Notes under the pieces: model-generated
What the model was told of the DNA's origin: nothing
Databases searched by the model: none
What the model saw: the letters and a program-made list of their open reading frames with translations, nothing else
Program-made: the position numbers and the translations under genes
In this document: positions 1 through 64,000 of the stretch, one piece after another
How the letters are laid out: each line of letters begins with the position of its first letter
Numbering within the stretch: position 1 is the stretch's first letter
Assembly: GCF_036199905.1 (NCBI RefSeq)
Contig: NZ_CP108109.1
Location: 2,046,001-2,110,000 of the forward strand
Direction of reading: 5' to 3'
Length of the DNA: 64,000 nt
From: Streptomyces sp. NBC_00223
GTDB lineage: Bacteria; Actinomycetota; Actinomycetes; Streptomycetales; Streptomycetaceae

Positions 1-1466
1 GTGTCGGACTCGTCCGCGGCGTACAGGCCCAGGGTGACACTCGCGTTGGCGTGTGCTGCGGCGTCCCTGATCCTGGGGGTGAGGTCGAATTCGAGGTTGC
101 CGGCCGGGCAGGCGCTGCCCCAGCCCTTGGACTGGTCGACCGTGGCCAGCGGTGAGGAGCCGATCTTCGCGGGCTGGTTGTTCCAGGTGGTGCGGGAGGT
201 GATCGGGCCGGTCTGCCAGAGCTGGACCGGGCGTGCCTGGCACGACCACGACCAGGTGTTCTTGATCCGGAACGTCGAGGAGATCACCCCGGCGTTCTCG
301 ATGTTCGAGATGTCCCACTGGAAGAACGACCGCGACAGCCCGTTCGTCTCCGCCTCGTACCCGACGCGGGCGACCTCGTTGGCGTTCCAGAAGGACGTCG
401 TGGGGTACTTCTTGTAGACCCGCGTCCAGTTCTGCCGCTTGCCCCACGCCCACGACGGATCGATGTACACCGGATACTGAGTACCGGCACCGGTCAGCAG
501 GGCCTGGTCCGGGGTGATCGACAGCGTACTGCCGCTGACCGACGTGGCCATCTGCGCGTCCCGCGCACCCGGCGGCGGCTCGAACACACCACCCGCATCA
601 CCGGCAGCCAGAGTCCCGGCCCTGGCCCTGGCCGACTTGGCGGCGGCCGTGCCGGTCGTGCCGCTGGTCTGCGTGGTGGAGTCCCACATCAGCGGCGTCG
701 GACTGGTGAACACCGTCTGCCCCGCCGGATCCGTCGCCGTGATACTGCCCGTATCCGCGTCCGAGGCCACCGACAGCCCCACCGTACTCATCGTGTACCG
801 CAACGTCGCCAGCGCCGGATTCCGCGCGGCGGCGGCCGACTTCACCACGATCAGCTGCGAGAACCCCTCCACCTCCGCCTTCAGCCGCACATCCACACCC
901 GGCAGGACATCCGCGTACGTCGCCACATTCCCCTCCAGCACCGGAACCGGCAACGCCGACGGCCACGACAGCGTCAGCGTCCGCCCGTCCTTCACCCCCG
1001 ACAGCAGCGGACCCGTACCCCCACCCGAAAACACCACCGCCACCGACACCGCCCGCGGCACCACACTCCCGTCCCCCGCGAACACCAACGACGGATCCGC
1101 CGCCACCCACACCCCACCCCGGAACACCCGCACCGGCGAACCGTAACGCCGCACCGCGAACGAACCATCCGGATCCGCCCACTCATCCGACAACTCCGTC
1201 CGCGCCGACACCACCTCCACCGCCACACCCGACGACCGCGCCTCCCCCAACGCCCGGTCCTCCTCCGACACCGACCCGTCATCCACCCCCGAAGACCCGG
1301 CCAGGGCACCGGCTTTCGTGACGGTGGCCGGAGCCGACTCCGGCGCGGCGGCCGCATTCGTGGCGAGCGGAAGCAGACCGGCTATGACCGCGGCCGCGGC
1401 CCCCGTGACCGTCATACGGCGGACATGCCCTCGCATCCGCGGACCGCCGCGCCTCTTTCGGAACAT
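1..1466 (-). CDS. Secreted DNRLRE-domain protein, C-terminus outside window
   Basis: Open minus-strand frame from ATG at 1466 to the window edge (about 488 codons). An AAAGGA-type ribosome site lies about 7 nt before the ATG. The N-terminus has a basic stretch, a hydrophobic segment (about residues 18-35) and an Ala-rich cleavage region, so it looks exported. The middle holds a beta-rich region, followed by a stretch starting near 'YPVYIDPSW' that matches the DNRLRE fold of large Streptomyces wall-associated or RHS-type exoproteins ('FFQWDIS', 'TTWNNQP', 'FDLTP'). Many relatives continue into RHS/YD repeats or a polymorphic toxin end, but the C-terminus is not visible, so the activity is unknown. 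Confidence 0.8.
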
Positions 1467-1945
1467 CGTATTCCTTTTTCTCGTCCGGACATCCCCGGCC
1501 GGACTCTATAGCGAGACACATTCCCGCCCGCGGCTGTTCCCGCCGATATACGCAGACGGCCACACCGATCCGGTTGTACGGAAGGGTGCGGCATACGGCA
1601 CCCACACCACGCGGGCGTCGATGCCGATCACCCCTTGTGCCCGAAAAGTCATGCTTGACAGTGGCATTTCGAAGCGGTTATCACGCGGGCGGAGACCGGC
1701 ACCCGGAAGAGGATTCATAAAAAGATCCCCAATTATTTCTCTCCTGGCAGCGGCCGACCAACCATTGTTAAATTCCGGCCCTCATTGCAATGACGGCAAG
1801 GGGTGGGGTGTCGGCCACGCCCTGGAGAGAGCCCAGGGTCAACTGTTTCCACCCGGCGGTCCCGGAGAACCGTTCGGTCCGGATCGCGGCGGCCTGCGGA
1901 AAACGGCCGCGCGGCCGTCCCGCCTCCTCTGCTAGCGTGGTCGGC
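1467..1945. other. Intergenic region between divergent genes
   Basis: About 480 bases with no convincing gene. The minus strand has a TATAGAGT box (reverse of 1503-1510) about 37 nt before the start of the DNRLRE gene that could be its -10 element. The right end carries the promoter for the threonine leader described separately. Confidence 0.4.
1933..1938 (+). promoter_or_regulatory. Putative -10 box of a leaderless leader-peptide transcript
   Basis: TAGCGT fits the actinobacterial TANNNT -10 pattern. It ends 7 nt before the A of the leader-peptide ATG at 1946, which is where transcription would be expected to start. The leader mRNA would therefore be leaderless, which explains the missing ribosome site. 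No good -35 hexamer is visible. Confidence 0.5.
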
Positions 1946-1996
1946 ATGAAGCGCGCTGCCATGACGACGACGCCGGAGAGTGTCCCGGCGCGCTGA
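1946..1996 (+). CDS. Threonine attenuation leader peptide
   Basis: A 16-residue frame, MKRAAMTTTPESVPAR, with three consecutive ACG threonine codons at positions 7-9. It lies 85 nt before a threonyl-tRNA synthetase gene and 15 nt before a strong hairpin. This is the usual layout of ribosome-mediated attenuation: stalling at the Thr run when charged Thr-tRNA is scarce would alter folding of the downstream hairpin. Function is inferred from codon run, position and hairpin. Trp and branched-chain leaders of this kind are known in actinobacteria; I do not know of a described Thr one. Confidence 0.6.
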   Translation: MKRAAMTTTPESVPAR

Positions 1997-2011
1997 CAGC
2001 TGTTTTGGTCC

Positions 2012-2041
2012 GAAGCCCCGGGGCGAGTGCCCCGGGGCTTC
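2012..2041 (+). terminator. Attenuator hairpin before threonyl-tRNA synthetase
   Basis: Perfect 13-bp stem GAAGCCCCGGGGC / GCCCCGGGGCTTC with a four-base GAGT loop, 15 nt after the leader stop and 40 nt before the synthetase start. There is no U-tract, as is common in high-GC actinobacteria. Read as an attenuation terminator because of its position. Confidence 0.6.
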
Positions 2042-2081
2042 GCCTTGCGGTCACTCGCCCTCCGTACACGAGGAGACCGCC

Positions 2082-3308
2082 ATGCACGACCACCGCAAGC
2101 TCGGCCGCGAGCTGGGCCTGTTCGACACCGACCCGCTGATCGGCGCGGGGCTGCCTTACTGGCTGCCCGACGGCGCGGCCGTGCGGCACACCCTGGAGGA
2201 GTACATCCGCGCCGCCGAGCGGCGGGCGGGCTACCGGCACGTCTACTCGCCGGTGCTCGGCAAGCGGGAGCTGTACGAGATCTCCGGCCACTGGTCGCAC
2301 TACAGCGACGACATGTTCCCGCCGATGGACCTGGGCGGTGAGCAGGTCGTCCTGCGGCCGAGCCTGTGTCCCCACCACGCGGTGATCTACCGGTCCCGCT
2401 CCCACAGCTACCGCGAACTCCCGCTGCGCATGGCCGAGTTGGGCGGCATGTACCGCTCGGAGCTGTCGGGCGTGCTCGGCGGGCTGACCCGTGTCCGGGC
2501 CATCCAGCTGAACGACGCGCACATCTTCTGCACCCTGGACCAGGCCGCCGACGAGGCGCGGGCCGCCCTGGAGATGATCCGCCGGGCGTACGAAGCGCTC
2601 GGCATCAGCCCGGCCCGCTACCGGCTCTCCCTTCCCGGCCCGGGCGGGAAGTACGTCGCCGCCCCCGAGATGTGGCAGCGGTCGACCGCCCTGCTCACCG
2701 ATGTCCTCGACCGCTCCGGACTTCCCTACGAGGCGGCCGAGGGCGAGGCCGCGTTCTACGGCCCCAAGATCGACGTCCAGGTCGTCGACGGCGCCGGCCG
2801 GGAGTCCACCCTGTCCACCGTCCAGATCGACTTCCACCAGCCCGAGCGGTTCGATCTGCACTACATCGGCGCGGACGGCGCGAAACACCGGCCGGTCATG
2901 GTCCACCGGAGCATCATCGGCAGCGTGGAGCGGGCCGTCGCCCATCTCATCGAGCAGCACGGCGGGGCCTTCCCCGCCTGGCTCGCCCCCGTCCAACTGG
3001 TGGTCCTCCCCGTCTCCGCGGCCGAACTGCCCGACGCCGAGGCGCTGGTACGGCGTTGCGCCGGCCTCGGGCTGCGCGCGGAGATCTCCGGGCCGGAGCA
3101 CGGCACCCTCGGCGCCCGGGTCCGGGAGGCCCGCCTGGTGCCGTACCAGGCGGTGATCGGCGCCAGGGAGGCCGCCGCCGACCATGTCGCCCTGCGGCTG
3201 CGGGACGGACGCCGCCTCGGCCCGCGGGCCGCCGACGACGTCCTCACCCGTATCGGCGCTCTGGTCGGCGCCCACAGCACCGATCTGTGGGACGGCCCGG
3301 TGCCGTAA
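2082..3308 (+). CDS. Short threonyl-tRNA synthetase (catalytic core plus anticodon domain)
   Basis: 408 residues, against about 640-680 for housekeeping ThrRS: the N-terminal TGS and editing domains are absent. The class II core is intact. The zinc ligands are all present (Cys96 in 'RPSLCPHH', His147 in 'NDAHIFC', His275 in 'VMVHRS'), as is the motif 2 arginine in 'YRSELSG'. An HGTP anticodon-binding domain fills the last ~100 residues. The start at 2082 follows an AGGAGA site. It would charge tRNA-Thr without self-editing. Extra ThrRS copies are known self-resistance proteins in producers of ThrRS inhibitors such as borrelidin or obafluorin, or starvation-induced spares; no inhibitor pathway is visible here. 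The Thr leader upstream suggests induction on Thr-tRNA shortage. Confidence 0.9.
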   Translation: MHDHRKLGRELGLFDTDPLIGAGLPYWLPDGAAVRHTLEEYIRAAERRAGYRHVYSPVLGKRELYEISGHWSHYSDDMFPPMDLGGEQVVLRPSLCPHHAVIYRSRSHSYRELPLRMAELGGMYRSELSGVLGGLTRVRAIQLNDAHIFCTLDQAADEARAALEMIRRAYEALGISPARYRLSLPGPGGKYVAAPEMWQRSTALLTDVLDRSGLPYEAAEGEAAFYGPKIDVQVVDGAGRESTLSTVQIDFHQPERFDLHYIGADGAKHRPVMVHRSIIGSVERAVAHLIEQHGGAFPAWLAPVQLVVLPVSAAELPDAEALVRRCAGLGLRAEISGPEHGTLGARVREARLVPYQAVIGAREAAADHVALRLRDGRRLGPRAADDVLTRIGALVGAHSTDLWDGPVP

Positions 3309-3329
3309 CGGACAGCGGCCCGCCGGGAG

Positions 3330-4400
3330 TCAGGGGCGTTCGCCGGGCTTGTCGACGACGCCCCAGGCGTTGCGGGCGGTGATGAACACGGAGCCGGAGG
3401 CCCGGTTCGGGGCGGGTTTGGCCGAGGGGAGGCCCTTGGGGGGATCGATCGGCGCGGCGCGGTCGATCTCCGCCAGGTAGGCGTAGGTGCGGGGGTCGAA
3501 GAAGAGTTCCTGTTTGCCCAGGTGGCCGGAGGCGGAGGGCCGGGTGTAGGTGACGGTCACGCCGATGGCCGGGCGTCCGATCGGGTCCTTGATGTTCTGT
3601 TCCACCCGGGCGCCGGGGATCCTGGCCAGGGCCCGGAACAGGCCGGCCTGGGCGTTGGGCGGGATCAGGACGGAACGGTAGAGGACGTCGATCTCCCGCC
3701 AGTCGCGTTCGGCCGCGGTCTCGCCCTTGATGTCGCCGATGGCGTGCTTCTCACGGATGCGCCGCATCATCAGGTCGGGGTCGCTCGGCAGCGTGGCGAG
3801 GAAGTCGTAGAACTGACGCTGGGAACGGTCGTCGTAGCCCTCCTTCTTCCACTTCGCCTCCTGGTTGGGCCCGTACCAGACCTGGAGCTTGTCCGGGTCG
3901 AAGCCCGTGCGATCACCGTCGGGAGGGGTGCCGGGCAGATGCGCCTCGCCCGTACCGTCCCAACGGGTCCAGCTCTCCGACGTCTGCGGTTCGCCCGGCC
4001 TGAGGCCGGTGCTCTTCTCGTAGACCCACTGCTTCGGGCCCGGCTCGGCCGCGCCGAACTTCTCGACGGTGGCCGCGGCCAGTTCGAGGGTGTCGGCCGA
4101 GGCCCGGGCGGACAGCACCTGCCTGCCGGTGGGCGCGTGCTGTCCGGGGGTTGCCGTGGGGGTGCCGTCGCCGGGCAGGGCGGCCAGGACCCCGCCGGTC
4201 ACGGCGAGGGCCGCGGTCGCCGCGACGGCCACCAGGACCACCCTGCGGCGGGGGGACGGAATCCGGGGCGAGGCCGCCGGCCGGCCGGCGGCCTCGCGCG
4301 CGAACTCCTGGACGAGAGCCGCCCGTTGCGGCGCGAGCCGGTCGCTGTCGGGCAGGGGGGCGTCGGCGCGCAGGGCGCGCGGTCGGTCGAGCTCGTTCAT
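3330..4400 (-). CDS. CU044_5270-family membrane protein (sigma-factor partner)
   Basis: 356 residues starting at ATG 4400, overlapping the sigma-factor stop by 4 nt, so translationally coupled. The N-terminal ~50 residues are cytoplasmic and charged. One transmembrane helix follows an Arg-rich stop (about residues 52-72, 'RRRVVLVAVAATAALAV'). The rest is an extracellular domain with aromatic-rich patches such as 'WKKEGYDDRSQRQFYDFL'. This architecture recurs directly downstream of ECF sigma genes in Streptomyces, which suggests an anti-sigma or signal-sensing role. No canonical zinc anti-sigma motif is present, so that role is inferred from position. Confidence 0.8.
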   Translation of the reverse strand: MNELDRPRALRADAPLPDSDRLAPQRAALVQEFAREAAGRPAASPRIPSPRRRVVLVAVAATAALAVTGGVLAALPGDGTPTATPGQHAPTGRQVLSARASADTLELAAATVEKFGAAEPGPKQWVYEKSTGLRPGEPQTSESWTRWDGTGEAHLPGTPPDGDRTGFDPDKLQVWYGPNQEAKWKKEGYDDRSQRQFYDFLATLPSDPDLMMRRIREKHAIGDIKGETAAERDWREIDVLYRSVLIPPNAQAGLFRALARIPGARVEQNIKDPIGRPAIGVTVTYTRPSASGHLGKQELFFDPRTYAYLAEIDRAAPIDPPKGLPSAKPAPNRASGSVFITARNAWGVVDKPGERP

Positions 4401-5074
4401 GCCGGGTCCCCTTCGGGTACGTGCGGTGCGGACAGTGCTGACGGTTCGGCCGGTGCGGACGTCTCTTTGACGGGGCCGGGCGCGCTGCCGGCGGCGCGGA
4501 GTTTCCCTCGGGCGCGGTGGAGCCGGGAGCGGACGGTGCCGACGGGGATGTCCAGGGCCTGGGCGATCTCCTGGTAGGTGAAGTCGGCCCAGCACAGGAG
4601 CAGCAGCGCGTGCCGGTCCCCTTCGGAGAGCTTGGCCAGCGCCCGGGCCAGGGGGCCGAACGCGGCCTGGGCGACGAGGCGGTCGTCGGCGGAGTCGGTC
4701 CAGCTCTCGGCCACCGGGTCGTGCCCGGTGCGGGCCAGCAGCTTCAGCGCCCTGACCTCCTCGCGGCGGTGCCGGCTGATCAGCCGGGCCGCGATTCCGT
4801 GCAGCCACGGCCGTACACCGGCGCGCCCGCTGTCGTAGCGGGCCCGTATCCGGAAGGCCGTCAGGAATGTCTCGGCGGTGATGTCGTCGGCCGCGTCACA
4901 TCCAAGCCGCCGGGTGACGTACCGGTGGATGGCGGGGGCATGACGGTCGAAGAGCGCGGCGAAGCGCTCCGGGTCGTCGAGCGACGCCGCGATCACCGCG
5001 GCATCCGCGTCCGCCGCCGCGTCGGCACCGGGCGGGCCGGTCTCCGGGGAGGACCGGCACAGCGAATCGGTCAT
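4397..5074 (-). CDS. ECF-family RNA polymerase sigma factor
   Basis: 225 residues. Region 2 runs over about residues 35-110 ('FAALFDRHAPAIHRYVTRRLG', 'DITAETFLTAFR') and region 4 over about 150-205 ('LSEGDRHALLLLCWADFTY', 'EIAQALDIPVGTVRSRLHRA'), the latter being a clear helix-turn-helix. The start at 5074 places the protein at normal ECF length; upstream in-frame starts would only add an unlikely low-complexity extension. Cotranscribed with the overlapping membrane partner. A C-terminal tail of about 25 residues is Pro/Ala-rich. Confidence 0.9.
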   Translation of the reverse strand: MTDSLCRSSPETGPPGADAAADADAAVIAASLDDPERFAALFDRHAPAIHRYVTRRLGCDAADDITAETFLTAFRIRARYDSGRAGVRPWLHGIAARLISRHRREEVRALKLLARTGHDPVAESWTDSADDRLVAQAAFGPLARALAKLSEGDRHALLLLCWADFTYQEIAQALDIPVGTVRSRLHRARGKLRAAGSAPGPVKETSAPAEPSALSAPHVPEGDPA

Positions 5075-5159
5075 CAGCAGTCCATGGGGTCGGAGGAGAA
5101 GAACAGCGGTCACCTGTACTTGCCATCCGACCGGAAAAGGGTTCACGACGCGGGAGCGG

Positions 5160-5448
5160 GGGTGCGCGGCTGCCGGTCTCCGCCGCCCTGACCGGCAAGG
5201 CGCCCCGGCGAGGTGGCCACCGGCGCGACGCCCGTACGGCTCGCCTTCGACACCCTGCGCGGTACGTTCCGGGTGCACCGGGGGGATGGCACGGTGACCG
5301 AGCACAACTCCCGTACCGGCGTGCTCAAGGCGACCGTCGCGGTGGGCGGCCGCCCGCGGAACCCCGCCCTCGACGTGCTCACCGGCAAGCTGTACGTGGA
5401 CGACTTCGGCTCGGCAGCGTGTCCGCGCTCAACGCCCGTACAGCAGCG
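5160..5448 (+). pseudogene. Frameshifted fragment of a YncE-type beta-propeller surface protein
   Basis: About 85 residues read like two NHL/YncE propeller repeats ('VATGATPVRLAFDTLRGTF', then 'GKLYVDDFGS'). After 'DDFGS' the expected 'GSVSALNART' continues only in another frame, at about 5412-5440, so a base has been lost. There is no signal peptide, start or remaining repeats. A decayed remnant of a secreted repeat protein. Confidence 0.5.
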
Positions 5449-5490
5449 GCGGCCGCTCCTCCCCCGGGCCGTACGCGGCACGGCAGTACG

Positions 5491-5520
5491 CGGCACGGCC
5501 CTTCCCCGGGGGCCGTGCCG
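5491..5520 (-). terminator. Terminator hairpin after the sulfonate operon
   Basis: Perfect 11-bp stem CGGCACGGCCC / GGGCCGTGCCG with an 8-nt loop, 17 nt beyond the stop of the M20 hydrolase. It suits the 3' end of the long minus-strand operon. Confidence 0.6.
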
Positions 5521-5536
5521 CGTGCTGGGGGGAGGG

Positions 5537-6694
5537 TCAGGCGGCGGGTTCGGCGAGGCGGCGCAGGGCCAGCTCCGTGAGGAGGGCGGCGCCGTCGGGG
5601 AGGACCGCGTCGTCGAAGGCCGCGTCGGGCGCGTGGTTGCCGGGGGCCGTGGCCGGGTCGCGGTCGGGCGGGCAGGCGCCGAGGCCGGTCATGACGCCCG
5701 GGACCTCGGCCAGCACCCGGCCGATGTCGTCGGAGACCAGGGCCGGGCGGGTGTCACGGACGAAGCGCTCGGGTCCGAAGAGTTCGGCGACGGCCGCGCC
5801 CACCCGATCGGCCTCGGACTCGTCGTTGACGGTGGCCGGGTATCCGGGGACGTACGCGACCTCCACGTCCAGGCCGTGCGCCGCGCCGATGCCGAGGGCG
5901 GTGCGCTCGGCGACGGCGGCGAGCCGGGCGAGGGTGCTGTCGGACAGCGCGCGCAGCGTGGCCTCGATACGGGCCCGCTCCGGGATGATGTTGGCCTGCG
6001 TACCCGCGTGAACCGTGCCGACGGTGAGCACGACCGGATCGAAGGCGTCGAACTGACGTGCCGTCACCGTGTGCAGCGCGGTGATCAGTTCGGCGGTCGC
6101 GGGGATGGGGTCGCGGGCCCGGTGCGGCCATGCCCCGTGACCGCCGGCGCCGCGCAGGGTGACGGCGAGACTGCCGTTGGCGGCCAGCGCGGGTCCCGCG
6201 GTGTTGCTGAACCGCCCCCGAGCCGACGCGGCGCTGGAGTGGAGGGCGTAGGCCGCCACCGGACGGCTGCCCGTGGTGTCGAGCAGCCCCTCCTCCAGCA
6301 TCAGGCGCGCGCCGTCGTGGCCCTCCTCGCCCGGTTGGAACATCAGCAGGACGTCGCCCGCGAACCGGTCCCGCCGGGCGGCGAGCAGCCGTGCGGCGCC
6401 GACCAGCATCGCGGCGTGCTGGTCGTGGCCGCAGGCGTGCCGGGGGCCGTTCGGGAACGGCAGCGCGTCCAGGTCGGCGCGCAGCAGCACGGTCGGCCCC
6501 GGCCGCGCACCGGACACGACGCCCACCACGGAGGTGAGCGCCGTGCCGGTGCGCAGGTCGAGCCCGAGGCCGTCGAGCGCGGCGAGCACGGCCTGCTGGG
6601 TGCGGGGTACGTGCAGGCCGGTCTCGGGGTGCTCGTGCAGGTCGCGGCGCAGCCGGTCGAGTTCCAGCGAGCGGGCGTCCTCCAGCAAGGTCAC
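5537..6694 (-). CDS. M20-family metallo-amidohydrolase
   Basis: 385 residues starting at a GTG (6694) that overlaps the stop of the upstream monooxygenase by 4 nt. The dinuclear-metal signature of the M20D amidohydrolase/IAA-aminoacid hydrolase group is visible: 'HACGHDQHAAM' about residue 85, and the catalytic glutamate in 'QPGEEGHDGA' about residue 120. A dimerisation lid domain follows in the middle, with 'GGHGAWPH'. Such enzymes hydrolyse N-acyl amino acids or related amides. In this operon it could release an amino or acyl part from an imported organosulfur compound. Substrate is inferred only from the neighbours. Confidence 0.85.
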   Translation of the reverse strand: MTLLEDARSLELDRLRRDLHEHPETGLHVPRTQQAVLAALDGLGLDLRTGTALTSVVGVVSGARPGPTVLLRADLDALPFPNGPRHACGHDQHAAMLVGAARLLAARRDRFAGDVLLMFQPGEEGHDGARLMLEEGLLDTTGSRPVAAYALHSSAASARGRFSNTAGPALAANGSLAVTLRGAGGHGAWPHRARDPIPATAELITALHTVTARQFDAFDPVVLTVGTVHAGTQANIIPERARIEATLRALSDSTLARLAAVAERTALGIGAAHGLDVEVAYVPGYPATVNDESEADRVGAAVAELFGPERFVRDTRPALVSDDIGRVLAEVPGVMTGLGACPPDRDPATAPGNHAPDAAFDDAVLPDGAALLTELALRRLAEPAA

Positions 6695-7812
6695 TTCGCG
6701 TCCCCCGCGCCCACCGTGTCCCCCGGGCCCCCGGCGTTCTCGCGCAGCGCCGGCAGTACGGTCTCGGCGATCCGGTACGACTCCTCCAGCAGCGGGTTCC
6801 CGGACAGGATGAACGTGTCGACGCCCAGGCCCTGGAACTCCTTGAGCCGCTCGATGACCTGCTCGGTGCTGCCGACCACGGCGGTGCCGGGCCCGGGGCG
6901 GAACAGGCTCATGCCCGGCCACAGGTTGGGGTGCTTCTCCAACTCCCGTGCGTGCTTGGGCACACGCCCGCCGTGCTGGCGGAACTGCCGTGCCCAGCCC
7001 TCGCCGTCCTTGATCTCCGGGTCACCGAGCATCCGGGTGTACGTCGCCTGGCTGGTGACGTCCAGCAGCCGGTCGGCGGCGGCCCACGCCTGCTCCTCGG
7101 TGTCCCGGACGATCAGGTGCAGCCGCAGCCCGAACCGCAGTTCGCGGCCGAAGTGCGCGGCGCGCTCACGGACCCGGTCCAGCTTCTCCTTGAGCAGGTG
7201 CTGCGGTTCGCCCCAGGTGAGGTAGACGTCGACGTGCTCGGCTGCCATCTCGATGCCGGCCGGGGAGGACCCGCCGAACCACAGCGGGGTGTGCACTCCG
7301 CCCTGGATCGGGGTGAGTTCGCGCAGCGAGGCGCCCGCCTGGGTCAGCTCGTAGAAGCGGCCCTTGTGGTCGAACACCTCACCGGCGGTCAGCCGTTTGA
7401 CGATGTCCCAGTATTCGGCGCTGAGTTGGTAGCGCTCGTCGTGTTCGAGCTGGAGTCCGGCCTGACGCAGCTGCTCGGTCGAGCCGTTGACGACGTTGAA
7501 GCGCAGCCGGTCCGGGCCGAAGAGATGGGCGAAACTGAGGGCCATCTTGGCGAGCTGCGTGGGCGAGACGAGCCCGGGGTGCACCGCGAGCAGCGGCTTG
7601 AAACTCGGCCGGGTGACGGCGGCGACCGCGCTGGCGAGCGGCCATACGTCGTACAGGTCGGTGGCGAACAGCGCGCCGTCGTAACCCTGCCGGTCGACGG
7701 CGACGCCCAACTGCTGGAGATAGGCCAGGTCGACACTGCGGCGGCCGGCCGGCTCCCAGGGGTAGGCGCCTTCGCGGGGGATGATGTACCAGAGGAATTC
7801 GGGGCTGGTCAT
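6691..7812 (-). CDS. ssuD: FMNH2-dependent alkanesulfonate-type monooxygenase (LLM class)
   Basis: 373 residues. ATG 7812 is chosen because GGGAG sits 8 nt upstream; a GTG at 7818 overlapping the previous stop is the alternative. The sequence is a bacterial luciferase-like barrel of the SsuD type ('RLRFNVVNGS', 'EYWDIVKRL', 'GSSPAGIEMAAEHVDVYLTW', 'FILSGNPLLEESYR'). SsuD enzymes cleave C-S bonds of sulfonates with reduced flavin and oxygen, releasing sulfite. No flavin reductase gene is present in the operon, so reduced FMN must come from elsewhere. Related sulfone monooxygenases are possible given the desulfinase-like gene nearby. Confidence 0.85.
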   Translation of the reverse strand: MTSPEFLWYIIPREGAYPWEPAGRRSVDLAYLQQLGVAVDRQGYDGALFATDLYDVWPLASAVAAVTRPSFKPLLAVHPGLVSPTQLAKMALSFAHLFGPDRLRFNVVNGSTEQLRQAGLQLEHDERYQLSAEYWDIVKRLTAGEVFDHKGRFYELTQAGASLRELTPIQGGVHTPLWFGGSSPAGIEMAAEHVDVYLTWGEPQHLLKEKLDRVRERAAHFGRELRFGLRLHLIVRDTEEQAWAAADRLLDVTSQATYTRMLGDPEIKDGEGWARQFRQHGGRVPKHARELEKHPNLWPGMSLFRPGPGTAVVGSTEQVIERLKEFQGLGVDTFILSGNPLLEESYRIAETVLPALRENAGGPGDTVGAGDAK

Positions 7813-7814
7813 GG

Positions 7815-8714
7815 TCACTTCTCCCGGGATGCCAGAGCCTGCGCGGCCGCGGCGTTGAGGCCGGGGTGGCGGGCGTCGGCGACGGTGACGGCGCGCGGCA
7901 GGAAGCCGGCCTCGGCGAGGATGTCGGCGGCCTCCTGCTGTTCGGCCAGGAAGGCGTCGGAGACCGGTTCGGTCCGCCACGGCAGTACGGCCAGCGCCTC
8001 CTGCCAGTCCGCGACCGTACCGCCCTGGTCGTCGGCGGCGATGGCGGCGGCCTCGTCGAGGTGGCCCGCGGCCCAGTCGTCGGCGGCCTGGAGCGCCTGC
8101 GTGATCAGTCCGACCAGGTCGGCGTGGCTGTCGGCGAAGTCCCGGCGGGTGAAGAACACCGAACGGTCGGCGATGAGGTCGCCGGCCTCGGCGAGGGTAC
8201 GGACCCGGCCCTCACGCCGGGCGGCGACCAGTTCGGCGCCCTGGGCCACCCAGGCGTCGATCCGGCCGTCCAGCAGACGGGCGTAGGAGTCGTCGGCCGA
8301 GCGCTCGGCGGTGATGTCGGCGCCGTAGGAAAGGCCGTGCCGGGAGAGGGACTTGCCGAGGAAGTGGGTCTGCCAGGAGCCGATGGCGAGGTGGACCGTA
8401 CGTCCCTTGAGGTCGGCCGTGGACGCGATGTCGCTGTCGGCGCGGACCAGCAGGGCGCCGTGGCCGGGGCGCGGGGCCGAGACGGCGGCGTAGACCAGGT
8501 CGTGCCCGGCCGCCTGCGCCGACAGCGGCGGGGTGGAGCCGGTGCCGCCGAAGTCGATGGTCCCGTCGGCGAGGGCCGCGCCCGTGGCCAGGCCGCCGAC
8601 CGCGTGCCAGGCCACGGTCTCGCCGACCGGGCGCAGCAGGTCCTCCAGCAGGCCGAGCCGGGAGAGGTGGTACAGCGACGGATTGGCCTGGTGGACGCCG
8701 ATGTTGACGGTCAT
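7815..8714 (-). CDS. SsuA/NMT1-like substrate-binding protein without signal peptide
   Basis: 299 residues. It has the SsuA/ThiY-type periplasmic-binding fold ('DGTIDFGGTGSTPPLSA', 'DLKGRTVHLAIGSWQTHF', 'LLDGRIDAWVAQG'). The protein begins directly at the first beta strand (MTVNIGVHQANP) with no signal peptide or lipobox. Its start overlaps the ATPase stop by 4 nt, so the start is fixed and the lack of a leader is real. It is probably cytoplasmic, perhaps an enzyme or sensor reusing the fold, as in the DszB desulfinase. The first residues carry no Cys like that of DszB. Confidence 0.75.
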   Translation of the reverse strand: MTVNIGVHQANPSLYHLSRLGLLEDLLRPVGETVAWHAVGGLATGAALADGTIDFGGTGSTPPLSAQAAGHDLVYAAVSAPRPGHGALLVRADSDIASTADLKGRTVHLAIGSWQTHFLGKSLSRHGLSYGADITAERSADDSYARLLDGRIDAWVAQGAELVAARREGRVRTLAEAGDLIADRSVFFTRRDFADSHADLVGLITQALQAADDWAAGHLDEAAAIAADDQGGTVADWQEALAVLPWRTEPVSDAFLAEQQEAADILAEAGFLPRAVTVADARHPGLNAAAAQALASREK

Positions 8715-9724
8715 GCGGGGAACTCCTTGGAGGTGGCCGCCGGGGTGGCGGGGTCAGCGGGCGCGATGACGAGGTCAGTGGCGGGGTCTGCGGCGGGGGC
8801 GGCCTGCGCGGTGGCGGGCGCGGTCCGGTGGACGCCGAGTTCGGTGAGCAGCCGGGTGCGCAGGGCGGCGAACCGCGGGTCGGCGCTGTCGCGCGGGTGG
8901 TCGATGGTGACGCGCTCGTCGCTCGCGAGCCGTCCGTCGCGCAGGACGGCCACCCGGTCGGCCAGCCTGATCGCCTCGTCGACGTCATGGGTGACCAGAA
9001 GGACGGCGGGCCGGTGGCGCCGGCACAGTTCGCCGACCAGATCGTGCATACGCAGCCGGGTGAGCGCGTCGAGTGCCGCGAACGGCTCGTCCAGCAGCAG
9101 CAGTTCGGGCTCGCGGACCAACGCCCGTGCCAGGGCGACGCGTTGGGCCTCGCCGCCGGACAGGGTGCCGGGCCAGGCGTCGGCGTGCCCGTCGAGGCCG
9201 ACCTCGGTCAGCGCGCGGCGCCCGGTCTCCTTGGTGTGCGGGCCGCGCGGAAGCGCGACGGTGACATTGGCCAGCACCTTCTTGGACGGGACCAGCCTCG
9301 GCTCCTGGAAGACGATGGTCCGCGACTCGGGGACGAGGACGCTGCCCGCGTCGTGGCGGTCGAGGGCGCCCAGGATGCGCAGCAGGGTGGTCTTGCCGGT
9401 GCCGCTGGCGCCGAGCAGCGCGAGGAATTCGCCCCGGGCGATGTCCAGGTCGAGGCCGTCGAGGACGTCGCGGTCGCCGAACGTACGGCGCAGGCCGCGG
9501 ATACGGACGGCGGCCTCGGTACGGGCACCCTCGGCGGGGGCGGCCTCGGTGCGTACGGCGTCGGTCGGTCCGGCCTGGTCGATCGGTCCGGCCTGATCGG
9601 AAGGACCGGCCTGATCGGACGGACCGGCCTGATCGGACGGACGGTCGGCGGCCCGGCCTCGCGATGTGCCGTGAGCCGGCCCGTTGGCGGGACCGTGGGC
9701 GGGGCCGGCCAGCGTTTCGCTCAT
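8711..9724 (-). CDS. ssuB: Sulfonate ABC transporter ATPase
   Basis: 337 residues, longer than usual for SsuB (about 250-270) because of an N-terminal low-complexity extension of about 70 residues with repeated 'SDQAGP' units. The ATPase core follows: Walker A 'GASGTGKTT', Q-loop 'IVFQEPRL', signature 'LSGGEAQR', Walker B 'LLLLDEPFAALD' and the switch His in 'LLVTHDVDEA'. The C-terminus is an Ala/Pro-rich tail. It overlaps its neighbours by 4 nt on both sides and would energise the SsuC permease. Confidence 0.9.
   Translation of the reverse strand: MSETLAGPAHGPANGPAHGTSRGRAADRPSDQAGPSDQAGPSDQAGPIDQAGPTDAVRTEAAPAEGARTEAAVRIRGLRRTFGDRDVLDGLDLDIARGEFLALLGASGTGKTTLLRILGALDRHDAGSVLVPESRTIVFQEPRLVPSKKVLANVTVALPRGPHTKETGRRALTEVGLDGHADAWPGTLSGGEAQRVALARALVREPELLLLDEPFAALDALTRLRMHDLVGELCRRHRPAVLLVTHDVDEAIRLADRVAVLRDGRLASDERVTIDHPRDSADPRFAALRTRLLTELGVHRTAPATAQAAPAADPATDLVIAPADPATPAATSKEFPA
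9570..9641. repeat. Four tandem 18-bp repeats in the ssuB N-terminal extension
   Basis: Four consecutive 18-bp units (starts 9570, 9588, 9606, 9624). The last two are identical and the others differ at a few bases. They encode the repeated six-residue 'SDQAGP'-type linker of the ATPase. Length variation between strains is likely. Confidence 0.8.
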
Positions 9725-10569
9725 CGCGTGGCTCCTTGGTTGCGCCACGGCATCAGCAGCCGCTCCAGCAGCCGGGCCACACCGTCCGCGACGAGCCCGA
9801 TCAGGGCGTAGATGAGGATGCAGACGGTGAGGATGTCGGTACGGGAGTACTCCTGCGCCGTGGACATGAGATAGCCGATTCCGGCGGTGGAGTTGATCTC
9901 CTCGGCGGCGATCAGGGCGATCACGCTGAGGGTCATCGACAGGCGCAGGCCCGACAGCAGCGCGGGCAGCGTGCCGGGGAGCACCACCTCCCGGACGAGC
10001 GCGAGGCGGCCCATGCCGAAACTGCGCATGGCCTCCACGAGTTTGCGGTCGGTGTTGCGGACGCCGCCGGACGTCGAGACGTACATCGGGAAGCTGGTGG
10101 CGACCGCGATCAGGACGACCCGGGCCGTCTCGCCGATCCCGAACCACACCATGAACAGCGGGACCAGGGACAGAAAGGGGATCGTGCGCAGCAACTGCAA
10201 GGAGGAGTCGAGCAGTTCCTCGCCGAGCCGGGAGAAGCCGGTGATCACGCCGAGCACCAGCCCGGCCGTCACCCCGATGGCCAGGCCGAGACCGGCCCGG
10301 GTGAGGGAGACGGACAGGGCGTCGCCGAGCTGGCCGCCGGTCCACAACTCGCGCAGCGCGGAGAGGACTTGGTGGGGTGAGGCGAGCAGTGTGGGGCTGA
10401 GCGCGCCGGAGGCGGACGCCCAGGTCCAGCCCAGCAGCAGGACGATCGGGCCGAGCACCCGCAGTCCGATGCTCACCGCCCGTCGGCGCGGGCGGGCGTT
10501 GCGGGGGCGAGGTGCGACCAGCCCCGGTGCCTGGGGATCGGTCGACGTACCGATGGTGAGGGTGGTCAT
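9721..10569 (-). CDS. ssuC: Sulfonate ABC transporter permease
   Basis: 282 residues, BPD-transporter permease family with about six membrane helices ('VLGPIVLLLGWTWA', 'GLGLAIGVTAGLVLGVITGF', 'VIALIAAEE', 'ILIYALIGLVADGVARLL'). The EAA loop that docks to the ATPase is visible near 'EAMRSFGMGRLALVREVVLP'. It overlaps both ssuB and ssuA by 4 nt. The N-terminal ~30 residues are basic and cytoplasmic. Confidence 0.9.
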   Translation of the reverse strand: MTTLTIGTSTDPQAPGLVAPRPRNARPRRRAVSIGLRVLGPIVLLLGWTWASASGALSPTLLASPHQVLSALRELWTGGQLGDALSVSLTRAGLGLAIGVTAGLVLGVITGFSRLGEELLDSSLQLLRTIPFLSLVPLFMVWFGIGETARVVLIAVATSFPMYVSTSGGVRNTDRKLVEAMRSFGMGRLALVREVVLPGTLPALLSGLRLSMTLSVIALIAAEEINSTAGIGYLMSTAQEYSRTDILTVCILIYALIGLVADGVARLLERLLMPWRNQGATR

Positions 10570-11591
10570 TTGGCGGTCTCGCTCAGGGAGTCGACGTCGA
10601 TCACATACGGCTTGACGTCGAAGAAGCCCTTGATGATCTTCTGGTCGGCGAAGAACTGGGCCACGGTGTGGAAGGACTTCAGCTCGGTCTCGCCGATCGG
10701 CTCAGCGGTGCCGAGCGCCTTGTCGATCGGCAGCTCGACGGCCTTCTGCGCGTCGCTGATGGCCTCGGGGCCCGAGGTCGTCTTGACGTTGAGGTACGCC
10801 TCGGGGTTCGCGCGCTGCTTGAGCCCGGCCTCGTGCAGGTAGGTGTAGAGCGCCTTGACGACCTCGGGGTGCTGGTCGGCGAAGCCGGTGCGCACGGCCC
10901 ACACCGCGTAGTTGTCGGAGCCGACCTCACCACCGGTCGTCAGGAACTTGGCACCGGAGTTGGCGATCGTCGGGACGGAGTACGTGGCCCAGGTGGACCA
11001 GGCGGCGACCTGTCCGGAGTTGAAGACCGGGCCGATCTGGTTGGGCTGGAGGTAGACCCGCTCGACCTTGTCGGCGGGAATGTTCTGCTGCTGAAGGGCC
11101 TTGAGCAGCAGGTACTCACTCGTGCCGCCGTGCCAGACGGCGACCTTCCTGCCGATCAGGTCCTTGATCGTGTTGATGCCGGAGTCCTTCTTCACCAGGA
11201 TTCCCTCGCCCAGTTCGTCGGGGGCGACGGCGGCGAAGAGCTTGAAGCCCGGGGACTGGGCGAGCGCGGCGGTGGCCGAGGTGATGGAGCCCTCGGCGAA
11301 GTCCAGCGCGTTCGCGTCGAGTTCCTGCGCCGCGGGGGCGAAGGCGCCGGAGGTGCCGGTCCACGCCACCTTGGCGTGCACCTTGGCCAGGGCCTGGTCG
11401 AGCGAGCCGTCCTTCCTGCCGAAGGCGAGGACGCCGGAGTTGCCGCCGTCGGGGATGCGCACCGTGATGGTGGCACCGCCGTCGACGGCGGTGTCGGCCC
11501 GGGTCGACCCGGTGGAGGAGGAAGAGCAGGCGGCCAGTGCCAGCGCCGCGAGCAGGGAGGTGGTGGCGAGGGCGATCTGACGGGCGTTCAC
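10566..11591 (-). CDS. ssuA: Sulfonate/taurine-type ABC substrate-binding lipoprotein
   Basis: 341 residues with a lipoprotein signal: a hydrophobic stretch ending 'LALAAC' with the lipid-anchored Cys at residue 22, followed by a Ser-rich linker. The mature domain is the SsuA/TauA fold ('NALDFAEGSITSATAALA', 'LIGRKVAVWHGGTSEYLL', 'WSTWATYSVPTI'). It would capture aliphatic sulfonates or related organosulfur anions outside the cell for SsuBC. It starts 58 nt after the desulfinase-like gene. Confidence 0.9.
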   Translation of the reverse strand: MNARQIALATTSLLAALALAACSSSSTGSTRADTAVDGGATITVRIPDGGNSGVLAFGRKDGSLDQALAKVHAKVAWTGTSGAFAPAAQELDANALDFAEGSITSATAALAQSPGFKLFAAVAPDELGEGILVKKDSGINTIKDLIGRKVAVWHGGTSEYLLLKALQQQNIPADKVERVYLQPNQIGPVFNSGQVAAWSTWATYSVPTIANSGAKFLTTGGEVGSDNYAVWAVRTGFADQHPEVVKALYTYLHEAGLKQRANPEAYLNVKTTSGPEAISDAQKAVELPIDKALGTAEPIGETELKSFHTVAQFFADQKIIKGFFDVKPYVIDVDSLSETAK

Positions 11592-11649
11592 GGATGTGCT
11601 CCAGAGGGTCGGTGGCCGAGGTCGGCTGAAGATCAGGTGATGGAGGGGG

Positions 11650-12726
11650 TCAGGTGGAAAGGGGTGCGGGCGCGGGCCCGGTCACGGCCGACGCGCTGCC
11701 GGTCGCGGGTGCCCGTACGGTCCCGGCTTCGGCGGCGCGGGCGGCCCGTAGCTCATGGGCCAGCCGCAGGGGCTCGTGGTCGGCCCAGGCGCCGACGTCG
11801 ACGGGGGCCGGCAGGAAGCCCTGGTCACGCAGGAAGCGCTCCTGCCGTGCCAGCAGCTCCAGCCGCTCCTGGCCGAGGTCGAGCCCGAAGCTCTCGCCGG
11901 TGCCGGCCCGGTAGGCGCCGGCCACCCCCTGGGGCCCGGCGCCGGTCTCGGCGCCGAGGATCCGGGCGAGGTCGACGGGGTGGTGGGCGGCCCAGTCCGC
12001 GGCCTCCAGCAGCACGGCGAGGAAGCGGACCACGAGGTCGGGGCGCTCGTCGAGCAGCCGTTGGTGGACGGTGATCGGCCGCGGGGTCCCGTTGTTCACC
12101 CGGGACCGCCGGTCGGGCGCGGCGTCGAGGTCGATGGCGACCTTGGCACCGTAACGACGCGCGGTCTCGACGGCGAGCGCCCCCTTGACGTAGACGGCGT
12201 CGACCAACCCGTCCCGCAGCGCGGCCAGTTCGCCTTCCCACTGCCCCTGCCGTACGCCGGGTACCTCGACGAGTTCGGCGTCGGAGAGGGAGAGGCCGGC
12301 CAGGCCGAGCGCTCCGGCGTGGCCGTGCAGGGCCATCGCCCGCCAGAAGTCGATGGCGATGTCATGGCGGGGGACGGCGAGCCGCTTGCCGGCCAACTGC
12401 TCCGGGGAGCGCAGTTCGCTGTCCTCGCGGACCAGAACGGCCTGGCGCTCCTCGATCCAGGTCAGCGCGATCAGCCTGGTGGACTCGCCCCGCGAACGCG
12501 CCCACAGCGCGGGCACATTGCCGCCCTCGCGGAAGAGGGCGGTGAGTTCGTGCGTGAAGTGGCTCCGCGACAGGCCGTCGCCGTCGCGCTCGCCCAGGTC
12601 TTGCAGCGAACGCACGGTGATGCCGTCGGGCGCGAACTCCGCGGCGAGGCTGCCCCGGTCGGCGGCGATCCCGGTGGCGGTCGGCACGGGGCAGCGGGTG
12701 AACCAGATCTCGTCCGGATCGGACAT
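11650..12726 (-). CDS. DszB-like sulfinate desulfinase
   Basis: 358 residues, no signal peptide. The N-terminus 'WFTRCPVPTATGIA' aligns with the active-site Cys region of 2'-hydroxybiphenyl-2-sulfinate desulfinase (DszB 'NCPVPNA'). 'SRSHFTHE' and 'FREGGNVPAL' match the DszB His and Arg motifs. The putative triad is therefore Cys12, His56 and Arg66, with the same ten-residue His-Arg spacing as DszB. The rest is the SsuA-like two-lobe fold that DszB uses. DszB releases sulfite from an aryl sulfinate. Here it may take a sulfinate formed by the LLM enzyme. Motif recall is from memory, so substrate is unassigned. Confidence 0.7.
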   Translation of the reverse strand: MSDPDEIWFTRCPVPTATGIAADRGSLAAEFAPDGITVRSLQDLGERDGDGLSRSHFTHELTALFREGGNVPALWARSRGESTRLIALTWIEERQAVLVREDSELRSPEQLAGKRLAVPRHDIAIDFWRAMALHGHAGALGLAGLSLSDAELVEVPGVRQGQWEGELAALRDGLVDAVYVKGALAVETARRYGAKVAIDLDAAPDRRSRVNNGTPRPITVHQRLLDERPDLVVRFLAVLLEAADWAAHHPVDLARILGAETGAGPQGVAGAYRAGTGESFGLDLGQERLELLARQERFLRDQGFLPAPVDVGAWADHEPLRLAHELRAARAAEAGTVRAPATGSASAVTGPAPAPLST

Positions 12727-12875
12727 GGGTGCTCCAGACAGCGGGGCCGGACGGGCCGGCGGGAGAGAGGCAGGGGCGCGGACGCGCGGGCATCAAGGCG
12801 CGGGACGGCGGCAGGACGGGAACGCGGGGACGCCATCAGGCGAGAAGTCGTACGAAGGCGCGGACGTCGCGGGGG

Positions 12876-12971
12876 TCAGCGACAGGAAGCGCCGCGGGAC
12901 CGTGAAAGGTCCAGGTACAGCCGGGCCACCAGCAGCTGCCGGAACGCGCTGAGCAGGCGAGGTGTCGTCAT
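12876..12971 (-). CDS. Cysteine-type leader peptide of the sulfur operon
   Basis: A 31-residue frame ending 'SRSRGASCR' with a good GGGAG site about 9 nt upstream. Its LVARLYLDLSR segment and Cys-Arg end match the short actinobacterial 'putative leader peptide' group found before sulfur-assimilation genes. The stop lies 149 nt before the desulfinase-like gene. Slow decoding of the near-terminal Cys codon under cysteine shortage is the likely regulatory signal. No convincing terminator hairpin was found in the gap. Confidence 0.65.
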   Translation of the reverse strand: MTTPRLLSAFRQLLVARLYLDLSRSRGASCR

Positions 12972-13114
12972 CGCGGTCTGCTCCCTTCCGGTTCCTGGCG
13001 TGTCGAGTGGCTTGAGAGGGAGGCTGGCACACACATTCGGCCCAGAGCAACCTTTCCCATGATGTGGGATGGGATAAGGGGTGCAGAGTTCACACCACGC
13101 GACGTGGCGCAATG

Positions 13115-13135
13115 TTCTGGCAACAGTTGCCAGAA
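13115..13135. promoter_or_regulatory. 21-bp palindromic operator before the IclR gene
   Basis: Arms TTCTGGCAAC and GTTGCCAGAA are perfect reverse complements around one central A. The site ends 26 nt before the regulator start, in the region shared with the divergent sulfur operon. Size and position suit an IclR-family operator and autoregulation. Confidence 0.65.
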
Positions 13136-13161
13136 TGTGGCAGCGTCCGCATGCTTGCCTC

Positions 13162-13965
13162 ATGACGACGGATGCGCGGCCGAAAGCTGCCGCCGACGCG
13201 CCCGCGGGCGCACAGGCGGTCACCCGGGCGCTCGGACTGCTGCACTGTTTCCGTGACAACGTGGGAGAGCTGACCGCGTCCCAACTCGCCCGCCGGATGG
13301 ACCTCTCCGTCTCCACCGCACACCGGCTGGCCCGCACCCTGGTGGCGGCCGGCTTTCTGGAGCAGGACGAGCACAGCGCCCGCTACCGCCTCGGCCCCTC
13401 CGTCGCCGAACTCGGCCAACTCTCCCTGCACCAAAGGGGGATGCACCGGGTGGTCCCCGAACTCGACGCCCTGGCAAGGGCGACGGGCACGACCGCCGAT
13501 CTCGCCATCCGCAGCGGCGCCCACGCGCTGATCCTGGTCGGCGGCTCCGTCAACCCGGCGGCCGGGCTCGGGCTGCGCCGCCCGCTGCACTCCACCGCGC
13601 TCGGCAAGGTCCTGCTCGCCTGGGCGCACCCCGGCGAGCAGGACCTCGACGCGCTGCCGCCGCTGAGCGCCCACACGGACCGTACGATCACTCGACTCGA
13701 CGAACTGAAGGCCGAGTTGGACCGGGCGCGGGTCGCGGGACACGCGCTCAACGACGGCGAGTCGGCGTACGGTGTGCGGACCGTCGCGGTGCCCGTCCTG
13801 GACGCCGACGGTCACGCGCACGCCGCGCTGGCCCTGCGTTCCACCCCCGACGTCCTCACGGACACGCGTCTGCCGTGGTTCCTGGTCCGCGCCCACGCCT
13901 GCGCCGCGGCGCTCGAAGTGCTCCTGCTCCCGCCGTCGCAGCGGCGTACCGCCGATCCGCGGTAG
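13162..13965 (+). CDS. IclR-family transcriptional regulator
   Basis: 267 residues from ATG 13162. A winged helix-turn-helix occupies about residues 20-75 ('LTASQLARRMDLSVSTAHRL'), followed by the IclR effector domain ('LHSTALGKVLLAW', 'GHALNDGESAYGVRTVAVPV'). It is divergent from the sulfur operon, whose Cys leader begins 190 bp away on the other strand, so it is the obvious local regulator. The ligand is unknown. In-frame starts further upstream would put coding sequence across the operator palindrome and are less likely. Confidence 0.85.
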   Translation: MTTDARPKAAADAPAGAQAVTRALGLLHCFRDNVGELTASQLARRMDLSVSTAHRLARTLVAAGFLEQDEHSARYRLGPSVAELGQLSLHQRGMHRVVPELDALARATGTTADLAIRSGAHALILVGGSVNPAAGLGLRRPLHSTALGKVLLAWAHPGEQDLDALPPLSAHTDRTITRLDELKAELDRARVAGHALNDGESAYGVRTVAVPVLDADGHAHAALALRSTPDVLTDTRLPWFLVRAHACAAALEVLLLPPSQRRTADPR

Positions 13966-14080
13966 CCCCGGGCACCCGTCCCCCCGATCCACGGACGCGC
14001 ACCACTACGCCGGGCGTCACCACGTGGTCGGGGCTCTCCAAGGGCCTCGCCACAGCGGCCCGTCAAGGACTCCGGCAACT

Positions 14081-14821
14081 TCAGACGGCGAAGCCTCCGT
14101 CGACACTGATCGTGGTTCCGGTGATGTAGCGGGCGTCGCTGCCGGTCAGATAGGTGACGGTGGCAGCGATGTCGTCCGGGTCGGCGTAGTGCCCCACTAT
14201 GGTCAGTCCGCGGATCACGTCGGCATTGGGTCCGTCGGCGGGGTTGGTATCCGTATCGGTCGGGCCCGGGTGAACGAGGTTGACGGTGATACCCCGCGGC
14301 CCCAGATCGCGCGCCAGGCCCTTGGTCATGCCGACGAGCGCGGTCTTCCCCATCGCGTACAGGCTGAAGCCGGGAAACACGGTCCGCTCGGCCACATTGC
14401 TGCCGATGCTGACGATGCGCCCTCCGGCGCCCATGTACCGCGCCGCCGCCTGCGAGGCGAAGAACGGTGCCCGTACGTTCACCGCCATGCTTCGGTCGAA
14501 CTCCGCCCGCCCGAGGTCTTCCACCGGTCCGACCAGGAACACGCCCGCGTTGTTGACGAGGATGTCGAGGGCGCCGAACGTCGCGGCCGCCTCGTCCACC
14601 GCCCCGGTCACAGCGGCGACGTCGGCGCTGTCGGCCTTGATGGCCAGACCCCGACGGCCCTCCGCCCTGATTCGGTCGATCACCCCGGCCGCGCTCTCCG
14701 AGTCGCGCTCATAGGTCAGCACCACATCGGCACCTTCCCGAGCCAGCCTCATCGCCACCGCGGCGCCGATGCCGCGGCTTCCGCCGGTGACCAGAGCCAC
14801 TTTGCCTTCGCACTTGTTCAT
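14081..14821 (-). CDS. Short-chain dehydrogenase/reductase (SDR)
   Basis: 246 residues, classical SDR: cofactor loop 'TGGSRGIG' at residues 12-19, 'NNAG' near 90, catalytic Ser in 'VSIGSNVAE', 'YAMGK' with the catalytic Tyr and Lys, and the C-terminal 'ITGTTISVDGGF'. The Arg in the nucleotide loop suggests NADP(H). It stands alone, convergent with the IclR gene, so the substrate cannot be deduced. Confidence 0.9.
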   Translation of the reverse strand: MNKCEGKVALVTGGSRGIGAAVAMRLAREGADVVLTYERDSESAAGVIDRIRAEGRRGLAIKADSADVAAVTGAVDEAAATFGALDILVNNAGVFLVGPVEDLGRAEFDRSMAVNVRAPFFASQAAARYMGAGGRIVSIGSNVAERTVFPGFSLYAMGKTALVGMTKGLARDLGPRGITVNLVHPGPTDTDTNPADGPNADVIRGLTIVGHYADPDDIAATVTYLTGSDARYITGTTISVDGGFAV

Positions 14822-15434
14822 GACCCCAGCGTGATCGCGGGCGGACGACACGTCTGGCGGTAATACGCCATGACGTTCGATCACTTTCCACCGGCACCCG
14901 TCCGACCGCGCCCGGGTCAGCTGACGGCCGCCGCCTTCTCCGCCCATGCGAGAGAAGCCTCGTCGCCGGCCCTCCCGCCACCCCACGGACCGCTCCCCCT
15001 TCGGGGTTGACGCCCACAGCGGCCATGCGGGGGTGGACCAATACGGGCTCGACCATCGATGTCAAGCGCCCCACGTGGAGCGCACTGGAGTAGACCAATT
15101 TCCCCGGGAGACATCGCACTGCGGGCATACCGCAAGGCTGTCACCAGGCATGGAAAGGTAAAGGTCCAGACCTCATTGGTCCAGACCCTTGCGCGAGCAG
15201 CCGCCGAGTGCAACCGTACGAATGAGGCCGCGAAGTGTCGTGTGCATGACGTGTCGGGCCGTGTCAGCCCTTGGGCGGCGGCGCCCCGCACGGCAAGCGA
15301 CACCCCGCGTCCGCGCGTCGACAAGGTGCGAGCAACCGGTGTCGGACGACACCGTGCCCCGTGCCCCCACCGACCCCCGGTGCCCACCGGGAGTCGCACG
15401 CCTCATCGTTCGCGATCGAAGGGAACGACCCACG
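14822..15434. other. Long upstream region of the secreted-protein gene
   Basis: About 610 bases without a convincing gene. It contains the paired GGTCCAGACC repeats (described separately) and what would be a 5' untranslated region of up to ~240 nt before the secreted-protein gene. No riboswitch was recognised. Confidence 0.4.
15163..15187. promoter_or_regulatory. Pair of GGTCCAGACC direct repeats (chitin/DasR-like element)
   Basis: Two identical 10-bp copies at 15163-15172 and 15178-15187, 15 bp apart start to start. Streptomyces chitinase promoters carry a similar pair of TGGTCCAGACCT-type direct repeats, and the DasR site has a related GGTCTAGACC core. The resemblance suggests that N-acetylglucosamine or chitin status controls the secreted-protein gene about 250 bp downstream. 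Confidence 0.5.
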
Positions 15435-16148
15435 ATGTACGGAAAGTCCACCAGACGCGGATTGGCCGCCAGCCTCGGTACCGTCCTCCTCCTCGCCGGG
15501 CTGGCGGCCTTCGCGGGCCAGAGCCCGGCTTCGGCCGACCCGAACACGACCACCGCGGTGAGCGCCGGACCGGCGACCTTCACCCAGGCCGTGGCCACCG
15601 GCCAGCCCTCGCAGTACGCCTCGACCCTCGAACGCTGCGCCAACGGCGTCGACCACCCGATCAGCGGCGCCAACCCCATCCTCAGCGAGCCGCTGACCAC
15701 GCAGTTCACCAGCAACGTCGGCCTGTCCGAGTACGTGACCTTCACCGGCAACCAGTGGTATGGCGACTGGAACTTCGTGTTCACCAACACCTCGTCCCAG
15801 ACGCTCTCCACCGACTGCGCGGTCCTGGTCTTCCGTGCGCCGTCCAGCTCGGACGACCACGGCTACACCGCCACCCAGTCGTACGGCCACCCGCAGCAGG
15901 ACTACCTGGAGGTGCCGCGCGGCGACGGGACGTCCTTCTACATCGCGCGGCTCGGCTTCCACGACGTGACCCTGGCCGAGCGGCAGATCGCGCCCGGCCA
16001 GTCCTTCACGTACACGCTCGGCGGCGTCCCCTCCTCCGCGATCACGAACAGCCAGATCCGTGACTCGCTGAAGTTCACCGCCGACCTCGACCTGAAGGCC
16101 AACGATTCCCTCATCAAGCACTACGGCACCGACCGGCTGACCAACTGA
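15435..16148 (+). CDS. Secreted protein of unknown function
   Basis: 237 residues. The first 34 form a clear signal peptide ending 'SPASA' before Asp35. The mature part of about 200 residues is rich in Thr/Ser/aromatic residues ('YVTFTGNQWYGDWNFVFTN') and has two cysteines (in 'LERCANG' and 'STDCAVL') that could form one disulfide. I do not recognise the family. The look is of an extracellular beta-sandwich, perhaps carbohydrate-binding. The upstream GGTCCAGACC pair hints at chitin-linked control. The start has GAAGGG about 10 nt upstream. Confidence 0.75.
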   Translation: MYGKSTRRGLAASLGTVLLLAGLAAFAGQSPASADPNTTTAVSAGPATFTQAVATGQPSQYASTLERCANGVDHPISGANPILSEPLTTQFTSNVGLSEYVTFTGNQWYGDWNFVFTNTSSQTLSTDCAVLVFRAPSSSDDHGYTATQSYGHPQQDYLEVPRGDGTSFYIARLGFHDVTLAERQIAPGQSFTYTLGGVPSSAITNSQIRDSLKFTADLDLKANDSLIKHYGTDRLTN

Positions 16149-16282
16149 CCGGCTGACCAGCCGATCGATCGATCGCTCGACTGATCGACCGGTCACCACG
16201 GCGGGTCCCCCCGGGCAGGCCCTCTTGCCCGGTGAGATCCGCCCGCCGTCTGCCCGCCGGTTGCGAGACCGGGGAGAAACAC

Positions 16283-16804
16283 GTGAGGGAGGGGACGTTG
16301 CACCGCGTACCGAAGCGATGGGTGGTCCTCGGAACGGCCTGCCTGGCGCTCGTCACCGTGGCCGCCGTACGGTCCGGTCCGTCCCACCACGACCCCGACG
16401 CCGGCGTCAACACCGGCTCCGGCGGGCCGACTCCACCGCAGTCGCAGCAGGCGTACGCCGTCGCCCGGCAGGAGTTCGGGCTGCTGTCCGGCGGAGGCTG
16501 GGCACAAGCCTGGGACCTGTGGACAGCGAGCGCCCAACGGACCGTTCCGCAGGCCGAGTTCGTACGCGTCAACACCGCGTGCCGACCGGCGATCGGGGTC
16601 CCCTACGTGATCGACAGCGGTACGGTGACCGATCCGACGACGGTACGGATCACCTGGCACCGCGCCGACGTCACCGGCAGCAACTCCCTGCTGTACCAGT
16701 CGGGACACTGGCGGTTCGCCCCCGATGCGGGCACGGTGGCCGACTACCGGCTCGGCGCCGACCGGCTGATCGAGCAGCGACGGGCCGCGGGCTCATGCCA
16801 CTGA
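16283..16804 (+). CDS. Small secreted or membrane-anchored protein
   Basis: 173 residues from GTG 16283, chosen because GGGGAG lies 7 nt upstream. One hydrophobic segment (about residues 11-27, 'WVVLGTACLALVTVAAV') is a signal or anchor, followed by a Pro/Gly linker and a small domain ('FGLLSGGGWAQAWDLWTASA') of the kind seen in NTF2-like or DUF4878-like lipoproteins, though no lipobox is present. Its 3' end overlaps the copper gene by 10 nt, so the two are cotranscribed. Function unknown. Confidence 0.65.
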   Translation: MREGTLHRVPKRWVVLGTACLALVTVAAVRSGPSHHDPDAGVNTGSGGPTPPQSQQAYAVARQEFGLLSGGGWAQAWDLWTASAQRTVPQAEFVRVNTACRPAIGVPYVIDSGTVTDPTTVRITWHRADVTGSNSLLYQSGHWRFAPDAGTVADYRLGADRLIEQRRAAGSCH

Positions 16805-18432
16805 CACCGGGTCCCGGGGCCCGGACACCCGGACGCGCGAGTCCCGGGGCCCGGACTCCCGGACGCGCGACAACCGCCCGCAAGGTCGCGCGGGTGCTCG
16901 CGCTCGCCGCGGCCCTGGCGTTCACCGCGATCCTCGCCCTGCCCGGCACGGTCGCCGCGCACGCCGACCTCGTCGCCTCCTCGCCGTCCGACCGGGCCGT
17001 CGTCGTGGGCGAACCTCATCAGTTGACCCTTGTCTTCTCCGAACGGGTCACCCTCGCACTGAGCTCCGTCACGGTGATCGCGCCCAGCGGGCACCGGGTC
17101 GACCGGACCATCTCCGCGGTCGCGGGCTCGGGCGGCGAGCGGATACGCGTACAGCTCGCCCGGGAGGAGCCGGGGCACGGCACGTTCGTCGCCACCTGGC
17201 GGGCCACGGCGGCCGACGACGGCCACACGACGTCCGGCGCGGTCACGTTCTCGGTGGGCGCCCCCGGTGGAACCGCCCGCGCGGCGGGCGGGACCGGCGG
17301 GACCGGCGGTCAGAACCGGCTGACCGACGCGGTCCTCGACGTGGCGATCTGGCTCGGCTTCGCCGGGCTGGCCGGGATGGTCGGGTTCGCGGCGGTCCGC
17401 TTGTACTGTCTGCCGGAATCCGGCGGGGGCGGGGGCGGGGACGCGGATCACAGCGCCGGCACCCACCCGGGTACGGTGCCCGGCGCCGGGCGAGCGGAAG
17501 AAGAAGCGGACGGGCAACCAGTGCCGGTCGCGGACGCGGGCGCGGACGTAGGCGCGGACGCGGGCACGGTCACGGTCTCGGACGCGGGCGCGGAAGGGCC
17601 GGCGGAAGAAGAAGCCGTTCCGCCTTCCTGGGCCCGCGTACGGTGGCCCGCCACCGCCGGGTGGGCGGTACTCCTGGCCGGAACCCTGATCCAGCTCCTC
17701 GTCTACGGGCCCTCCACCCAGGGCGAGTCCCTGAGGTCCACCTTCGATCGGCCACTGCTCTCCGCGTCGCTGTCCACCCACACAGGGCACACGCTCGTCG
17801 CCCGGATCATGCTCCTGGCGCTGATCGCGGCGGTCGGCGACGGGATACTGCGGCACCGGCGCGCGGGCGGAGCGGCGGCCGTAGCCCTGACGTTTCTGCT
17901 CTCCCTCACCTGGAGCGAGATCAGCCACGCGCCGAGCGAACCGCTCGTACCGCTCGCCCTGGTGGTCACCGCGCTGCACGTCACGGCGATGGCGGTGTGG
18001 GTGGGCGGGATGGCGGCCCTCGCCGTCCTCATGGCCCGCGGTGTGGACCCGGGCCTGGCCGTCGCCGCCCGGCGCTTCTCGCGGCTCGCCCTGTCGGCGG
18101 TGGTGGTGCTGGCCGCCACGGGCTTCTACCAGGCATACCGCGAGGTCGGCAGCACGGACGCCCTGACCGGCACGCACTACGGCAAGCTGCTGCTGGCCAA
18201 GGTCGCGCTGTTCCTGCTGGTGCTGGCCATTGCCGCCGGGACCCGCACTCGCGTACGGCGCGGCAAGCCCCCCGGAGCCCCGGGCATACGCCGCTCCGTC
18301 CTGCTCGAACTCGCGGGCGTCACGGGCGTCCTGATCATGACGGTCCTCCTGATCAGCACGGCCCCACCCCAAGTCCCGCACAGCGCGGCCCCGGTGCCGC
18401 ACACCCCACCCGCACCGTCAGCATCGCGCTGA
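16795..18432 (+). CDS. CopC-CopD fusion copper transport/resistance protein
   Basis: 545 residues. After a signal segment, the CopC domain begins with the conserved mature 'AHADLVASSPSD', whose N-terminal His binds Cu(II), and includes 'ADDGHTTSGAVTFSV' with the second His motif. A membrane segment, a long acidic Gly/Asp/Ala-rich linker (about residues 210-285) and the multi-helix CopD domain follow ('ALHVTAMAVWVGGMAAL', 'FSRLALSAVVVLAATGFYQA'). This matches the YcnJ type that binds copper outside and imports it or supplies copper oxidases. The N-terminal ~25 residues contain a duplicated GARTPGRA unit, so the true start could be later. Confidence 0.85.
   Translation: MPLTPGPGARTPGRASPGARTPGRATTARKVARVLALAAALAFTAILALPGTVAAHADLVASSPSDRAVVVGEPHQLTLVFSERVTLALSSVTVIAPSGHRVDRTISAVAGSGGERIRVQLAREEPGHGTFVATWRATAADDGHTTSGAVTFSVGAPGGTARAAGGTGGTGGQNRLTDAVLDVAIWLGFAGLAGMVGFAAVRLYCLPESGGGGGGDADHSAGTHPGTVPGAGRAEEEADGQPVPVADAGADVGADAGTVTVSDAGAEGPAEEEAVPPSWARVRWPATAGWAVLLAGTLIQLLVYGPSTQGESLRSTFDRPLLSASLSTHTGHTLVARIMLLALIAAVGDGILRHRRAGGAAAVALTFLLSLTWSEISHAPSEPLVPLALVVTALHVTAMAVWVGGMAALAVLMARGVDPGLAVAARRFSRLALSAVVVLAATGFYQAYREVGSTDALTGTHYGKLLLAKVALFLLVLAIAAGTRTRVRRGKPPGAPGIRRSVLLELAGVTGVLIMTVLLISTAPPQVPHSAAPVPHTPPAPSASR
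16811..16870. repeat. Two tandem 30-bp repeats at the start of the CopC-CopD gene
   Basis: 16811-16840 and 16841-16870 are identical except for one base (A/T). They encode the duplicated 'GARTPGRA' block of the predicted N-terminus. Confidence 0.8.
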
Positions 18433-18896
18433 CCGACCCCGGGCAGCGGTGACATTGCCCGAAAGGATTTGCCGGTCTCGGCGTCGCGGCAATAGCAGCG
18501 GTGATCGGTGGAGCCTTGCAAGGGATTTCTTTCTCGATGCCGTCGGTTGGAGTTCCCTCCTCGTCGAGGAAGGAAAAGCGGCCCGGGAATGGAGGCGAAA
18601 TCAGGAATTCCGCACGCATTCGGTCCCGGATCGGGAGAAGATCCGAGCGTGCGTCGTGCCAAGAGGTCGAACTTCGCGCCGGATCCGGGCGGCCACGCCT
18701 TTCGGCCGGTAGGAACTGAAGCTGCCAGGCATCGTGGGGCTTGGTTCTGACGCCCCGTTCTGTCCTCGCGTACGTCCGGCACACGGCTGACTCCTCACTC
18801 CCCATGAGAATGGTCCAGGTCATCGCCGGTGAACCAACTGAACGCCGCCCACGGAGTCGTGCCGCCGAAGGGGAGGTATTCCATCCTGGCGCTTGT
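18433..18896. other. Intergenic region, no gene seen
   Basis: About 460 bases with lower and uneven GC and short overlapping frames on both strands, none with a ribosome site plus coding bias. I see no function. Confidence 0.35.
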
Positions 18897-19112
18897 TCCG
18901 ATGAGCAGCCGCCCGATCTCGCTCCCCTCCACGCACTCACCGCCGCTGCCACTGAGGAGTTCCATGCCCTGCGGGACGCGTTCGAGGTTGTGGGCGGTGA
19001 GATCGAGACGGTCGCGCGCGAGGAGTTCGCCGAGGACTTCGCCTTCGTCGCCACCGCTCACGGGTTCCCCGACGCGGACGTGGAGGAACTGAGCGCCGAA
19101 CGCGACCGGTGA
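18897..19112 (+). pseudogene. C-terminal remnant of a DUF5713-type protein
   Basis: About 71 residues from 'SDEQPPDLAPLHALTAAATE' to a stop at 19112 resemble the C-terminal half of DUF5713 proteins ('ATEEF', 'EIETVAREEFAEDFAFVA', 'DADVEEL'). The N-terminal half is not present in any frame upstream and there is no start signal. Recalled similarity, so moderate certainty. Confidence 0.45.
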
Positions 19113-20213
19113 TGGACCGCGCCCGTGGCAATGCCGGCAGATGAACACTGATACTCTTCGGCTCTGTCAATCGACACCACCGCGGGAATAGCGGGATTCG
19201 GCCCGGACCTCCCTACTCGATTGCGACATCGGGAGGCGGAAACGTTCCGGGCGACTCCTGGTGAGCGGCCGACCGCCGGTTCCGAAGTACCCGCACTCCG
19301 CCCGCACGCCGCCCGCACACCGCCCGCACGGTGAAGGAGCCGGTCGTCGAGGCTGGCCGAAAAGCGGTACGGCCGGCGCGGTGACGGGACGGCTCCCGGC
19401 CCGGCACCGGCCGCTCCGGCCTCCAGCGGCTTCAACTCCACCACCAGCGCGGCCAGTTCCTCCTACGAGGGCCGCGGCAGCCGGCCGGAGGACGAAGCGG
19501 GCACCCCGGCCGGCATCGACGCAGCTCGGCGGCTGTCCTAAACAGCCACGTCGGGGGCGTGCGGCGGATAGTCCGTACCAAGAACAGGGAATAAACCGGA
19601 CATTTCAGCAGAGTGATCTACGTCACAGTTGCAACTGGGTGATTGAGTTTCGCCGATCTCGATGGAAACCTCTGCTCACCAAGCGGATCAAGGCGAGTGG
19701 GGAGTTTTCCGCTTCGGTTGGAAGTACGGGTTCCGGGCTCAAGACAATGGTCGGCCCCGGGCTTCCACACTCGACACATATCTGGGTCGAAACACCCGTG
19801 CGCAGGCGGCTGTGTGCGGGGAAAAATGATGCGGTCGACGTTTTACGTCCAATATGACGCGGGGGGACTGCTGTGTTTAAATTCCAGTGCGCCAAGGCTT
19901 TCGCCGACTGCACCACGGTTCGACACCTCACCTCGGTGAAGCGGGATGTCGGTAGCTTGAGCTACCGCCCCACGCCCAGGTAGGACTGCGCGTCGACGTG
20001 CCGCCGCACAATCGCGGCGAGGTCCGTCGGTCGAGTCGGAACTCCTTTCCCTGACCCCCTGTGCCGATTTCCCGGCGCGGGTCGAGCCGGGCTGCCGGAA
20101 TTTACCCGGTGATATCTCCGAATTTTGCTCGACTTATATTTCCGAGGTTTCAGGTGCATCCCGGCGCCTCCGTCCGGGAGAATTTCAGCGGTTCCCTCAC
20201 TGGAAGCGTAGTC
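19113..20213. other. Long non-coding stretch upstream of the RiPP cluster
   Basis: About 1.1 kb, lower in GC than its surroundings from about 19540 on. Only one small frame (19873-19983) has a plausible ribosome site. The last part should hold the promoter of the RiPP operon. No recognised operator was found. The base composition shift may mark the left boundary of an acquired cluster. Confidence 0.4.
19873..19983 (+). CDS. Possible 36-residue peptide upstream of the RiPP cluster
   Basis: GTG start 5 nt after a GGGGGGA run. The product begins MFKFQCAKAFADC, is basic and has two cysteines. A small hairpin GGTAGCTTGAGCTACC lies inside its 3' end (19951-19966). It could be a leader or regulatory peptide, or chance. 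It is too short for codon statistics and I recognise no family. Confidence 0.25.
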   Translation: MFKFQCAKAFADCTTVRHLTSVKRDVGSLSYRPTPR

Positions 20214-21185
20214 ATGAAGCTCTCTGTAATGCTCCCGTTTGTTCCGAAGCGACCGGAACAGGCACTTCCGTTCGCCGGGCTGGTGAACTGGTCGTCCGCG
20301 GCACGTCTCTGGCAAGGGCAGGGGCTGCTGACAGAAGGGCACCACATCTACAGTTATCTGGCCGGTGCCGGATTCCGGTTCCCGGTCGGTTTCGGCGTTT
20401 CGCTCATGCCTTTCCGGCACCCCTATGACGCGGCGGTGCAGGCGCGCTCGCTCGCCCTGACCACCGGCCAGCCGGTGACCGCCGGGTTCGGCGCCGGTGC
20501 CCTCCAGTTGCAACGGGCGATCATGGGGCAGGAGTACCGCAGCCAACTGGGGGCCTGCCGGGAGTATCTGACCGCTGTTCGCCAACTGCTCGACGGTGAG
20601 GTGGTCGACCGGTCCGGAGAGTTCTTCGACATCCACGGGCAGCTCGACCCGTTCCCCTCGCCGCGGGTCGAGGTCGGCCTCGGCGTGTTGCGCAAGGCCG
20701 CCGCGGGCCTCGCCGGCGAGGTCGCCGATGTGGCCATCACCTGGCTCACCCCGGCGCACTACATCGAGGAGACCATCGCCCCGGCCATGGCCGAAGGGGC
20801 CCGGCGGGCGCAGCGCGGGACGGCTCCGCGGATCGCCGCGATCGTTCCCGTCGCGCTGGCCCAGGGCGACCGCGACCCGGTGGCCATCGCACTGGCCAGC
20901 AACAAGGCGCATCTGTCACTTCCGCACTACCAGAGCATGCTGCGCGGCGCCGGGCTCGACATCACGGGTGAACTCGCGTCCGACGCCAATGAATTGATCA
21001 AGCGTCAGGGCTTTCTCTACGGCGATCCCGATGAACTCGCCGAATGGCTCACCGCCTACGAACAGGCCGGCGTCGACGAGGTCGTACTGAACGTCACCGG
21101 TGTGTCGGCCGTCCACGGACCGCAGGTCGCCGTACGCGAACTCGCCGCCATTCTCAAGCTCCTGGGGAAGAGGGACGCTTCATGA
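20214..21185 (+). CDS. LLM-class F420-dependent oxidoreductase, candidate dehydroamino acid reductase
   Basis: 323 residues from ATG 20214 (GGAAG about 8 nt upstream). A luciferase-like barrel ('TTGQPVTAGFGAGALQLQR', 'YLTAVRQLLDGEVVDRSGEFF', 'VDEVVLNVTGV') of the type that uses F420 or flavin. It overlaps the next gene by 3 nt and opens the RiPP operon. In lexapeptide-type lanthipeptides an F420H2-dependent LLM enzyme (LanJC group) reduces dehydroalanine to D-alanine. With a LanKC synthetase in the same cluster, the same role is the best inference here. It is not part of the minimal daptide gene set as I know it. Confidence 0.75.
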   Translation: MKLSVMLPFVPKRPEQALPFAGLVNWSSAARLWQGQGLLTEGHHIYSYLAGAGFRFPVGFGVSLMPFRHPYDAAVQARSLALTTGQPVTAGFGAGALQLQRAIMGQEYRSQLGACREYLTAVRQLLDGEVVDRSGEFFDIHGQLDPFPSPRVEVGLGVLRKAAAGLAGEVADVAITWLTPAHYIEETIAPAMAEGARRAQRGTAPRIAAIVPVALAQGDRDPVAIALASNKAHLSLPHYQSMLRGAGLDITGELASDANELIKRQGFLYGDPDELAEWLTAYEQAGVDEVVLNVTGVSAVHGPQVAVRELAAILKLLGKRDAS

Positions 21186-22159
21186 ACGCCCGCAAGCAGC
21201 ATCTGATGGCCTGGGTGACCGGCCGGTCGTACGGGCTCGAACTCCCCGAGCGCGGCGCGGCCGTCGCCGTACTGGCCGACGGCGCCGATCTGGAGTGGCT
21301 TGTCAAGGGCGGCCTGGTCGCCCCGGAGGGCGTGGTGTACGCGCCGTCGGCCGCACCGGTCGACGGTGTCACGGTGGTGCCGTACCACGGCTCCTTCACC
21401 GAGCCGGGCTCCGAGGTCCAGCTCGGAGAGGACTTCTTTCTCCAGGTGCAGGCGTACAGCATCGCGAGCTTCCTCGCGCTGCTCGGGCCGACCGTGGTGC
21501 GGGTCGCCGACGGGGAGGACGCCGAGGCGTTCGTCGCCGACGCGGAACAGGCGCTCCACCAGGGCGTGTGGTCGGAGGTGCTGACCAATCCGGCCGTACA
21601 GCTCGCCGACGTCGCCGTGCTCGGCGGGCGGGCCCCCCAGGACGGGCGGAGTCTGCGCCTGTACGTGGGCCCGGACCACGGGGTGCGGGTCGGCCTGCTC
21701 GGGACCGTCCTGGGGAAGGCCGACGCCGGCTGGGAGGCGCTCGAAGACTCGGCCCCCGACCCGAGCCGGATCCCCGGCGGACGGGCCGCGGCCGAAGCGG
21801 TACGGGAACGGCACTGGCTCGCCCGCTACCACTCGGCGCTCCAGGCCGTGCAGTCGCTGCGGGCGCGGGGCCGCCAGAACGTCAAGGTCTCCGGCTTCGG
21901 CATGCGGCTGAACGAGGGGCTGGAGCTGGGCGCCGGTGCCCCCGACCTGTGCGACCCCCTGGCGCCGGTCCTGCTGGAGTCGGCCGACGAGCACTACGTC
22001 TACGCGCCGTCGACCAGCCGGGTCTTCCAGGCCGCCCCGGACACCGCCCGCACCCTTGAGCGTGTCCTGGTGCGGCCCGACGCGGACGACCAGGACAGCC
22101 CCGCCGTGGCGGAGGCCCGCCGCTTCCTCGAAGCCGCTGCCGGGCGGGCCGTCTCATGA
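21182..22159 (+). CDS. mpaB: Daptide biosynthesis RiPP recognition protein
   Basis: 325 residues, overlapping both neighbours by 3-4 nt. It has no catalytic motif I can name. Its position beside the methyltransferase, aminotransferase and dehydrogenase matches the MpaB slot of daptide clusters, where it is thought to bind the precursor leader and bring the modifying enzymes. Segments such as 'WVTGRSYGLELPERGAAVAVL' and 'ALQAVQSLRARGRQNVKVSGFG' are globular and soluble. The assignment rests mainly on context. Confidence 0.7.
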   Translation: MNARKQHLMAWVTGRSYGLELPERGAAVAVLADGADLEWLVKGGLVAPEGVVYAPSAAPVDGVTVVPYHGSFTEPGSEVQLGEDFFLQVQAYSIASFLALLGPTVVRVADGEDAEAFVADAEQALHQGVWSEVLTNPAVQLADVAVLGGRAPQDGRSLRLYVGPDHGVRVGLLGTVLGKADAGWEALEDSAPDPSRIPGGRAAAEAVRERHWLARYHSALQAVQSLRARGRQNVKVSGFGMRLNEGLELGAGAPDLCDPLAPVLLESADEHYVYAPSTSRVFQAAPDTARTLERVLVRPDADDQDSPAVAEARRFLEAAAGRAVS

Positions 22160-23004
22160 GCGCGCTCCCCCTCGGCCTCGAAGCGGTCGCCGGACTGCCG
22201 CCGGAACTCGCCGGCTCGCAGGCCGCGCAGGCGGTACGGACGCTGCGGTCCCTGCCGGGCCCCCTGGTCGTCTGCGACATGTACGACCCGCGCGGGGCGG
22301 ACACGTACCACGACTTCACCATGGGCGACACCTCCGAGGTCGCGGAGATCGTGCGCGAGGTCCGCCGGACCAGCGGCACCGTACTGGAGCTCGCGGCGGG
22401 GGCCGGCCGGCTGACCGTCCCGCTGCTGAGCCTGCGCCGCGACCTGATCGCCGTCGACCTTTCGCCGTCCATGCTCGCCCTGCTGCGCGAACGGCTCGGC
22501 CGGCTGCCCCGGGCAGCCGCCGAGCGGTGCGAGGTGGTGCACGGCGACATCACCACCTACACCGCGCCGCGGCCGGTCGGCGTCGCGGTGCTCGGCACCA
22601 CGAGCGTCTCGCTGCTGACCCGGGAGCAGCGGCAGGCCATGCTGCGCCGCACCTGGGAGGCGCTGGAGCCCGGCGGGTTGTTCGTCCTCACCACCGTGCA
22701 GCTCGACCCGGCGGCCGTCGCTCTCGACGAGCGGGTGCTGGACGCCGCCGGGATGTCCGGCCGGGTCTACCGGGTGTACGACCTGGTGGCACCCGATCGG
22801 TGCGGCCGGTACACCGTCGTGATCTCGACGGACGACGAGCACGGCCGGACCGTGTGCCACTCGTACATCAGGTTGGTCCCCGCCCAGGAGCTGGTGGCCG
22901 ATCTGGAGGCCGCGGGCTTCACCGTCGGCTGCTCCGCGCTGCCGGCCGCGCCGGGCGAGCGCTATGCCGGGATGCTGCTGCGCGCCGTGAAGGAGGCCCG
23001 GTGA
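22156..23004 (+). CDS. mpaM: Daptide N-methyltransferase
   Basis: 282 residues, class I SAM-dependent methyltransferase: motif I 'TVLELAAGAGRLTVPLL' (about residue 76), acidic 'IAVDLSPSML', and 'LEPGGLFVLTTVQL'. In daptides this enzyme dimethylates the new C-terminal amine made from threonine. It overlaps its neighbours by 4 nt in a tightly coupled operon. Confidence 0.85.
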   Translation: MSALPLGLEAVAGLPPELAGSQAAQAVRTLRSLPGPLVVCDMYDPRGADTYHDFTMGDTSEVAEIVREVRRTSGTVLELAAGAGRLTVPLLSLRRDLIAVDLSPSMLALLRERLGRLPRAAAERCEVVHGDITTYTAPRPVGVAVLGTTSVSLLTREQRQAMLRRTWEALEPGGLFVLTTVQLDPAAVALDERVLDAAGMSGRVYRVYDLVAPDRCGRYTVVISTDDEHGRTVCHSYIRLVPAQELVADLEAAGFTVGCSALPAAPGERYAGMLLRAVKEAR

Positions 23005-24272
23005 CCGGGACGTTGTGGCCGATGATGATGCCGCTGGCGGACGCGGACGACGACGGTATCTGTGTCGTCCGGACCTCAGGCCACCGGATCACCTTCGCCG
23101 ACGGCAACACGGTGCTCTGCGGGACCAGTGGCCTGTGGAACGCCAATCTCGGCTACGGCAACCAGGCCATCTCCGCCGCGGTCGCCGACGCGCTCGGGTC
23201 CCTGTCGTACGCGGGTGTCTTCCGCTACGAGAACGCCCCGGCCCGGACCGCCGCCGAACGGCTGATCGCCGCCAGCGCGCACGACTGGGCCCGGGTGATC
23301 TTCTCGGTCTCCGGGGGCACGGCGAACGACCTGACGATGAAGCTCGCCCGCCAGTACCACGAGCTCGGTGGCGATCCGGCGCGCAAGCTGGTCGTCGGGC
23401 TGAAGGACGGCTACCACGGGCTGACCTTCGGGGCGCACGCCCTGACCGGCGAGGATCTCGGCCAGCGCGCGTACGGCGTCGACACCCGGCTGGTGCGGCA
23501 TGTCCCGGCGAACGACGAGACCGCGCTGAAGGCGCTGTTCGCCGCCTTCGGGCGGCAGATCGCCGCGATCGTGGTGGAGCCGGTGCTCGGCAACGGGGCG
23601 GTGGTCCTGGAAGCGGGGTACGTCGAGCAGCTCGGCCGGTTCGCGGACGAGACCGGGGCCCTGCTGGTCGCCGACGAGGTGGCGACGGGCTTCGGCCGGA
23701 CCGGCGGGATGTTCGCCTCCGACGGCTGGACCCGGCAGCCGGATGTGCTGATCGCCTCCAAGGGCCTCACCAACGGCACCATGCCCGCCTCCGCGCTGCT
23801 GATCCGCGACCGGGTCGCCGACCGGTTCCGTGACACCGGAGCCGTTCTGCTGCACGGGGAGACGCAGGCCGGCACCGCGGTGACGGCGGCGGCGGTGATC
23901 GCGACGCTGGACGAGTTCGAGCGGCTGGGCGCCCTGGAGTCGGGCCGTACCGCGGCCGCCGCGCTCGACGCGGCGCTGACCCGCTGGCAAAGCGAGGACC
24001 CGGCGGTGCTGACGACCTGCGGTACGGGCTGCTTCCGGGCGGTCGTCCTGGCCGACCCGGTGCACGGCGGACCGCTGGGACCGGTCCACGTGCTGCCGCT
24101 GGTCCGGGAGATCCGGCGCGCGGGCGCCCAGGTGCACGGCGGACCGAACGGCGTCCAGCTCCTCCCCGCGCTCACCTACTCCCCGGCGGAGATCGACGAG
24201 TTGGTGTCGATCGTGCGCGACGGCGTCGCGGCCTTCTCGGCACGCGTCCGGCGCGAGGCGAGCGCCGGATGA
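23001..24272 (+). CDS. mpaD: Daptide PLP-dependent aminotransferase
   Basis: 423 residues starting at GTG 23001. Class III aminotransferase fold: 'FSVSGGTANDLTMKLAR', 'KDGYHGLTFGAHALTG', 'LLVADEVATGFGRTG' with the PLP-binding Asp, and the Schiff-base lysine at residue 254 in 'IASKGLTNG'. In the daptide pathway it transaminates the ketone left by oxidative decarboxylation of the C-terminal Thr, giving the amine. Confidence 0.85.
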   Translation: MTGTLWPMMMPLADADDDGICVVRTSGHRITFADGNTVLCGTSGLWNANLGYGNQAISAAVADALGSLSYAGVFRYENAPARTAAERLIAASAHDWARVIFSVSGGTANDLTMKLARQYHELGGDPARKLVVGLKDGYHGLTFGAHALTGEDLGQRAYGVDTRLVRHVPANDETALKALFAAFGRQIAAIVVEPVLGNGAVVLEAGYVEQLGRFADETGALLVADEVATGFGRTGGMFASDGWTRQPDVLIASKGLTNGTMPASALLIRDRVADRFRDTGAVLLHGETQAGTAVTAAAVIATLDEFERLGALESGRTAAAALDAALTRWQSEDPAVLTTCGTGCFRAVVLADPVHGGPLGPVHVLPLVREIRRAGAQVHGGPNGVQLLPALTYSPAEIDELVSIVRDGVAAFSARVRREASAG

Positions 24273-25462
24273 CCTGGATGATCAGCCGCTGCCGGGTGCT
24301 GACCGGACTGGACGTCCTGCCGGACGTGGTCCGGGAGTACGGCTTCACGGCGGCGACCGTGGCCTACGACGCGGCGATCGAGGGCAACGCCGGACTGGCC
24401 GCCGGCTGCGAGGCGCTGGCCTCGCGCGGGGTGACGGTACGTCTGCTGGCGGTGGACCGCACCGGTTCGCTGGCGGACGCCCGCGATCTCGCCGGCCGGC
24501 TGGGCCGCGGTGAACCGGTGGTGGCGATGGGCGGCGGCTCGCTGCTGGACTGCGTCAAACTGGCGCTGGCCCTGCATGATCCGCTGGCCGAGCGGGTTCT
24601 GTCCGCCCGGCAGCGCAGCGGCTGGGTGATCGGCCCCGACCGTCCGCGGCCCGCACCGCTGATCGCCGTCCCGACGACGGTCGGGACGGCGGCCGAGGTG
24701 AGCGGAATCGTCAGCTTCGTGGACGGCGGCTCCGCCAAACGCGTCTACACCAGTCTCTCCGTGCAGCCGGACGTCGCGGTGCTCGACCCCCGGGCTACCG
24801 CGGGCATGCCGGGAGAGGTCCTGGTCGAGGGGTGTCTGGAGATCCTTCTGCGGTTCGTGGGCCCGATGGTGGGGGCGCGGGGGCCGCTCACCGACACCGA
24901 CCGGCAGGTGCTGCGGGACGCCGCGGAGGTGACCGGGCTGCTGTGCCGGATCCGCCGGACCGGCGAGGCGACGGCGCCGGTCCGGGCGCGGCTGGCGCTG
25001 CTCAGCGCGCAGACGCAGCGGGACGAGAATCTGTGCGACCGTTCGGCGTTCACCGTCAAGGCATGGTTCCTGGGCAACAACCTCTCCCAGCACCTCGGTG
25101 TGCGGAAGATGGCCGCCCTGGCCAACCTGATACCGGCCTACTGGGGGCGGCTGGCGGAGGGCCCGGCGCTGGGCTCCGCCCAACGGGCGCAGCAGATGTG
25201 GGCAGTGCTGCGGGAGCAGATTCCGGTGCCGGTGGCACCGGAGCCCGGAACAGGTTTCCCGGAGTGGCTCGACTGGCTGGGCGTTCCCGCCCTGAGCCCG
25301 TTGTCGGACCACGACGTGGAGACGGTCGCACTGTCGTGCGTCCGTATGTGGGGTGGCGGACTGCCCATGCTCGGCGGCGTCGCCGCCGACGACGTCCGCG
25401 CGGTTCTGCGCGGTGTGCGCAGCGCCCCCGCAACCCATGGACTCCCGCTTTCACGCGGGTGA
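24269..25462 (+). CDS. mpaC: Daptide oxidative decarboxylase of the iron-alcohol-dehydrogenase fold
   Basis: 397 residues. The nucleotide segment 'VVAMGGGSLLDCVKLA' and 'PTTVGTAAEVSGIVSF' (from residue 135) correspond to the GGGS and PTTxGTGSE signatures of Fe-type alcohol dehydrogenases. 'WFLGNNLSQHLG' may carry a metal-ligand His. MpaC oxidises the side-chain hydroxyl of the C-terminal Thr, followed by decarboxylation. It ends 36 nt before the precursor array. Confidence 0.8.
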   Translation: MTWMISRCRVLTGLDVLPDVVREYGFTAATVAYDAAIEGNAGLAAGCEALASRGVTVRLLAVDRTGSLADARDLAGRLGRGEPVVAMGGGSLLDCVKLALALHDPLAERVLSARQRSGWVIGPDRPRPAPLIAVPTTVGTAAEVSGIVSFVDGGSAKRVYTSLSVQPDVAVLDPRATAGMPGEVLVEGCLEILLRFVGPMVGARGPLTDTDRQVLRDAAEVTGLLCRIRRTGEATAPVRARLALLSAQTQRDENLCDRSAFTVKAWFLGNNLSQHLGVRKMAALANLIPAYWGRLAEGPALGSAQRAQQMWAVLREQIPVPVAPEPGTGFPEWLDWLGVPALSPLSDHDVETVALSCVRMWGGGLPMLGGVAADDVRAVLRGVRSAPATHGLPLSRG

Positions 25463-25498
25463 GTTGATCACTTCGAGGTAGGGAGAGGAGGAATGTAC

Positions 25499-25684
25499 AT
25501 GAACGTCCTGGAGAAGTCCTCGGTCGATCACGAGATCGCCGCTCTGGAGCTGGGTCTGCAGGAGCTGGAGACCCTGGAGGCCCCCGGCTTCTGGACCGGT
25601 GTGGGTGTGGTCGTCGGTGTCGTCTCGGCCAGTGCCGTCGCCTACGGCAGCTACGCGCTGACCGCGGCCATCGTCGCCACCTGA
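25499..25684 (+). CDS. mpaA: Daptide-type precursor peptide A1
   Basis: 61 residues. ATG 25499 is chosen over 25493 because AGGAGG is 7 nt upstream of it and the duplicated copy A3 lacks the earlier ATG. The acidic leader ends in 'LQELETLEAPGFW' and is followed by a hydrophobic helix-forming core ending 'ALTAAIVAT'. The C-terminal Thr61 is the daptide modification site. No Cys is present. Core Ser43, Ser45, Ser51 and Thr33/Thr55 are available for dehydration. Confidence 0.9.
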   Translation: MNVLEKSSVDHEIAALELGLQELETLEAPGFWTGVGVVVGVVSASAVAYGSYALTAAIVAT

Positions 25685-25736
25685 TCGTCCCGCAGTTGGT
25701 TTCACACCACGTAGTTGATGAAGGGAGGGAAGAACC

Positions 25737-25925
25737 ATGCAGAACAGCGACCTGATGAACGACGCGGGCCTGGAGCTCGCGCTGCAGGAACTGGAGACCC
25801 TGGAGGCCCCCGGCTTCTGGAGCGGTGTCGTCGCCGGTTTCGAGGCAACCGCCGCCGTGGTCGCGGTGGCCGTGTCCTCCGCCGCCGTCTACACCGCGGT
25901 GGCCTCGGCCATCGTCGCCACCTGA
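25737..25925 (+). CDS. mpaA: Daptide-type precursor peptide A2
   Basis: 62 residues with a GGGAGGG site. The leader differs from A1 at the N-terminus (MQNSDLMNDAG) but shares 'LQELETLEAPGFW'. The core includes 'FEATAAVVAVAVSSAAVY' and ends 'VASAIVAT' with Thr62 last. No Cys. A1 and A2 types alternate, which could point to a two-peptide product. Confidence 0.9.
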   Translation: MQNSDLMNDAGLELALQELETLEAPGFWSGVVAGFEATAAVVAVAVSSAAVYTAVASAIVAT

Positions 25926-25993
25926 TCATTTCCGGCCCCCCGCGTTCGTGCGGGTGAGCCGATCACTGCGAGGTACGGAGAGGAGGAACGTAT

Positions 25994-26179
25994 ATGAACG
26001 TCCTGGAGAAGTCCTCGGTCGATCACGAGATCGCCGCTCTGGAGCTGGGTCTGCAGGAGCTGGAGACCCTGGAGGCCCCCGGCTTCTGGACCGGTGTGGG
26101 TGTGGTCGTCGGTGTGGTCGCGGCCAGTGCCGTCGCCTACGGCAGTTACGCGCTGACCGCCGCCGTCGTCGCCACCTGA
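25994..26179 (+). CDS. mpaA: Daptide-type precursor peptide A3 (near copy of A1)
   Basis: 61 residues, same as A1 except Ser43 to Ala and Ile58 to Val. The ribosome site GAGAGGAGG and the upstream hairpin are conserved. The loss of one core Ser means one fewer possible dehydration site. Ends in Thr. Confidence 0.9.
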   Translation: MNVLEKSSVDHEIAALELGLQELETLEAPGFWTGVGVVVGVVAASAVAYGSYALTAAVVAT

Positions 26180-26244
26180 TCGTCCCGGAGTCCGTTTCAC
26201 ACCACGTAGTTGCACCACGCAGTCGATGAAGGGAGGGAAGAACC

Positions 26245-26433
26245 ATGCAGAACAGCGACCTGATGAACGACGCGGGCCTGGAGCTCGCGCTGCAGGAACT
26301 GGAGACCCTGGAGGCCCCCGGCTTCTGGAGCGGTGTCGTCGCCGGTTTCGAGGCAACTGCCGCCGTGGTCGCGGTGGCCGTGGGCTCTGCCGCTGTCTAC
26401 ACCGCGGTGGCCTCGGTCATCGTCGCCACCTGA
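26245..26433 (+). CDS. mpaA: Daptide-type precursor peptide A4 (near copy of A2)
   Basis: 62 residues, same as A2 except Ser47 to Gly and Ala58 to Val. Same leader, same C-terminal Val-Ala-Thr. The upstream spacer carries a 13-bp insertion ending in 'CACCACGCAGT' relative to the A1-A2 gap. Confidence 0.9.
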   Translation: MQNSDLMNDAGLELALQELETLEAPGFWSGVVAGFEATAAVVAVAVGSAAVYTAVASVIVAT

Positions 26434-26447
26434 TCGTTGCTGAGTGA

Positions 26448-26482
26448 CCCGTGCCGGGGCAGTCGCGATGCCCCGGCACGGG
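26448..26482 (+). terminator. Strong hairpin after the precursor genes
   Basis: Perfect 14-bp stem CCCGTGCCGGGGCA / TGCCCCGGCACGGG with a 7-nt loop, just after A4 and 30 nt before the next start. Probably a partial terminator or RNA-stabilising structure that keeps precursor mRNA above that of the downstream export genes. Confidence 0.6.
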
Positions 26483-26512
26483 GGTACCACCGTACCCAGA
26501 GCTTGGAGAAAC

Positions 26513-26719
26513 ATGAACGGGCAAGAAACCAACATACCCCCTCAAACCATCCTGCTCGCCCTTCTGGGACTGCTTGCCGCTCTGGGCGTCATCGCGGTGA
26601 TCCTGCTCGGCGATTCCTGGGCGCGGTGGGTCTACTTCGGGCTGCTCATCGTCGGCATCCTGGTCGCGTCGGGCGCGATCGGGGCTCTGGTCAAGGTGCT
26701 GGTGAGCCATGGCAACTGA
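26513..26719 (+). CDS. Small two-helix membrane protein
   Basis: 68 residues, GGAG 7 nt before ATG 26513. Two hydrophobic segments (about residues 12-32 and 39-62) joined by 'GDSWARWV'. It overlaps the ABC ATPase start by 11 nt. Small membrane proteins of this kind often serve in RiPP immunity or help the transporter; nothing more specific can be said. Confidence 0.65.
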   Translation: MNGQETNIPPQTILLALLGLLAALGVIAVILLGDSWARWVYFGLLIVGILVASGAIGALVKVLVSHGN

Positions 26720-27422
26720 ACAGCCCGCCATCAGAGTCGAGGGACTGTCCAAGTCCTACGGTGACCGCCAGGTCCTCGTCGACGTCACCTTCGAGGTCGC
26801 CCGGGGACGGGTCGTCGGGTTGCTCGGCCGCAACGGCGCGGGCAAAACCACCCTGATGAAGACACTGCTGGGGATCGCCACTCCGGACTCCGGCACCGTC
26901 GAGGTGCTGGGCCGGGCGCCGGGGCCGCAGCTCGCGCATCAGGTGGGTGTCGCGATGGACACGGTGGGCTTCTACCCGTCCACGACGGTCCGCGGCGAGC
27001 TGGCCATCTGGTCCCAGGCTCTCGGCATCGGTCCCGACCGCGTCGCCGAACTGGTGAGCCTGGTCGACCTGAAGGGTCACGAGCGCCAGCAGTGCGGCAA
27101 GCTCTCCACCGGTCAGCGGCAGCGGCTGAGGCTCGCCATCGCCCTGCTGTCGCCCACGACCGAGCTGCTGCTGCTCGACGAGCCGGCCAACGGCCTCGAC
27201 CCGGACGGCATCCGCTGGATCCGGAAGCTGATCCGGGAGCTCGCCGCGTCCGGCAGGACCGTCCTGGTCTGCAGCCATCAGCTCGGCGAGATGGAGAACA
27301 CCGTCGACGACGTGCTGCTGCTCGACGAGGGCCGGATCGTGCACACGGGGTCCCTCACGGACCTCACCCAGGGCGGCGAACGGTCGCTGGAAGAGCGGTT
27401 CTTCGAGATCGCGGGGAGATGA
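26709..27422 (+). CDS. ABC transporter ATPase of the RiPP cluster
   Basis: 237 residues. Walker A 'GRNGAGKTT' about residue 40, signature 'LSTGQRQR' about 133, Walker B 'LLLLDEPANGLD' about 153, switch His in 'LVCSHQLGEM'. It belongs to the CcmA/bacitracin-type group that pairs with a separate permease for peptide export or self-protection. The permease follows after 6 nt. Confidence 0.9.
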   Translation: MATEQPAIRVEGLSKSYGDRQVLVDVTFEVARGRVVGLLGRNGAGKTTLMKTLLGIATPDSGTVEVLGRAPGPQLAHQVGVAMDTVGFYPSTTVRGELAIWSQALGIGPDRVAELVSLVDLKGHERQQCGKLSTGQRQRLRLAIALLSPTTELLLLDEPANGLDPDGIRWIRKLIRELAASGRTVLVCSHQLGEMENTVDDVLLLDEGRIVHTGSLTDLTQGGERSLEERFFEIAGR

Positions 27423-27428
27423 CAGATC

Positions 27429-28178
27429 ATGACCACGGCAACGCTGGTACGTCACTCACGTGCCGAAATGCTGAAGGTGACCCGCGGCCGCGCCATGCTC
27501 GGGCTGGTGCTCGGAGGCGTGCTGTGGTGCGTCCTGACCAGTTACGGCTACTACGTGGACGGCGTCAAGATCCCGCTTCCGCCGGGCTCGGGCGCGGTGA
27601 CGGGCCAGGTCGTCCGCGCCTGGATGATGCTGCTGCTCTTCTCCGCGATCGCGGGCGCGATGATCGTGACGCGGGACTTCTCGCAGGGCACGATCTCCCG
27701 TACGGTGCTCGCCCTCGGCGGCAGGCGTGAGGCCTTCGCCGCGAAGCTGGTGGCCACGGTGCTCACCTCGGCCGGCTTCGCCGTGGTGGCGGTCGTCGGC
27801 GCCGGGCTGAGCGGGCTGGTCGCGCTGCGTTCCAACGCGCAGCTGGTCTGGGACAGCGGATGCACCCAGACCCTGCTGGGCGTCGCGGCCTGCATGATGC
27901 TGGCCGGCCTGTGGGGGCTGGCGGTCGGCTGGCTGGTCCGCAACCAGACGCTCTCGGTCCTCGCCATCGTGATCATGGTGGTGGGTGTGGAGCCCGCGAT
28001 CCAGCGGCTGGTGCCCGACGTGGCCCAGTTCCTCTTCACGATCGCGCTGAGCTCGGTCTACCGCGACGGAAAGCCGGATCTGCTGCCGGTCGGCGCCGCC
28101 CTGGGCGTCTGCGCCGTGTGGATCGCGGGCCTCGGCCTCGCCGCCCGGACCAGCTTCTTCCGCCGGGACGTGGGATGA
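27429..28178 (+). CDS. ABC transporter permease of the RiPP cluster
   Basis: 249 residues with about six membrane helices, ABC-2 permease type. 'VTRDFSQGTISRTVLALGGRR' is the typical cytoplasmic motif of BcrB-like permeases. Together with the ATPase it probably gives immunity or exports the mature peptides. It overlaps the protease gene by 4 nt. Confidence 0.85.
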   Translation: MTTATLVRHSRAEMLKVTRGRAMLGLVLGGVLWCVLTSYGYYVDGVKIPLPPGSGAVTGQVVRAWMMLLLFSAIAGAMIVTRDFSQGTISRTVLALGGRREAFAAKLVATVLTSAGFAVVAVVGAGLSGLVALRSNAQLVWDSGCTQTLLGVAACMMLAGLWGLAVGWLVRNQTLSVLAIVIMVVGVEPAIQRLVPDVAQFLFTIALSSVYRDGKPDLLPVGAALGVCAVWIAGLGLAARTSFFRRDVG

Positions 28179-29851
28179 GCCCGATGCGCCTCGCGCTGCG
28201 CAGGGCACAGGAGGAGACGGCCGGTACGGAGCCGGTTTCGACCGCCTATCTGGAACGTCCCCGGCTGAACGACGGAGTCCAGGTGCACGCCCCGTCGGAG
28301 GAGGGCCAGCCCTGGCTGCTCCAGCGCGGGGAGCACCAGTACTTCCGGGTCGGAGCCGATCTCGCCACACTCGCCGGCCGTCTCGACGGTGACGGCGACG
28401 CGGCGCAACTGGCCGACCGGATGGGCGCGCCCTGGACCGAGCAGGCCGTACGCGCCGCGCTGAAGACCCTGGACGACGCGCACCTGGTGGACCGGCAGGA
28501 CCCCGGGCAGCAGGTGCGCAGAACACGCCGGCTGAAGTACGTACCGCCGTTCACCTTCCAGTTCACGGTGCTGCGTTCCGGCACCCGGCTGGCACACCGG
28601 ATCACCGGTCTGCGGCTGGTGTCGGCGCGGACGCTCGCCGTCCTGGTCGGTGTCCTGGGCGCCGCCGGCGCCGTCGCGCTGATGACTCAGCGCGCACATC
28701 TGGCGGACGTGCTCGGGCGGCCGGTCTCGCTACAGACCATGTTCGTGATCCTGGCGGCCGTCTCGGTCACCACGGTCGCCCACGAACTGGGGCACGCCTG
28801 CCTTCTCGCCCACTACGGCGGGCGTCCCGGTCGCCTCGGTGTGATGCTCTTCTACCTCTCCCCGGCGATGTTCTGCGACGTCTCCGACGCCTGGCGGCTG
28901 AACCACCTCCAACGTGCCCGGGTCGCCCTGGCGGGGATCATGGTCCAGGTCGGGGTGAGCGGCGCCGCGGCCTGCTCCACCGCCTTCGCGGGCCGCGGGA
29001 ACACCGGCGACGTACTGATGCTCTTCGCGGTGGTGAACGTCGCGGCAGCCGTCGTCAACGTGGTGCCGTTCGTGAAACTCGACGGCTACATCGCCCTGAT
29101 GAGCTATCTCGACCGGCCGAACCTGCGCGACACGGCCCTGGCCTCCCTCCGGGACCGTTTCGTCGCGCTGCTGTCCGGGAAGCGGATCCGGTCGCAGGAG
29201 CCCAGCTGGCTGCCGTGGTTCGGTTTCCTCTGCGCCATCGCTCCGATCGCCCTGGTGGTACGCGCGCTGGGCCAGTGGCTCAACTCGCTGCTGTCGCTGG
29301 GTTACTTCGGAGTCGCGCTGTCCGCCACGATCACCGGCTTCGTCGCCCTCGTAGGGGTGAAGGCGGGCATCCGGCTGGTACGGGCGCTGCGGCCGGCCCG
29401 ACTGCGCCCGTGGCGGGTGGCGGCGCTGCTCGTGGTGGTCGCCGCGCTGCTGACGGCCGTGGCCGGCATCCACATGACGTACAGCCGGGTCGGCTCCTAC
29501 CAGGTCGCCGCGGACGGCCGGGTCTATCTGATGGTCCCGTCCGGTGTCGACGACCGGCCCGTGCGGGCCGGCGACCGGGTGGAGCTGCTGAAGGCCGGCA
29601 TGGTACTGCACCACACGGTGGGCACCGCCACGGTGGCCGTGTCGCAGGGCAGCCCGATGATGATCCCGCTCACCGGTCTGATTCCGGTGACCGCCGACGG
29701 GGTGAAGGTTCCCGGGGACCGGTACCTGCTCCGAGTGGACGGCCCGATCACGACCCAGCAGGGCAGCGTACGGCTGCACTCGCGGTCGGTGGTGCTCCCA
29801 CGCTGGGCCTACGAGCGCTTCGTGCGGCCCCTCTTCGCCACGTTCGACTGA
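28175..29851 (+). CDS. mpaP: Daptide intramembrane metalloprotease
   Basis: 558 residues. The N-terminal soluble domain (about residues 1-140) has a winged-helix look ('AALKTLDDAHLVDRQD'). The membrane core carries the M50 zinc site His203-Glu-Leu-Gly-His207 in 'VAHELGHACLL' and a probable third ligand Asp in 'VPFVKLDGYIAL'. Several more helices and a C-terminal extracytoplasmic domain follow ('RVGSYQVAADGRVYLMVPSG'). In daptide clusters this enzyme is thought to remove the leader. Confidence 0.85.
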   Translation: MSPMRLALRRAQEETAGTEPVSTAYLERPRLNDGVQVHAPSEEGQPWLLQRGEHQYFRVGADLATLAGRLDGDGDAAQLADRMGAPWTEQAVRAALKTLDDAHLVDRQDPGQQVRRTRRLKYVPPFTFQFTVLRSGTRLAHRITGLRLVSARTLAVLVGVLGAAGAVALMTQRAHLADVLGRPVSLQTMFVILAAVSVTTVAHELGHACLLAHYGGRPGRLGVMLFYLSPAMFCDVSDAWRLNHLQRARVALAGIMVQVGVSGAAACSTAFAGRGNTGDVLMLFAVVNVAAAVVNVVPFVKLDGYIALMSYLDRPNLRDTALASLRDRFVALLSGKRIRSQEPSWLPWFGFLCAIAPIALVVRALGQWLNSLLSLGYFGVALSATITGFVALVGVKAGIRLVRALRPARLRPWRVAALLVVVAALLTAVAGIHMTYSRVGSYQVAADGRVYLMVPSGVDDRPVRAGDRVELLKAGMVLHHTVGTATVAVSQGSPMMIPLTGLIPVTADGVKVPGDRYLLRVDGPITTQQGSVRLHSRSVVLPRWAYERFVRPLFATFD

Positions 29852-29865
29852 CGACGGGAACCGAA

Positions 29866-32460
29866 ATGTACCTGACCTACCTCGAATACTGCCTGCCGTC
29901 GTCCCCTTTCTACGAGCGGAGGGACACCGACTCCCCCGACGACACGGGCAGGTTCTTCGGGCTGCACCGCGACCCGGCTCCCGAGGGTTGGTCGCGTGGG
30001 CTGCGGGCGGAGTGGGTCATGTACACCCCGGGCGGCGCGGAACTGCGCTGGCAGGGCTGGAAGATCCATGTCAGCGCCACGACGGAGAACGCCGAGCACT
30101 TGCTGCGGACGGTGTCGGCGTACTGCCTGGCCCACCGGATCCCCTTCAAGGCGCTCTCCGGCCTCCCGGCGCTGACCCGCCGCAACAGCAAGTACGCGGA
30201 CCGCGGCGGGAGCGGCAAGTTCATCACCCTGTACCCGCCGTCGGACGAGGTGTTCGCCTCGGCGCTGGGCGGGCTCGACGCGCTGACGGGTGGTGAGCCG
30301 GGCCCGACGATCCTCTCCGACCTGCGGTATCTGGAAGGGCCGCTGTACGTGCGGTACGGGGCCTTCGTCTCCCGGCAGACCACCGACGCGAGCGGGCGGC
30401 GGGTGGAGTGCGTCGAGGACCCGGACGGCAATCTCGTCCCCGACGAGCGCCGCCCCGGCTTCCACCCGCCGAGCTGGGCGCAGATCCCGCCGGTGCTGGA
30501 GGAGTCGATCGCCCTGCGCGGCAGCCGCACCCTGACCGGCTTCCCCTACGCCGTGCGCAAGGCCGTGCACTTCTCCAACGGCGGTGGGGTGTATCTCGGC
30601 GAGCGCCGCGACACCCCGGGCAAAACGATTCTGCTCAAGGAGGCGCGGCCCTACTGCGGCCTCGACGAGAGCGGACAGGACGCCCTCACCCGGCTCGAGC
30701 GGGAGCGCGACGCCCTGCTCGACCTGGCGGGCCTGCCGGGAATTCCGGCCGTGGACGCCTATGTCGACGGAGTGGAGCACAAGTTCCTCGGCCGCGCCTA
30801 TGTCGAGGGCAGGCCGCTGATGGAGCTGGCCTTCGAGCGCAACCCCCTGATCAGCCCCGACAGCACCATGACCCGTGGGGAGTACGCGGAATGGGCCCGG
30901 GCGATCGCCGCTCAGGTGGCCGACACGGTCGGGCAGATGCATGCGCGCGGCTGGGTCTTCGGTGACCTCCACCCCGGCAACATCATCGTGGACGACGAGC
31001 AGCGGGTGCACTTCATCGACTTCGAGAACGCCTCCCGCGACCTCACGGACTACGTCCAGACCATGGGCGTCTTCGGCTTCCGGGCACCCGACGGCTACCG
31101 GGGCCGGGCGGTCGACCTCTTCGCCCTGGGCTGTATCCGGCTCGGTCTGCTGATGCCGCTCACCCGGCTCGTTCCGCACGGGCGGGCCCGCACCGCCCAG
31201 CTGTGCGCGGCCGCCGTCGAGGAATTCGACCTGCCGCCGGGGTACTTCGAGGGGATCGACGAGCAGCTGGGCCAGGGCTCCGCGGGCCCGGACGATGCCG
31301 GGCGCGGGCCCGCGCTGGAGGTCGCGCCCGCGCGGGAAGCCGGGCACGCGGAGGAGGTCGCGCCCGCCCTGGAGGCCGGCCCCGCGCAGGAGGTCGGGCT
31401 CTCGCCGGAGAGCGCCTGGACGGCGGAGCAGCTGGCCGCCTGCCTGGGCCGCTGGCGCTCGCCCGAGCGCGAGGACCGGTTGTTCCCGGGCGACATCCGG
31501 CAGTTCCTGGAGCCCTCGGGCGGACTCGGACTCGCCTACGGCGCGGCCGGGATGCTGTGGGCCCTGCACTCGTCCGGCGGCACCGTCGACCCCGACGACC
31601 TGGGCTGGCTGCGCGAGCGGGTGCACGCCGCCGCCGATCTGCCGCCCGGCTTCTGGAGCGGCCTGGCCGGGATCGCCTACGCCACCGAGCAGATCGACCC
31701 CGACCTGTCGGACCACTGCGTACGCCTGGCGCTCAGCCGCGCCGCGGACACCCAGGACCTCTCGCTGGGCAGCGGTCTGAGCGGGCTGGGAGCGTATCTG
31801 CTCCACGAGGGAGGGCAGTTGGAGGCGGTGGACGAGCTGGCCGCCCGGGTCGCCAAGGCCGCCGAGGAGGGCGGCGACCATCCGGTGCCCGGGCTGGTCG
31901 CCGGAGCGGCCGGGCTCGCGTCGTTCGCCGTGCGTGCGGGCCGGGCGCTGGACAACCCGGAGTACGAGGAGCTGGCCACCCGGCTGCTGGACCTGGAAGT
32001 CGGCCGGTTCGGTTTCGCGCCCGGCGGAGTCCCGGTCCGGGGGGCGCTGCCGGCGTTCGGCGCGGGCATCGCCAACGGCGCCCTGGGGCTCGCGTTCGCG
32101 CTGTACGACCACGAGCGGCTCACCGGCAGCGGCCGGTTCACCGCCGCCCTTGACCGGATCGTACGGATCGCCCGGCAGACCACCGCGATCCACAACGGGC
32201 TGCTGAGCGGCCGGGCCGGACAGGTGCAGCTGCTGACCGCGGTCACCCCGGACGACCCCGCCTCCAGGCGGACCGTCGAGCGCTGCCTGCGGGAGTCGGA
32301 CTGGTACCTCACCCGGCTCGGCTCCGAGCAGGTCACCCTGGGCAACGAGGAACTGAAGCTCTCGCTCGACCTGGGCACCGGGCACGCCGGCCTGCTCGTC
32401 ACCCGGCGGGCCGCCGCGACCGGGGCCTGCACCCTGCCGCTGTGGGAGCGGCAGCCGTGA
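29866..32460 (+). CDS. lanKC: Class III lanthionine synthetase LanKC
   Basis: 864 residues. An N-terminal phospho-Ser/Thr lyase-like domain (about 1-210) is followed by a kinase domain with the ATP Lys in 'KTILLKEARPY' (about 255), catalytic 'FGDLHPGNIIVD' (about 365) and metal-binding 'FIDFENAS' (about 385). The C-terminal cyclase-like domain (about 520-864, 'SGLAGIAYA', 'IHNGLLSGRAGQVQL', 'DLGTGHAGLLV') lacks the Cys-His-Cys zinc site of LanC, so it is class III. A Glu/Ala/Gly-rich insert (about 480-515) separates kinase and cyclase. It would phosphorylate and eliminate Ser/Thr. The local precursors have no Cys for ring formation. Confidence 0.9.
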   Translation: MYLTYLEYCLPSSPFYERRDTDSPDDTGRFFGLHRDPAPEGWSRGLRAEWVMYTPGGAELRWQGWKIHVSATTENAEHLLRTVSAYCLAHRIPFKALSGLPALTRRNSKYADRGGSGKFITLYPPSDEVFASALGGLDALTGGEPGPTILSDLRYLEGPLYVRYGAFVSRQTTDASGRRVECVEDPDGNLVPDERRPGFHPPSWAQIPPVLEESIALRGSRTLTGFPYAVRKAVHFSNGGGVYLGERRDTPGKTILLKEARPYCGLDESGQDALTRLERERDALLDLAGLPGIPAVDAYVDGVEHKFLGRAYVEGRPLMELAFERNPLISPDSTMTRGEYAEWARAIAAQVADTVGQMHARGWVFGDLHPGNIIVDDEQRVHFIDFENASRDLTDYVQTMGVFGFRAPDGYRGRAVDLFALGCIRLGLLMPLTRLVPHGRARTAQLCAAAVEEFDLPPGYFEGIDEQLGQGSAGPDDAGRGPALEVAPAREAGHAEEVAPALEAGPAQEVGLSPESAWTAEQLAACLGRWRSPEREDRLFPGDIRQFLEPSGGLGLAYGAAGMLWALHSSGGTVDPDDLGWLRERVHAAADLPPGFWSGLAGIAYATEQIDPDLSDHCVRLALSRAADTQDLSLGSGLSGLGAYLLHEGGQLEAVDELAARVAKAAEEGGDHPVPGLVAGAAGLASFAVRAGRALDNPEYEELATRLLDLEVGRFGFAPGGVPVRGALPAFGAGIANGALGLAFALYDHERLTGSGRFTAALDRIVRIARQTTAIHNGLLSGRAGQVQLLTAVTPDDPASRRTVERCLRESDWYLTRLGSEQVTLGNEELKLSLDLGTGHAGLLVTRRAAATGACTLPLWERQP

Positions 32461-33509
32461 CGAACCCGGTGACCTTCTCCGTCATCTGCCCCACCTACAA
32501 CCGCTCGGTCCGGATCCTGCCGACCCTGCGGTCCGTTCTGGCGCAGACCGTCGGCGACTGGGAACTGCTGGTGCTGTCGGACGGCAGCGACGACGACACC
32601 GTCGAGGTGGTCTCGGCGCTGGCCCAGACCGACGACCGTATCCGGGTGTTCGAGCTGGAGCGGTCCGGTCATCCCAGCGGCCCCCGGCAGGAGGGCCTGC
32701 GCCGGGCCCGGGGCAGCCATATCGCCTATCTCGACCACGACGACGTCTGGCGCCCCGACCATCTGGCGTGGCTCCGGACGCTGTTCGCCGACGAGGCCGA
32801 CGGGGCCGACTGGGCGGCCACGGGATACCGGGCGGTGGACGACTCCGGCGCGGTCGTCCGGAGCAGCGCCTGGTGGGACATGTGCTGGCACCCCGAACTG
32901 CAGATCCTCGACCCGCTGTTCGAGCCGAGCCGGGTCGCGCACCGGCGCGGTCTGCCGGAGTCGGTCGGTGGCTGGGTCGTCACCTCCGGCCTGGAGGACT
33001 GGGACCTGTGGTTCCGGCTGACCCAGGCCGGGCACCGGGTGCGGACCACCACCGCGCGGACCGTCTCGGTCTTCGAGGGTGCCGGGACCCGACGCTACGG
33101 CGTCGGCCCCCGGCACCTGGCCAACCTGCTGGTCACGCCGGACGCCAGGGTGGCGAAACGGATCCGGGACGCCCTGAGCGATCCGGAGGTCGGCCGGGCC
33201 CTGAAGGAGGCGTCGCGTGAGGACAGCCGCCGCCGTATGGCCAGGCTCGGCGCGAGCCCGCTGTACGTGGCACCGCTGGCCTCGGCCGAGGTCCCGGAGC
33301 CGGATCCGGACCCGGTGATCGCCGACGGGTACCGGGGGCCCCAACCGGTGATCGTGCCCCACCGCGGGCAGTTCGCGCTCGCCGTCCCGGTGTACTGCTC
33401 GACGGCCGCCCACGCGGAGCGCCTGGGCGAGCTGCTGCGGTCGCACGCCACCGCCCAGGTCCAGGTCCTGCGCGGCCTGGAACAGCGGTTCTCGCCGGCC
33501 GCGCTGTGA
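32457..33509 (+). CDS. Family 2 glycosyltransferase
   Basis: 350 residues from GTG 32457, overlapping the LanKC stop by 4 nt, so it is part of the operon. The GT-A fold begins with 'FSVICPTYNRS', then 'ELLVLSDGSDDDT' and the metal motif 'AYLDHDDVWRPDH'. 'GLEDWDLWFRLTQAGH' is the usual acceptor-region ED motif. The C-terminal 80 residues are unusual and may be an extra domain. It may glycosylate the peptide. Last gene of the cluster, followed by a terminator. Confidence 0.85.
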   Translation: MTNPVTFSVICPTYNRSVRILPTLRSVLAQTVGDWELLVLSDGSDDDTVEVVSALAQTDDRIRVFELERSGHPSGPRQEGLRRARGSHIAYLDHDDVWRPDHLAWLRTLFADEADGADWAATGYRAVDDSGAVVRSSAWWDMCWHPELQILDPLFEPSRVAHRRGLPESVGGWVVTSGLEDWDLWFRLTQAGHRVRTTTARTVSVFEGAGTRRYGVGPRHLANLLVTPDARVAKRIRDALSDPEVGRALKEASREDSRRRMARLGASPLYVAPLASAEVPEPDPDPVIADGYRGPQPVIVPHRGQFALAVPVYCSTAAHAERLGELLRSHATAQVQVLRGLEQRFSPAAL

Positions 33510-33540
33510 CGCGTCGCCGCCGCCCCGGGCGGAGCAGTAC

Positions 33541-33567
33541 GGCAGGCCCCGCCGGGGAGGGCCTGCC
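33541..33567 (+). terminator. Terminator at the end of the RiPP operon
   Basis: Perfect 9-bp stem GGCAGGCCC / GGGCCTGCC with a 9-nt loop, 32 nt after the glycosyltransferase stop. Confidence 0.65.
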
Positions 33568-33589
33568 GCTTCGACCACGGCGGGGTGTG

Positions 33590-33822
33590 GCCGGGACGAC
33601 TTGGCCGCCGGAACGTCCCTCAGGTCGATGCGTTTGTGCTCGTGGCGTGCGACGGGCTCGCGGTACGGGCCGGGCACGGCGCGGCCGTAGGTGAGGATCA
33701 GGACCCTCCGACCCGGGGCCGCTTCGTAGATCCACCCCGCCGTCAATCAGTGAACCGACCTTGCCGCCCCATCCGGTCTCCCCGCGCACTTCCCGTTCGA
33801 CGGCCGCCGCTGGGACCGCCAA
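33590..33822 (-). pseudogene. Frameshifted remnant of a gene resembling a CRISPR spacer target
   Basis: On the minus strand, one frame reads '...RGETGWGGKVGSLIDGG' and, after a 2-nt slip, another frame continues 'WIYEAAPGRRVLILTYG' to 'RIDLRDVPAAK'. The last spacer of array 2 (47445-47480) matches 33727-33760 at about 31 of 36 positions. The spacer has exactly the two bases missing here and would read through as 'LIEGGVWIY'. I do not recognise the protein. A fragment of a mobile-element gene is the likeliest reading. Confidence 0.45.
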
Positions 33823-33896
33823 CCCGGCGAACCTTCCCGGTCAGAGCACTCACGGCCTGGAGCCGACAAGCCAGGGCCGACCGCGAGGCGCCGTCA

Positions 33897-33960
33897 GGCG
33901 TCGTCGCGTGCGGGCGTCCAGTATTCGGCGAGCATCTCGGTGACCCAGTAGGGAACGTGT
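33897..33960 (-). pseudogene. Possible C-terminal scrap of a lost gene beside the array
   Basis: The minus-strand frame 'VHVPYWVTEMLAEYWTPA' runs to a stop at 33897. It begins in the degenerate end of CRISPR array 1 and has a protein-like composition. The rest of the gene is absent. Family not recognised, and chance is possible. Confidence 0.25.
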
Positions 33961-33965
33961 ACCGG

Positions 33966-35141
33966 CCCCTGGGGACTCGTAGGGGCGATAAGGGACACAT
34001 GACGCCGCATACCTGCCCGGATGGCGTCCACCCGTTGTGACCCCTCGTAGGGGCGATGAGGGACACGTCAAGCACCGGACGCTCGTTGACTGGCTCGCGT
34101 TGTGACCCCTCGTAGGGGCGATGAGGGACCCGCCGCCGGGAGCTACGCCGGACGGGCGGAGAAGGCGTTGTGACCCCTCGTAGGGGCGATGAGGGCCCGG
34201 CTGCCCCGGGACCTGGTCACCGGCTGCCCAGTGTTGTGACCCCTCGTAGGGGCGATGAGGGACCCGTTGAGGACGTACGGCCACGGTGGTCGATGACCTG
34301 TTGTGACCCCTCGTAGGGGCGATGAGGGACGTGCCGGTCCTGCGGCCGGGCGTACCTCGTCCGCAGGTTGTGACCCCTCGTAGGGGCGATGAGGGACCTC
34401 TCTGACAGGCACGTACGGCGGCTTCGACAACGCGTTGTGACCCCTCGTAGGGGCGATGAGGGACCCGCCCAGACCTGCCGCTCCCAGTCCTCCGCCGTCT
34501 CGTTGTGACCCCTCGTAGGGGCGATGAGGGACCCCCGGGGCACGGCCGACGAAAGACACGAGGTACGCGTTGTGACCCCTCGTAGGGGCGATGAGGGACC
34601 CGTCTGCATGAAGATGGAGCGTCGCGGGATGCGCGTGTTGTGACCCCTCGTAGGGGCGATGAGGGACCAGCCCGCTCTACCCGTCCGAGATCGCCGTGTG
34701 CTGGTTGTGACCCCTCGTAGGGGCGATGAGGGACGATCTGCTCCCCCTTGCCGGGGGAGGTCGTCCAGGCGTTGTGACCCCTCGTAGGGGCGATGAGGGA
34801 CCCCCGTATGCACAGGGAGCGCACACGTTCACTTCGTGTTGTGACCCCTCGTAGGGGCGATGAGGGACCCCTGTACGACGCGGTCGGCCGCACGGTCAAC
34901 GCCGTGTTGTGACCCCTCGTAGGGGCGATGAGGGACCCGGGCTCAGGTCGGACCAGCCGGTGAGGGCCCATCGTTGTTACCCCTCGTAGGGGCGATGAGG
35001 GACTGGCGGACGGCCTCGATCTTGCCCTGCTTGCACCAGTTGTTGTTACCCCTCGTAGGGGCGATGAGGGACAACACTGACGGGCTGTTCGACAGCCGGT
35101 TCGTCCTGTTGTTGTTACCCCTCGTAGGGGCGATGAGGGAC
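33966..35141 (-). CRISPR. CRISPR array 1, 18 repeats of 31 bp
   Basis: Transcribed leftwards from a leader beside cas2. Repeat starts on the plus strand: 33966 (degenerate terminal), 34034, 34099, 34167, 34233, 34300, 34367, 34434, 34502, 34569, 34637, 34704, 34771, 34838, 34906, 34973, 35042, 35111. Spacers are 34-38 bp. The repeat holds a stem CCCCT-ACG-AGGGG. The three leader-proximal repeats read GGGGTAACAAC where all others read GGGGTCACAAC. The copy at 34167 ends GGCC on the plus strand. Confidence 0.97.
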
Positions 35142-35286
35142 CCCACGGTAAAGCCGCAGCTCAAAGCGGCTTCCGTGGGGTGGTGGCGGAGGGTTTTTGC
35201 AGTGGACCTCCGGTCGTGCGTGCCGGCCCGGTGTGGCGCTGAAATACCCGGCGGCCGGGGCTTCTTGGACCCAGGTGGTCGGTGGC
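35142..35286 (-). promoter_or_regulatory. Leader of CRISPR array 1
   Basis: 145 bp between cas2 and the first repeat. Close to the repeat it has a hairpin AAGCCGC(tttgagct)GCGGCTT, conserved with a different loop in the leader of array 2. It should contain the array promoter and the integration signals. Confidence 0.7.
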
Positions 35287-35550
35287 TCACAGGATATCGG
35301 TCGGTGCCGGCTCCACCGCGCCCCATTCCAGGCGCTGGGGCGAGGCACCGGGCGGAAACGTGTAGACGAGGACGCTGTCGTAGCCGAGGTCGAGGACGTT
35401 CTCGACGTCGGCCTGGAAGCGGCGCAGCTGGGCATCGCTCAACTGGCCTTCGAAGACACTGCGCTGGACATGGTGGAGGTATTTGCGGCAGGTCCGCAGG
35501 ATCTTCGGGTTGCGTTCGGCGAGGGTGTCGTAGACGACCACTACGTACAT
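35287..35550 (-). CDS. cas2: CRISPR adaptation protein Cas2 (array 1 side)
   Basis: 87 residues beginning MYVVVVYDT, the typical first strand of Cas2 with its conserved Asp. The ferredoxin-like core continues ('HVQRSVFEG', 'DSVLVYTFPPG'). It forms the integrase complex with Cas1. The start at 35550 is 7 nt after the cas1 stop. A second intact copy at 44379 differs at only five residues. Confidence 0.95.
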   Translation of the reverse strand: MYVVVVYDTLAERNPKILRTCRKYLHHVQRSVFEGQLSDAQLRRFQADVENVLDLGYDSVLVYTFPPGASPQRLEWGAVEPAPTDIL

Positions 35551-35557
35551 GCCGCCG

Positions 35558-36538
35558 CTACCACCAGATACGGAAGGGCTTGTACGCGGCACCTTCCAGG
35601 CAGTGACGGGTCAGAGCCAGAGCGTCCAGGTACAGCAACTCGTCATAGGCGACATTCCGCCCCAGGGTCCGATGGGCGACGGTCACGGCGAACTCGTCGC
35701 GGACGGCCTGGACGACGAACTTCCGCCCGGCGTCGCTGAGCATGGCCTGGTTGGTGTCGCGGTCGAAGTGGTGCTCCTTGAGCTGGTTGCGGCCGGCCAT
35801 CCTCAGCAGGAGGCGCTCGGCCATCAGGGGCTTGAACATCTCCGACAGGTCCAGTACGAGCGAATGCCGCTGCCGCTCCATGGTCCCGTGCAGGAACGCG
35901 ATGCCGCTGTGCAAGGGGGTGAGCCGGACCGCGGTCAGGACGCGGGCGTAGGTGATGCCGTTGACGTAACTGATGAAGGCGTTGCCGGCGTTCTTGGGCG
36001 GTCGTCTGCTGCGGCCGCCGAGTTGCAGCCAGTCGGGGAGTTTGGTGTCGATGACCTCCCAGGCGGAGCGACGGAAGGTGCCTTCGGCGCCCATGAGGTG
36101 GGCTTGGCTGGTGCTGTTCTTTATGGATTCCTGGAGCACGGTGTAGGGACGGTTGAGGAGTTTGCGGTCGACGACGCGGCGGACGTTGAACGCGCAGGCG
36201 TCGACGATGCTGCGGGCGATGGCGAGGCTGGTGTGCGGGTCCTGGGCGACCCTGGCCTGGGCCAGGACGGTCTCGCCGGAGGTGCTCGTCTCGGAGGTGA
36301 GCAGGGACCCGGCGTAGTCGCCGTAGTAGCTGAGGAGGTGGACGTTGATGCGGTGGCGGTTGAGGAGGGCGACGACCGAGGTGTTCAGGTCGGTCTCGGC
36401 GCAGGCGACGATGTCGCGTACGTCGGTGACGGGGACGTGGACGTTCGCGGCGTTGTCGCGTTCGATGATCAGCGATTCGTCCTTGCGGCGAATGCGGCAG
36501 GGGCTCGTCAGCCAGTAGGTCCTGGCGGCAGCGGGCAT
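35558..36538 (-). CDS. cas1: CRISPR integrase Cas1
   Basis: 326 residues, full length for type I Cas1. The N-terminal beta domain ('YWLTSPCRIRRKDESLIIER') is followed by the helical catalytic domain with candidate metal ligands in 'NAFISYVNGITYA', 'ALTAVRLTPLHSGIAFLHG' and 'LVLDLSEMFKPLMAERLL'. It captures and integrates spacers with Cas2, here with Cas4 upstream for end trimming and PAM choice. The only intact cas1 in the island. Confidence 0.95.
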   Translation of the reverse strand: MPAAARTYWLTSPCRIRRKDESLIIERDNAANVHVPVTDVRDIVACAETDLNTSVVALLNRHRINVHLLSYYGDYAGSLLTSETSTSGETVLAQARVAQDPHTSLAIARSIVDACAFNVRRVVDRKLLNRPYTVLQESIKNSTSQAHLMGAEGTFRRSAWEVIDTKLPDWLQLGGRSRRPPKNAGNAFISYVNGITYARVLTAVRLTPLHSGIAFLHGTMERQRHSLVLDLSEMFKPLMAERLLLRMAGRNQLKEHHFDRDTNQAMLSDAGRKFVVQAVRDEFAVTVAHRTLGRNVAYDELLYLDALALTRHCLEGAAYKPFRIWW

Positions 36539-36539
36539 C

Positions 36540-37037
36540 TCATTCCGTCCAGCAGTAGTCGGTGTAGCTGCATCCCCGACAGGCGGATCGAGCCAGGCGG
36601 TCGGGGGAGGCCGGGGCGCGTGCGACGGTCAGGGCGTCGCGGATGTCCTCGTCGGCCTGACGGGCGGCCTCGGGGGTGTAGGGGAAGCGTTGGGTACGGC
36701 GGGTCTTGGGATAGTGGAGGACCGCGCCCTGGGCATCGATGCCCACGCGGTGCAGCCGCTGGCAGTAATGGCGGCCCTGGGCCTCGTCGGCCGGGCTCGG
36801 CCGCCCGGAGGACTTGACCTCGTGCACCCAGTGGCCGCCGTCGACGAAGTCGAGCTTGGCCGCGCCCAGATCGACGGGTGTGTTGCGGGTGTACGACGTG
36901 TCGTGGACGGCTTCGCCGAGCTGCACGGCTGTGTTGAGGTGCTCGGGCCGGATGCCGCGCAGGTAGAGCCACAGCTGGCGGCGGCAGTGGTACAGGTACT
37001 TGATGTGGACGCCGCCGACGTCCTCGTAACCGATCAC
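36540..37037 (-). CDS. cas4: CRISPR-associated exonuclease Cas4
   Basis: 165 residues. The iron-sulfur cysteines are visible: one near residue 18 ('YHCRRQLWLYL') and three at the end ('ACRGCSYTDYC'). RecB-type nuclease residues include 'LDFVDGGHWVHEVKSSGRP' with the D and E-x-K motif. It trims pre-spacers. It overlaps the cas3 stop by 4 nt and cas1 follows 1 nt later. Confidence 0.95.
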   Translation of the reverse strand: MIGYEDVGGVHIKYLYHCRRQLWLYLRGIRPEHLNTAVQLGEAVHDTSYTRNTPVDLGAAKLDFVDGGHWVHEVKSSGRPSPADEAQGRHYCQRLHRVGIDAQGAVLHYPKTRRTQRFPYTPEAARQADEDIRDALTVARAPASPDRLARSACRGCSYTDYCWTE

Positions 37038-39451
37038 AGGACTTCTCCTGCTTGGTAGGTCTGCCGGTGGTCGTGGTGGATTTCCTGGAGACCGAGTTTC
37101 GGGTCGTATTCTGCGTCGATGATGCGGATGTTCATGCGTTTGTCGTAATGGCCCTTTCCGGCGGCCCAGTGGGGTAGGGGGATGAGGTATTGGTCGGCGT
37201 GGAGGCGGCTGGACTTGTGGGCGTTGCCCAGCTTTAGGGCAGCTTCGTAATCACGTAGATCGGCAAGAAGGATCGCCTCTGTTCCGTCGAACTGGGCGTC
37301 GAATTCTTTGGCCAGTTCGGAGCGGTCGGCGAATGGGGTGTTGAACTTGAGGAAGGCTTCCTTGAACTGCGTGAGGCTGGTTTCGACGTCTGCTCGCCAC
37401 TGGGTGCCCCAGTCGTTTCGGTAGACCTCGTTGAGCCAGTCGGTGACGGTCTGTTCGTTGATGGTCTGGCCGTCGTGGCGGGTGAGGATGTTCCATCCGA
37501 GTTGAGTGGGTTCGGCGTCGTATACGCCGTCGGCCCAGAGTTTCTCGCCGGTGCCTCGGCGAGTGGTGTAGGAGGCCTGGTGGACGATGACGGGGGCAGG
37601 GGGTCTGGCGGCGAGGCGGTTGACGCGGCCGAAGCGCTGGAAGAGTGCTTCGAGGGTGGCGGCGGAGGTGTGGCAGACGTCGAGGTCGAGGTCGAGGGAA
37701 ACCTCCAGGGCCTGGGTGCCGACAAGGAGTCCGGGGCGTCGTGGACGGTTGACGCCGAAGCGGGCGAGGAGGGCTGCTTCGATGGCGTCCCGGTCTTTAC
37801 GGCGGTAACGGGAGTGCAGGAGATGGGCTGAGCCTTCTCCGTGCAGAGCGGAGCAGAACGGTTCGAGATTCTGATAGAGGGTGATGGCGTCGCGGACGTT
37901 GTTGGCCACCGCCAGAACGGAGCGGTCTGCGGCGAGTTCTGCTCGGATCTCGTCCATCGTCGCGTCGTCGGTAAGGTGGGCGTCGCGCAGGTGGAGTTGG
38001 TGGCGTACCGGTGCGGGAGCGTCCGCGGCTGGTTCGACGAGGGTGATGTGATTGTCGAGTGTCCTGCGGATGAAGCATTCAAGTGCCTCGGGAAGAGTCG
38101 CGGACATCACAGCGATGCGTCCGCCGGCGTCGTGCCAGAAACGCATCGCTGCGAGGATCATGCCGAGTCGGCGTGCGTCGTAGGCGTGCAGTTCGTCCAG
38201 TACGAACACGGAGTTGACGCTGTCGGTGAGGATGCCAGCGTGTGCGGGGCCGGCGAGAAATCCGCGCAGGAGTTGGTACGGCGTGCCGACGCGTAGGAGT
38301 TCGCGGAAATTCTTGGTTGCCTGTGCCCGCGAGTGGGCTTTGGCTGCCGCATCGGCGGCCTGGGAGAGGTCGAGGCCGAGGTCGTCGTTGGTCGGGCAGC
38401 CGTCTTCCAGTGATCGGGCAAGGTGGTAGGACGCGGCTTTGGAGTGGGCGACGCCGATGCGGCCGGGTGCGTCAAGTTCGGATTCGAGTCGGCTGGTCAT
38501 GGCGTTGATGCTGGCGAGGTACGGCAGGAGATAGAACACGCGCGGCGTGCCACCGCGAAGTACGGCCAGTTCGGCTGTCTGCCGAACGGACCACATGAGG
38601 ACTGCTTCGGTCTTGCCACTTCCGGTCCACGACCGCAGCAGCAGGTGGCCGCTGGTGTGTGCGGCGTCTTCCTGCTGCGGTCGGAGACCGTGGCCGCCTG
38701 CGGCGAGCCGTTTGGCCAGGGCATGGGGGTAGTCGGCGCGGAGGGGGTGAAGGGTGTCGAGCGGCGAGTGGGCCGAGGAGAGATGGTCGGCCATGGTGAC
38801 GGCCCCGAGGAGCAGGGTGGCGGTCCGGCCGTCGGGGTCTTCGTCATCGAGTGCGAATTCCCAGCGGTCCATGAGGCGGGTGAACGCGGTGAAGGCGGCG
38901 TCCGTGAGGTCCCGTACGCCGATGTCGGGGATGTGGGGCCGTATGGGAAGCCGGTGGTGGCTGGCGGTGGTGTGCAGCCAGTTCAGCAGGCCGACGAGGT
39001 GGCCGGTATCGGCCGGAGTGAAGCGTTCGAAGAAGTCTTCGGCGTCGTCGTCGCCGAGTTGGGCGAGGAGTGCCCGGGGGGCCATCTGCCCGGAGTAGGG
39101 GCGGTGGTGTCCGGCGATGGCGCAGGCGATCCACATGCGGTCTTCGGCGGGCAGGTGGGCCAGAAGGTGTTCGACGAAGCCGAGGGAGAGGACTTCGTGA
39201 CGCTCACGCCAGGGCTGTGCCTTCTCAGCGGTGTTACCGACCATGCGCTGGAAGCCGTGCGGCAGCTTGCCGGCATCGTGCATGAGGGCAGCCAGAGCTG
39301 CCCACGTCCAGAATTCGTCGGCGACGCCCGGGATGTTCCCGATACGAGCTCGGATCTGCTCCAGGGCGATGAGGGTATTGCGCAGGTGGTCGATGAGGAG
39401 TTCCCCGGGCTGTCCGGGGCGGGAGGGGCTCTTGGCCCGCAGCGGTGGCAC
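37034..39451 (-). CDS. cas3: CRISPR helicase-nuclease Cas3 with N-terminal HD domain
   Basis: 805 residues starting at GTG 39451. HD nuclease: 'ALMHDAGKLPH' (His58-Asp59) and 'IAGHHRPYSG'. SF2 helicase: Walker A 'WTGSGKTEAVL', DExH box 'FVLDELHAYD', motif III 'VMSATLP', motif VI 'QRFGRVNR'. It is recruited by Cascade to degrade target DNA. Fused HD-helicase form, normal length for I-B. Begins 15 nt after cas5. Confidence 0.95.
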   Translation of the reverse strand: MPPLRAKSPSRPGQPGELLIDHLRNTLIALEQIRARIGNIPGVADEFWTWAALAALMHDAGKLPHGFQRMVGNTAEKAQPWRERHEVLSLGFVEHLLAHLPAEDRMWIACAIAGHHRPYSGQMAPRALLAQLGDDDAEDFFERFTPADTGHLVGLLNWLHTTASHHRLPIRPHIPDIGVRDLTDAAFTAFTRLMDRWEFALDDEDPDGRTATLLLGAVTMADHLSSAHSPLDTLHPLRADYPHALAKRLAAGGHGLRPQQEDAAHTSGHLLLRSWTGSGKTEAVLMWSVRQTAELAVLRGGTPRVFYLLPYLASINAMTSRLESELDAPGRIGVAHSKAASYHLARSLEDGCPTNDDLGLDLSQAADAAAKAHSRAQATKNFRELLRVGTPYQLLRGFLAGPAHAGILTDSVNSVFVLDELHAYDARRLGMILAAMRFWHDAGGRIAVMSATLPEALECFIRRTLDNHITLVEPAADAPAPVRHQLHLRDAHLTDDATMDEIRAELAADRSVLAVANNVRDAITLYQNLEPFCSALHGEGSAHLLHSRYRRKDRDAIEAALLARFGVNRPRRPGLLVGTQALEVSLDLDLDVCHTSAATLEALFQRFGRVNRLAARPPAPVIVHQASYTTRRGTGEKLWADGVYDAEPTQLGWNILTRHDGQTINEQTVTDWLNEVYRNDWGTQWRADVETSLTQFKEAFLKFNTPFADRSELAKEFDAQFDGTEAILLADLRDYEAALKLGNAHKSSRLHADQYLIPLPHWAAGKGHYDKRMNIRIIDAEYDPKLGLQEIHHDHRQTYQAGEVL

Positions 39452-39466
39452 GGGGCTTCCCGGTGC

Positions 39467-40117
39467 TCAGTCGGCGAGGAATTGGTCGGGGTGGGTGGGC
39501 GGCAGCATGGCTACCGCCTGCCCCGTGGGGGTTGCCAACGCGCTGTCGATGCGGGCGGATGAGCCGTCGGCGGCGTAGCGATACCCCTCCCAGCGGGTGC
39601 GGGAGCGATCGTGCGATACCGCGGTGGTCAGCCGCATGCGGGTGCCTGTGGTGGCAGACAGGGTGTCGGAGACGAGAGCGCGTCCCTGGAAGCCAGCGGC
39701 GGGACGCAGTTCGACGCGGGTCGTGCGAGCGGCGACGAGATCCTGGCTGCGGCCGAGGCGCAGCGGCCAGACCGGGCGACGGATCGCACGCTCCCACCGG
39801 TCGAGGTCGTCGGTGAGCCAGACGGTGAGTGTGGTCCGGGCGAGAAAGTCGCGGTCCTTGATAGTGGTGTTGGTCTCGGTGCCGGGGGCAGCGATCGGGT
39901 GGTAGGTCTCCAGATCCGTGCCGTGTCCGGCGGCGTGGAAGGCCATGGCGAAGCGGGTGGTGGAGGGCACCCGGTCCCAGCCTCCGGCGGCTGCGGCGAG
40001 GAGGCCGCCGACAGTGGAGGGCGGCGGGCAGGGCAGGCCGACCTGGAGCCCGTCGTAGAGGGGGTTGCGGAAGCTGACCACCGGGGCGGTGACGGTAATT
40101 TCCAGAGCTTGAGGCAT
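39467..40117 (-). CDS. cas5: Cascade subunit Cas5 (Tneap type)
   Basis: 216 residues beginning 'MPQALEITVTAPVVSFRNP', the RAMP strand typical of Cas5, with 'LPCPPPSTVGGLLAAAAGG' as the conserved early motif of the Cas5t group. It caps the 5' handle of the crRNA and contacts Cas8. It is separated from cas7 by 99 nt that contain a repeat-like element. Confidence 0.9.
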   Translation of the reverse strand: MPQALEITVTAPVVSFRNPLYDGLQVGLPCPPPSTVGGLLAAAAGGWDRVPSTTRFAMAFHAAGHGTDLETYHPIAAPGTETNTTIKDRDFLARTTLTVWLTDDLDRWERAIRRPVWPLRLGRSQDLVAARTTRVELRPAAGFQGRALVSDTLSATTGTRMRLTTAVSHDRSRTRWEGYRYAADGSSARIDSALATPTGQAVAMLPPTHPDQFLAD

Positions 40118-40172
40118 GGGGGCACTTCCTCACTGCGGGTGGCGAACGAGTGGTGTTCGTTCGGTAGGGCGA

Positions 40173-40203
40173 GGTGTGTCCCCTTCGAGGGGCGATGAGG
40201 CTG
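40173..40203 (-). ncRNA. Orphan CRISPR-repeat-like element between cas7 and cas5
   Basis: On the minus (operon) strand, 31 nt beginning CAGCCTCATCGCCCCTC and continuing GAAGGGGAC. It keeps the repeat core CCTCATCGCCCCT and the CCCCT-CGA-AGGGG stem but differs from array repeats at about seven positions. It lies 13 nt after the cas7 stop. A similar element sits at 43836. Followed on the same strand by a CGAACGA/TCGTTCG hairpin before cas5. Could be a Cas6 cleavage site in the cas mRNA or a guide-like RNA. Confidence 0.6.
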
Positions 40204-40216
40204 CGCCGATGGGTTG

Positions 40217-41275
40217 TCAGGCAGCCGGGGCGTCGTCGAACCAGTCGTCGTGGTCGCCGCGTTCGACGTCGTCGGCCAGATCGTTGAGGATGGTGCGGGG
40301 GTGGCCGATTACGAGCTTCTCTTCCTTGATCAACGTGGCGAGGTCGGTAGTGGCGCGGTCGCGTTGGTCGCCGAGGAAGCCCGGGGCCCAGCCGATGAGG
40401 ACAGGACCGTCCAGTTCGTCCTCCCACGCCTTGATTTCCTCGGCGAGGATCTCGCTGTCGAAGTACGTGGCCCGCTGCCGGTTGCGCACCACCCGCGTGA
40501 AGGGGTTGGTGCCGCCCTTGATGGGTGCCAGGATGATCAGGCCCGGTGTGCGATCACCGTAGTGCGCGGACTGCTTGGCGCCGCCCTTGACCACGGCGAT
40601 CGTGCGCAGCAGAACGGCCACCCGGCGGCGGCGTTCGCCGATCGGCAGACGTACGCAGTCCACCCCGCGCACGGTGACGCTCACACCGCCCGCTTCCGCG
40701 ACGTCAGCGGCTGTCGCGGAGGGGAGAGCGGACTTGGTGGTCTTGCCCCCTACTTCGAAGGTTCCGACCCGGGGCAGGTCCAGGAGCAGGTCGCCGGCCA
40801 GGTCAGCGGTGTACATCTCGTGCTCATGGATGACCGGATGGGTGCCGGGCTCGAAGTCGCGGCTCATCGTCCCGAAGTCCATCACCGGGGTACTGGGGAC
40901 TACGGCCACAAAGGTGCCCGTCGCGAGGACGGTGTCGCGCATGAACGTCTTCGACTCGCCCTTCTTCGCGCCTGCCTCGTCCGCCTTGACAGCGATCATG
41001 TAGCCGAACAGGTCGTCGTCGAGATAGAGGTCGGGGCGGCCCGCCGTGTACGCCTGCTGCTTCTTGCCCTCGCCGCTGCGAACCACCGGCGAAGTCGCCT
41101 CACCAGCGGGCAGGCTCTCGCGCATCCACCGGCGAGCGGCCTGAGCGGAAACGTACGGGTACGTGTCACCGCCGCTCTTGAACTGCTTGACCATGCCGCG
41201 GTTGTCCTCACCGCGCCCGTTGTTCGGAGCACCCGCCTTGATGGACAGGATGCTCTGGCCCACCAGGAATGTCAT
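40217..41275 (-). CDS. cas7: Cascade backbone subunit Cas7 (Cst2/DevR type)
   Basis: 352 residues from ATG 41275, which has AGGGAG 6 nt upstream; an ATG at 41290 overlapping cas8 is possible but poorly placed. 'MTFLVGQSILSIKAGAPNNG' and 'YPYVSAQAARRWMRES' are typical of the Cst2/DevR subgroup of Cas7, which marks the Tneap branch of type I-B. It forms the helical backbone along the crRNA. Confidence 0.93.
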   Translation of the reverse strand: MTFLVGQSILSIKAGAPNNGRGEDNRGMVKQFKSGGDTYPYVSAQAARRWMRESLPAGEATSPVVRSGEGKKQQAYTAGRPDLYLDDDLFGYMIAVKADEAGAKKGESKTFMRDTVLATGTFVAVVPSTPVMDFGTMSRDFEPGTHPVIHEHEMYTADLAGDLLLDLPRVGTFEVGGKTTKSALPSATAADVAEAGGVSVTVRGVDCVRLPIGERRRRVAVLLRTIAVVKGGAKQSAHYGDRTPGLIILAPIKGGTNPFTRVVRNRQRATYFDSEILAEEIKAWEDELDGPVLIGWAPGFLGDQRDRATTDLATLIKEEKLVIGHPRTILNDLADDVERGDHDDWFDDAPAA

Positions 41276-41286
41276 CGTCGTCTCCC

Positions 41287-42741
41287 TCATCCCTCTTCGG
41301 TGTCATTGACTGCGGACTCCGCCAGGTCGTCCCTCAGTTCACGCAGTTCCTCGGTCGAGCCCTTCGGTTCCCATCCGGCCTCGGCCAGCGCCTCAAGGAC
41401 CGCGAAGGTGAGCAGTCGGCGCCAGGACCAGGACCTCTCGTCCTCGAAGAGCAGGCGATAGTCGCGGACGGGGAGCAGCACTCGGTCGGCGCCCTCGGGC
41501 CGGGGGAAGAGTTGCCAGTCCACCGCCTTGGAGCGGAACCAGCCGTACAGGTTCCCGCCTCGGCTGTTCGCGCGGATGAAGTCGCGGAACGGGCCGGGCC
41601 TGCTGTCCCGGCCGAGCAGCAGGGCCAGCCTTGCCGCCAGTTGCGTGATCCGCTCGACATCCTTCTCGTCCATGGAGAGCACCTCGTTGCAGTAGGAACG
41701 CAGAAGCGGGCTGAGGGCCGGGACCTCGGGCGGGATCACGCCCTGAGCCGCGGCGGACTGGGCCAGCAGGTGAGCGACCGCGGCGCCCAGCACCTGAGCG
41801 GGCCGTGTGAAGACACGCTTGGCCAGGAATGCCTCGCCCGGGACCTGCTTGGTGGCCTGAGTCGCAGTCAAGGCGGCATAACCCGCAGCGCGATTGGCCT
41901 TACGTACGGTCGAACGCAGCCACTCGGCGATCGGCTGGCCCATCTCCTGAGTCACCAGAAGCTGCTCTTTGTTGCTGTTGGAGAGCACGATCAACTCAAC
42001 GGGCGCTGTGAGGCGATACCCGTACCCGCGCACTGCCCTGAGGACCGTCAACTCTCTCTCGTACGGCCCTGGTTTGGTGCCCCTCGCGGCGGAACTCGCC
42101 CCTGCGGCCTGGCGTGTGGCTTGCACTGCCAAATGTGTGATCCGGCCGAGGAAGGCGTCGTCCCAGGAGTGGATTACCGCCGCCCGGCCGCCTGCCAGGC
42201 GGGCTCCGTACGGAAACGCCCAGAGGCACGCCACGCACGGGTAGCACAGGGGCGTTCCCTGATGCTCGGGAGCAGTGGTGTTGCGGTGTGCCACGCTGGC
42301 GCCGAGCGGGATGTCGACCTTGCCGTACCAGTCGCACGCCTCCCGTCCGCAGTACGCGCACGGCACGCCGAGCCGCTGGAATGCAGCCTCCGGTGACCGC
42401 CATGCCCTGATCTGCCGACGCCGCTCCTCCGGGCTCTGCTTGGCCCGGGCCGTCGGGTTGATCTTCGAGTTGGGCCACAGCATGTAGCTGGCACTGAGCC
42501 AGAAGCCGCCGGGCTCTGCTGCCTTGGCCAAACCGGTCGTGCCCAGCAGGTCGGTCGTCATACGGTCGACTGCCCGGACGAGGCCGTCCGGGGTGATTTC
42601 GCCCGGAGACGATGCTGAGGCCAGGACGGCCAAGGCGAAGGCGCCGATCCTCTGAAGTGGGCTGGCGGTCAACTCCACGGTGAGGTCCGGGCGTGCAGCC
42701 GGATTCACGGTGGGCGTGGCCGAGTCCTCGTATTCAAGCAC
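41287..42741 (-). CDS. cas8b: Cascade large subunit Cas8 (Cst1/Cas8b type)
   Basis: 484 residues. A zinc-binding region 'CAYCGREACDWYG' followed by 'CYPCVACLWAFPYG' (about residues 128-175) is typical of Cst1-like large subunits. It should recognise the PAM and recruit Cas3. It overlaps cas6 by 8 nt. Assigned by the zinc motif and by its place between cas6 and cas7. Confidence 0.88.
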   Translation of the reverse strand: MLEYEDSATPTVNPAARPDLTVELTASPLQRIGAFALAVLASASSPGEITPDGLVRAVDRMTTDLLGTTGLAKAAEPGGFWLSASYMLWPNSKINPTARAKQSPEERRRQIRAWRSPEAAFQRLGVPCAYCGREACDWYGKVDIPLGASVAHRNTTAPEHQGTPLCYPCVACLWAFPYGARLAGGRAAVIHSWDDAFLGRITHLAVQATRQAAGASSAARGTKPGPYERELTVLRAVRGYGYRLTAPVELIVLSNSNKEQLLVTQEMGQPIAEWLRSTVRKANRAAGYAALTATQATKQVPGEAFLAKRVFTRPAQVLGAAVAHLLAQSAAAQGVIPPEVPALSPLLRSYCNEVLSMDEKDVERITQLAARLALLLGRDSRPGPFRDFIRANSRGGNLYGWFRSKAVDWQLFPRPEGADRVLLPVRDYRLLFEDERSWSWRRLLTFAVLEALAEAGWEPKGSTEELRELRDDLAESAVNDTEEG

Positions 42742-43477
42742 CGATCCACCCCATACCAGCGGAGTTGGCCTGGCCGAGCCCCCAGTCGGCGATGGCGGAG
42801 AGTGTCTCCGGGGCGCCGGTCACCGTGACCTCCACGCAGGCACCGGGCTTCTTGCCGCCCCCGCCCGCTGCACCGGCCACGGCGAAGGAGCGCTTCGGGC
42901 CGACCCAGCTCACCCGCTCCAGCACTACGTCGGGCGGCAGGCCGAGCGTCTCCGCCTTCCGACGCAGGTTGTTCTGCACGTAGACATCCCACTCCGGCTC
43001 CCCTGGCAGACGCCACGGCGACCCGTTCTGCCGACCGTCTTCGGTGCGTGGAAGTACCGTCTTGGTGACCACCGGGGTTGCCGTACGGAACACCGCGCGC
43101 CCGGAGGCGAACTCCGGCGCTTCCACCGGCACCACCCGATCCACGATGAACGCCGTGGCCCCCCACGCCAGCACCGGCATGCCGCTCAACCCGGCGGCCC
43201 AGCCCTCCACCACGTCCATCAGCGGGCTGCCCAACTCGACAACGCCCGGTCCGTTAGCGGCGTACACGCCACGTCGCCGCTTGGCAGCCGGGAACACCGG
43301 AGCGCCGTAGCCGAACGGCACCATGCCGAAGGGCCCCCAGCCCTTCTGGTGAAGTGCCGCCCCCAAAACCGGCGCCTTCTGTTCCAACAGGGCGTACGCG
43401 AGCGCCCGCCCGGGAGCCAGCACGTCCCTCCACGGCAGTTCCGGGGCCCCCGTGTGGAACTCAACTCGTAAACGCAC
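42734..43477 (-). CDS. cas6: CRISPR RNA endonuclease Cas6
   Basis: 247 residues from GTG 43477, chosen because AAGGGGG lies 7 nt upstream and the protein then begins on the RAMP strand 'VRLRVEFHTGAPELPW'. The C-terminal Gly-rich loop 'GLGQANSAGMGWIG' is the Cas6 signature. It cuts the repeat RNA at the base of its hairpin. Codon 3 is TTA, the rare leucine codon read only by bldA tRNA in Streptomyces, so expression may depend on development. Confidence 0.9.
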   Translation of the reverse strand: MRLRVEFHTGAPELPWRDVLAPGRALAYALLEQKAPVLGAALHQKGWGPFGMVPFGYGAPVFPAAKRRRGVYAANGPGVVELGSPLMDVVEGWAAGLSGMPVLAWGATAFIVDRVVPVEAPEFASGRAVFRTATPVVTKTVLPRTEDGRQNGSPWRLPGEPEWDVYVQNNLRRKAETLGLPPDVVLERVSWVGPKRSFAVAGAAGGGGKKPGACVEVTVTGAPETLSAIADWGLGQANSAGMGWIGA

Positions 43478-43683
43478 CGCCTCACCCCCTTCCGTTCCAG
43501 TAGATACGAGAAAATCGCAGGTCACACACGTGAGGCGCGGCATTGTCAGTGCCCCCTGAGAGAGTGTCACCAGGGCGGCGCTACAGGCATTGACCCCGAA
43601 GTGGAGCCGAACGTAGCCGACTGATCATCAGATTGCAAACCGGTAGTAGCGTGGAGTAGCAACAAGGTAGACAAGACAGAAGC
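43478..43683. promoter_or_regulatory. Upstream region of the cas operon
   Basis: About 200 bases, lower in GC, between cas6 and the plus-strand elements. It must contain the cas promoter on the minus strand. A plus-strand motif 'TAGTAGCGTGGAGTAGC' (about 43646-43662) looks promoter-like for rightward transcription. No clear operator was found. Confidence 0.35.
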
Positions 43684-43821
43684 ATGTCGATCCTTGCTCG
43701 GTTCACGGCAGAACCCCTACCGGGACCGACCGAGCACGTGCCGGTTAGGCTGACAGCCTTGCTCCCGGATGGTTGTGCTTGGCACGTCGAACGGGGTCGC
43801 AATTGTCTGGCTTGGTGCTAG
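43684..43821 (+). CDS. Possible 45-residue protein upstream of cas6
   Basis: The frame starts MSILARFTAEPLPGPTEH and ends 'NCLAWC', with three cysteines, and ends 14 nt before the second repeat-like element. The ribosome site is weak (AGAAG). The codon bias is not strong. It may be a decayed or chance frame. Its position next to a CreR-like element invites comparison with small CRISPR-guarded toxins, but no sequence evidence supports a toxin. Confidence 0.25.
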   Translation: MSILARFTAEPLPGPTEHVPVRLTALLPDGCAWHVERGRNCLAWC

Positions 43822-43835
43822 GTGCCGCCCTTGGT

Positions 43836-43866
43836 CAGCCTCATCGCCCCTCCAAGGGGACGCTTT
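43836..43866 (+). ncRNA. Second orphan CRISPR-repeat-like element, upstream of cas6
   Basis: 31 nt beginning CAGCCTCATCGCCCCTC and continuing CAAGGGGAC. 25 of the first 26 bases equal the element at 40173-40203 (minus strand), and both differ from the array repeats. The stem is CCCCT-CCA-AGGGG. It is oriented towards array 2 and followed by a C-rich stretch that could serve as a spacer-like segment. Confidence 0.6.
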
Positions 43867-44112
43867 CACCCCACTGGCACCCTCTACCGTCCGCACCGGG
43901 CCGTAGCCGGGGCTGTGGAGGCATTTCCCCTCTCAGGGTTCCGTGCGGTCCCCACCCGGCCGTTCCTTGCCGGTGGCAGCTTCCAGTGACAGCCACCCCA
44001 GAAGGAAGCAACCCTTGCCGAGAACATCCTCAACGCTTCGTAGGCGAACCCGCCCGCAGGGCCGACATCACCATGCCCCGCGGACCCCTCCGCTACTCTG
44101 CGGCCGAATCCC
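43867..44112. other. Non-coding gap before the decayed adaptation genes
   Basis: About 245 bases without a convincing gene. It contains CG-rich inverted segments ('CACCGGGCC', 'CCGGGGCTGTGG') and a short frame ending 'AENILNAS' that may be another gene scrap. Confidence 0.3.
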
Positions 44113-44245
44113 GTGATCGGCTACGAGGACGTCGGTGGCGTCCACATCAAGTACCTCAGTACAGCCGTGCAGTTCGGCGAGTTCACGACACGTCCTACAC
44201 CGCAACCCGCCGGTCGACCTCGGCGCCGCGAAGCTCAACTTCGTG
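44113..44245 (+). pseudogene. Decayed cas4 copy
   Basis: Starts like intact Cas4 ('VIGYEDVGGVHIKYL'), then lacks roughly 20 codons, resumes at 'TAVQFGE', and carries small deletions that break the frame through the stretch corresponding to 'VHDTSY...PVDLGAAKL'. Everything after that, including the nuclease core and three cysteines, is gone. Confidence 0.85.
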
Positions 44246-44371
44246 ACCGTCGCTCACCGTACTTTGGGGCGGAATGTTGCCTATGACGAGTTGCTGTACC
44301 TGGACGCTCTGGCTCTGACCCATCACTGTCTGGAAGGCTCTGTGTACAAGCCTTTCCGTATCTGGTGGTAG
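44246..44371 (+). pseudogene. C-terminal fragment of cas1
   Basis: About 41 residues matching the end of intact Cas1 almost exactly ('VAHRTLGRNVAYDELLYLD' ... 'YKPFRIWW' and stop). It is joined directly to the cas4 remnant, so one deletion removed most of cas4 and the first ~285 codons of cas1. Confidence 0.85.
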
Positions 44372-44378
44372 GTGCGGC

Positions 44379-44642
44379 ATGTACGTGGTGGTCGTGTACG
44401 ACACTCTCGCCGAGCGGAACCCGAAGATTCTGCGGACCTGCCGCAAATACCTTCACCATGTCCAGCGCAGCGTCTTCGAGGGCCGGCTGAGTGATGCCCA
44501 GCTCCGCCGTTTCCAGGCCGATGTCGAGAACGTCCTCGACCTGGGCTACGACAGCGTCCTCGTCTACTCGTTCCCGCCCGGTGCCTCGCCCCGGCGCCTG
44601 GAATGGGGCGCGGTGGAGCCGGCACCGAGCGGTATCCTGTGA
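44379..44642 (+). CDS. cas2: CRISPR adaptation protein Cas2 (array 2 side)
   Basis: 87 residues, intact, differing from the copy at 35287 at five positions (Q to R in 'FEGRLS', T to S in 'VYSFPPG', Q to R in 'SPRRL', and TD to SG near the end). It retains the MYVVVVYDT active strand. It sits in the usual place between the cas1 end and the array leader although cas1 is destroyed, so it may still serve with Cas1 from the main operon. Confidence 0.92.
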   Translation: MYVVVVYDTLAERNPKILRTCRKYLHHVQRSVFEGRLSDAQLRRFQADVENVLDLGYDSVLVYSFPPGASPRRLEWGAVEPAPSGIL

Positions 44643-44787
44643 ACCTACGAGCCTCCGGTCCGTCAGGCGCCGGCCACCACGGTTTTTCAGCGCCACACCG
44701 GGCCGGCACGCACGACCGGAGGTCCACTGCAAAAACCCTCCACCACCACCCTGCGGAAGCCGCTGCGAACTGCGGCTTTACCCTGGG
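44643..44787 (+). promoter_or_regulatory. Leader of CRISPR array 2
   Basis: 145 bp, similar to the array 1 leader in inverted orientation. The hairpin AAGCCGC(tgcgaact)GCGGCTT is conserved in both arms with changes only in the loop, ending 12 nt before the first repeat. Confidence 0.7.
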
Positions 44788-47511
44788 GTCCCTCATCGCC
44801 CCTACGAGGGGTCACAACATGAAGAGCGGGGCGTTTCGCTGCTCGGACCGCGGCCGGTCCCTCATCGCCCCTACGAGGGGTCACAACGCGACCTGATCAA
44901 GGGCCTCCAGGACAGCGACTGGGAGTCCCTCATCGCCCCTACGAGGGGTCACAACTAGGAGCCGCCTCGCGGAGCGCTCGATGCCCACGGGTCCCTCATC
45001 GCCCCTACGAGGGGTCACAACTTGCCGCGGAGGTGCCGGTATCGGCCGCGGTCGCCCGGTCCCTCATCGCCCCTACGAGGGGTCACAACTCCTCCTCCAG
45101 TCCCATGGGCGGTTCACCCGGTCCGGTCCCTCATCGCCCCTACGAGGGGTCACAACGCGAGGACGGCCCGGCCGATGGCGGCGGCGTGCGCGGGTCCCTC
45201 ATCGCCCCTACGAGGGGTCACAACATGACGCGCAGGCGGTCCGGCGGGCCCGCCGCCTCAAGTCCCTCATCGCCCCTACGAGGGGTCACAACATGACGAC
45301 GAGGCTGATACGACCGCCCCGGAGAGCAAGTCCCTCATCGCCCCTACGAGGGGTCACAACAAGAAGAAGATGCGGGCCCGCGGCCTCAGCTCCCCGGGTC
45401 CCTCATCGCCCCTACGAGGGGTCACAACCGGGCGGTGAGTTTCCCATCGCGGCCGACGACCGCGGTCCCTCATCGCCCCTACGAGGGGTCACAACGCGGT
45501 CACGATCCTGCGGACCCTCGCCGAGACCGGTGTCCCTCATCGCCCCTACGAGGGGTCACAACTACGCGTAGACCCGGACGGCCGTGATGTCGGTCTGCGT
45601 CCCTCATCGCCCCTACGAGGGGTCACAACATGTCCACCGGGGTGCACGTCACACGGGTAACGGCGGTCCCTCATCGCCCCTACGAGGGGTCACAACTCTT
45701 CCGTGCCGCCGCCCTGGTCTGACAGCTGCCTGGTCCCTCATCGCCCCTACCAGGGGTCACAACCCGTGGAGCCGCCCGGGCCGGCATGGATGACGGCCGA
45801 GTCCCTCATCGCCCCTACCAGGGGTCACAACAGGGCGAACGGCATGCGTGAGTCGGTGGCGGTGTACGGTCCCTCATCGCCCCTACCAGGGGTCACAACC
45901 CGGGCACCGGCGTCCACACCAGGTCGTCCACGGCGGTCCCTCATCGCCCCTACCAGGGGTCACAACGCGACGACCGTAAGGCCGGTCGCGGGGTCGCGGT
46001 CCGGTCCCTCATCGCCCCTACCAGGGGTCACAACGTGGCGCTGGCCTTGCGGTGCCGTCCGTAGGTCGGGTCCCTCATCGCCCCTACCAGGGGTCACAAC
46101 GTTCGTGACGACTTCACTCGTCCGATGCTGTGCCAGGTCCCTCATCGCCCCTACCAGGGGTCACAACAAGGTCGAGGAGGCCGCCTGATGGCCGCATACA
46201 TGAGGTCCCTCATCGCCCCTACCAGGGGTCACAACGCGAGCGCTGTGGTGATGGTGCTGGTGGGCTTCACGCGTCCCTCATCGCCCCAACCAGGGGTCAC
46301 AACCCGATGTTGGTGGTGGACCAGACGACGGAGACGCAGTCCCTCATCGCCCCTACCAGGGGTCACAACAGCAGCGCGGACGATGTGCGGGTGGTGCTCG
46401 TGATCGTCCCTCATCGCCCCTACCAGGGGTCACAACGCGAGCATGTGGCGGTCCCCTTTCTTCACCCCATGGGGTCCCTCATCGCCCCTACCAGGGGTCA
46501 CAACCTGCGCATCTCCTGGGTCTGTCCGGCGACGTCGAGCAGTCCCTCATCGCCCCTACCAGGGGTCACAACGGGATGGTCTCGGCGCCCCTGCCGTCAC
46601 GGCGGGCGGGTCCCTCATCGCCCCTACCAGGGGTCACAACTAGGGAGTGTTTCCGGCCCATCCCTGGTAGCCGGACCGTCCCTCATCGCCCCTACCAGGG
46701 GTCACAACACCACGTTGGCCTGGTTGTGGAAGAACACCACGGGTCCCTCATCGCCCCTACCAGGGGTCACAACGCAACGGCGTGGTGCCTCAGCAGGCGT
46801 ACGAGGCGGTCCCTCATCGCCCCTACCAGGGGTCACAACTTACTCAGCGCCGTCCATATGGTGTTGAACTGACGCGTCCCTCATCGCCCCTACCAGGGGT
46901 CACAACCGCGCCGTTGACTGCACCGAATAGTTCGTCGCCGCGGTCCCTCATCGCCCCTACCAGGGGTCACAACACCACAGCGGCGACTACAAGCGGGCCG
47001 CCGCCGCTCGTCCCTCATCGCCCCTACCAGGGGTCACAACGCCGAGAAGCAGTTGGCCGACGCCCGGTACGCCGCGGTCCCTCATCGCCCCTACCAGGGG
47101 TCACAACATCTGGGCGAGGTACTTCTCGGCTGCGGCCTGGATGGTCCCTCATCGCCCCTACCAGGGGTCACAACTGGTGGACAAGCACACCATGCTCGGG
47201 CCCGGCGAGTGTCCCTCATCGCCCCTACCAGGGGTCACAACTACGCCCTGTCCGACCTCGTTACCGAGCGGCGCGCGGTCCCTCATCGCCCCTACGAGGG
47301 GTCACAACGAGTAGTGCGCGGCGAGAGACCGCCACATGAATCCGGGTCCCTCATCGCCCCTACGAGGGGTCACAACACCACGTCCGGCCGTACGGGCAGA
47401 GGCACCTCGACGGGTCCCTCATCGCCCCTACCAGGGGTCACAACTAGATCCACACCCCGCCCTCAATCAGGGGACCGACCGGCCCTCATCGCCCCTACTA
47501 GGGGTACCAAC
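44788..47511 (+). CRISPR. CRISPR array 2, 41 repeats of 31 bp
   Basis: First repeat at 44788, spacing 66-69 bp, spacers 35-38 bp, last repeat 47481-47511 degenerate (CCCCTACTAGGGGTACC). Repeats 1-14 (44788 to 45696) carry the stem-loop CCCCTACGAGGGG, repeats 15-37 (45733 to 47241) carry CCCCTACCAGGGG, repeats 38-39 (47278, 47346) return to ACGAGG, and repeat 40 (47414) has ACCAGG. The repeat at 46273 reads CCCCAACCAGGGG. Only the loop changes in most copies, so Cas6 processing should hold. Confidence 0.97.
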
Positions 47512-47649
47512 GCGTCGCCGAGCACGGCGGCGCTGGTGGTGTACGCGGCCCAGCGGGTCGAACGTGACGGCCTTGACGGACACCCGGCGAGCGCGCGCCT
47601 CCTTCTCCCGCCTGGCGCCAACAGCTTGCGGGCGGGGAAGATCGTACGC

Positions 47650-48687
47650 ATGAACGTTCTTGTGCTGGGCGGGACTTGGTTCTTGGGCAAAGCGGTCACG
47701 GAGGAGGCGGTTGCCCGGGGCTGGACGGTGTCCGCCTTCAACCGGGGCAGGTCCGGTGTAGCTGCCGACGGTGTCCGGGAGATACACGGAGATCGCACGG
47801 TCGCCGCTGATCTCGCACGGCTTGCCAAGTCCAGGTCTGGCCCCTGGGACATGGTGGTCGACACGTCTGCGTCCGAACTGGCGCCGCGCGATGTCCTCGC
47901 AGGTGCGAAATGCCTGGCACCCGTGACGGGACGTTACGTATACATCTCCACCGTGAATGCTTACAAGGGCTGGCCGGACGAGCCACTGACGGAAAACTCG
48001 GAGGTCCTGGACGGGCCTGCCGACGCCGACATTGACTACGGGCGACTTCCAGAAGATTGGGATGGCCCCGACTGGTACTACGGCCGCCAGAAAGCCGGTG
48101 CGGAGCGGGCCGTTCAGGCCGCCTTCGGGGCTGAACGTGTGTCAATTCTGCGCCCCGGCGTCATCCTGGGCCCGGGTGAATACGTAGGCCGCCTGCCCTG
48201 GTGGTTGAATCGCGCCGCCCAGGGCGGAGCGATACTCGCGCCCGGCGACCCGGACAAGAGCATCCAGCCTGTAGATGTGAGAGATGTCGCCAGCTTCGCC
48301 TTGGATCAGGCCACAACGGTTGGTGCGGGAACGTACAACGTGGTCGCTCCTCTCGGTCGGGACACCATGAGAACGCTCCTGGAGTCATGTCTGAACGTCA
48401 CTGGCTCAGGAGGCCACCTCGTCTGGGCACCCGATGACGTTCTCACCAACGAACGCGTTCAGCAGTGGACGGAACTGCCCCTGTGGCGGACGAACGCCGG
48501 CGTCTGGCGCGTCTCGTCCGAACGGGCTCAGACGGCGGGCCTCACCTGCCGGCCGCTCGCCGACACTGTCGCGGACACCTGGGACTGGCTGCGCCAGGGT
48601 GGTATCCCAATAGAACATCCGCGTTGGCTCGATCACGGGATCGCGCCGGAGAAGGAGAGGAAAATCCTCGCTCGGCTCGGGCGGTGA
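47650..48687 (+). CDS. NAD(P)-dependent epimerase/dehydratase-like protein
   Basis: 345 residues. An extended-SDR Rossmann start 'MNVLVLGGTWFLGKAV' (GxxGxxG-like) is followed by 'DTSASELAPRDVLAG', 'YVYISTVNAY' and 'YYGRQKAGAERAV' with a YxxxK catalytic pair. The C-terminus contains the substrate-domain segment 'QPVDVRDVASFALDQA'. Similar to the reductases related to isoflavone reductase/epimerases found widely in Streptomyces. Substrate unknown. First gene beyond array 2, convergent with the GNAT gene. Confidence 0.85.
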   Translation: MNVLVLGGTWFLGKAVTEEAVARGWTVSAFNRGRSGVAADGVREIHGDRTVAADLARLAKSRSGPWDMVVDTSASELAPRDVLAGAKCLAPVTGRYVYISTVNAYKGWPDEPLTENSEVLDGPADADIDYGRLPEDWDGPDWYYGRQKAGAERAVQAAFGAERVSILRPGVILGPGEYVGRLPWWLNRAAQGGAILAPGDPDKSIQPVDVRDVASFALDQATTVGAGTYNVVAPLGRDTMRTLLESCLNVTGSGGHLVWAPDDVLTNERVQQWTELPLWRTNAGVWRVSSERAQTAGLTCRPLADTVADTWDWLRQGGIPIEHPRWLDHGIAPEKERKILARLGR

Positions 48688-48691
48688 GAGA

Positions 48692-49222
48692 TCAGGCCTT
48701 GGCCGGCCGAGAGGTCAGTGGAAGGTCGGCGACCATCATCGCGTACAGCGGGGAGTCGGCGAAGGGCCTCGACTCTCCCACCTTCCGATAACCCCACGAC
48801 TCGTAGAGCGCCTGGACACGAGGGTGAGCCGTGTCCACCGACAGCGCCACCATCGCTTCCGATCGACCGTCCAGCAGGGCCCGGTGCAGAAGCTCGGCGA
48901 TGCCCTTCTTACGCCACCTCGGCCGGACCATCAATTCAGAAAGAGAGAATGTAGCCGGATCGGCCGGTGCAGGCATGAATTCACGCCACCACTCCCGCCC
49001 TTCTGTCGCAGGAGCACCGTAGGCGTAGCCGACCGGCTCTTCAGCTTCGTATCCGACTACGCAGGCGAAGTCTTTGCGCCCACCCCATTGATCAACAAAC
49101 CATGGGAAGCGTCGGTGGAAATCGTCGTCCATCTGGCCGGCGAATGCGTCGGCGTGCACGTCGATCAGCATCTGCCTGATCGACGGCACGTCTTCGGTGG
49201 TATACCTGCGGAGTTCGGTCAC
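48692..49222 (-). CDS. GNAT-family N-acetyltransferase
   Basis: 176 residues. The acetyl-CoA site is visible in 'LSELMVRPRWRKKGIAELLH' (RxxGxA-type) and 'RVQALYESWGYRKVGES' is the usual C-terminal strand. Single-domain GNAT of normal length. It lies 6 nt beyond the XRE regulator on the same strand, so probably cotranscribed. Substrate unknown. Confidence 0.88.
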   Translation of the reverse strand: MTELRRYTTEDVPSIRQMLIDVHADAFAGQMDDDFHRRFPWFVDQWGGRKDFACVVGYEAEEPVGYAYGAPATEGREWWREFMPAPADPATFSLSELMVRPRWRKKGIAELLHRALLDGRSEAMVALSVDTAHPRVQALYESWGYRKVGESRPFADSPLYAMMVADLPLTSRPAKA

Positions 49223-49228
49223 GTCGGC

Positions 49229-50494
49229 TTAAATCCATTCCGTTCGGAAGCGGTCCCCCCACTCATGCGCCGCATTGGTGTCCGGAGCCATAGTGAGGAG
49301 GTCACGGTAGAAGTCGCCGATCAAGGATCGCAGACGGCCCGGGAGCGGGTGGCCATCCATGAGTTGGAAGACCTCCTCAGCCTTGGCACACCCCTGCTCG
49401 ATCTCTCCTTGGTGCACGAGCGAGATGGCGAGTCGGGCAGTGACAGAGGCCCGGTTACGACGGAATTGCTCAGGAAGAGCTGTGAGCGCACGGTACGACG
49501 CGGCTTCAGCTTCCGCCGGCCGCGACAGGTGCTGCTGTGTGCTGGCGACCACCGAGTACAGCTCCCCAGGGCCGAAGAAGGCAACCCATGTAGGCCGCTC
49601 GTCAACGGTCACCTTGGCAAGAGACTCCTCTGCGTAGCCGAGGCTGCGCAGAGTTGATTGACGATCGCCCAGAGCCGCGTGACCTACCGCGGCTTGAGTG
49701 TGGCCGATCGCCGCGTACATCGGGTCGCGGCGGGCGACACCTGTCCGCTGGGCGGCCTGAGCCGCTGCCAACGAGTCCGTGTACTGGTGCGTGTTGAAGC
49801 CGAGCATCGCCAGCGTCTTCCACACGCGGAGTTCCGTCACGCTGTCCTGCCCCAGGCCGGCCAGGCTCAGCGCCTGGTCCAAGTGCTTTCGGGCACGTAC
49901 GAACTGTCTGGCGTCGAGGGCTGTCCACGCTGCCGTGGCCGTCAGATCGGCCGCCAGACTGAACAGCCTCCGCCTCATGCGCTGGCTGGCTGCCCTCTGC
50001 TGAAACGAAAGGGCCTCGGCTGCCGTGTCCAACGCCGCCCGCTCCAAGCCGTCATGGCCGCCCTGCGTCTGGTCCAGAGCGTTCAAGGCGTCGAGCTTGC
50101 GGCGGATGACCATGACCTCTGTGAAGCCCACTGACGAGGGAGCGGTTCCCATGAGCGGCGAACTGGCGGTGGCAGTAGTTACGGAAAGGAACGACCTGCG
50201 GTTCACGGGCTGCTCCGAGGGGCGTGACGGACTGGTACGAGCTGGTGGCACGAAGCCCAACTCCTCCAGGGAACACCCGAATACTGCCTGTAAGGCAAGC
50301 CGAGTGCGTTCCCACGGTCGACGAGTCTTTCCGGTCAGCCAGTACCTCACCACTCGGTCGCTGACGGTGCCCTCGTGTCCGTGTGCCTGTAACCAGTCAT
50401 TGAGCGCCTCGGCCAACTCAACCTGCGTGAGGCCCTTCTCGGCCATCTTGCGCTGAAACAGTTCGTTGCCTGCCACGCCACCCACGGTAGCCAT
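49229..50494 (-). CDS. XRE-family regulator with TPR-like C-terminal domain
   Basis: 421 residues. A helix-turn-helix occupies about residues 12-75 ('LTQVELAEALNDWLQAHGHE', 'VSDRVVRYWLTGKTRRPWER'). The long alpha-helical part resembles tetratricopeptide repeats ('ARKHLDQALSLAGLGQDS', 'SLAAAQAAQRTGVARRDPMY', 'AAIGHTQAAVGHAALGDRQ'). Such regulators are common in Streptomyces beside small ATP-binding proteins. Divergent from the HATPase gene. Confidence 0.88.
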   Translation of the reverse strand: MATVGGVAGNELFQRKMAEKGLTQVELAEALNDWLQAHGHEGTVSDRVVRYWLTGKTRRPWERTRLALQAVFGCSLEELGFVPPARTSPSRPSEQPVNRRSFLSVTTATASSPLMGTAPSSVGFTEVMVIRRKLDALNALDQTQGGHDGLERAALDTAAEALSFQQRAASQRMRRRLFSLAADLTATAAWTALDARQFVRARKHLDQALSLAGLGQDSVTELRVWKTLAMLGFNTHQYTDSLAAAQAAQRTGVARRDPMYAAIGHTQAAVGHAALGDRQSTLRSLGYAEESLAKVTVDERPTWVAFFGPGELYSVVASTQQHLSRPAEAEAASYRALTALPEQFRRNRASVTARLAISLVHQGEIEQGCAKAEEVFQLMDGHPLPGRLRSLIGDFYRDLLTMAPDTNAAHEWGDRFRTEWI

Positions 50495-50553
50495 GTCGTC
50501 CGCACTGAGTGAAGATCGGGGGCCGATCGCCCCAGAAAGTTTCCGGTTGCCCG

Positions 50554-50567
50554 TGATCGAGCGATCA
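50554..50567. promoter_or_regulatory. Palindrome between the divergent XRE and HATPase genes
   Basis: TGATCGAGCGATCA, arms TGATCG/CGATCA around AG, 60 nt upstream of the XRE start and about 110 nt before the HATPase start. A candidate operator for the XRE regulator. Confidence 0.4.
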
Positions 50568-50679
50568 GGGGAGTTTCCTCCCGCGAGCAGCCGATGCCTC
50601 GTTCACTTTCCAGGACAGCAGTTTTGCTCCCGGACCTGTGGACTTCACTTCGCCAGGTCCCCGCACACAGGCGAGAGGT

Positions 50680-51243
50680 GTGACCGTGGCTTCCGGCTTC
50701 CAAAGCACGCTGGACTTGGCCTGCGAGTCCTCCGCCACTCGGTACGCCCTTGCACACGCGCGGGATGTACTGCGTCGGTGGGGGCTACTCCGCAGTGTGG
50801 TGGCCGACGCCCTCGTCATCGTGGACGAGTTGGTGACCAACGCCGTACGGCATGCCGGTGCCGACTTCGCTGAACCCTTCGACCCGAGCGGTGGCCAGCC
50901 GAAGGTTCGGATGTGCGCGCTGTTCCTGTGGGTCGCTACGCACGAGTTGGTCATCTGCGTCCGCGACCAGAACGACCAACTCCCCGTGCTGCGCGACGTT
51001 TCTCTCGATGCCGAGAACGGACGTGGTCTTCAACTGGTCGCTGGGCTCAGCGAGGGCAGGTGGGGGTACGCCGTTGTGGCTCCGCGGCCGGGGAAGGTGG
51101 TCTGGGCGAGGCTCACGGTCGAGGGCAGTACCGTTCGGCAGCAGCCTTCAGCGTCTGCGGATCGAGAGGGGCCGGCCCCGGGCCACCGAGGATTACAGGA
51201 CCCGCGTTCTGTCTCGGACTGGCGAGACGCGGTGAGCGCGTGA
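50680..51243 (+). CDS. HATPase-type ATP-binding protein (RsbW-like)
   Basis: 187 residues from GTG 50680; GTG 50686 is an alternative with better ribosome-site spacing. The GHKL ATP-binding fold shows the N box 'DALVIVDELVTNAVRHAG', the G1-like 'LVICVRDQNDQLPV' and the G2-like 'AENGRGLQLVAGLSEGRWG'. Typical of Streptomyces anti-sigma-like serine kinases without a visible sigma partner. The C-terminal ~40 residues are disordered. Confidence 0.85.
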   Translation: MTVASGFQSTLDLACESSATRYALAHARDVLRRWGLLRSVVADALVIVDELVTNAVRHAGADFAEPFDPSGGQPKVRMCALFLWVATHELVICVRDQNDQLPVLRDVSLDAENGRGLQLVAGLSEGRWGYAVVAPRPGKVVWARLTVEGSTVRQQPSASADREGPAPGHRGLQDPRSVSDWRDAVSA

Positions 51244-51461
51244 AGAACCAGCGCCCTGGAACGGAAGCCTGCGAAGGCTTGGTACGGCCCGGCCGCCCCT
51301 GCCCGCTGAGGCCGATGATCTCAACTGCTGGATCTCCCCCGTTGAGCTGGCGGGCCCCGGCCAGGGCCGACGCCGTGCCCGTAACCCGGCGGGCAACGCC
51401 TGCCACGTACTGACTTCTCCGGTTGCGTCCGCTACCGGAGCGCCCCATCACGAGCAGAGGA
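51244..51461. other. Short intergenic gap
   Basis: About 220 bases with no convincing gene or hairpin. It precedes two uncharacterised plus-strand genes. Confidence 0.4.
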
Positions 51462-52295
51462 ATGACCTTGCACTCGATTCATCACACCTCGTCAGCCCCT
51501 TTACTCGACGGTAATGACACCGCCGCCGTCGCCGCGTCCCACGTCGGCGGGCCGTACTCGGCCGGCGTCCGGGCGCGGGTGCGGCTGATGACCGTGGCCC
51601 GTACCGCCGGCCTTCACCTGTCGCCCCAGGAGTCCGGCGACGCCTCCGGCGGGGGTCGGGTGTTGCTGGGGGAGGCGGACGAGGTGGCGGTGCGCGCGCT
51701 GGCCGAGCTCATCGTCGCCGCCCGGCACAGCACCCCCGTGCCCGTCGTCGCGCCCGTCTCCGGCAGTGCCGCTCACCGGCTGCGGGAGACCGCACGCGCG
51801 GTCGGCCTGGAGCTGAACCCCGGCACGCCCCGCACCGGGGTTGACGGACCCCGCTACCCCCTGGGCGACGCCGATCACGCCACCGTGTCCCGCCTGGCCG
51901 ACCTCATCACCACCGGCCACACCCGCCTGCACCTGGCCGCCGACGACCTGCGCTTCGCCCTCGTCGCCCACGGCCTCAACGCGGAACAGGTCAACGTCGA
52001 CGCCGGAACCGTGGTCTTCGGCGCCATCGACGTGCCCGACGTCGGCACCCTCCTGCGCCTGCTGACCGGCGAGACCGGAAACGGCCCCGACTACTCCGAC
52101 GACCCCCAGGGGTGCGAGGCGCTGGCCGCACGCATCACCGACGCGGTGAAGACCGTCACCGGCGGCGGCGACGTCGACGCCGCCTACACCCCGTACTGCC
52201 CCCGGTGCCGCGAGGAAGCCGCCATCCTCCTGCACGGCCTCCCCCTCCCGTACATCGCGCGCCTGACCGACCACCTCACCCGCACCGCCGCATAG
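51462..52295 (+). CDS. Uncharacterised actinobacterial protein
   Basis: 277 residues from ATG 51462 (AGAGG 2 nt upstream, weakly spaced). Two similar halves each contain 'LLGEADEVAVRALAELIVAA' / 'PLGDADHATVSRLADLITTG' preceded by an LRETAR-type helix, so the protein seems to hold an internal duplication. The C-terminal 'YCPRCREEA' is a single CxxC pair. No family recognised. Probably cotranscribed with the next gene (80 nt gap). Confidence 0.65.
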   Translation: MTLHSIHHTSSAPLLDGNDTAAVAASHVGGPYSAGVRARVRLMTVARTAGLHLSPQESGDASGGGRVLLGEADEVAVRALAELIVAARHSTPVPVVAPVSGSAAHRLRETARAVGLELNPGTPRTGVDGPRYPLGDADHATVSRLADLITTGHTRLHLAADDLRFALVAHGLNAEQVNVDAGTVVFGAIDVPDVGTLLRLLTGETGNGPDYSDDPQGCEALAARITDAVKTVTGGGDVDAAYTPYCPRCREEAAILLHGLPLPYIARLTDHLTRTAA

Positions 52296-52375
52296 CGCAC
52301 ACGCACCGCGGGCGGAGGACCGGCCAGCACCCTCCGCCCGCAACACCGCCGCCACCCACAGGAAGACCCCGACCC

Positions 52376-53050
52376 GTGACCCCCGTCCCCTTCATCACCC
52401 TGCGCGAGAACGAGCACGACGTCTCCGACCACTCCCTCGCCCTGCGGCCGTTCCGCAACGGCCTGGGACTGTGCTACGCCGACGAACACGACGACGACCG
52501 CGACCCCAGCGGAATCCTCTACGCCCGCGTCACCCAAACCCGCAACCCCACCAACTGGCCCACCGGCAAACCCCACTGGAAACAGGTCCATCCCTCCCGC
52601 CAGCGCGAATGCGCCACCCACATGCTCTGCCACGTCTGCAAAAACCAGCCCAGCCACAACGAACACGGCACCCTCTTCATCGACGTCCCCAGCACCCAAG
52701 GCCACCCCGAAGCGAGCCAGTTGGAGGGCCTGCGGACCTTCCAGCCGCCCGTCTGCCTGCGCCACGCCAAAACCGCCATCGACCTGTGCCCCCACCTCAA
52801 GCGCAACGCCTTCGTCGCCATGCGCGTCGCCGCACCACGTGTGGTCGGAATGCTCGGCACCCCCTACACGATCTCCGGATTCACCATCACACCCGCCCGC
52901 ACCCCAGGCGGCACCGCAATGAAACAGGCGATCATCCCCTTCAACCACCCCCAACGCCACTACTTCCTCGGCGCCCAATACGCCATCGAACTCAACCAGG
53001 TGACCGTCGTCGACCTCGAAGACGAACTCGCCACCGCCGGCCATCACTAG
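52376..53050 (+). CDS. Uncharacterised protein with cysteine pairs
   Basis: 224 residues starting at GTG 52376 (GGAAG upstream). It has 'ATHMLCHVCKNQPS' and 'PPVCLRHAKTAIDLCPHL', suggesting a zinc-binding fold. The middle 'GILYARVTQTRNPTNWP' and the end 'HYFLGAQYAIELNQVTVVDL' are globular. I recognise no family. Pairs of this gene and the preceding one look like accessory genes seen near Streptomyces HTH/HATPase regulators. Confidence 0.65.
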   Translation: MTPVPFITLRENEHDVSDHSLALRPFRNGLGLCYADEHDDDRDPSGILYARVTQTRNPTNWPTGKPHWKQVHPSRQRECATHMLCHVCKNQPSHNEHGTLFIDVPSTQGHPEASQLEGLRTFQPPVCLRHAKTAIDLCPHLKRNAFVAMRVAAPRVVGMLGTPYTISGFTITPARTPGGTAMKQAIIPFNHPQRHYFLGAQYAIELNQVTVVDLEDELATAGHH

Positions 53051-53322
53051 CCGCCCGCTCGAAGCGCCCCTCCGGGCCGCGGGCTGACCTGGTGGCCTGA
53101 TGTGATCGGTCAGGAGGGGAGGTTGGGGCGGAAGGTATCGTGCCAGCGGGGTGATTTCGGGCGGCAGAACCGGCATGGATCGGTCTCAATCCGGATGTAT
53201 CAGGTGTCGCCGCCGTATATGAGCTGCCGAAGGGGGTGTTTTGCGAGGCCAAGGGCCAGTACGGTTCTCCGACCAGGTGATCAATTCCGGTCACTCTGTC
53301 CCTCTGTGTTGGAGACCGGTTC

Positions 53323-55110
53323 ATGCGAAGACTGTCTGTGGGAAACGGTGCCGCGGTGGTGGTTGCCGTGGTACTCGGTCTGGTGGGCACGGCGATACCG
53401 GCGCAGGCCGTGTCAACCAAGCCCGGCGTGCGGGTGTCGCCTTCGGGGTCCTCCCTGAGCCGGGCTCAGGCGGTCAAGGTCTGTCCGACGAACATCCGTG
53501 ACGCTGTGACGATCCGGGCGCGGGTCCTGGTGGGCAAGGCATGGAAGACCACTTCGGCGAAGCCGAAGAAGGGCAATGCCTGTGTCTCCCTGGTGCCGGG
53601 CAAGCTCGTGGCGAAGCCGGGCGCGTACAAGATGCAGTACCAGGTGCTCCGGCACAAGGGCGCCACCGTCACGGCGGCCAGGACCACCAAGGTCGTGGCG
53701 TCGTCCGTGAAGGTGTCCAAGCCCGCCGTGACCACCAAGAAGGTCTCGGTGGCGGTGTCACCGGTCTTCGGCCAGAAGGTGGCCCTCCAGGTCAAGTCGG
53801 GCTCGTCCTGGAAGGCTGTCACCACGGTGACCGCGAAGACGACCGGCGGGTCGCAGACCCTTTCGTACACCACGCCGAAGGCGGCCGGGACGTACCGGGT
53901 TCTGTCGAAGAAGGCGACGTGGGCCCTGGAGAAGGCGTCGTCCTCCTTCACCGTCACCGTCCCCAAGCCGACCCCGAAGCCGACTCCGACGCCCACCCCC
54001 AAGCCCACCCCGACCTCGACCCCGACCTCGACTCCGACGCCCACCCCCACGCCGACCCCGACTCCCACGTCCACCCCGACGACGCCGGACCCGTCGTCCG
54101 ACACCCCGTCGCTGCGCCTCGTCTTCGACACCTCCGCCGCGTACTGCGACATCGAGGACCCGGTCACGCTGTCGACGCCGGGCGCCGACGGAACCATCTC
54201 CTGGGGTGACGGCGACGCCCCGGTCGCCCTGTCCGACGCCCCGACACGCACCTTCACCACCGCGGGCGTCCACGAGGTGACCCTGACCGGCACCATCCCG
54301 GCCCTGCACGCGCCGGCCTCCGGCGCGGACTGCCTGACCCGGGTGGACCGCTGGGACGCCGGGACCGGTACGACCGACCTCAGCGGGGCGTTCCAGGACG
54401 CCTCCAACCTCACCTCGGTGGCGACGCCCCCGCCCGGTGTGACCACGCTCGCCTACACCTTCAGCGGCGCCGGCTCGTTCAACGGCGACATCAGCGGCTG
54501 GGACACCTCCCACGTGACCACCCTCCAGGGCACGTTCCGCTGGGCCTCGTCGTTCGACCAGCCGATCGGCGGGTGGGACACCTCCCACGTGACCGACCTG
54601 GACAGCACGTTCTACAGCGCGTCGTCGTTCGACCAGCCCATCGGTGACTGGGACACCTCCCACGTGACGACCATGGACTCCCTGTTCTACGGAGCCTCGT
54701 CGTTCGACCAGCCCATCGGCGGCTGGGACACGTCCCACGTGACCAGCCTGGGCGGCACCTTCGCCACGGCCACCGCGTTCAACCAGCCCATCGGCGGGTG
54801 GAACACCTCGCAGGTGACCGACCTGGACAGTACGTTCTTCGGTGCGTCGTCGTTCAACCAGCCCATCGGCGGGTGGGACACCTCCCACGTGACCACCCTG
54901 AGCGCGACGTTCTCCAGGGCCCTGGCCTTCAACCAGCCCATCGGCGGGTGGAAGACCTCCCGCGTGACGGACATGAACACCACGTTCTTCAATGCCTCCT
55001 CGTTCGACCAGGATCTGAGCGCCTGGAACGTCGGAGCGGTCGTGGTCAGAGCGAACTACGACACGGGTGCCACTTCCTGGCAGGCCGCGGGCAAGCCGCG
55101 CTTCTCGTGA
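53323..55110 (+). CDS. Secreted BspA/DUF285 repeat surface protein
   Basis: 595 residues. Signal peptide with cleavage near 'PAQA' (residue 29). Two beta domains of about 100 residues each rich in Lys/Val/Thr follow ('[20 protein letters not shown]'), then a Pro-Thr linker (about 210-255) and a C-terminal domain of seven DUF285 repeats with the pattern 'WDTSHVT...[12 protein letters not shown]'. The repeats resemble BspA-type leucine-rich surface proteins used for adhesion. Usual in mycoplasma and lactobacilli, less common in Streptomyces. No sorting signal is seen. Confidence 0.85.
54499..55030. repeat. Tandem 75-bp repeats encoding the DUF285 domain
   Basis: Seven units of about 75 bp, each beginning with TGGGACACCTCCCACGTG or a close variant. 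The high DNA identity between units suggests recent expansion or gene conversion. Confidence 0.8.
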
Positions 55111-55191
55111 CACCGGCCCGGTCGTCCGACCGGGATCAGGCCGCAAGGCCACACACATCGGGCATCCGGAGGCCGTAGCCGCCGGACGCCC

Positions 55192-55224
55192 GGGGCGGTC
55201 CGCCATCTGTCGGCGGACCGCCCC
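55192..55224 (+). terminator. Terminator after the DUF285 gene
   Basis: Perfect 13-bp stem GGGGCGGTCCGCC / GGCGGACCGCCCC, 7-nt loop, followed by TTT. About 80 nt beyond the stop codon. Confidence 0.75.
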
Positions 55225-55679
55225 TTTGCGTGGCGGCCCGGCAGGGCTTCGGCAGCGCTTCGGCCGGGCTCTCGAAGGCGCGGTCACAGAGACGACGGCC
55301 CCGCGACCGTGACGACTCCTGCGGAGGGGCGCGCCGCGGGGCACTCGCGCCGGCGCATCGGACGGGCGGGCGGGGGCCGGACACGCTCCGGCTCGAACCG
55401 GGCCGACCGCGGCTCGCAACAGGCGCGTTGGAGCACTTCACCGGCGTGCGCGTCCGTGAAACAAGCCGGTCGAGAACAGGCCAACCCACTTCCGCCGACG
55501 CACCGGGCGGCCGGGACGACAGCGCGCGGAAAGCCTTACCGGGCAACCGCGTTCGGGAACGCCGAGTCCCGGCCGGCTCCTTGGGACCGCGGAAGACCGC
55601 CAGTCGATTTTCGGACGGAGCCGCGCTTGCCCCTTCCTCTCGCGCCTCACCAGGCGAACGATGTCCCACGAGTTGCACG
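55225..55679. other. Intergenic region, no gene seen
   Basis: About 455 bases between convergent genes. Short frames lack ribosome sites and coding bias. Nothing supported. Confidence 0.4.
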
Positions 55680-57014
55680 TCAGGGTTGCGTGTCGATGAG
55701 CACACCACTCACGTTCAGGATCTCGTGGCACTGCTGTGCCTGACGCCCGGTGGCCGGTGTGCCCGGCTTCGCGCAGGTCACGTTCACCGTGACGGTCGCG
55801 TTCTCAGGGATCTCGATGGGGGTGACCCAGTGGTAGTCCTGGTTGCGAAAAGTCTCCAGTGCGATGGTGGTGATCTTCCGGTCGCCGAAAGCGATGGTCA
55901 TCACCCCTTCGTCGCCCTGGAAGTTGGCGACGACGATGTCCGTGACGCCGAAGACCTTGCCCGGGGGCACCACGTAGTCGCCGGTCTTGCTCTTCCCGCC
56001 GGACACCTGCACGTCGATGGTGGCCGAGCTCTGCTGCCCGCCGCCGCCCGCCGTACCGCCGGTTCCGCCGGATGCCGTTCCCTTGCCCGGCTGCGCGGTC
56101 GCGCCGCCGGCCTGCGGGGAGCTGGTGCCCGGGCCGGAGCCATCGGGTGGCGGCTGCCCGTTCCGGGTGCCGACGGGTGTGGGGCTCTGATGCGCCACCG
56201 CGTCGGCGGCCTGCTTGGCCGTGCTGCGCACCACCGGACGCACCAGGGCGAACCAGGCGAGTACCAGCGCGATCAGGAGTGCGAGCAGGGCGAGCAGCCA
56301 CTTGGGGAAGACCGGGATCTGGACGAACTGCGCCTCCAGCAGCGGCGGTTGTCCGGCCGCGGCCCGATCGGTGCCCTGCGCCACCGAGGTGTCGCTGACG
56401 TGCACGGTGAACGGCCAGACCACCGGCTTGCCGAACCAGATCGGCCGGCCGGTCGCGCGTACCCGCAGCAGGGTCTGCGCCGACTCCCCCGGTTCCAGTC
56501 GCAGTTCGGTGGGCGAGAACGCGAACCGCAGTTCCTCTCCCGCCTGTTCTGGTGTGAAGGCCACCTGGGCCGGGGAGTTGCCCTCGTTGCGTACGGCCAG
56601 CCGGTAGCGGCCCCGCAGCCAGCCGCGTCGGCGGTGCGGCAGCAGTTCGGCGCGGAGTTCATGGAACTCCTCGACGTGCACGGTGGTTTCGGGCACCGTG
56701 ACGGACTCGGGGTGTTCGGCGGGCAGCACCCGTACGCCCAGGGGGATGTCACCGGCCCGCACCTCGGGGGAACGCGGCGGGTTCAGTCGGATGGTCACCG
56801 TCTCGGAGGTGCCCGGGTAGAGGGAGACGCGCTCGGGTTCGACGGCGGCCCAGGCCGCGCAGTCGCCGACGACCTCCAAGGTGTACGCCTCGACGATGTC
56901 GGTGTCATTGCGGACGGTCAGGACGGTCGAGGCGGTACCGCCGGGCATCACCGTCACCGCCGGGATGTCGAGTCCCGGCGCTCCGGCTCCGGAAGAGGCT
57001 GTGGGTGGCGTCAC
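55680..57014 (-). CDS. COG1470-like membrane protein linked to the eCIS locus
   Basis: 444 residues from GTG 57014. Two Ig-like beta domains fill the N-terminal ~215 residues ('GGTASTVLTVRNDTDIVEAYT', 'YRLAVRNEGNSPAQVAF', 'GESAQTLLRVRATGRP'). One membrane helix (about 237-258, 'FPKWLLALLALLIALVLAWF') and a long Gly/Ser/Pro linker follow, then a C-terminal beta domain. Proteins annotated 'hydrolytic protein' of this shape accompany extracellular contractile injection systems in Streptomyces. No catalytic motif is visible. Confidence 0.75.
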   Translation of the reverse strand: MTPPTASSGAGAPGLDIPAVTVMPGGTASTVLTVRNDTDIVEAYTLEVVGDCAAWAAVEPERVSLYPGTSETVTIRLNPPRSPEVRAGDIPLGVRVLPAEHPESVTVPETTVHVEEFHELRAELLPHRRRGWLRGRYRLAVRNEGNSPAQVAFTPEQAGEELRFAFSPTELRLEPGESAQTLLRVRATGRPIWFGKPVVWPFTVHVSDTSVAQGTDRAAAGQPPLLEAQFVQIPVFPKWLLALLALLIALVLAWFALVRPVVRSTAKQAADAVAHQSPTPVGTRNGQPPPDGSGPGTSSPQAGGATAQPGKGTASGGTGGTAGGGGQQSSATIDVQVSGGKSKTGDYVVPPGKVFGVTDIVVANFQGDEGVMTIAFGDRKITTIALETFRNQDYHWVTPIEIPENATVTVNVTCAKPGTPATGRQAQQCHEILNVSGVLIDTQP

Positions 57015-57355
57015 GCCACGACGGTAGGACCGCGGCCGGGGCGCGAGGAGAGGTACGAGGGCAACACCGGGGCAGTCGGCGTGCCCCGGGTGGTCAAGGG
57101 CGGCCGCCTCGAACGGCCCGCCGGTTGAGGCGGATCCGCGCCGTACGCGCCCCGCCGGACCGACGCCCCCGCCTCGCTTCCACACCCACGTCCACGTCCA
57201 CGCCCACGCCCACGCCCCCGCTTCCCGCCTCGCTCCCCCACCGACGCTCCCCACCTCGCTTCCCCTCCCCCGCTCCCCCACCTCGCTTCCACGCCTTGCC
57301 GTTCCCGCAGTTCCCGCTCCTGCCCGACCATCGTCACGAAGTGGAACGCATCGAT

Positions 57356-58072
57356 ATGTCCGGCTCCGCGAAAGACACCCCGCTCGTCCCCGCACCTCAC
57401 GTGTCCGTCCCCGCACCCCACCTGTCCGTCTCTGTCCCGGCCGACCGGACGCCGCGTGTGAGCGTGGCCGTCCACGCCCAGGACCAGGTCCTGTACATCG
57501 GCGTCGTGCACCAACTGCGCCAGCGCCCCGAGGTCGAGTTGCTCACCGAAGCCGACGCGGAACGGGCGCAGACCTCGCTCGTGATCGTCGACGCCGTGGA
57601 CGACGCCGTCATCGCCCTGTTGCAGCGGATGCGGCGCAACTCCGCCACCAGAACCGGCCTGGTGGTCGGCACGTTCGACTCCACGGCGCTGCAACGCGTG
57701 GTCGAGTGCGGTGTCACCGGGGTGCTGCGGCGCGCCGAGGCGAACCAGGACCGGCTGCTGCACCTGGTGCTCGCGATGGCCAACAACGAAGGCGTCCTGC
57801 CCGGCGACCTGCTCGGCACGCTGCTGACCCAGGTCGGCAACTTCCAGCGTTCGACGCTCGATCCGCGCGGTCTGTCGCTGTCCGCGCTCTCCACGCGCGA
57901 GGCCGACATGCTCCGCCTGGTGTCGGAGGGGCTCGACACCGCGGAGATCGCGCAGACGACCTCGTACTCGGAACGGACCGTCAAGAACGTGCTGCACGAG
58001 ATCACCACGCGGCTCCATCTGCGCAACCGGGCCCACGCGGTCGGGTACGCGCTGCGCAACGGGCTGATCTGA
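57356..58072 (+). CDS. LuxR-family response-regulator-like transcription factor
   Basis: 238 residues (ATG 57356; an in-frame GTG at 57341 is possible). A receiver-like N-terminal domain ('VSVAVHAQDQVLYIGVVHQL', 'LVIVDAVDDAVIALL') lacks a clear phosphoacceptor arrangement, so it may be an atypical receiver. The C-terminal LuxR helix-turn-helix is clear: 'LSTREADMLRLVSEGLDTAE', 'SERTVKNVLHEITTRLHLRN'. Probably regulates the downstream contractile-injection genes. Confidence 0.85.
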   Translation: MSGSAKDTPLVPAPHVSVPAPHLSVSVPADRTPRVSVAVHAQDQVLYIGVVHQLRQRPEVELLTEADAERAQTSLVIVDAVDDAVIALLQRMRRNSATRTGLVVGTFDSTALQRVVECGVTGVLRRAEANQDRLLHLVLAMANNEGVLPGDLLGTLLTQVGNFQRSTLDPRGLSLSALSTREADMLRLVSEGLDTAEIAQTTSYSERTVKNVLHEITTRLHLRNRAHAVGYALRNGLI

Positions 58073-58083
58073 CCGGCCGGGGG

Positions 58084-58199
58084 TCGGCCCGGCCCCGGGC
58101 CCTGCCCGAAAGCCCGCCCGGCCCCGGGCGCTGCCCGAAAGCCCGCCCGGCCCCGGGCGCTGCCCGAAAGCCCGCCCGGCCCCGGGCCCTGCCCGAAAG
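58084..58199. repeat. Four tandem 29-bp repeats
   Basis: Units end at 58112, 58141, 58170 and 58199 in 'TGCCCGAAAG' and share a GCCCGGCCCCGGGC core with two bases varying. Each unit can form a CCCGGCCCCGGG-type hairpin. They sit between the LuxR gene and the next gene and could act as a terminator or spacer. Confidence 0.85.
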
Positions 58200-58265
58200 C
58201 ACAGCCCGTGCTTCCCCCGGGCACGGACCGGCCGCCCTGCCGCGCGCACGAGCGCGTGCCGCACA

Positions 58266-61200
58266 GTGACGGAGCACATCCAGGGGGACATCCAGGGGCA
58301 CATCCAGGTGTCCGGAGACTGCGAGGTGGACGTGGACGGCACGGCTGGCCCGGGCAGGCAGCGCCGACTGGGCGGATTCGGCGTGTCGCTGCTCCTGCTG
58401 GTCCCGCTGCTCGCGGGGACGGTGGCCTCCGCCTCCGGCGACTCCGAGCCCCGGCCGGCGTCGGACGACGTGACGGCCGTTCCCCTGGCGGACACCTCCG
58501 CCACCCGGATCGCCTACGCCGGCACCGACCACCGCAGCCTCGGCCGGGTCGCCACCACCACGTCCAGCGACCCGCTGTTCGGGGCGGGCCCCACGCACTT
58601 CGACGTCGATCCCGCCGCCCTCGGGGACACGCTGGTGTTCACGAGCCGGCGCGACGAGAAGTGTCCGCAGGTCTACCTGCGGGCCGCCGACGGGTCGGTG
58701 CGCAAGCTGACCAGCGGCCGGGACGCGGCCCATCCGCGGCTGACCCCGGACGGCGCGGCCGTGGTGTTCGACTCGGCGGAACCGGGCGGCCCGGACGGCG
58801 GGACGCAGCGCGACCTGTGGCTGGTGCGCACCGACGGCACCGGCCTGACCCGGCTGACCGACACGCCGTCCGACGAGGAGAGCCCGACCGTGTCACCGGA
58901 CGGGACGCTTCTGGCGTACTCCGGCAACGGCGATCCCGCGCTCGGGCAGCAGATCTACGTACGCCCGCCGGCCGGCGGAGCCGCGACCCGGATCACCGGC
59001 GCGAACGGCGGTACGGCGACGGAGCCCGTGTGGAATCCGGTGGACGACCCGGCGCACCGGGACCTCCTCGCGTACACCTTCACCGCCGACGCGGCGACGG
59101 GCCCGCGGCTGAGGGTGACCGGCGGGGACGCCGGGGACCAGCCGCTGCTGGCGGGCGACCAGGCACAGTGGCGGACCCACGGGGCAGCCTGGCTGCCCGA
59201 CGGGGACGGGGTGCTGTTCCTCAGCCCCGACCGCACCTGTGGCTGCGAGGGCGACTGGGAGCATGTCTTCCGGGCGCCGGCCCACTCCGCCGACACCCCG
59301 GAGCTGGTGCTCAGCGAGGACCGGGAAGTCGGCTCGGCGACGTGGGTCGGCCCGCTGGACGGCGGCTATCCGGTGGTGGACCGCACCACCGCGTCCGGGC
59401 CGCACGTGGTGACCCTCCAGGACATCCGCGCGGACGGCGCCGACCCGCGCGACCTCGGACTGGCCCTGCTGAACGAGGACCCGGCGGCCGACACCAACAC
59501 CGACCCGTCGAAGGACCCGCTCTTCCAGCCGGCGGCCGGATACGACCCGTGGACCGAGCGGCAGAGCTACACGCCCGACGGCCGGCGCATCGTGGTCACC
59601 CGGTTCGAGGACGGCTCGGACGGGCGGCGGATCGAGCGGATCTGGACGGTGGACGCCGACGGCTCCCACCCGGAGCCGATGGACCTGGCCGGGCGGGGTG
59701 CGGACGACTGGGACACCGACCCCGCCGTCTCCCCGGACGGCAGGTACCTCGCCTTCACCCGGACCTCGCCGGGCGGCGTCGGCTCGGCTTCGGGACCCGG
59801 CCGCGTCCTGATCGCCGACTTCACCACCGGCGCGATCCTGTACGAGATCCCGCCGGACGGGCAGCCGGGCGGCGACGCCCAGCCCACCTGGTCCGCGGAC
59901 GGCACGACGCTGGCCTTCACCCGTGACGAGGTGATCGACGGGGTCGGCGGCAGCAAGCACATCTGGACCGTGCCGTTGAACAGCCTCGACCAGGAGCGCG
60001 ACTTCAGCGCGCTGATCTGCCCCGGCACCTGCGCGGTCATCGACGACAGCCCGTCGTTCTCCCCGGACGGGCGCTCCCTCACCTTCAACCGGAAGAACGG
60101 CGGCGGGGTGGTCGACGAGCGCAACGGCATCCTGCTCGCCTCGGCGTCCGGCGACGACTGCGAGGTCGTACTGCCCGAGGCCGCCCGGGGCACCGCCGAC
60201 GCCTGCCGGCAGGAACTGCCCGACACCTCGGTCACCGGACCGCACCAGCCGCGCGACGCGGCCTGGACGGAGGACGGCACCGGGCTGGTCATCAGCTCCC
60301 GCAACGGTCTGCCCGCCGACTCCCCGGAAAAACTCAGCCTGGTGGACGTCGCGAGCGGGGCTCTGACACCGCTGACGGCGGATCTGCCGGGCCGTCAGAA
60401 GGAGCCCAGCGTCCAGCCGTTGGCGGACCTGTCGGTGCGCGCCCCGGACACGGTGCCCCCGGTGACCGTCGGCACGGCCGCCCAGATCGGCCTCGACGTC
60501 GTCAACAGCGGTCCGGCCGCCTCGCCGGACACCACGCTCACCTTCGTTCCGCCGCCCGGTGTGACGGTCACCGGGGTCGACTTCCCCGGCGGCAGTTGCG
60601 ACGCCGTGTCCCTCCAGTGCGACATGGGGGTGGTGGCGCCCGGCACGAGCGTGCCGGTGACCGTGACGCTCACCGGGAGCATCGTCGGCGACCAGCCGGT
60701 GGACTGGTCGGTGGCCGGCGACGTCCTCGACCCGCAGCCGGGCGACAACACCGCCAGCACCGTGGTGCCGGTGCAGGACGCCGCTCCGCCGACGTCCCCC
60801 CCGACGTCCCCGCCCACGTCTCCCCCGACGTCCCCGCCGACCTCGCCGCCCACGTCCCCGCCGAGTCCGCCCCCGACGACGCCCCCCACAGCGCCCGCGC
60901 CGAAGGCGGGGCCGGGGGTCCGTGTCACCGCCCGGCCGAACCCGGGATACGTGGGCGGCCGGGTCGTGGTTACGTACACCGTGCGCAACGGCCGCGACGC
61001 GACGGCGACCGGGCTGCGGCTGCGCCTCGGACTGCCGGCCGGCATCCCGAACGGCGGGCCGCCGCCCGGCTGCGACACCTCCTGGTTGTGCGCGCTGCCG
61101 GACCTGGCACCGGGCGCCGCCGACACCGTACAGGTGGTGCTCGCCCCCGACCACGCGCTGACCGCGCGGATCACGGGTGTCCTCACCACCACCGGGACGG

Positions 61201-61550
61201 ACGCCGACCCGGGCGACAACAAGGCGCACACGACGCTGCGCATCCTCCAGCCGCGGATCGTCGCCGTACCGGACATCGGCAAGCCCGGCTTCGTCACCTC
61301 CGTACGCGGCAAGGACTTCCCGCCGGGGGTTCCGGTGCGGTTCACCTGGAACCCGGGGATCACCGCGGCCGCCGTGCCCACCGTGCCGGGCCCTGACGGC
61401 ACGTTCATCGGACAGCTGCTCATCCTCGCCAAGGACCAGACGGGGCCGCGGACCATCACCGCGCGGGGCTCCGGGTTCTCCGCGGTGAAGACCGGCTTCC
61501 TGGTGGTGGACGGCACCATGCAGCCGCCCGACGAGGTGAACCGCCGGTGA
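58266..61550 (+). CDS. TolB-type beta-propeller protein with DUF11 domains
   Basis: 1094 residues from GTG 58266; the start is uncertain. A membrane or signal segment lies at about residues 36-58 ('RRLGGFGVSLLLLVPLLAG'). A PD40/TolB propeller follows, with repeated 'HPRLTPDGAAVVF', 'SPTVSPDGTLLAYS' and 'SPSFSPDGRSLTF' motifs (about 60-700). Next come a DUF11-type domain, a run of 'TSPP' repeats (about 840-880), a second DUF11-like domain and a C-terminal Ig/IPT-like part. Found in Streptomyces eCIS loci; role unknown. It overlaps the next gene by 4 nt. Confidence 0.8.
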   Translation: MTEHIQGDIQGHIQVSGDCEVDVDGTAGPGRQRRLGGFGVSLLLLVPLLAGTVASASGDSEPRPASDDVTAVPLADTSATRIAYAGTDHRSLGRVATTTSSDPLFGAGPTHFDVDPAALGDTLVFTSRRDEKCPQVYLRAADGSVRKLTSGRDAAHPRLTPDGAAVVFDSAEPGGPDGGTQRDLWLVRTDGTGLTRLTDTPSDEESPTVSPDGTLLAYSGNGDPALGQQIYVRPPAGGAATRITGANGGTATEPVWNPVDDPAHRDLLAYTFTADAATGPRLRVTGGDAGDQPLLAGDQAQWRTHGAAWLPDGDGVLFLSPDRTCGCEGDWEHVFRAPAHSADTPELVLSEDREVGSATWVGPLDGGYPVVDRTTASGPHVVTLQDIRADGADPRDLGLALLNEDPAADTNTDPSKDPLFQPAAGYDPWTERQSYTPDGRRIVVTRFEDGSDGRRIERIWTVDADGSHPEPMDLAGRGADDWDTDPAVSPDGRYLAFTRTSPGGVGSASGPGRVLIADFTTGAILYEIPPDGQPGGDAQPTWSADGTTLAFTRDEVIDGVGGSKHIWTVPLNSLDQERDFSALICPGTCAVIDDSPSFSPDGRSLTFNRKNGGGVVDERNGILLASASGDDCEVVLPEAARGTADACRQELPDTSVTGPHQPRDAAWTEDGTGLVISSRNGLPADSPEKLSLVDVASGALTPLTADLPGRQKEPSVQPLADLSVRAPDTVPPVTVGTAAQIGLDVVNSGPAASPDTTLTFVPPPGVTVTGVDFPGGSCDAVSLQCDMGVVAPGTSVPVTVTLTGSIVGDQPVDWSVAGDVLDPQPGDNTASTVVPVQDAAPPTSPPTSPPTSPPTSPPTSPPTSPPSPPPTTPPTAPAPKAGPGVRVTARPNPGYVGGRVVVTYTVRNGRDATATGLRLRLGLPAGIPNGGPPPGCDTSWLCALPDLAPGAADTVQVVLAPDHALTARITGVLTTTGTDADPGDNKAHTTLRILQPRIVAVPDIGKPGFVTSVRGKDFPPGVPVRFTWNPGITAAAVPTVPGPDGTFIGQLLILAKDQTGPRTITARGSGFSAVKTGFLVVDGTMQPPDEVNRR

Positions 61551-62251
61551 TCCACGAGGTCGACGAGGCCCTGCGCGGCCTGCTCGCCGAGTCCGGGCTC
61601 GAAGCGTCCGGCGTCGAGATCGTCTTCGACGCGCCCACCCGCGAGTGGGCGGCCCGCCGCAACGCCCCCACGGTCTGCGTGTTCCTGTACGACATCCGGG
61701 AGGACGCCACCCGGCGCGGCAGCGGCGCCGGGGAGGTCCACGACGAGGACGGGTACGTGGTGGCGCGGCGCACCCCGCCGCGCTGGTTCGAGCTGACCTT
61801 CCTGGTCACCGCGTGGGCGAGCCGCCCGCAGGACGAGCACCGGCTGCTCTCGCAGGTGCTGGCCACCCTGGTGGCCGTCGACGCGCTGCCGGAGCGGCTG
61901 CTGACCGGTTCCCTCGCGGAGCTGGGCCTGACGGTGGGTCTGGACGCCAGCGGGGCACGGCTGGACGCGCCGGCCGCCGCCGACGTGTGGTCGGCGCTCG
62001 GCGGAGAACTCAAGGCGTCGCTCGGCGTGCGGGTGCGCGCCCCGCTCGCCGGGGTGAGCCGGGCCGCCGCGCCGCCGGTGACCGAAGGGCTCGTGGTGCG
62101 CTCGGCCGCCCGGAACGGGGGCGCCGATCCGGTGCCGGGCCGCCGGCTGCGGTACGAGGAGCTGGACGACCCGGGGCCTGAGGGCTTCGCCGGGCCGCGT
62201 GAGCGGCGCCCCGCGCCGGCCCGCCGCCGCAGGGGAGGCCGCCAGCCGTGA
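61547..62251 (+). CDS. DUF4255 (Pvc16-like) contractile injection protein
   Basis: 234 residues from GTG 61547. 'MIHEVDEALRGLLAESG' and 'PTVCVFLYDIREDATRR' are the hallmarks of the DUF4255/Pvc16 N-terminal domain, a tail-terminator (cap) type protein of extracellular contractile injection systems and some phage tails. The C-terminal ~50 residues are Arg/Pro-rich and disordered. Overlaps both neighbours by 4 nt. Confidence 0.85.
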   Translation: MIHEVDEALRGLLAESGLEASGVEIVFDAPTREWAARRNAPTVCVFLYDIREDATRRGSGAGEVHDEDGYVVARRTPPRWFELTFLVTAWASRPQDEHRLLSQVLATLVAVDALPERLLTGSLAELGLTVGLDASGARLDAPAAADVWSALGGELKASLGVRVRAPLAGVSRAAAPPVTEGLVVRSAARNGGADPVPGRRLRYEELDDPGPEGFAGPRERRPAPARRRRGGRQP

Positions 62252-64000
62252 CCGGCACCGTCGACGCCGAAGCCGACGCCGACTCAGGCACCGGCACCGG
62301 CACCGGCACCGGCACCGCGGACACCTTCGACGCCGCCGTCGCTTTCCACACCGCCGGCCCTCCTGAGCCGGCCACCGCCGGGGCCGATCCCCTCTGGTCG
62401 CGGCTGCGACTCGTCGAGGAGCGGGTACGGTACGCCGTCGCGGAGCGCCGCGCCGCCGATCCCGACCCCGACGACCCCTACCGGGGCCAGTACCTCTCCC
62501 CCGAGGCGGTGCGGCGGATCTTGGACTCGCCGGGCGGGCTCCAACTGCCGGGGGACGAGCCGCCGCTTCTACCGCCCGGGTCCGTACTCGGCGTGCTCGC
62601 CGCGGAGTTCGGGCTGTCGCCGCTGGACACGGATCTGCTGCTGGTCGCGATGGCCCCGGACCTGGACGCCCGGTTCGAGCAGCTGTACGGCTACCTCAAC
62701 GACGACCTGACGCGGCGTCGGCCGACGGTCGGGCTGGCCCTGGAGCTGTGCGGGCTGGCGTCGGCGTCGGCCGCCCGGTTCCGGCTCTCCCCGACGGCGT
62801 CCCTGGTGGCGGGCGGTCTGCTGGAGGTCACCGAGCAGGACCGCCCCGTGCTGTCCCGGGCGCTGGCGGTCCCGGACCGGGTCACCGCGCATCTGCTGGG
62901 CGGTACCGAGCCCGACGCCCGGCTCGCCGGGGTGCTCGGCGAGGCCGTGGACGACCCGACGGCCGAGGCCGAGGAGGTCCGCCGGGCGGCCTCGGCGGCC
63001 CGCTCGGGAACGGGCCTGGTGCACCTGCTCGACCGGGGCGGCGACGCGCCGGGGCTCGCGGCCGCGGCCCTGCGGGCGGCCGGGCTGCGGCCGCTGGTCC
63101 TCGACGCGGCGGCGCTGTCCCGGCACTCCGGCGACGTGCCGGTGCTCGCCGGGGTGGCCGCCCTGGAGGCCCGGCTCACCGGGGCGGGTGTCGTCCTCGG
63201 CCCGTTGGAGGCGCTGCCCCCGGAGCCGGGCGAACGGTCAAGGAGGGTACGGGCGTTCTGCGCCGCGCTGCGCGGCATCCCGCTGTTCACGTACGGCACG
63301 GACGGCTGGGATCCGGTGTGGGCGGCGCAGACGCCGGTCGTGCTTGCGGTGGATCCGCCCTCACCGGCCCGGCGGGCCGCGCGCTGGCGGCACGCCCTGG
63401 ACCGGGCCGGCGCCGGCGGGTCGGCGGCCGGGGACGCCGACGGGCTCGCCCGGGCGGTCGCCGCGCACCGGCTCGACGGCGGGCAGCTGCGTCGCGCCGT
63501 CGGGGCCGCCGTGCGCGCCGCCGCGCTGGCGGGCCGCCCGCTCTCCCCGGACGATCTGCGGTCCGCCGCGCGGGCGCAGAACGGCGCGGGGCTCGCCCGG
63601 CTGGCCCGCCGGGTGGTGCCTGACGTCGGCTGGGACGACCTGGTGCTGCCCGCGCCGACCCTCCGACGGTTGCGTGAACTGGCCGTCCGGGCCCGCCACC
63701 GGGACCAGGTGCTCGGACAGTGGCGGATGCGGCCGGGCGGGGGCCGGGGGCGCGGTGTGATCGCGCTGTTCGCGGGCGGGTCGGGCACCGGCAAGACCAT
63801 GTCCGCCGAGGTGGTCGCGGCGGACCTCGGCATGGATCTGTACGTGGTCGACCTGTCCACGGTCGTCGACAAGTACGTCGGCGAGACGGAGAAGAACCTG
63901 GAGCGGATCTTCACCGAGGCGTCGGCGGTCAACGCGGTGCTGCTCTTCGACGAGGCCGACGCGATCTTCGCCAAGCGGTCCGAGGTCAGGGACGCGCACG
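62248..64000 (+). CDS. AAA+ ATPase of the eCIS locus, cut by the window end
   Basis: At least 584 codons from GTG 62248. An N-terminal Thr/Gly repeat stretch and a long helical region ('LSPEAVRRILDSPGG', 'LLLVAMAPDLDARFEQLYGY') precede the AAA+ core: Walker A 'GGSGTGKTMSAEVVA' (about residue 510) and Walker B 'AVLLFDEADAIF' (about 563). This is the Cis15/Pvc15-type ATPase needed for injection-system assembly or cargo loading. The last part, with sensor and arginine-finger motifs, is beyond the window. Confidence 0.85.
   Translation, partial: MTGTVDAEADADSGTGTGTGTGTADTFDAAVAFHTAGPPEPATAGADPLWSRLRLVEERVRYAVAERRAADPDPDDPYRGQYLSPEAVRRILDSPGGLQLPGDEPPLLPPGSVLGVLAAEFGLSPLDTDLLLVAMAPDLDARFEQLYGYLNDDLTRRRPTVGLALELCGLASASAARFRLSPTASLVAGGLLEVTEQDRPVLSRALAVPDRVTAHLLGGTEPDARLAGVLGEAVDDPTAEAEEVRRAASAARSGTGLVHLLDRGGDAPGLAAAALRAAGLRPLVLDAAALSRHSGDVPVLAGVAALEARLTGAGVVLGPLEALPPEPGERSRRVRAFCAALRGIPLFTYGTDGWDPVWAAQTPVVLAVDPPSPARRAARWRHALDRAGAGGSAAGDADGLARAVAAHRLDGGQLRRAVGAAVRAAALAGRPLSPDDLRSAARAQNGAGLARLARRVVPDVGWDDLVLPAPTLRRLRELAVRARHRDQVLGQWRMRPGGGRGRGVIALFAGGSGTGKTMSAEVVAADLGMDLYVVDLSTVVDKYVGETEKNLERIFTEASAVNAVLLFDEADAIFAKRSEVRDAH

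What the first reader, a model, noticed from the sequence alone, without database searches (positions are those of the whole stretch)
20214..33509. Hybrid daptide and class III lanthipeptide gene cluster
A complete daptide set (MpaB, M, D, C, P and four Thr-ended precursors) is in one tightly coupled operon-like run with a class III LanKC synthetase, an LLM/F420-type reductase and a GT2 glycosyltransferase. Known daptides carry only the C-terminal diamine made from Thr. This cluster predicts a peptide modified at both the C-terminus and internal Ser/Thr, a combination I do not know to be described.
Basis: partly seen in the sequence, partly recalled or inferred. Interest (0 to 1): 0.95.

Follow-up and report, generated by a model that had tools for sequence, protein, structure and literature searches.

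The report
Daptide cluster with predicted tyrosine sugar
This is a gene cluster for a daptide, a kind of small bacterial peptide, in which a dehydratase-reductase pair would likely turn serines into D-alanines (already shown for a similar Streptomyces cluster) and a sugar-transfer enzyme, found in the surveyed relatives only where the peptides carry a tyrosine around position 20 to 27, is predicted to attach a sugar to that tyrosine.

Summary
In detail: 20214-33509 is one tight run of a full daptide set, a class III LanKC, an LLM oxidoreductase, four Thr-ended precursors, an ABC exporter and a GT2 glycosyltransferase. The novelty claim does not. Ren et al. 2023 (PMC10036551) report LanKC/LanJC pairs in daptide clusters and show, for the Streptomyces sca cluster, one peptide with both the C-terminal Dmp and five Ser turned to Ala, with D-Ala in the products. 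Of 71 daptide loci surveyed here, 52 have both genes. The product should not be a lanthipeptide: 0 of 101 distinct cores from LanKC-bearing loci has Cys. Ser is 16.4% of those cores against 2.7% without LanKC.

What I did not find in print is the role of the GT2. In 59 loci with full flanks, 25 of 25 with the GT2 have Tyr at core position 19-28, against 2 of 34 without it (position window chosen after seeing the data). A tree-based test supports the link (p about 1e-7). I predict O-glycosylation of that Tyr; this is untested. Precedent: cacaoidin, with D-amino acids, an O-glycosylated Tyr and GT2-family enzymes.

The parts
20214..21185 (+). dapJ (LanJC-like): LLM oxidoreductase, likely reduces dehydroalanine to D-Ala
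   Evidence: PF00296; F420 subfamily models hit below cut-off; three distant PDB matches are F420 enzymes; found with LanKC in 52 of 71 loci
21182..22159 (+). mpaB: RRE-bearing accessory protein of the oxidative decarboxylase
   Evidence: NF041823 271.6 bits, cut-off 150
22156..23004 (+). mpaM: N,N-dimethyltransferase
   Evidence: NF041820 227.3 bits, cut-off 175
23001..24272 (+). mpaD: PLP aminotransferase
   Evidence: NF041821 573.2 bits, cut-off 450
24269..25462 (+). mpaC: Fe-ADH-like oxidative decarboxylase of C-terminal Thr
   Evidence: NF041822 330.1 bits, cut-off 300
25493..25684 (+). precursor A1, core 32 aa with 3 Ser, Tyr at 20 and 23
   Evidence: NF041808 34.5 bits, cut-off 25
25737..25925 (+). 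precursor A2, core 37 aa with 4 Ser, Tyr at 27
   Evidence: NF041808 20.6 bits, below cut-off 25
25994..26179 (+). precursor A3, near copy of A1 (a core Ser replaced by Ala)
   Evidence: NF041808 35.1 bits
26245..26433 (+). precursor A4, near copy of A2 (a core Ser replaced by Gly)
   Evidence: NF041808 19.7 bits, below cut-off 25
26513..26719 (+). 68-aa hydrophobic protein, possible immunity protein (function inferred only)
   Evidence: matches in the three nearest relatives, 55-61% identical, between last precursor and exporter
26709..27422 (+). ABC exporter ATPase (T1)
   Evidence: PF00005
27429..28178 (+). ABC exporter permease (T2)
   Evidence: PF12730
28175..29851 (+). mpaP: intramembrane metalloprotease, leader removal
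   Evidence: NF041824 415.1 bits, cut-off 300
29866..32460 (+). LanKC: lyase, kinase and cyclase-like domains; likely dehydrates Ser
   Evidence: NF038151 726.2 bits, cut-off 575; D367, N372 and D385 (kinase motif residues by recalled knowledge) conserved in at least 95% of 38 daptide LanKCs
32457..33509 (+). GT2 glycosyltransferase, predicted to glycosylate the core Tyr
   Evidence: PF00535; model pLDDT 94.5 matching solved glycosyltransferases; agrees with core Tyr 19-28 in 57 of 59 loci

Best explanation
This is a daptide gene cluster whose LanKC and LLM reductase likely turn core serines into D-alanines, whose GT2 enzyme is predicted to attach a sugar to a conserved core tyrosine, and whose MpaB, C, D and M would convert the C-terminal threonine to the dimethyl-diamine Dmp. 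Shown here: the genes, their order, the Thr-ended Cys-free cores, the Ser enrichment with LanKC, and the Tyr-GT2 covariation. Shown elsewhere (Ren et al. 2023, sca): Dmp and Ser-to-Ala conversion on one peptide, D-Ala in the products. Inferred for this cluster: every reaction. LanKC would phosphorylate and eliminate Ser to dehydroalanine, the reductase would reduce it to D-Ala, MpaB would present the leader, MpaC would decarboxylate Thr to the ketone, MpaD and MpaM would aminate and dimethylate it, GT2 would glycosylate a Tyr at core 20-27, MpaP would cut after the leader Pro, and the ABC pair would export long hydrophobic, probably membrane-active peptides.
For: NCBIfam cut-offs passed by the core daptide proteins and LanKC. 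KC and J together in 52 of 71 daptide loci. Core Ser 16.4% (range 9.0-27.3) with KC vs 2.7% (0-7.0) without, 55 distinct core sets (45 and 10), p=9.6e-7; leader Ser does not differ (3.6 vs 4.6%, p=0.21). 0 of 101 distinct KC+ cores has Cys. The sca precedent. GT2 present: Tyr at core 19-28 in 25 of 25; absent: 2 of 34 (p=1.2e-14). Any Tyr: 25 of 25 vs 6 of 34 (p=4.5e-11). Of 19 residue types tested (Pro was not), the next best, Asp, reaches p=1.8e-3 in the 51 distinct core sets, where Tyr gives 5e-9. Correlated-evolution likelihood ratio 37.6, p=1.4e-7, with GT2 changing 8 and Tyr 7 times on the tree; simulated GT2 histories reach the observed association 0 of 5000 times. The GT2 lies upstream of J in opposite orientation, after KC, or elsewhere in KC-less clusters, each time with Tyr. 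Loci added after the idea: GT2+ 2 of 2 with Tyr 19-28, GT2- 0 of 6. Cacaoidin precedent.
Against: No mass data for this strain. This window has the lowest core Ser content of the LanKC-bearing sets (9.0%). KC status changes only 3 times on the tree, so the Ser contrast rests on few independent events and partly on taxonomy. GT2 also tracks long cores (51 of 59 agree), so length and Tyr are partly confounded; among loci with a core of 28 aa or more, Tyr 19-28 is 25 of 25 vs 2 of 8. Grouping loci more coarsely weakens the plain count (70% aminotransferase identity p=0.02, 65% p=0.2). Two sister loci (G107, G380) keep Tyr 20 and 23 without an orthologue of this GT2 found in the genome. The Tyr idea arose from the same table and the position window was chosen after seeing the data. 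Structural matches of the GT2 do not tell its acceptor. No sugar-biosynthesis gene was looked for.
Confidence: 0.6

Rival explanations
1. The cluster makes an ordinary D-Ala daptide like sca, and the GT2 acts on Ser or Thr, or on something other than the peptide (for example cell-wall or self-protection glycosylation).
For: Nearest named NCBIfam hit is TuaG, a teichuronic acid enzyme, far below cut-off (87 vs 400 bits); structural neighbours include chondroitin polymerase, TarP and RmlT, which act on polysaccharide or wall teichoic acid (recalled for the last two).
Against: In 57 of 59 loci GT2 and core Tyr 19-28 are present or absent together, across several gene positions and about 8 changes on the tree. 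Residues next to the Tyr vary while the Tyr stays.
Confidence: 0.25
2. Tyr and the GT2 are linked only because both belong to loci with long cores; Tyr serves membrane anchoring and the GT2 modifies another site of long cores.
For: 25 of 25 GT2+ loci have a core of 28 aa or more; long core and GT2 agree in 51 of 59, also beyond 5000 tree simulations.
Against: Tyr agrees better (57 of 59). Among GT2- loci with a core of 28 aa or more, 6 of 8 lack Tyr at 19-28.
Confidence: 0.15
3. LanKC makes true class III lanthipeptide rings (lanthionine or labionin) in this product.
For: LanKC passes its family cut-off and keeps a cyclase-like domain.
Against: None of the four cores has a Cys, and 0 of 101 distinct cores from LanKC-bearing loci does.
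Confidence: 0.02
4. The LanKC here serves a separate precursor elsewhere in the genome.
For: The genome holds three LanKC genes over the cut-off; my filtered look saw no clear precursor beside the third one.
Against: The window's LanKC sits between mpaP and GT2 with nearly touching or overlapping ends, the arrangement recurs in relatives, and core Ser tracks LanKC.
Confidence: 0.03

Closest known systems
sca daptide cluster, Streptomyces capuensis NRRL B-3501 (Ren et al. 2023, PMC10036551)
   Same: Primary daptide genes plus a LanKC/LanJC pair; the product carries Dmp and five Ser turned to Ala, with D-Ala by Marfey assay
   Different: The text I read names no glycosyltransferase for sca; its gene map and core sequences (supplement) were not available to me
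mpa daptide cluster, Microbacterium paraoxydans (PMC10036551)
   Same: MpaA, B, C, D, M, P and the logic of leader and C-terminal Thr
   Different: Chosen by its authors as encoding only primary modifying enzymes, so no LanKC/LanJC or glycosyltransferase
tfDap cluster, Thermobifida fusca (PMC12338566)
   Same: Daptide core plus KC and J homologues
   Different: Has a YcaO linked to a C-terminal imidazoline; no glycosyl- term occurs in its main text
Hominicin (as described in PMC10036551)
   Same: Dmp C-terminus together with dehydrobutyrines; assigned to daptides by Ren et al.
   Different: Staphylococcal, keeps dehydrobutyrines, dimethylated N-terminus
Cacaoidin (class V lanthipeptide, PMC8068269, passages)
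   Same: D-amino acids linked to an F420-type oxidoreductase, an O-glycosylated Tyr, GT2-family enzymes in the cluster
   Different: Different RiPP class, a disaccharide, a further GT4; no daptide genes named in the passages I saw

Membership tests
Daptides | MpaB (RRE), MpaC, MpaD, MpaM homologues together | tested here: met
   All four over NCBIfam cut-offs
Daptides | Intramembrane protease MpaP | tested here: met
   NF041824 415 bits, cut-off 300
Daptides | Precursors with ELExMEAP-like leader motif and C-terminal Thr | tested here: met
   Four of four carry LQELETLEAP and end in Thr; two of four pass the precursor model cut-off
Daptides | C-terminal Dmp in the product | not testable with these tools
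   Needs mass spectrometry
Class III lanthipeptides | LanKC synthetase | tested here: met
   NF038151 726 bits, cut-off 575
Class III lanthipeptides | Core Cys to form lanthionine or labionin | tested here: not met
   No Cys in any of the four cores; 0 of 101 distinct cores of LanKC-bearing loci
LanKC/LanJC D-Ala-forming daptides (sca type) | LanKC and LLM-type reductase next to daptide genes | tested here: met
LanKC/LanJC D-Ala-forming daptides (sca type) | Ser in the cores above the level of LanKC-less daptides (my own criterion) | tested here: met
   2-4 Ser per core, 9.0%: above every LanKC-less set (max 7.0%) but lowest of the LanKC-bearing ones
LanKC/LanJC D-Ala-forming daptides (sca type) | D-Ala in the product | not testable with these tools
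   Needs Marfey assay
LanJC-type F420H2-dependent reductases | Membership of a named F420 LLM subfamily | tested here: inconclusive
   Best NCBIfam model 99 bits, cut-off 234; no LanJC sequence was at hand to compare
Tyr O-glycosylated RiPPs (cacaoidin-like) | GT2-family enzyme in cluster and a Tyr in the core | tested here: met
   GT2 at 32457-33509; Tyr in four of four cores
Tyr O-glycosylated RiPPs (cacaoidin-like) | Sugar on Tyr | not testable with these tools
   Needs MS/MS

The most novel reading that the evidence does not exclude
The GT2 of this cluster defines a group of tyrosine-glycosylated daptides: peptides with a sugar on Tyr 20-27, D-Ala made from Ser, and a positively charged Dmp C-terminus. 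The enzyme reads a single positionally conserved Tyr in otherwise variable hydrophobic cores and works with or without the LanKC/LanJC pair.
Probability: 0.6. Interest if true: 0.6.

Novelty: new member of a known kind. Interest (0 to 1): 0.45.

Why it matters
The hybrid itself is known and is the commonest architecture among the loci sampled (52 of 71), so it should not be chased as a new class. The useful result is a concrete, testable rule: a GT2 in a daptide cluster predicts a Tyr at core 19-28. If right, it assigns a function to glycosyltransferases that Ren et al. listed only as potential tailoring genes, adds Tyr glycosylation to the daptides, and gives a peptide tyrosine glycosyltransferase with many natural core variants. 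The Ser-LanKC contrast also shows at sequence level which daptides are likely written to carry D-Ala.

Tried and rejected
Rejected: the hybrid as undescribed; true lanthionine formation (no core Cys); LanKC belonging elsewhere.

Tried without use: a scan of genome contigs with the aminotransferase found one distant locus only. I asked whether the LanKC cyclase domain is decayed for lack of Cys: between the window and the other daptide LanKCs it is less alike (32%) than the lyase domain (50%), but the SapB-type LanKC of the same genome shows a like drop (36 vs 48%), so this says nothing special. A Pfam scan of ten ORFs beside the exceptional locus G107 showed no glycosyltransferase, and a whole-genome search of G107 and G380 gave only partial matches of at most 50 bits. 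Ser standing in for Gly (as coded D-Ala) is hinted at by Ser+Gly being alike in both groups (30.7 vs 27.5%, p=0.17; 31.4 vs 27.1%, p=0.057 in the earlier, smaller set), not tested further. A further search of 164 genomes gave no locus not already held. Plasmid records (7 with a match): five regions fetched. The three distinct Streptomyces clusters read (L125, L127, L128) have LanKC, no GT2 match and no Tyr in the annotated precursors; H2 is a second S. virginiae record, cut by the record end, H3 was seen as a listing row only, and H6 has the contig length of a locus already in the sample. The Actinomyces oris region shows a LanKC match, no GT2 match and no Tyr in the three short ORFs translated.

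MpaB hits not taken into the 71 loci: three weak ones below the cut-off (G437, G665; G1141) and separate fragments of loci already taken; one hit below the cut-off (G1253) was taken and gave no core.
Full report
OBSERVATION. The run 20214-33509 is real. In order on the + strand it encodes an LLM oxidoreductase (J), MpaB, MpaM, MpaD (aminotransferase), MpaC (Fe-ADH-like), four precursors, a 68-aa hydrophobic ORF, an ABC ATPase and permease, MpaP, LanKC and a GT2. Curated NCBIfam cut-offs are passed by MpaB, M, D, C, P and LanKC. J passes no named F420 subfamily cut-off, so its F420 use is inferred from its family (PF00296) and from three distant F420-enzyme matches in the PDB. The precursors come as A1, A2, A3, A4, where A3 and A4 are near copies of A1 and A2. 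Genome context: one 7.96-Mb contig, window at 2046001-2110000.

PRIOR KNOWLEDGE. Ren et al. 2023 (PMC10036551; outline, Results parts 1 and 2 of 3, Discussion and passages read) list LanKC/LanJC pairs and glycosyltransferases among potential daptide tailoring genes. They cloned the sca cluster, found on one peptide the Dmp C-terminus and five Ser turned to Ala, and found D-Ala in a mixture of two products by Marfey assay. They also assign hominicin, with Dmp and dehydrobutyrines, to the class. PMC12338566 (outline, passages and section 5 part 1 of 3 read) describes a Thermobifida cluster with KC and J genes and reports 1,034 putative daptide clusters. So the combination is already described.

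HOW COMMON. I collected 71 loci with a daptide MpaB: 70 HMM hits (1,832 genome searches counting repeats of the same genome) plus the window. KC and J are both present in 52; KC without J in 2 (one cut by a contig end); J without KC in 3 (two cut by contig ends, one beside a fragmentary MpaB). Of 39 relatives' loci compared, 22 show matches to all of J, B, M, D, C, T1, T2, P and KC in this order. Named Streptomyces plasmids carry similar sets, in two of three with a YcaO after LanKC and the exporter further on.

DOES LANKC ACT ON THE DAPTIDE PRECURSORS? Cores could be read in 63 of 71 loci (55 distinct core sets: 45 with KC, 10 without). Core Ser is 16.4% with KC (range 9.0-27.3) and 2.7% without (0-7.0), p=9.6e-7; leader Ser does not differ. 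Internal Thr is also higher with KC (8.0 vs 3.5%, p=1.2e-3). Cys is absent from 101 of 101 distinct cores of KC+ loci. KC presence changes only about three times on the aminotransferase tree, so this contrast has few independent events. One is informative: G212_C3 lies inside the KC+ clade but has no KC, J or GT2, and its cores hold 7.0% Ser and 28% Gly, while the neighbouring loci G859, G1009 and G896 hold 16-20% Ser and 14-15% Gly. This window is at the bottom of KC+ Ser content (9.0%). Another LanKC of the same genome has a Cys-bearing SapB-like precursor next to it.

THE GT2. The GT2 directly follows LanKC here and in the three nearest relatives. While reading the table I noticed that loci with a GT2 have Tyr in the core. 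I then fetched missing flanks, added ten loci and repeated the count with one HMM for the GT2 (27 proteins in 26 loci, lowest score 424 bits). Extending flanks turned up the GT2 in two of four loci that had Tyr near position 20 but no GT2 in the cut stretch (G341, G283_C1); the other two (G107, G380, sisters) lack it there, and a genome-wide search found only partial matches of at most 50 bits. In the 59 loci with cores and full flanks: any core Tyr in 25 of 25 GT2+ and 6 of 34 GT2- (p=4.5e-11); Tyr at core 19-28 in 25 of 25 and 2 of 34 (p=1.2e-14). With all 63 loci with cores, any Tyr: 26 of 26 and 6 of 37. After merging identical core sets (51): 24 of 24 and 6 of 27, p=5e-9; after merging at 80% aminotransferase identity (37 groups, 1 mixed and left out): 20 of 20 and 4 of 16, p=1.5e-6; at 70% (15 groups, 2 mixed) p=0.02; at 65% (10 groups, 2 mixed) p=0.2, with too few groups left. 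Of 19 residue types tested, no other comes close (Asp 1.8e-3, Lys 0.03). A likelihood test of correlated change on the tree gives LR 37.6, p=1.4e-7, and GT2 histories simulated on the tree never reach the observed association in 5,000 runs. Loci added after the idea: 8 of 10 with cores; GT2+ 2 of 2 with Tyr 19-28, GT2- 0 of 6, one of which (G1083) has a Tyr at position 1; plasmid clusters 0 of 3, all without a GT2 match. GT2 also goes with long cores (51 of 59), less well than with Tyr (57 of 59). The position window 19-28 was chosen after seeing the data.

LITERATURE ON TYR GLYCOSYLATION. [quoted passage not shown] The searches 'daptide' (12 papers, 8 listed), 'daptides + glycosyltransferase' (1 paper), 'RiPP + tyrosine + O-glycosylation + glycosyltransferase' (21 papers, 15 listed, titles and abstract starts seen), 'cacaoidin + glycosyltransferase + tyrosine' (3 papers) and term searches within both daptide papers showed no report of a glycosylated daptide or of a Tyr-GT link. 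The library holds open-licence papers only and no supplements could be opened, so this is a limited negative.

VERDICT. A member of the LanKC/LanJC daptides, a known kind. The product should be a D-Ala daptide and not a lanthipeptide. The added value is the predicted Tyr glycosylation by the GT2, which is computational and untested.

Noticed in passing
window 26513-26719 (+): 68-aa hydrophobic ORF between precursors and exporter, no NCBIfam hit, 55-61% identical in the three nearest relatives: candidate self-protection protein.
   Followed up: partly
window 34000-39451: CRISPR array right after the cluster (17 places with the repeat core) and, on the minus strand, Cas1 (I-B model just over its cut-off), a Cas4-like protein below cut-off and Cas3.
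   Followed up: partly
L040 9749-9871 (-) and LanKC match 10010-12613 (-): Second LanKC of the same genome with a 40-aa SapB-like, Cys-bearing precursor beside it.
   Followed up: partly
L041 7346-10183 (-): Third LanKC of the genome; no clear precursor seen beside it with my filter.
   Followed up: no
G212 contig C3 (L021, L101): Daptide locus inside the LanKC clade without LanKC, J and GT2; cores are Gly-rich and Ser-poor, a natural loss experiment.
   Followed up: partly
G107 and G380 (L027, L106, L028, L107): Sister loci that keep Tyr at core 20 and 23 without a GT2 orthologue found in the genome: the only exceptions to the Tyr 19-28 rule in 59 loci.
   Followed up: yes
KC-bearing loci: 48 of 53 LanKC-bearing loci with cores encode two or more different cores, often one with a GW.. 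and one with a GF.. start (by eye): possible two-peptide systems.
   Followed up: no
L125, L127 (Streptomyces plasmids): Plasmid-borne daptide clusters with LanKC, an LLM gene and a YcaO directly after LanKC, as annotated.
   Followed up: no
G859 contig C4 near 292254-292893 (L114): Second daptide locus with MpaB in pieces and a J match but no LanKC match or readable core: looks like a decayed cluster.
   Followed up: no
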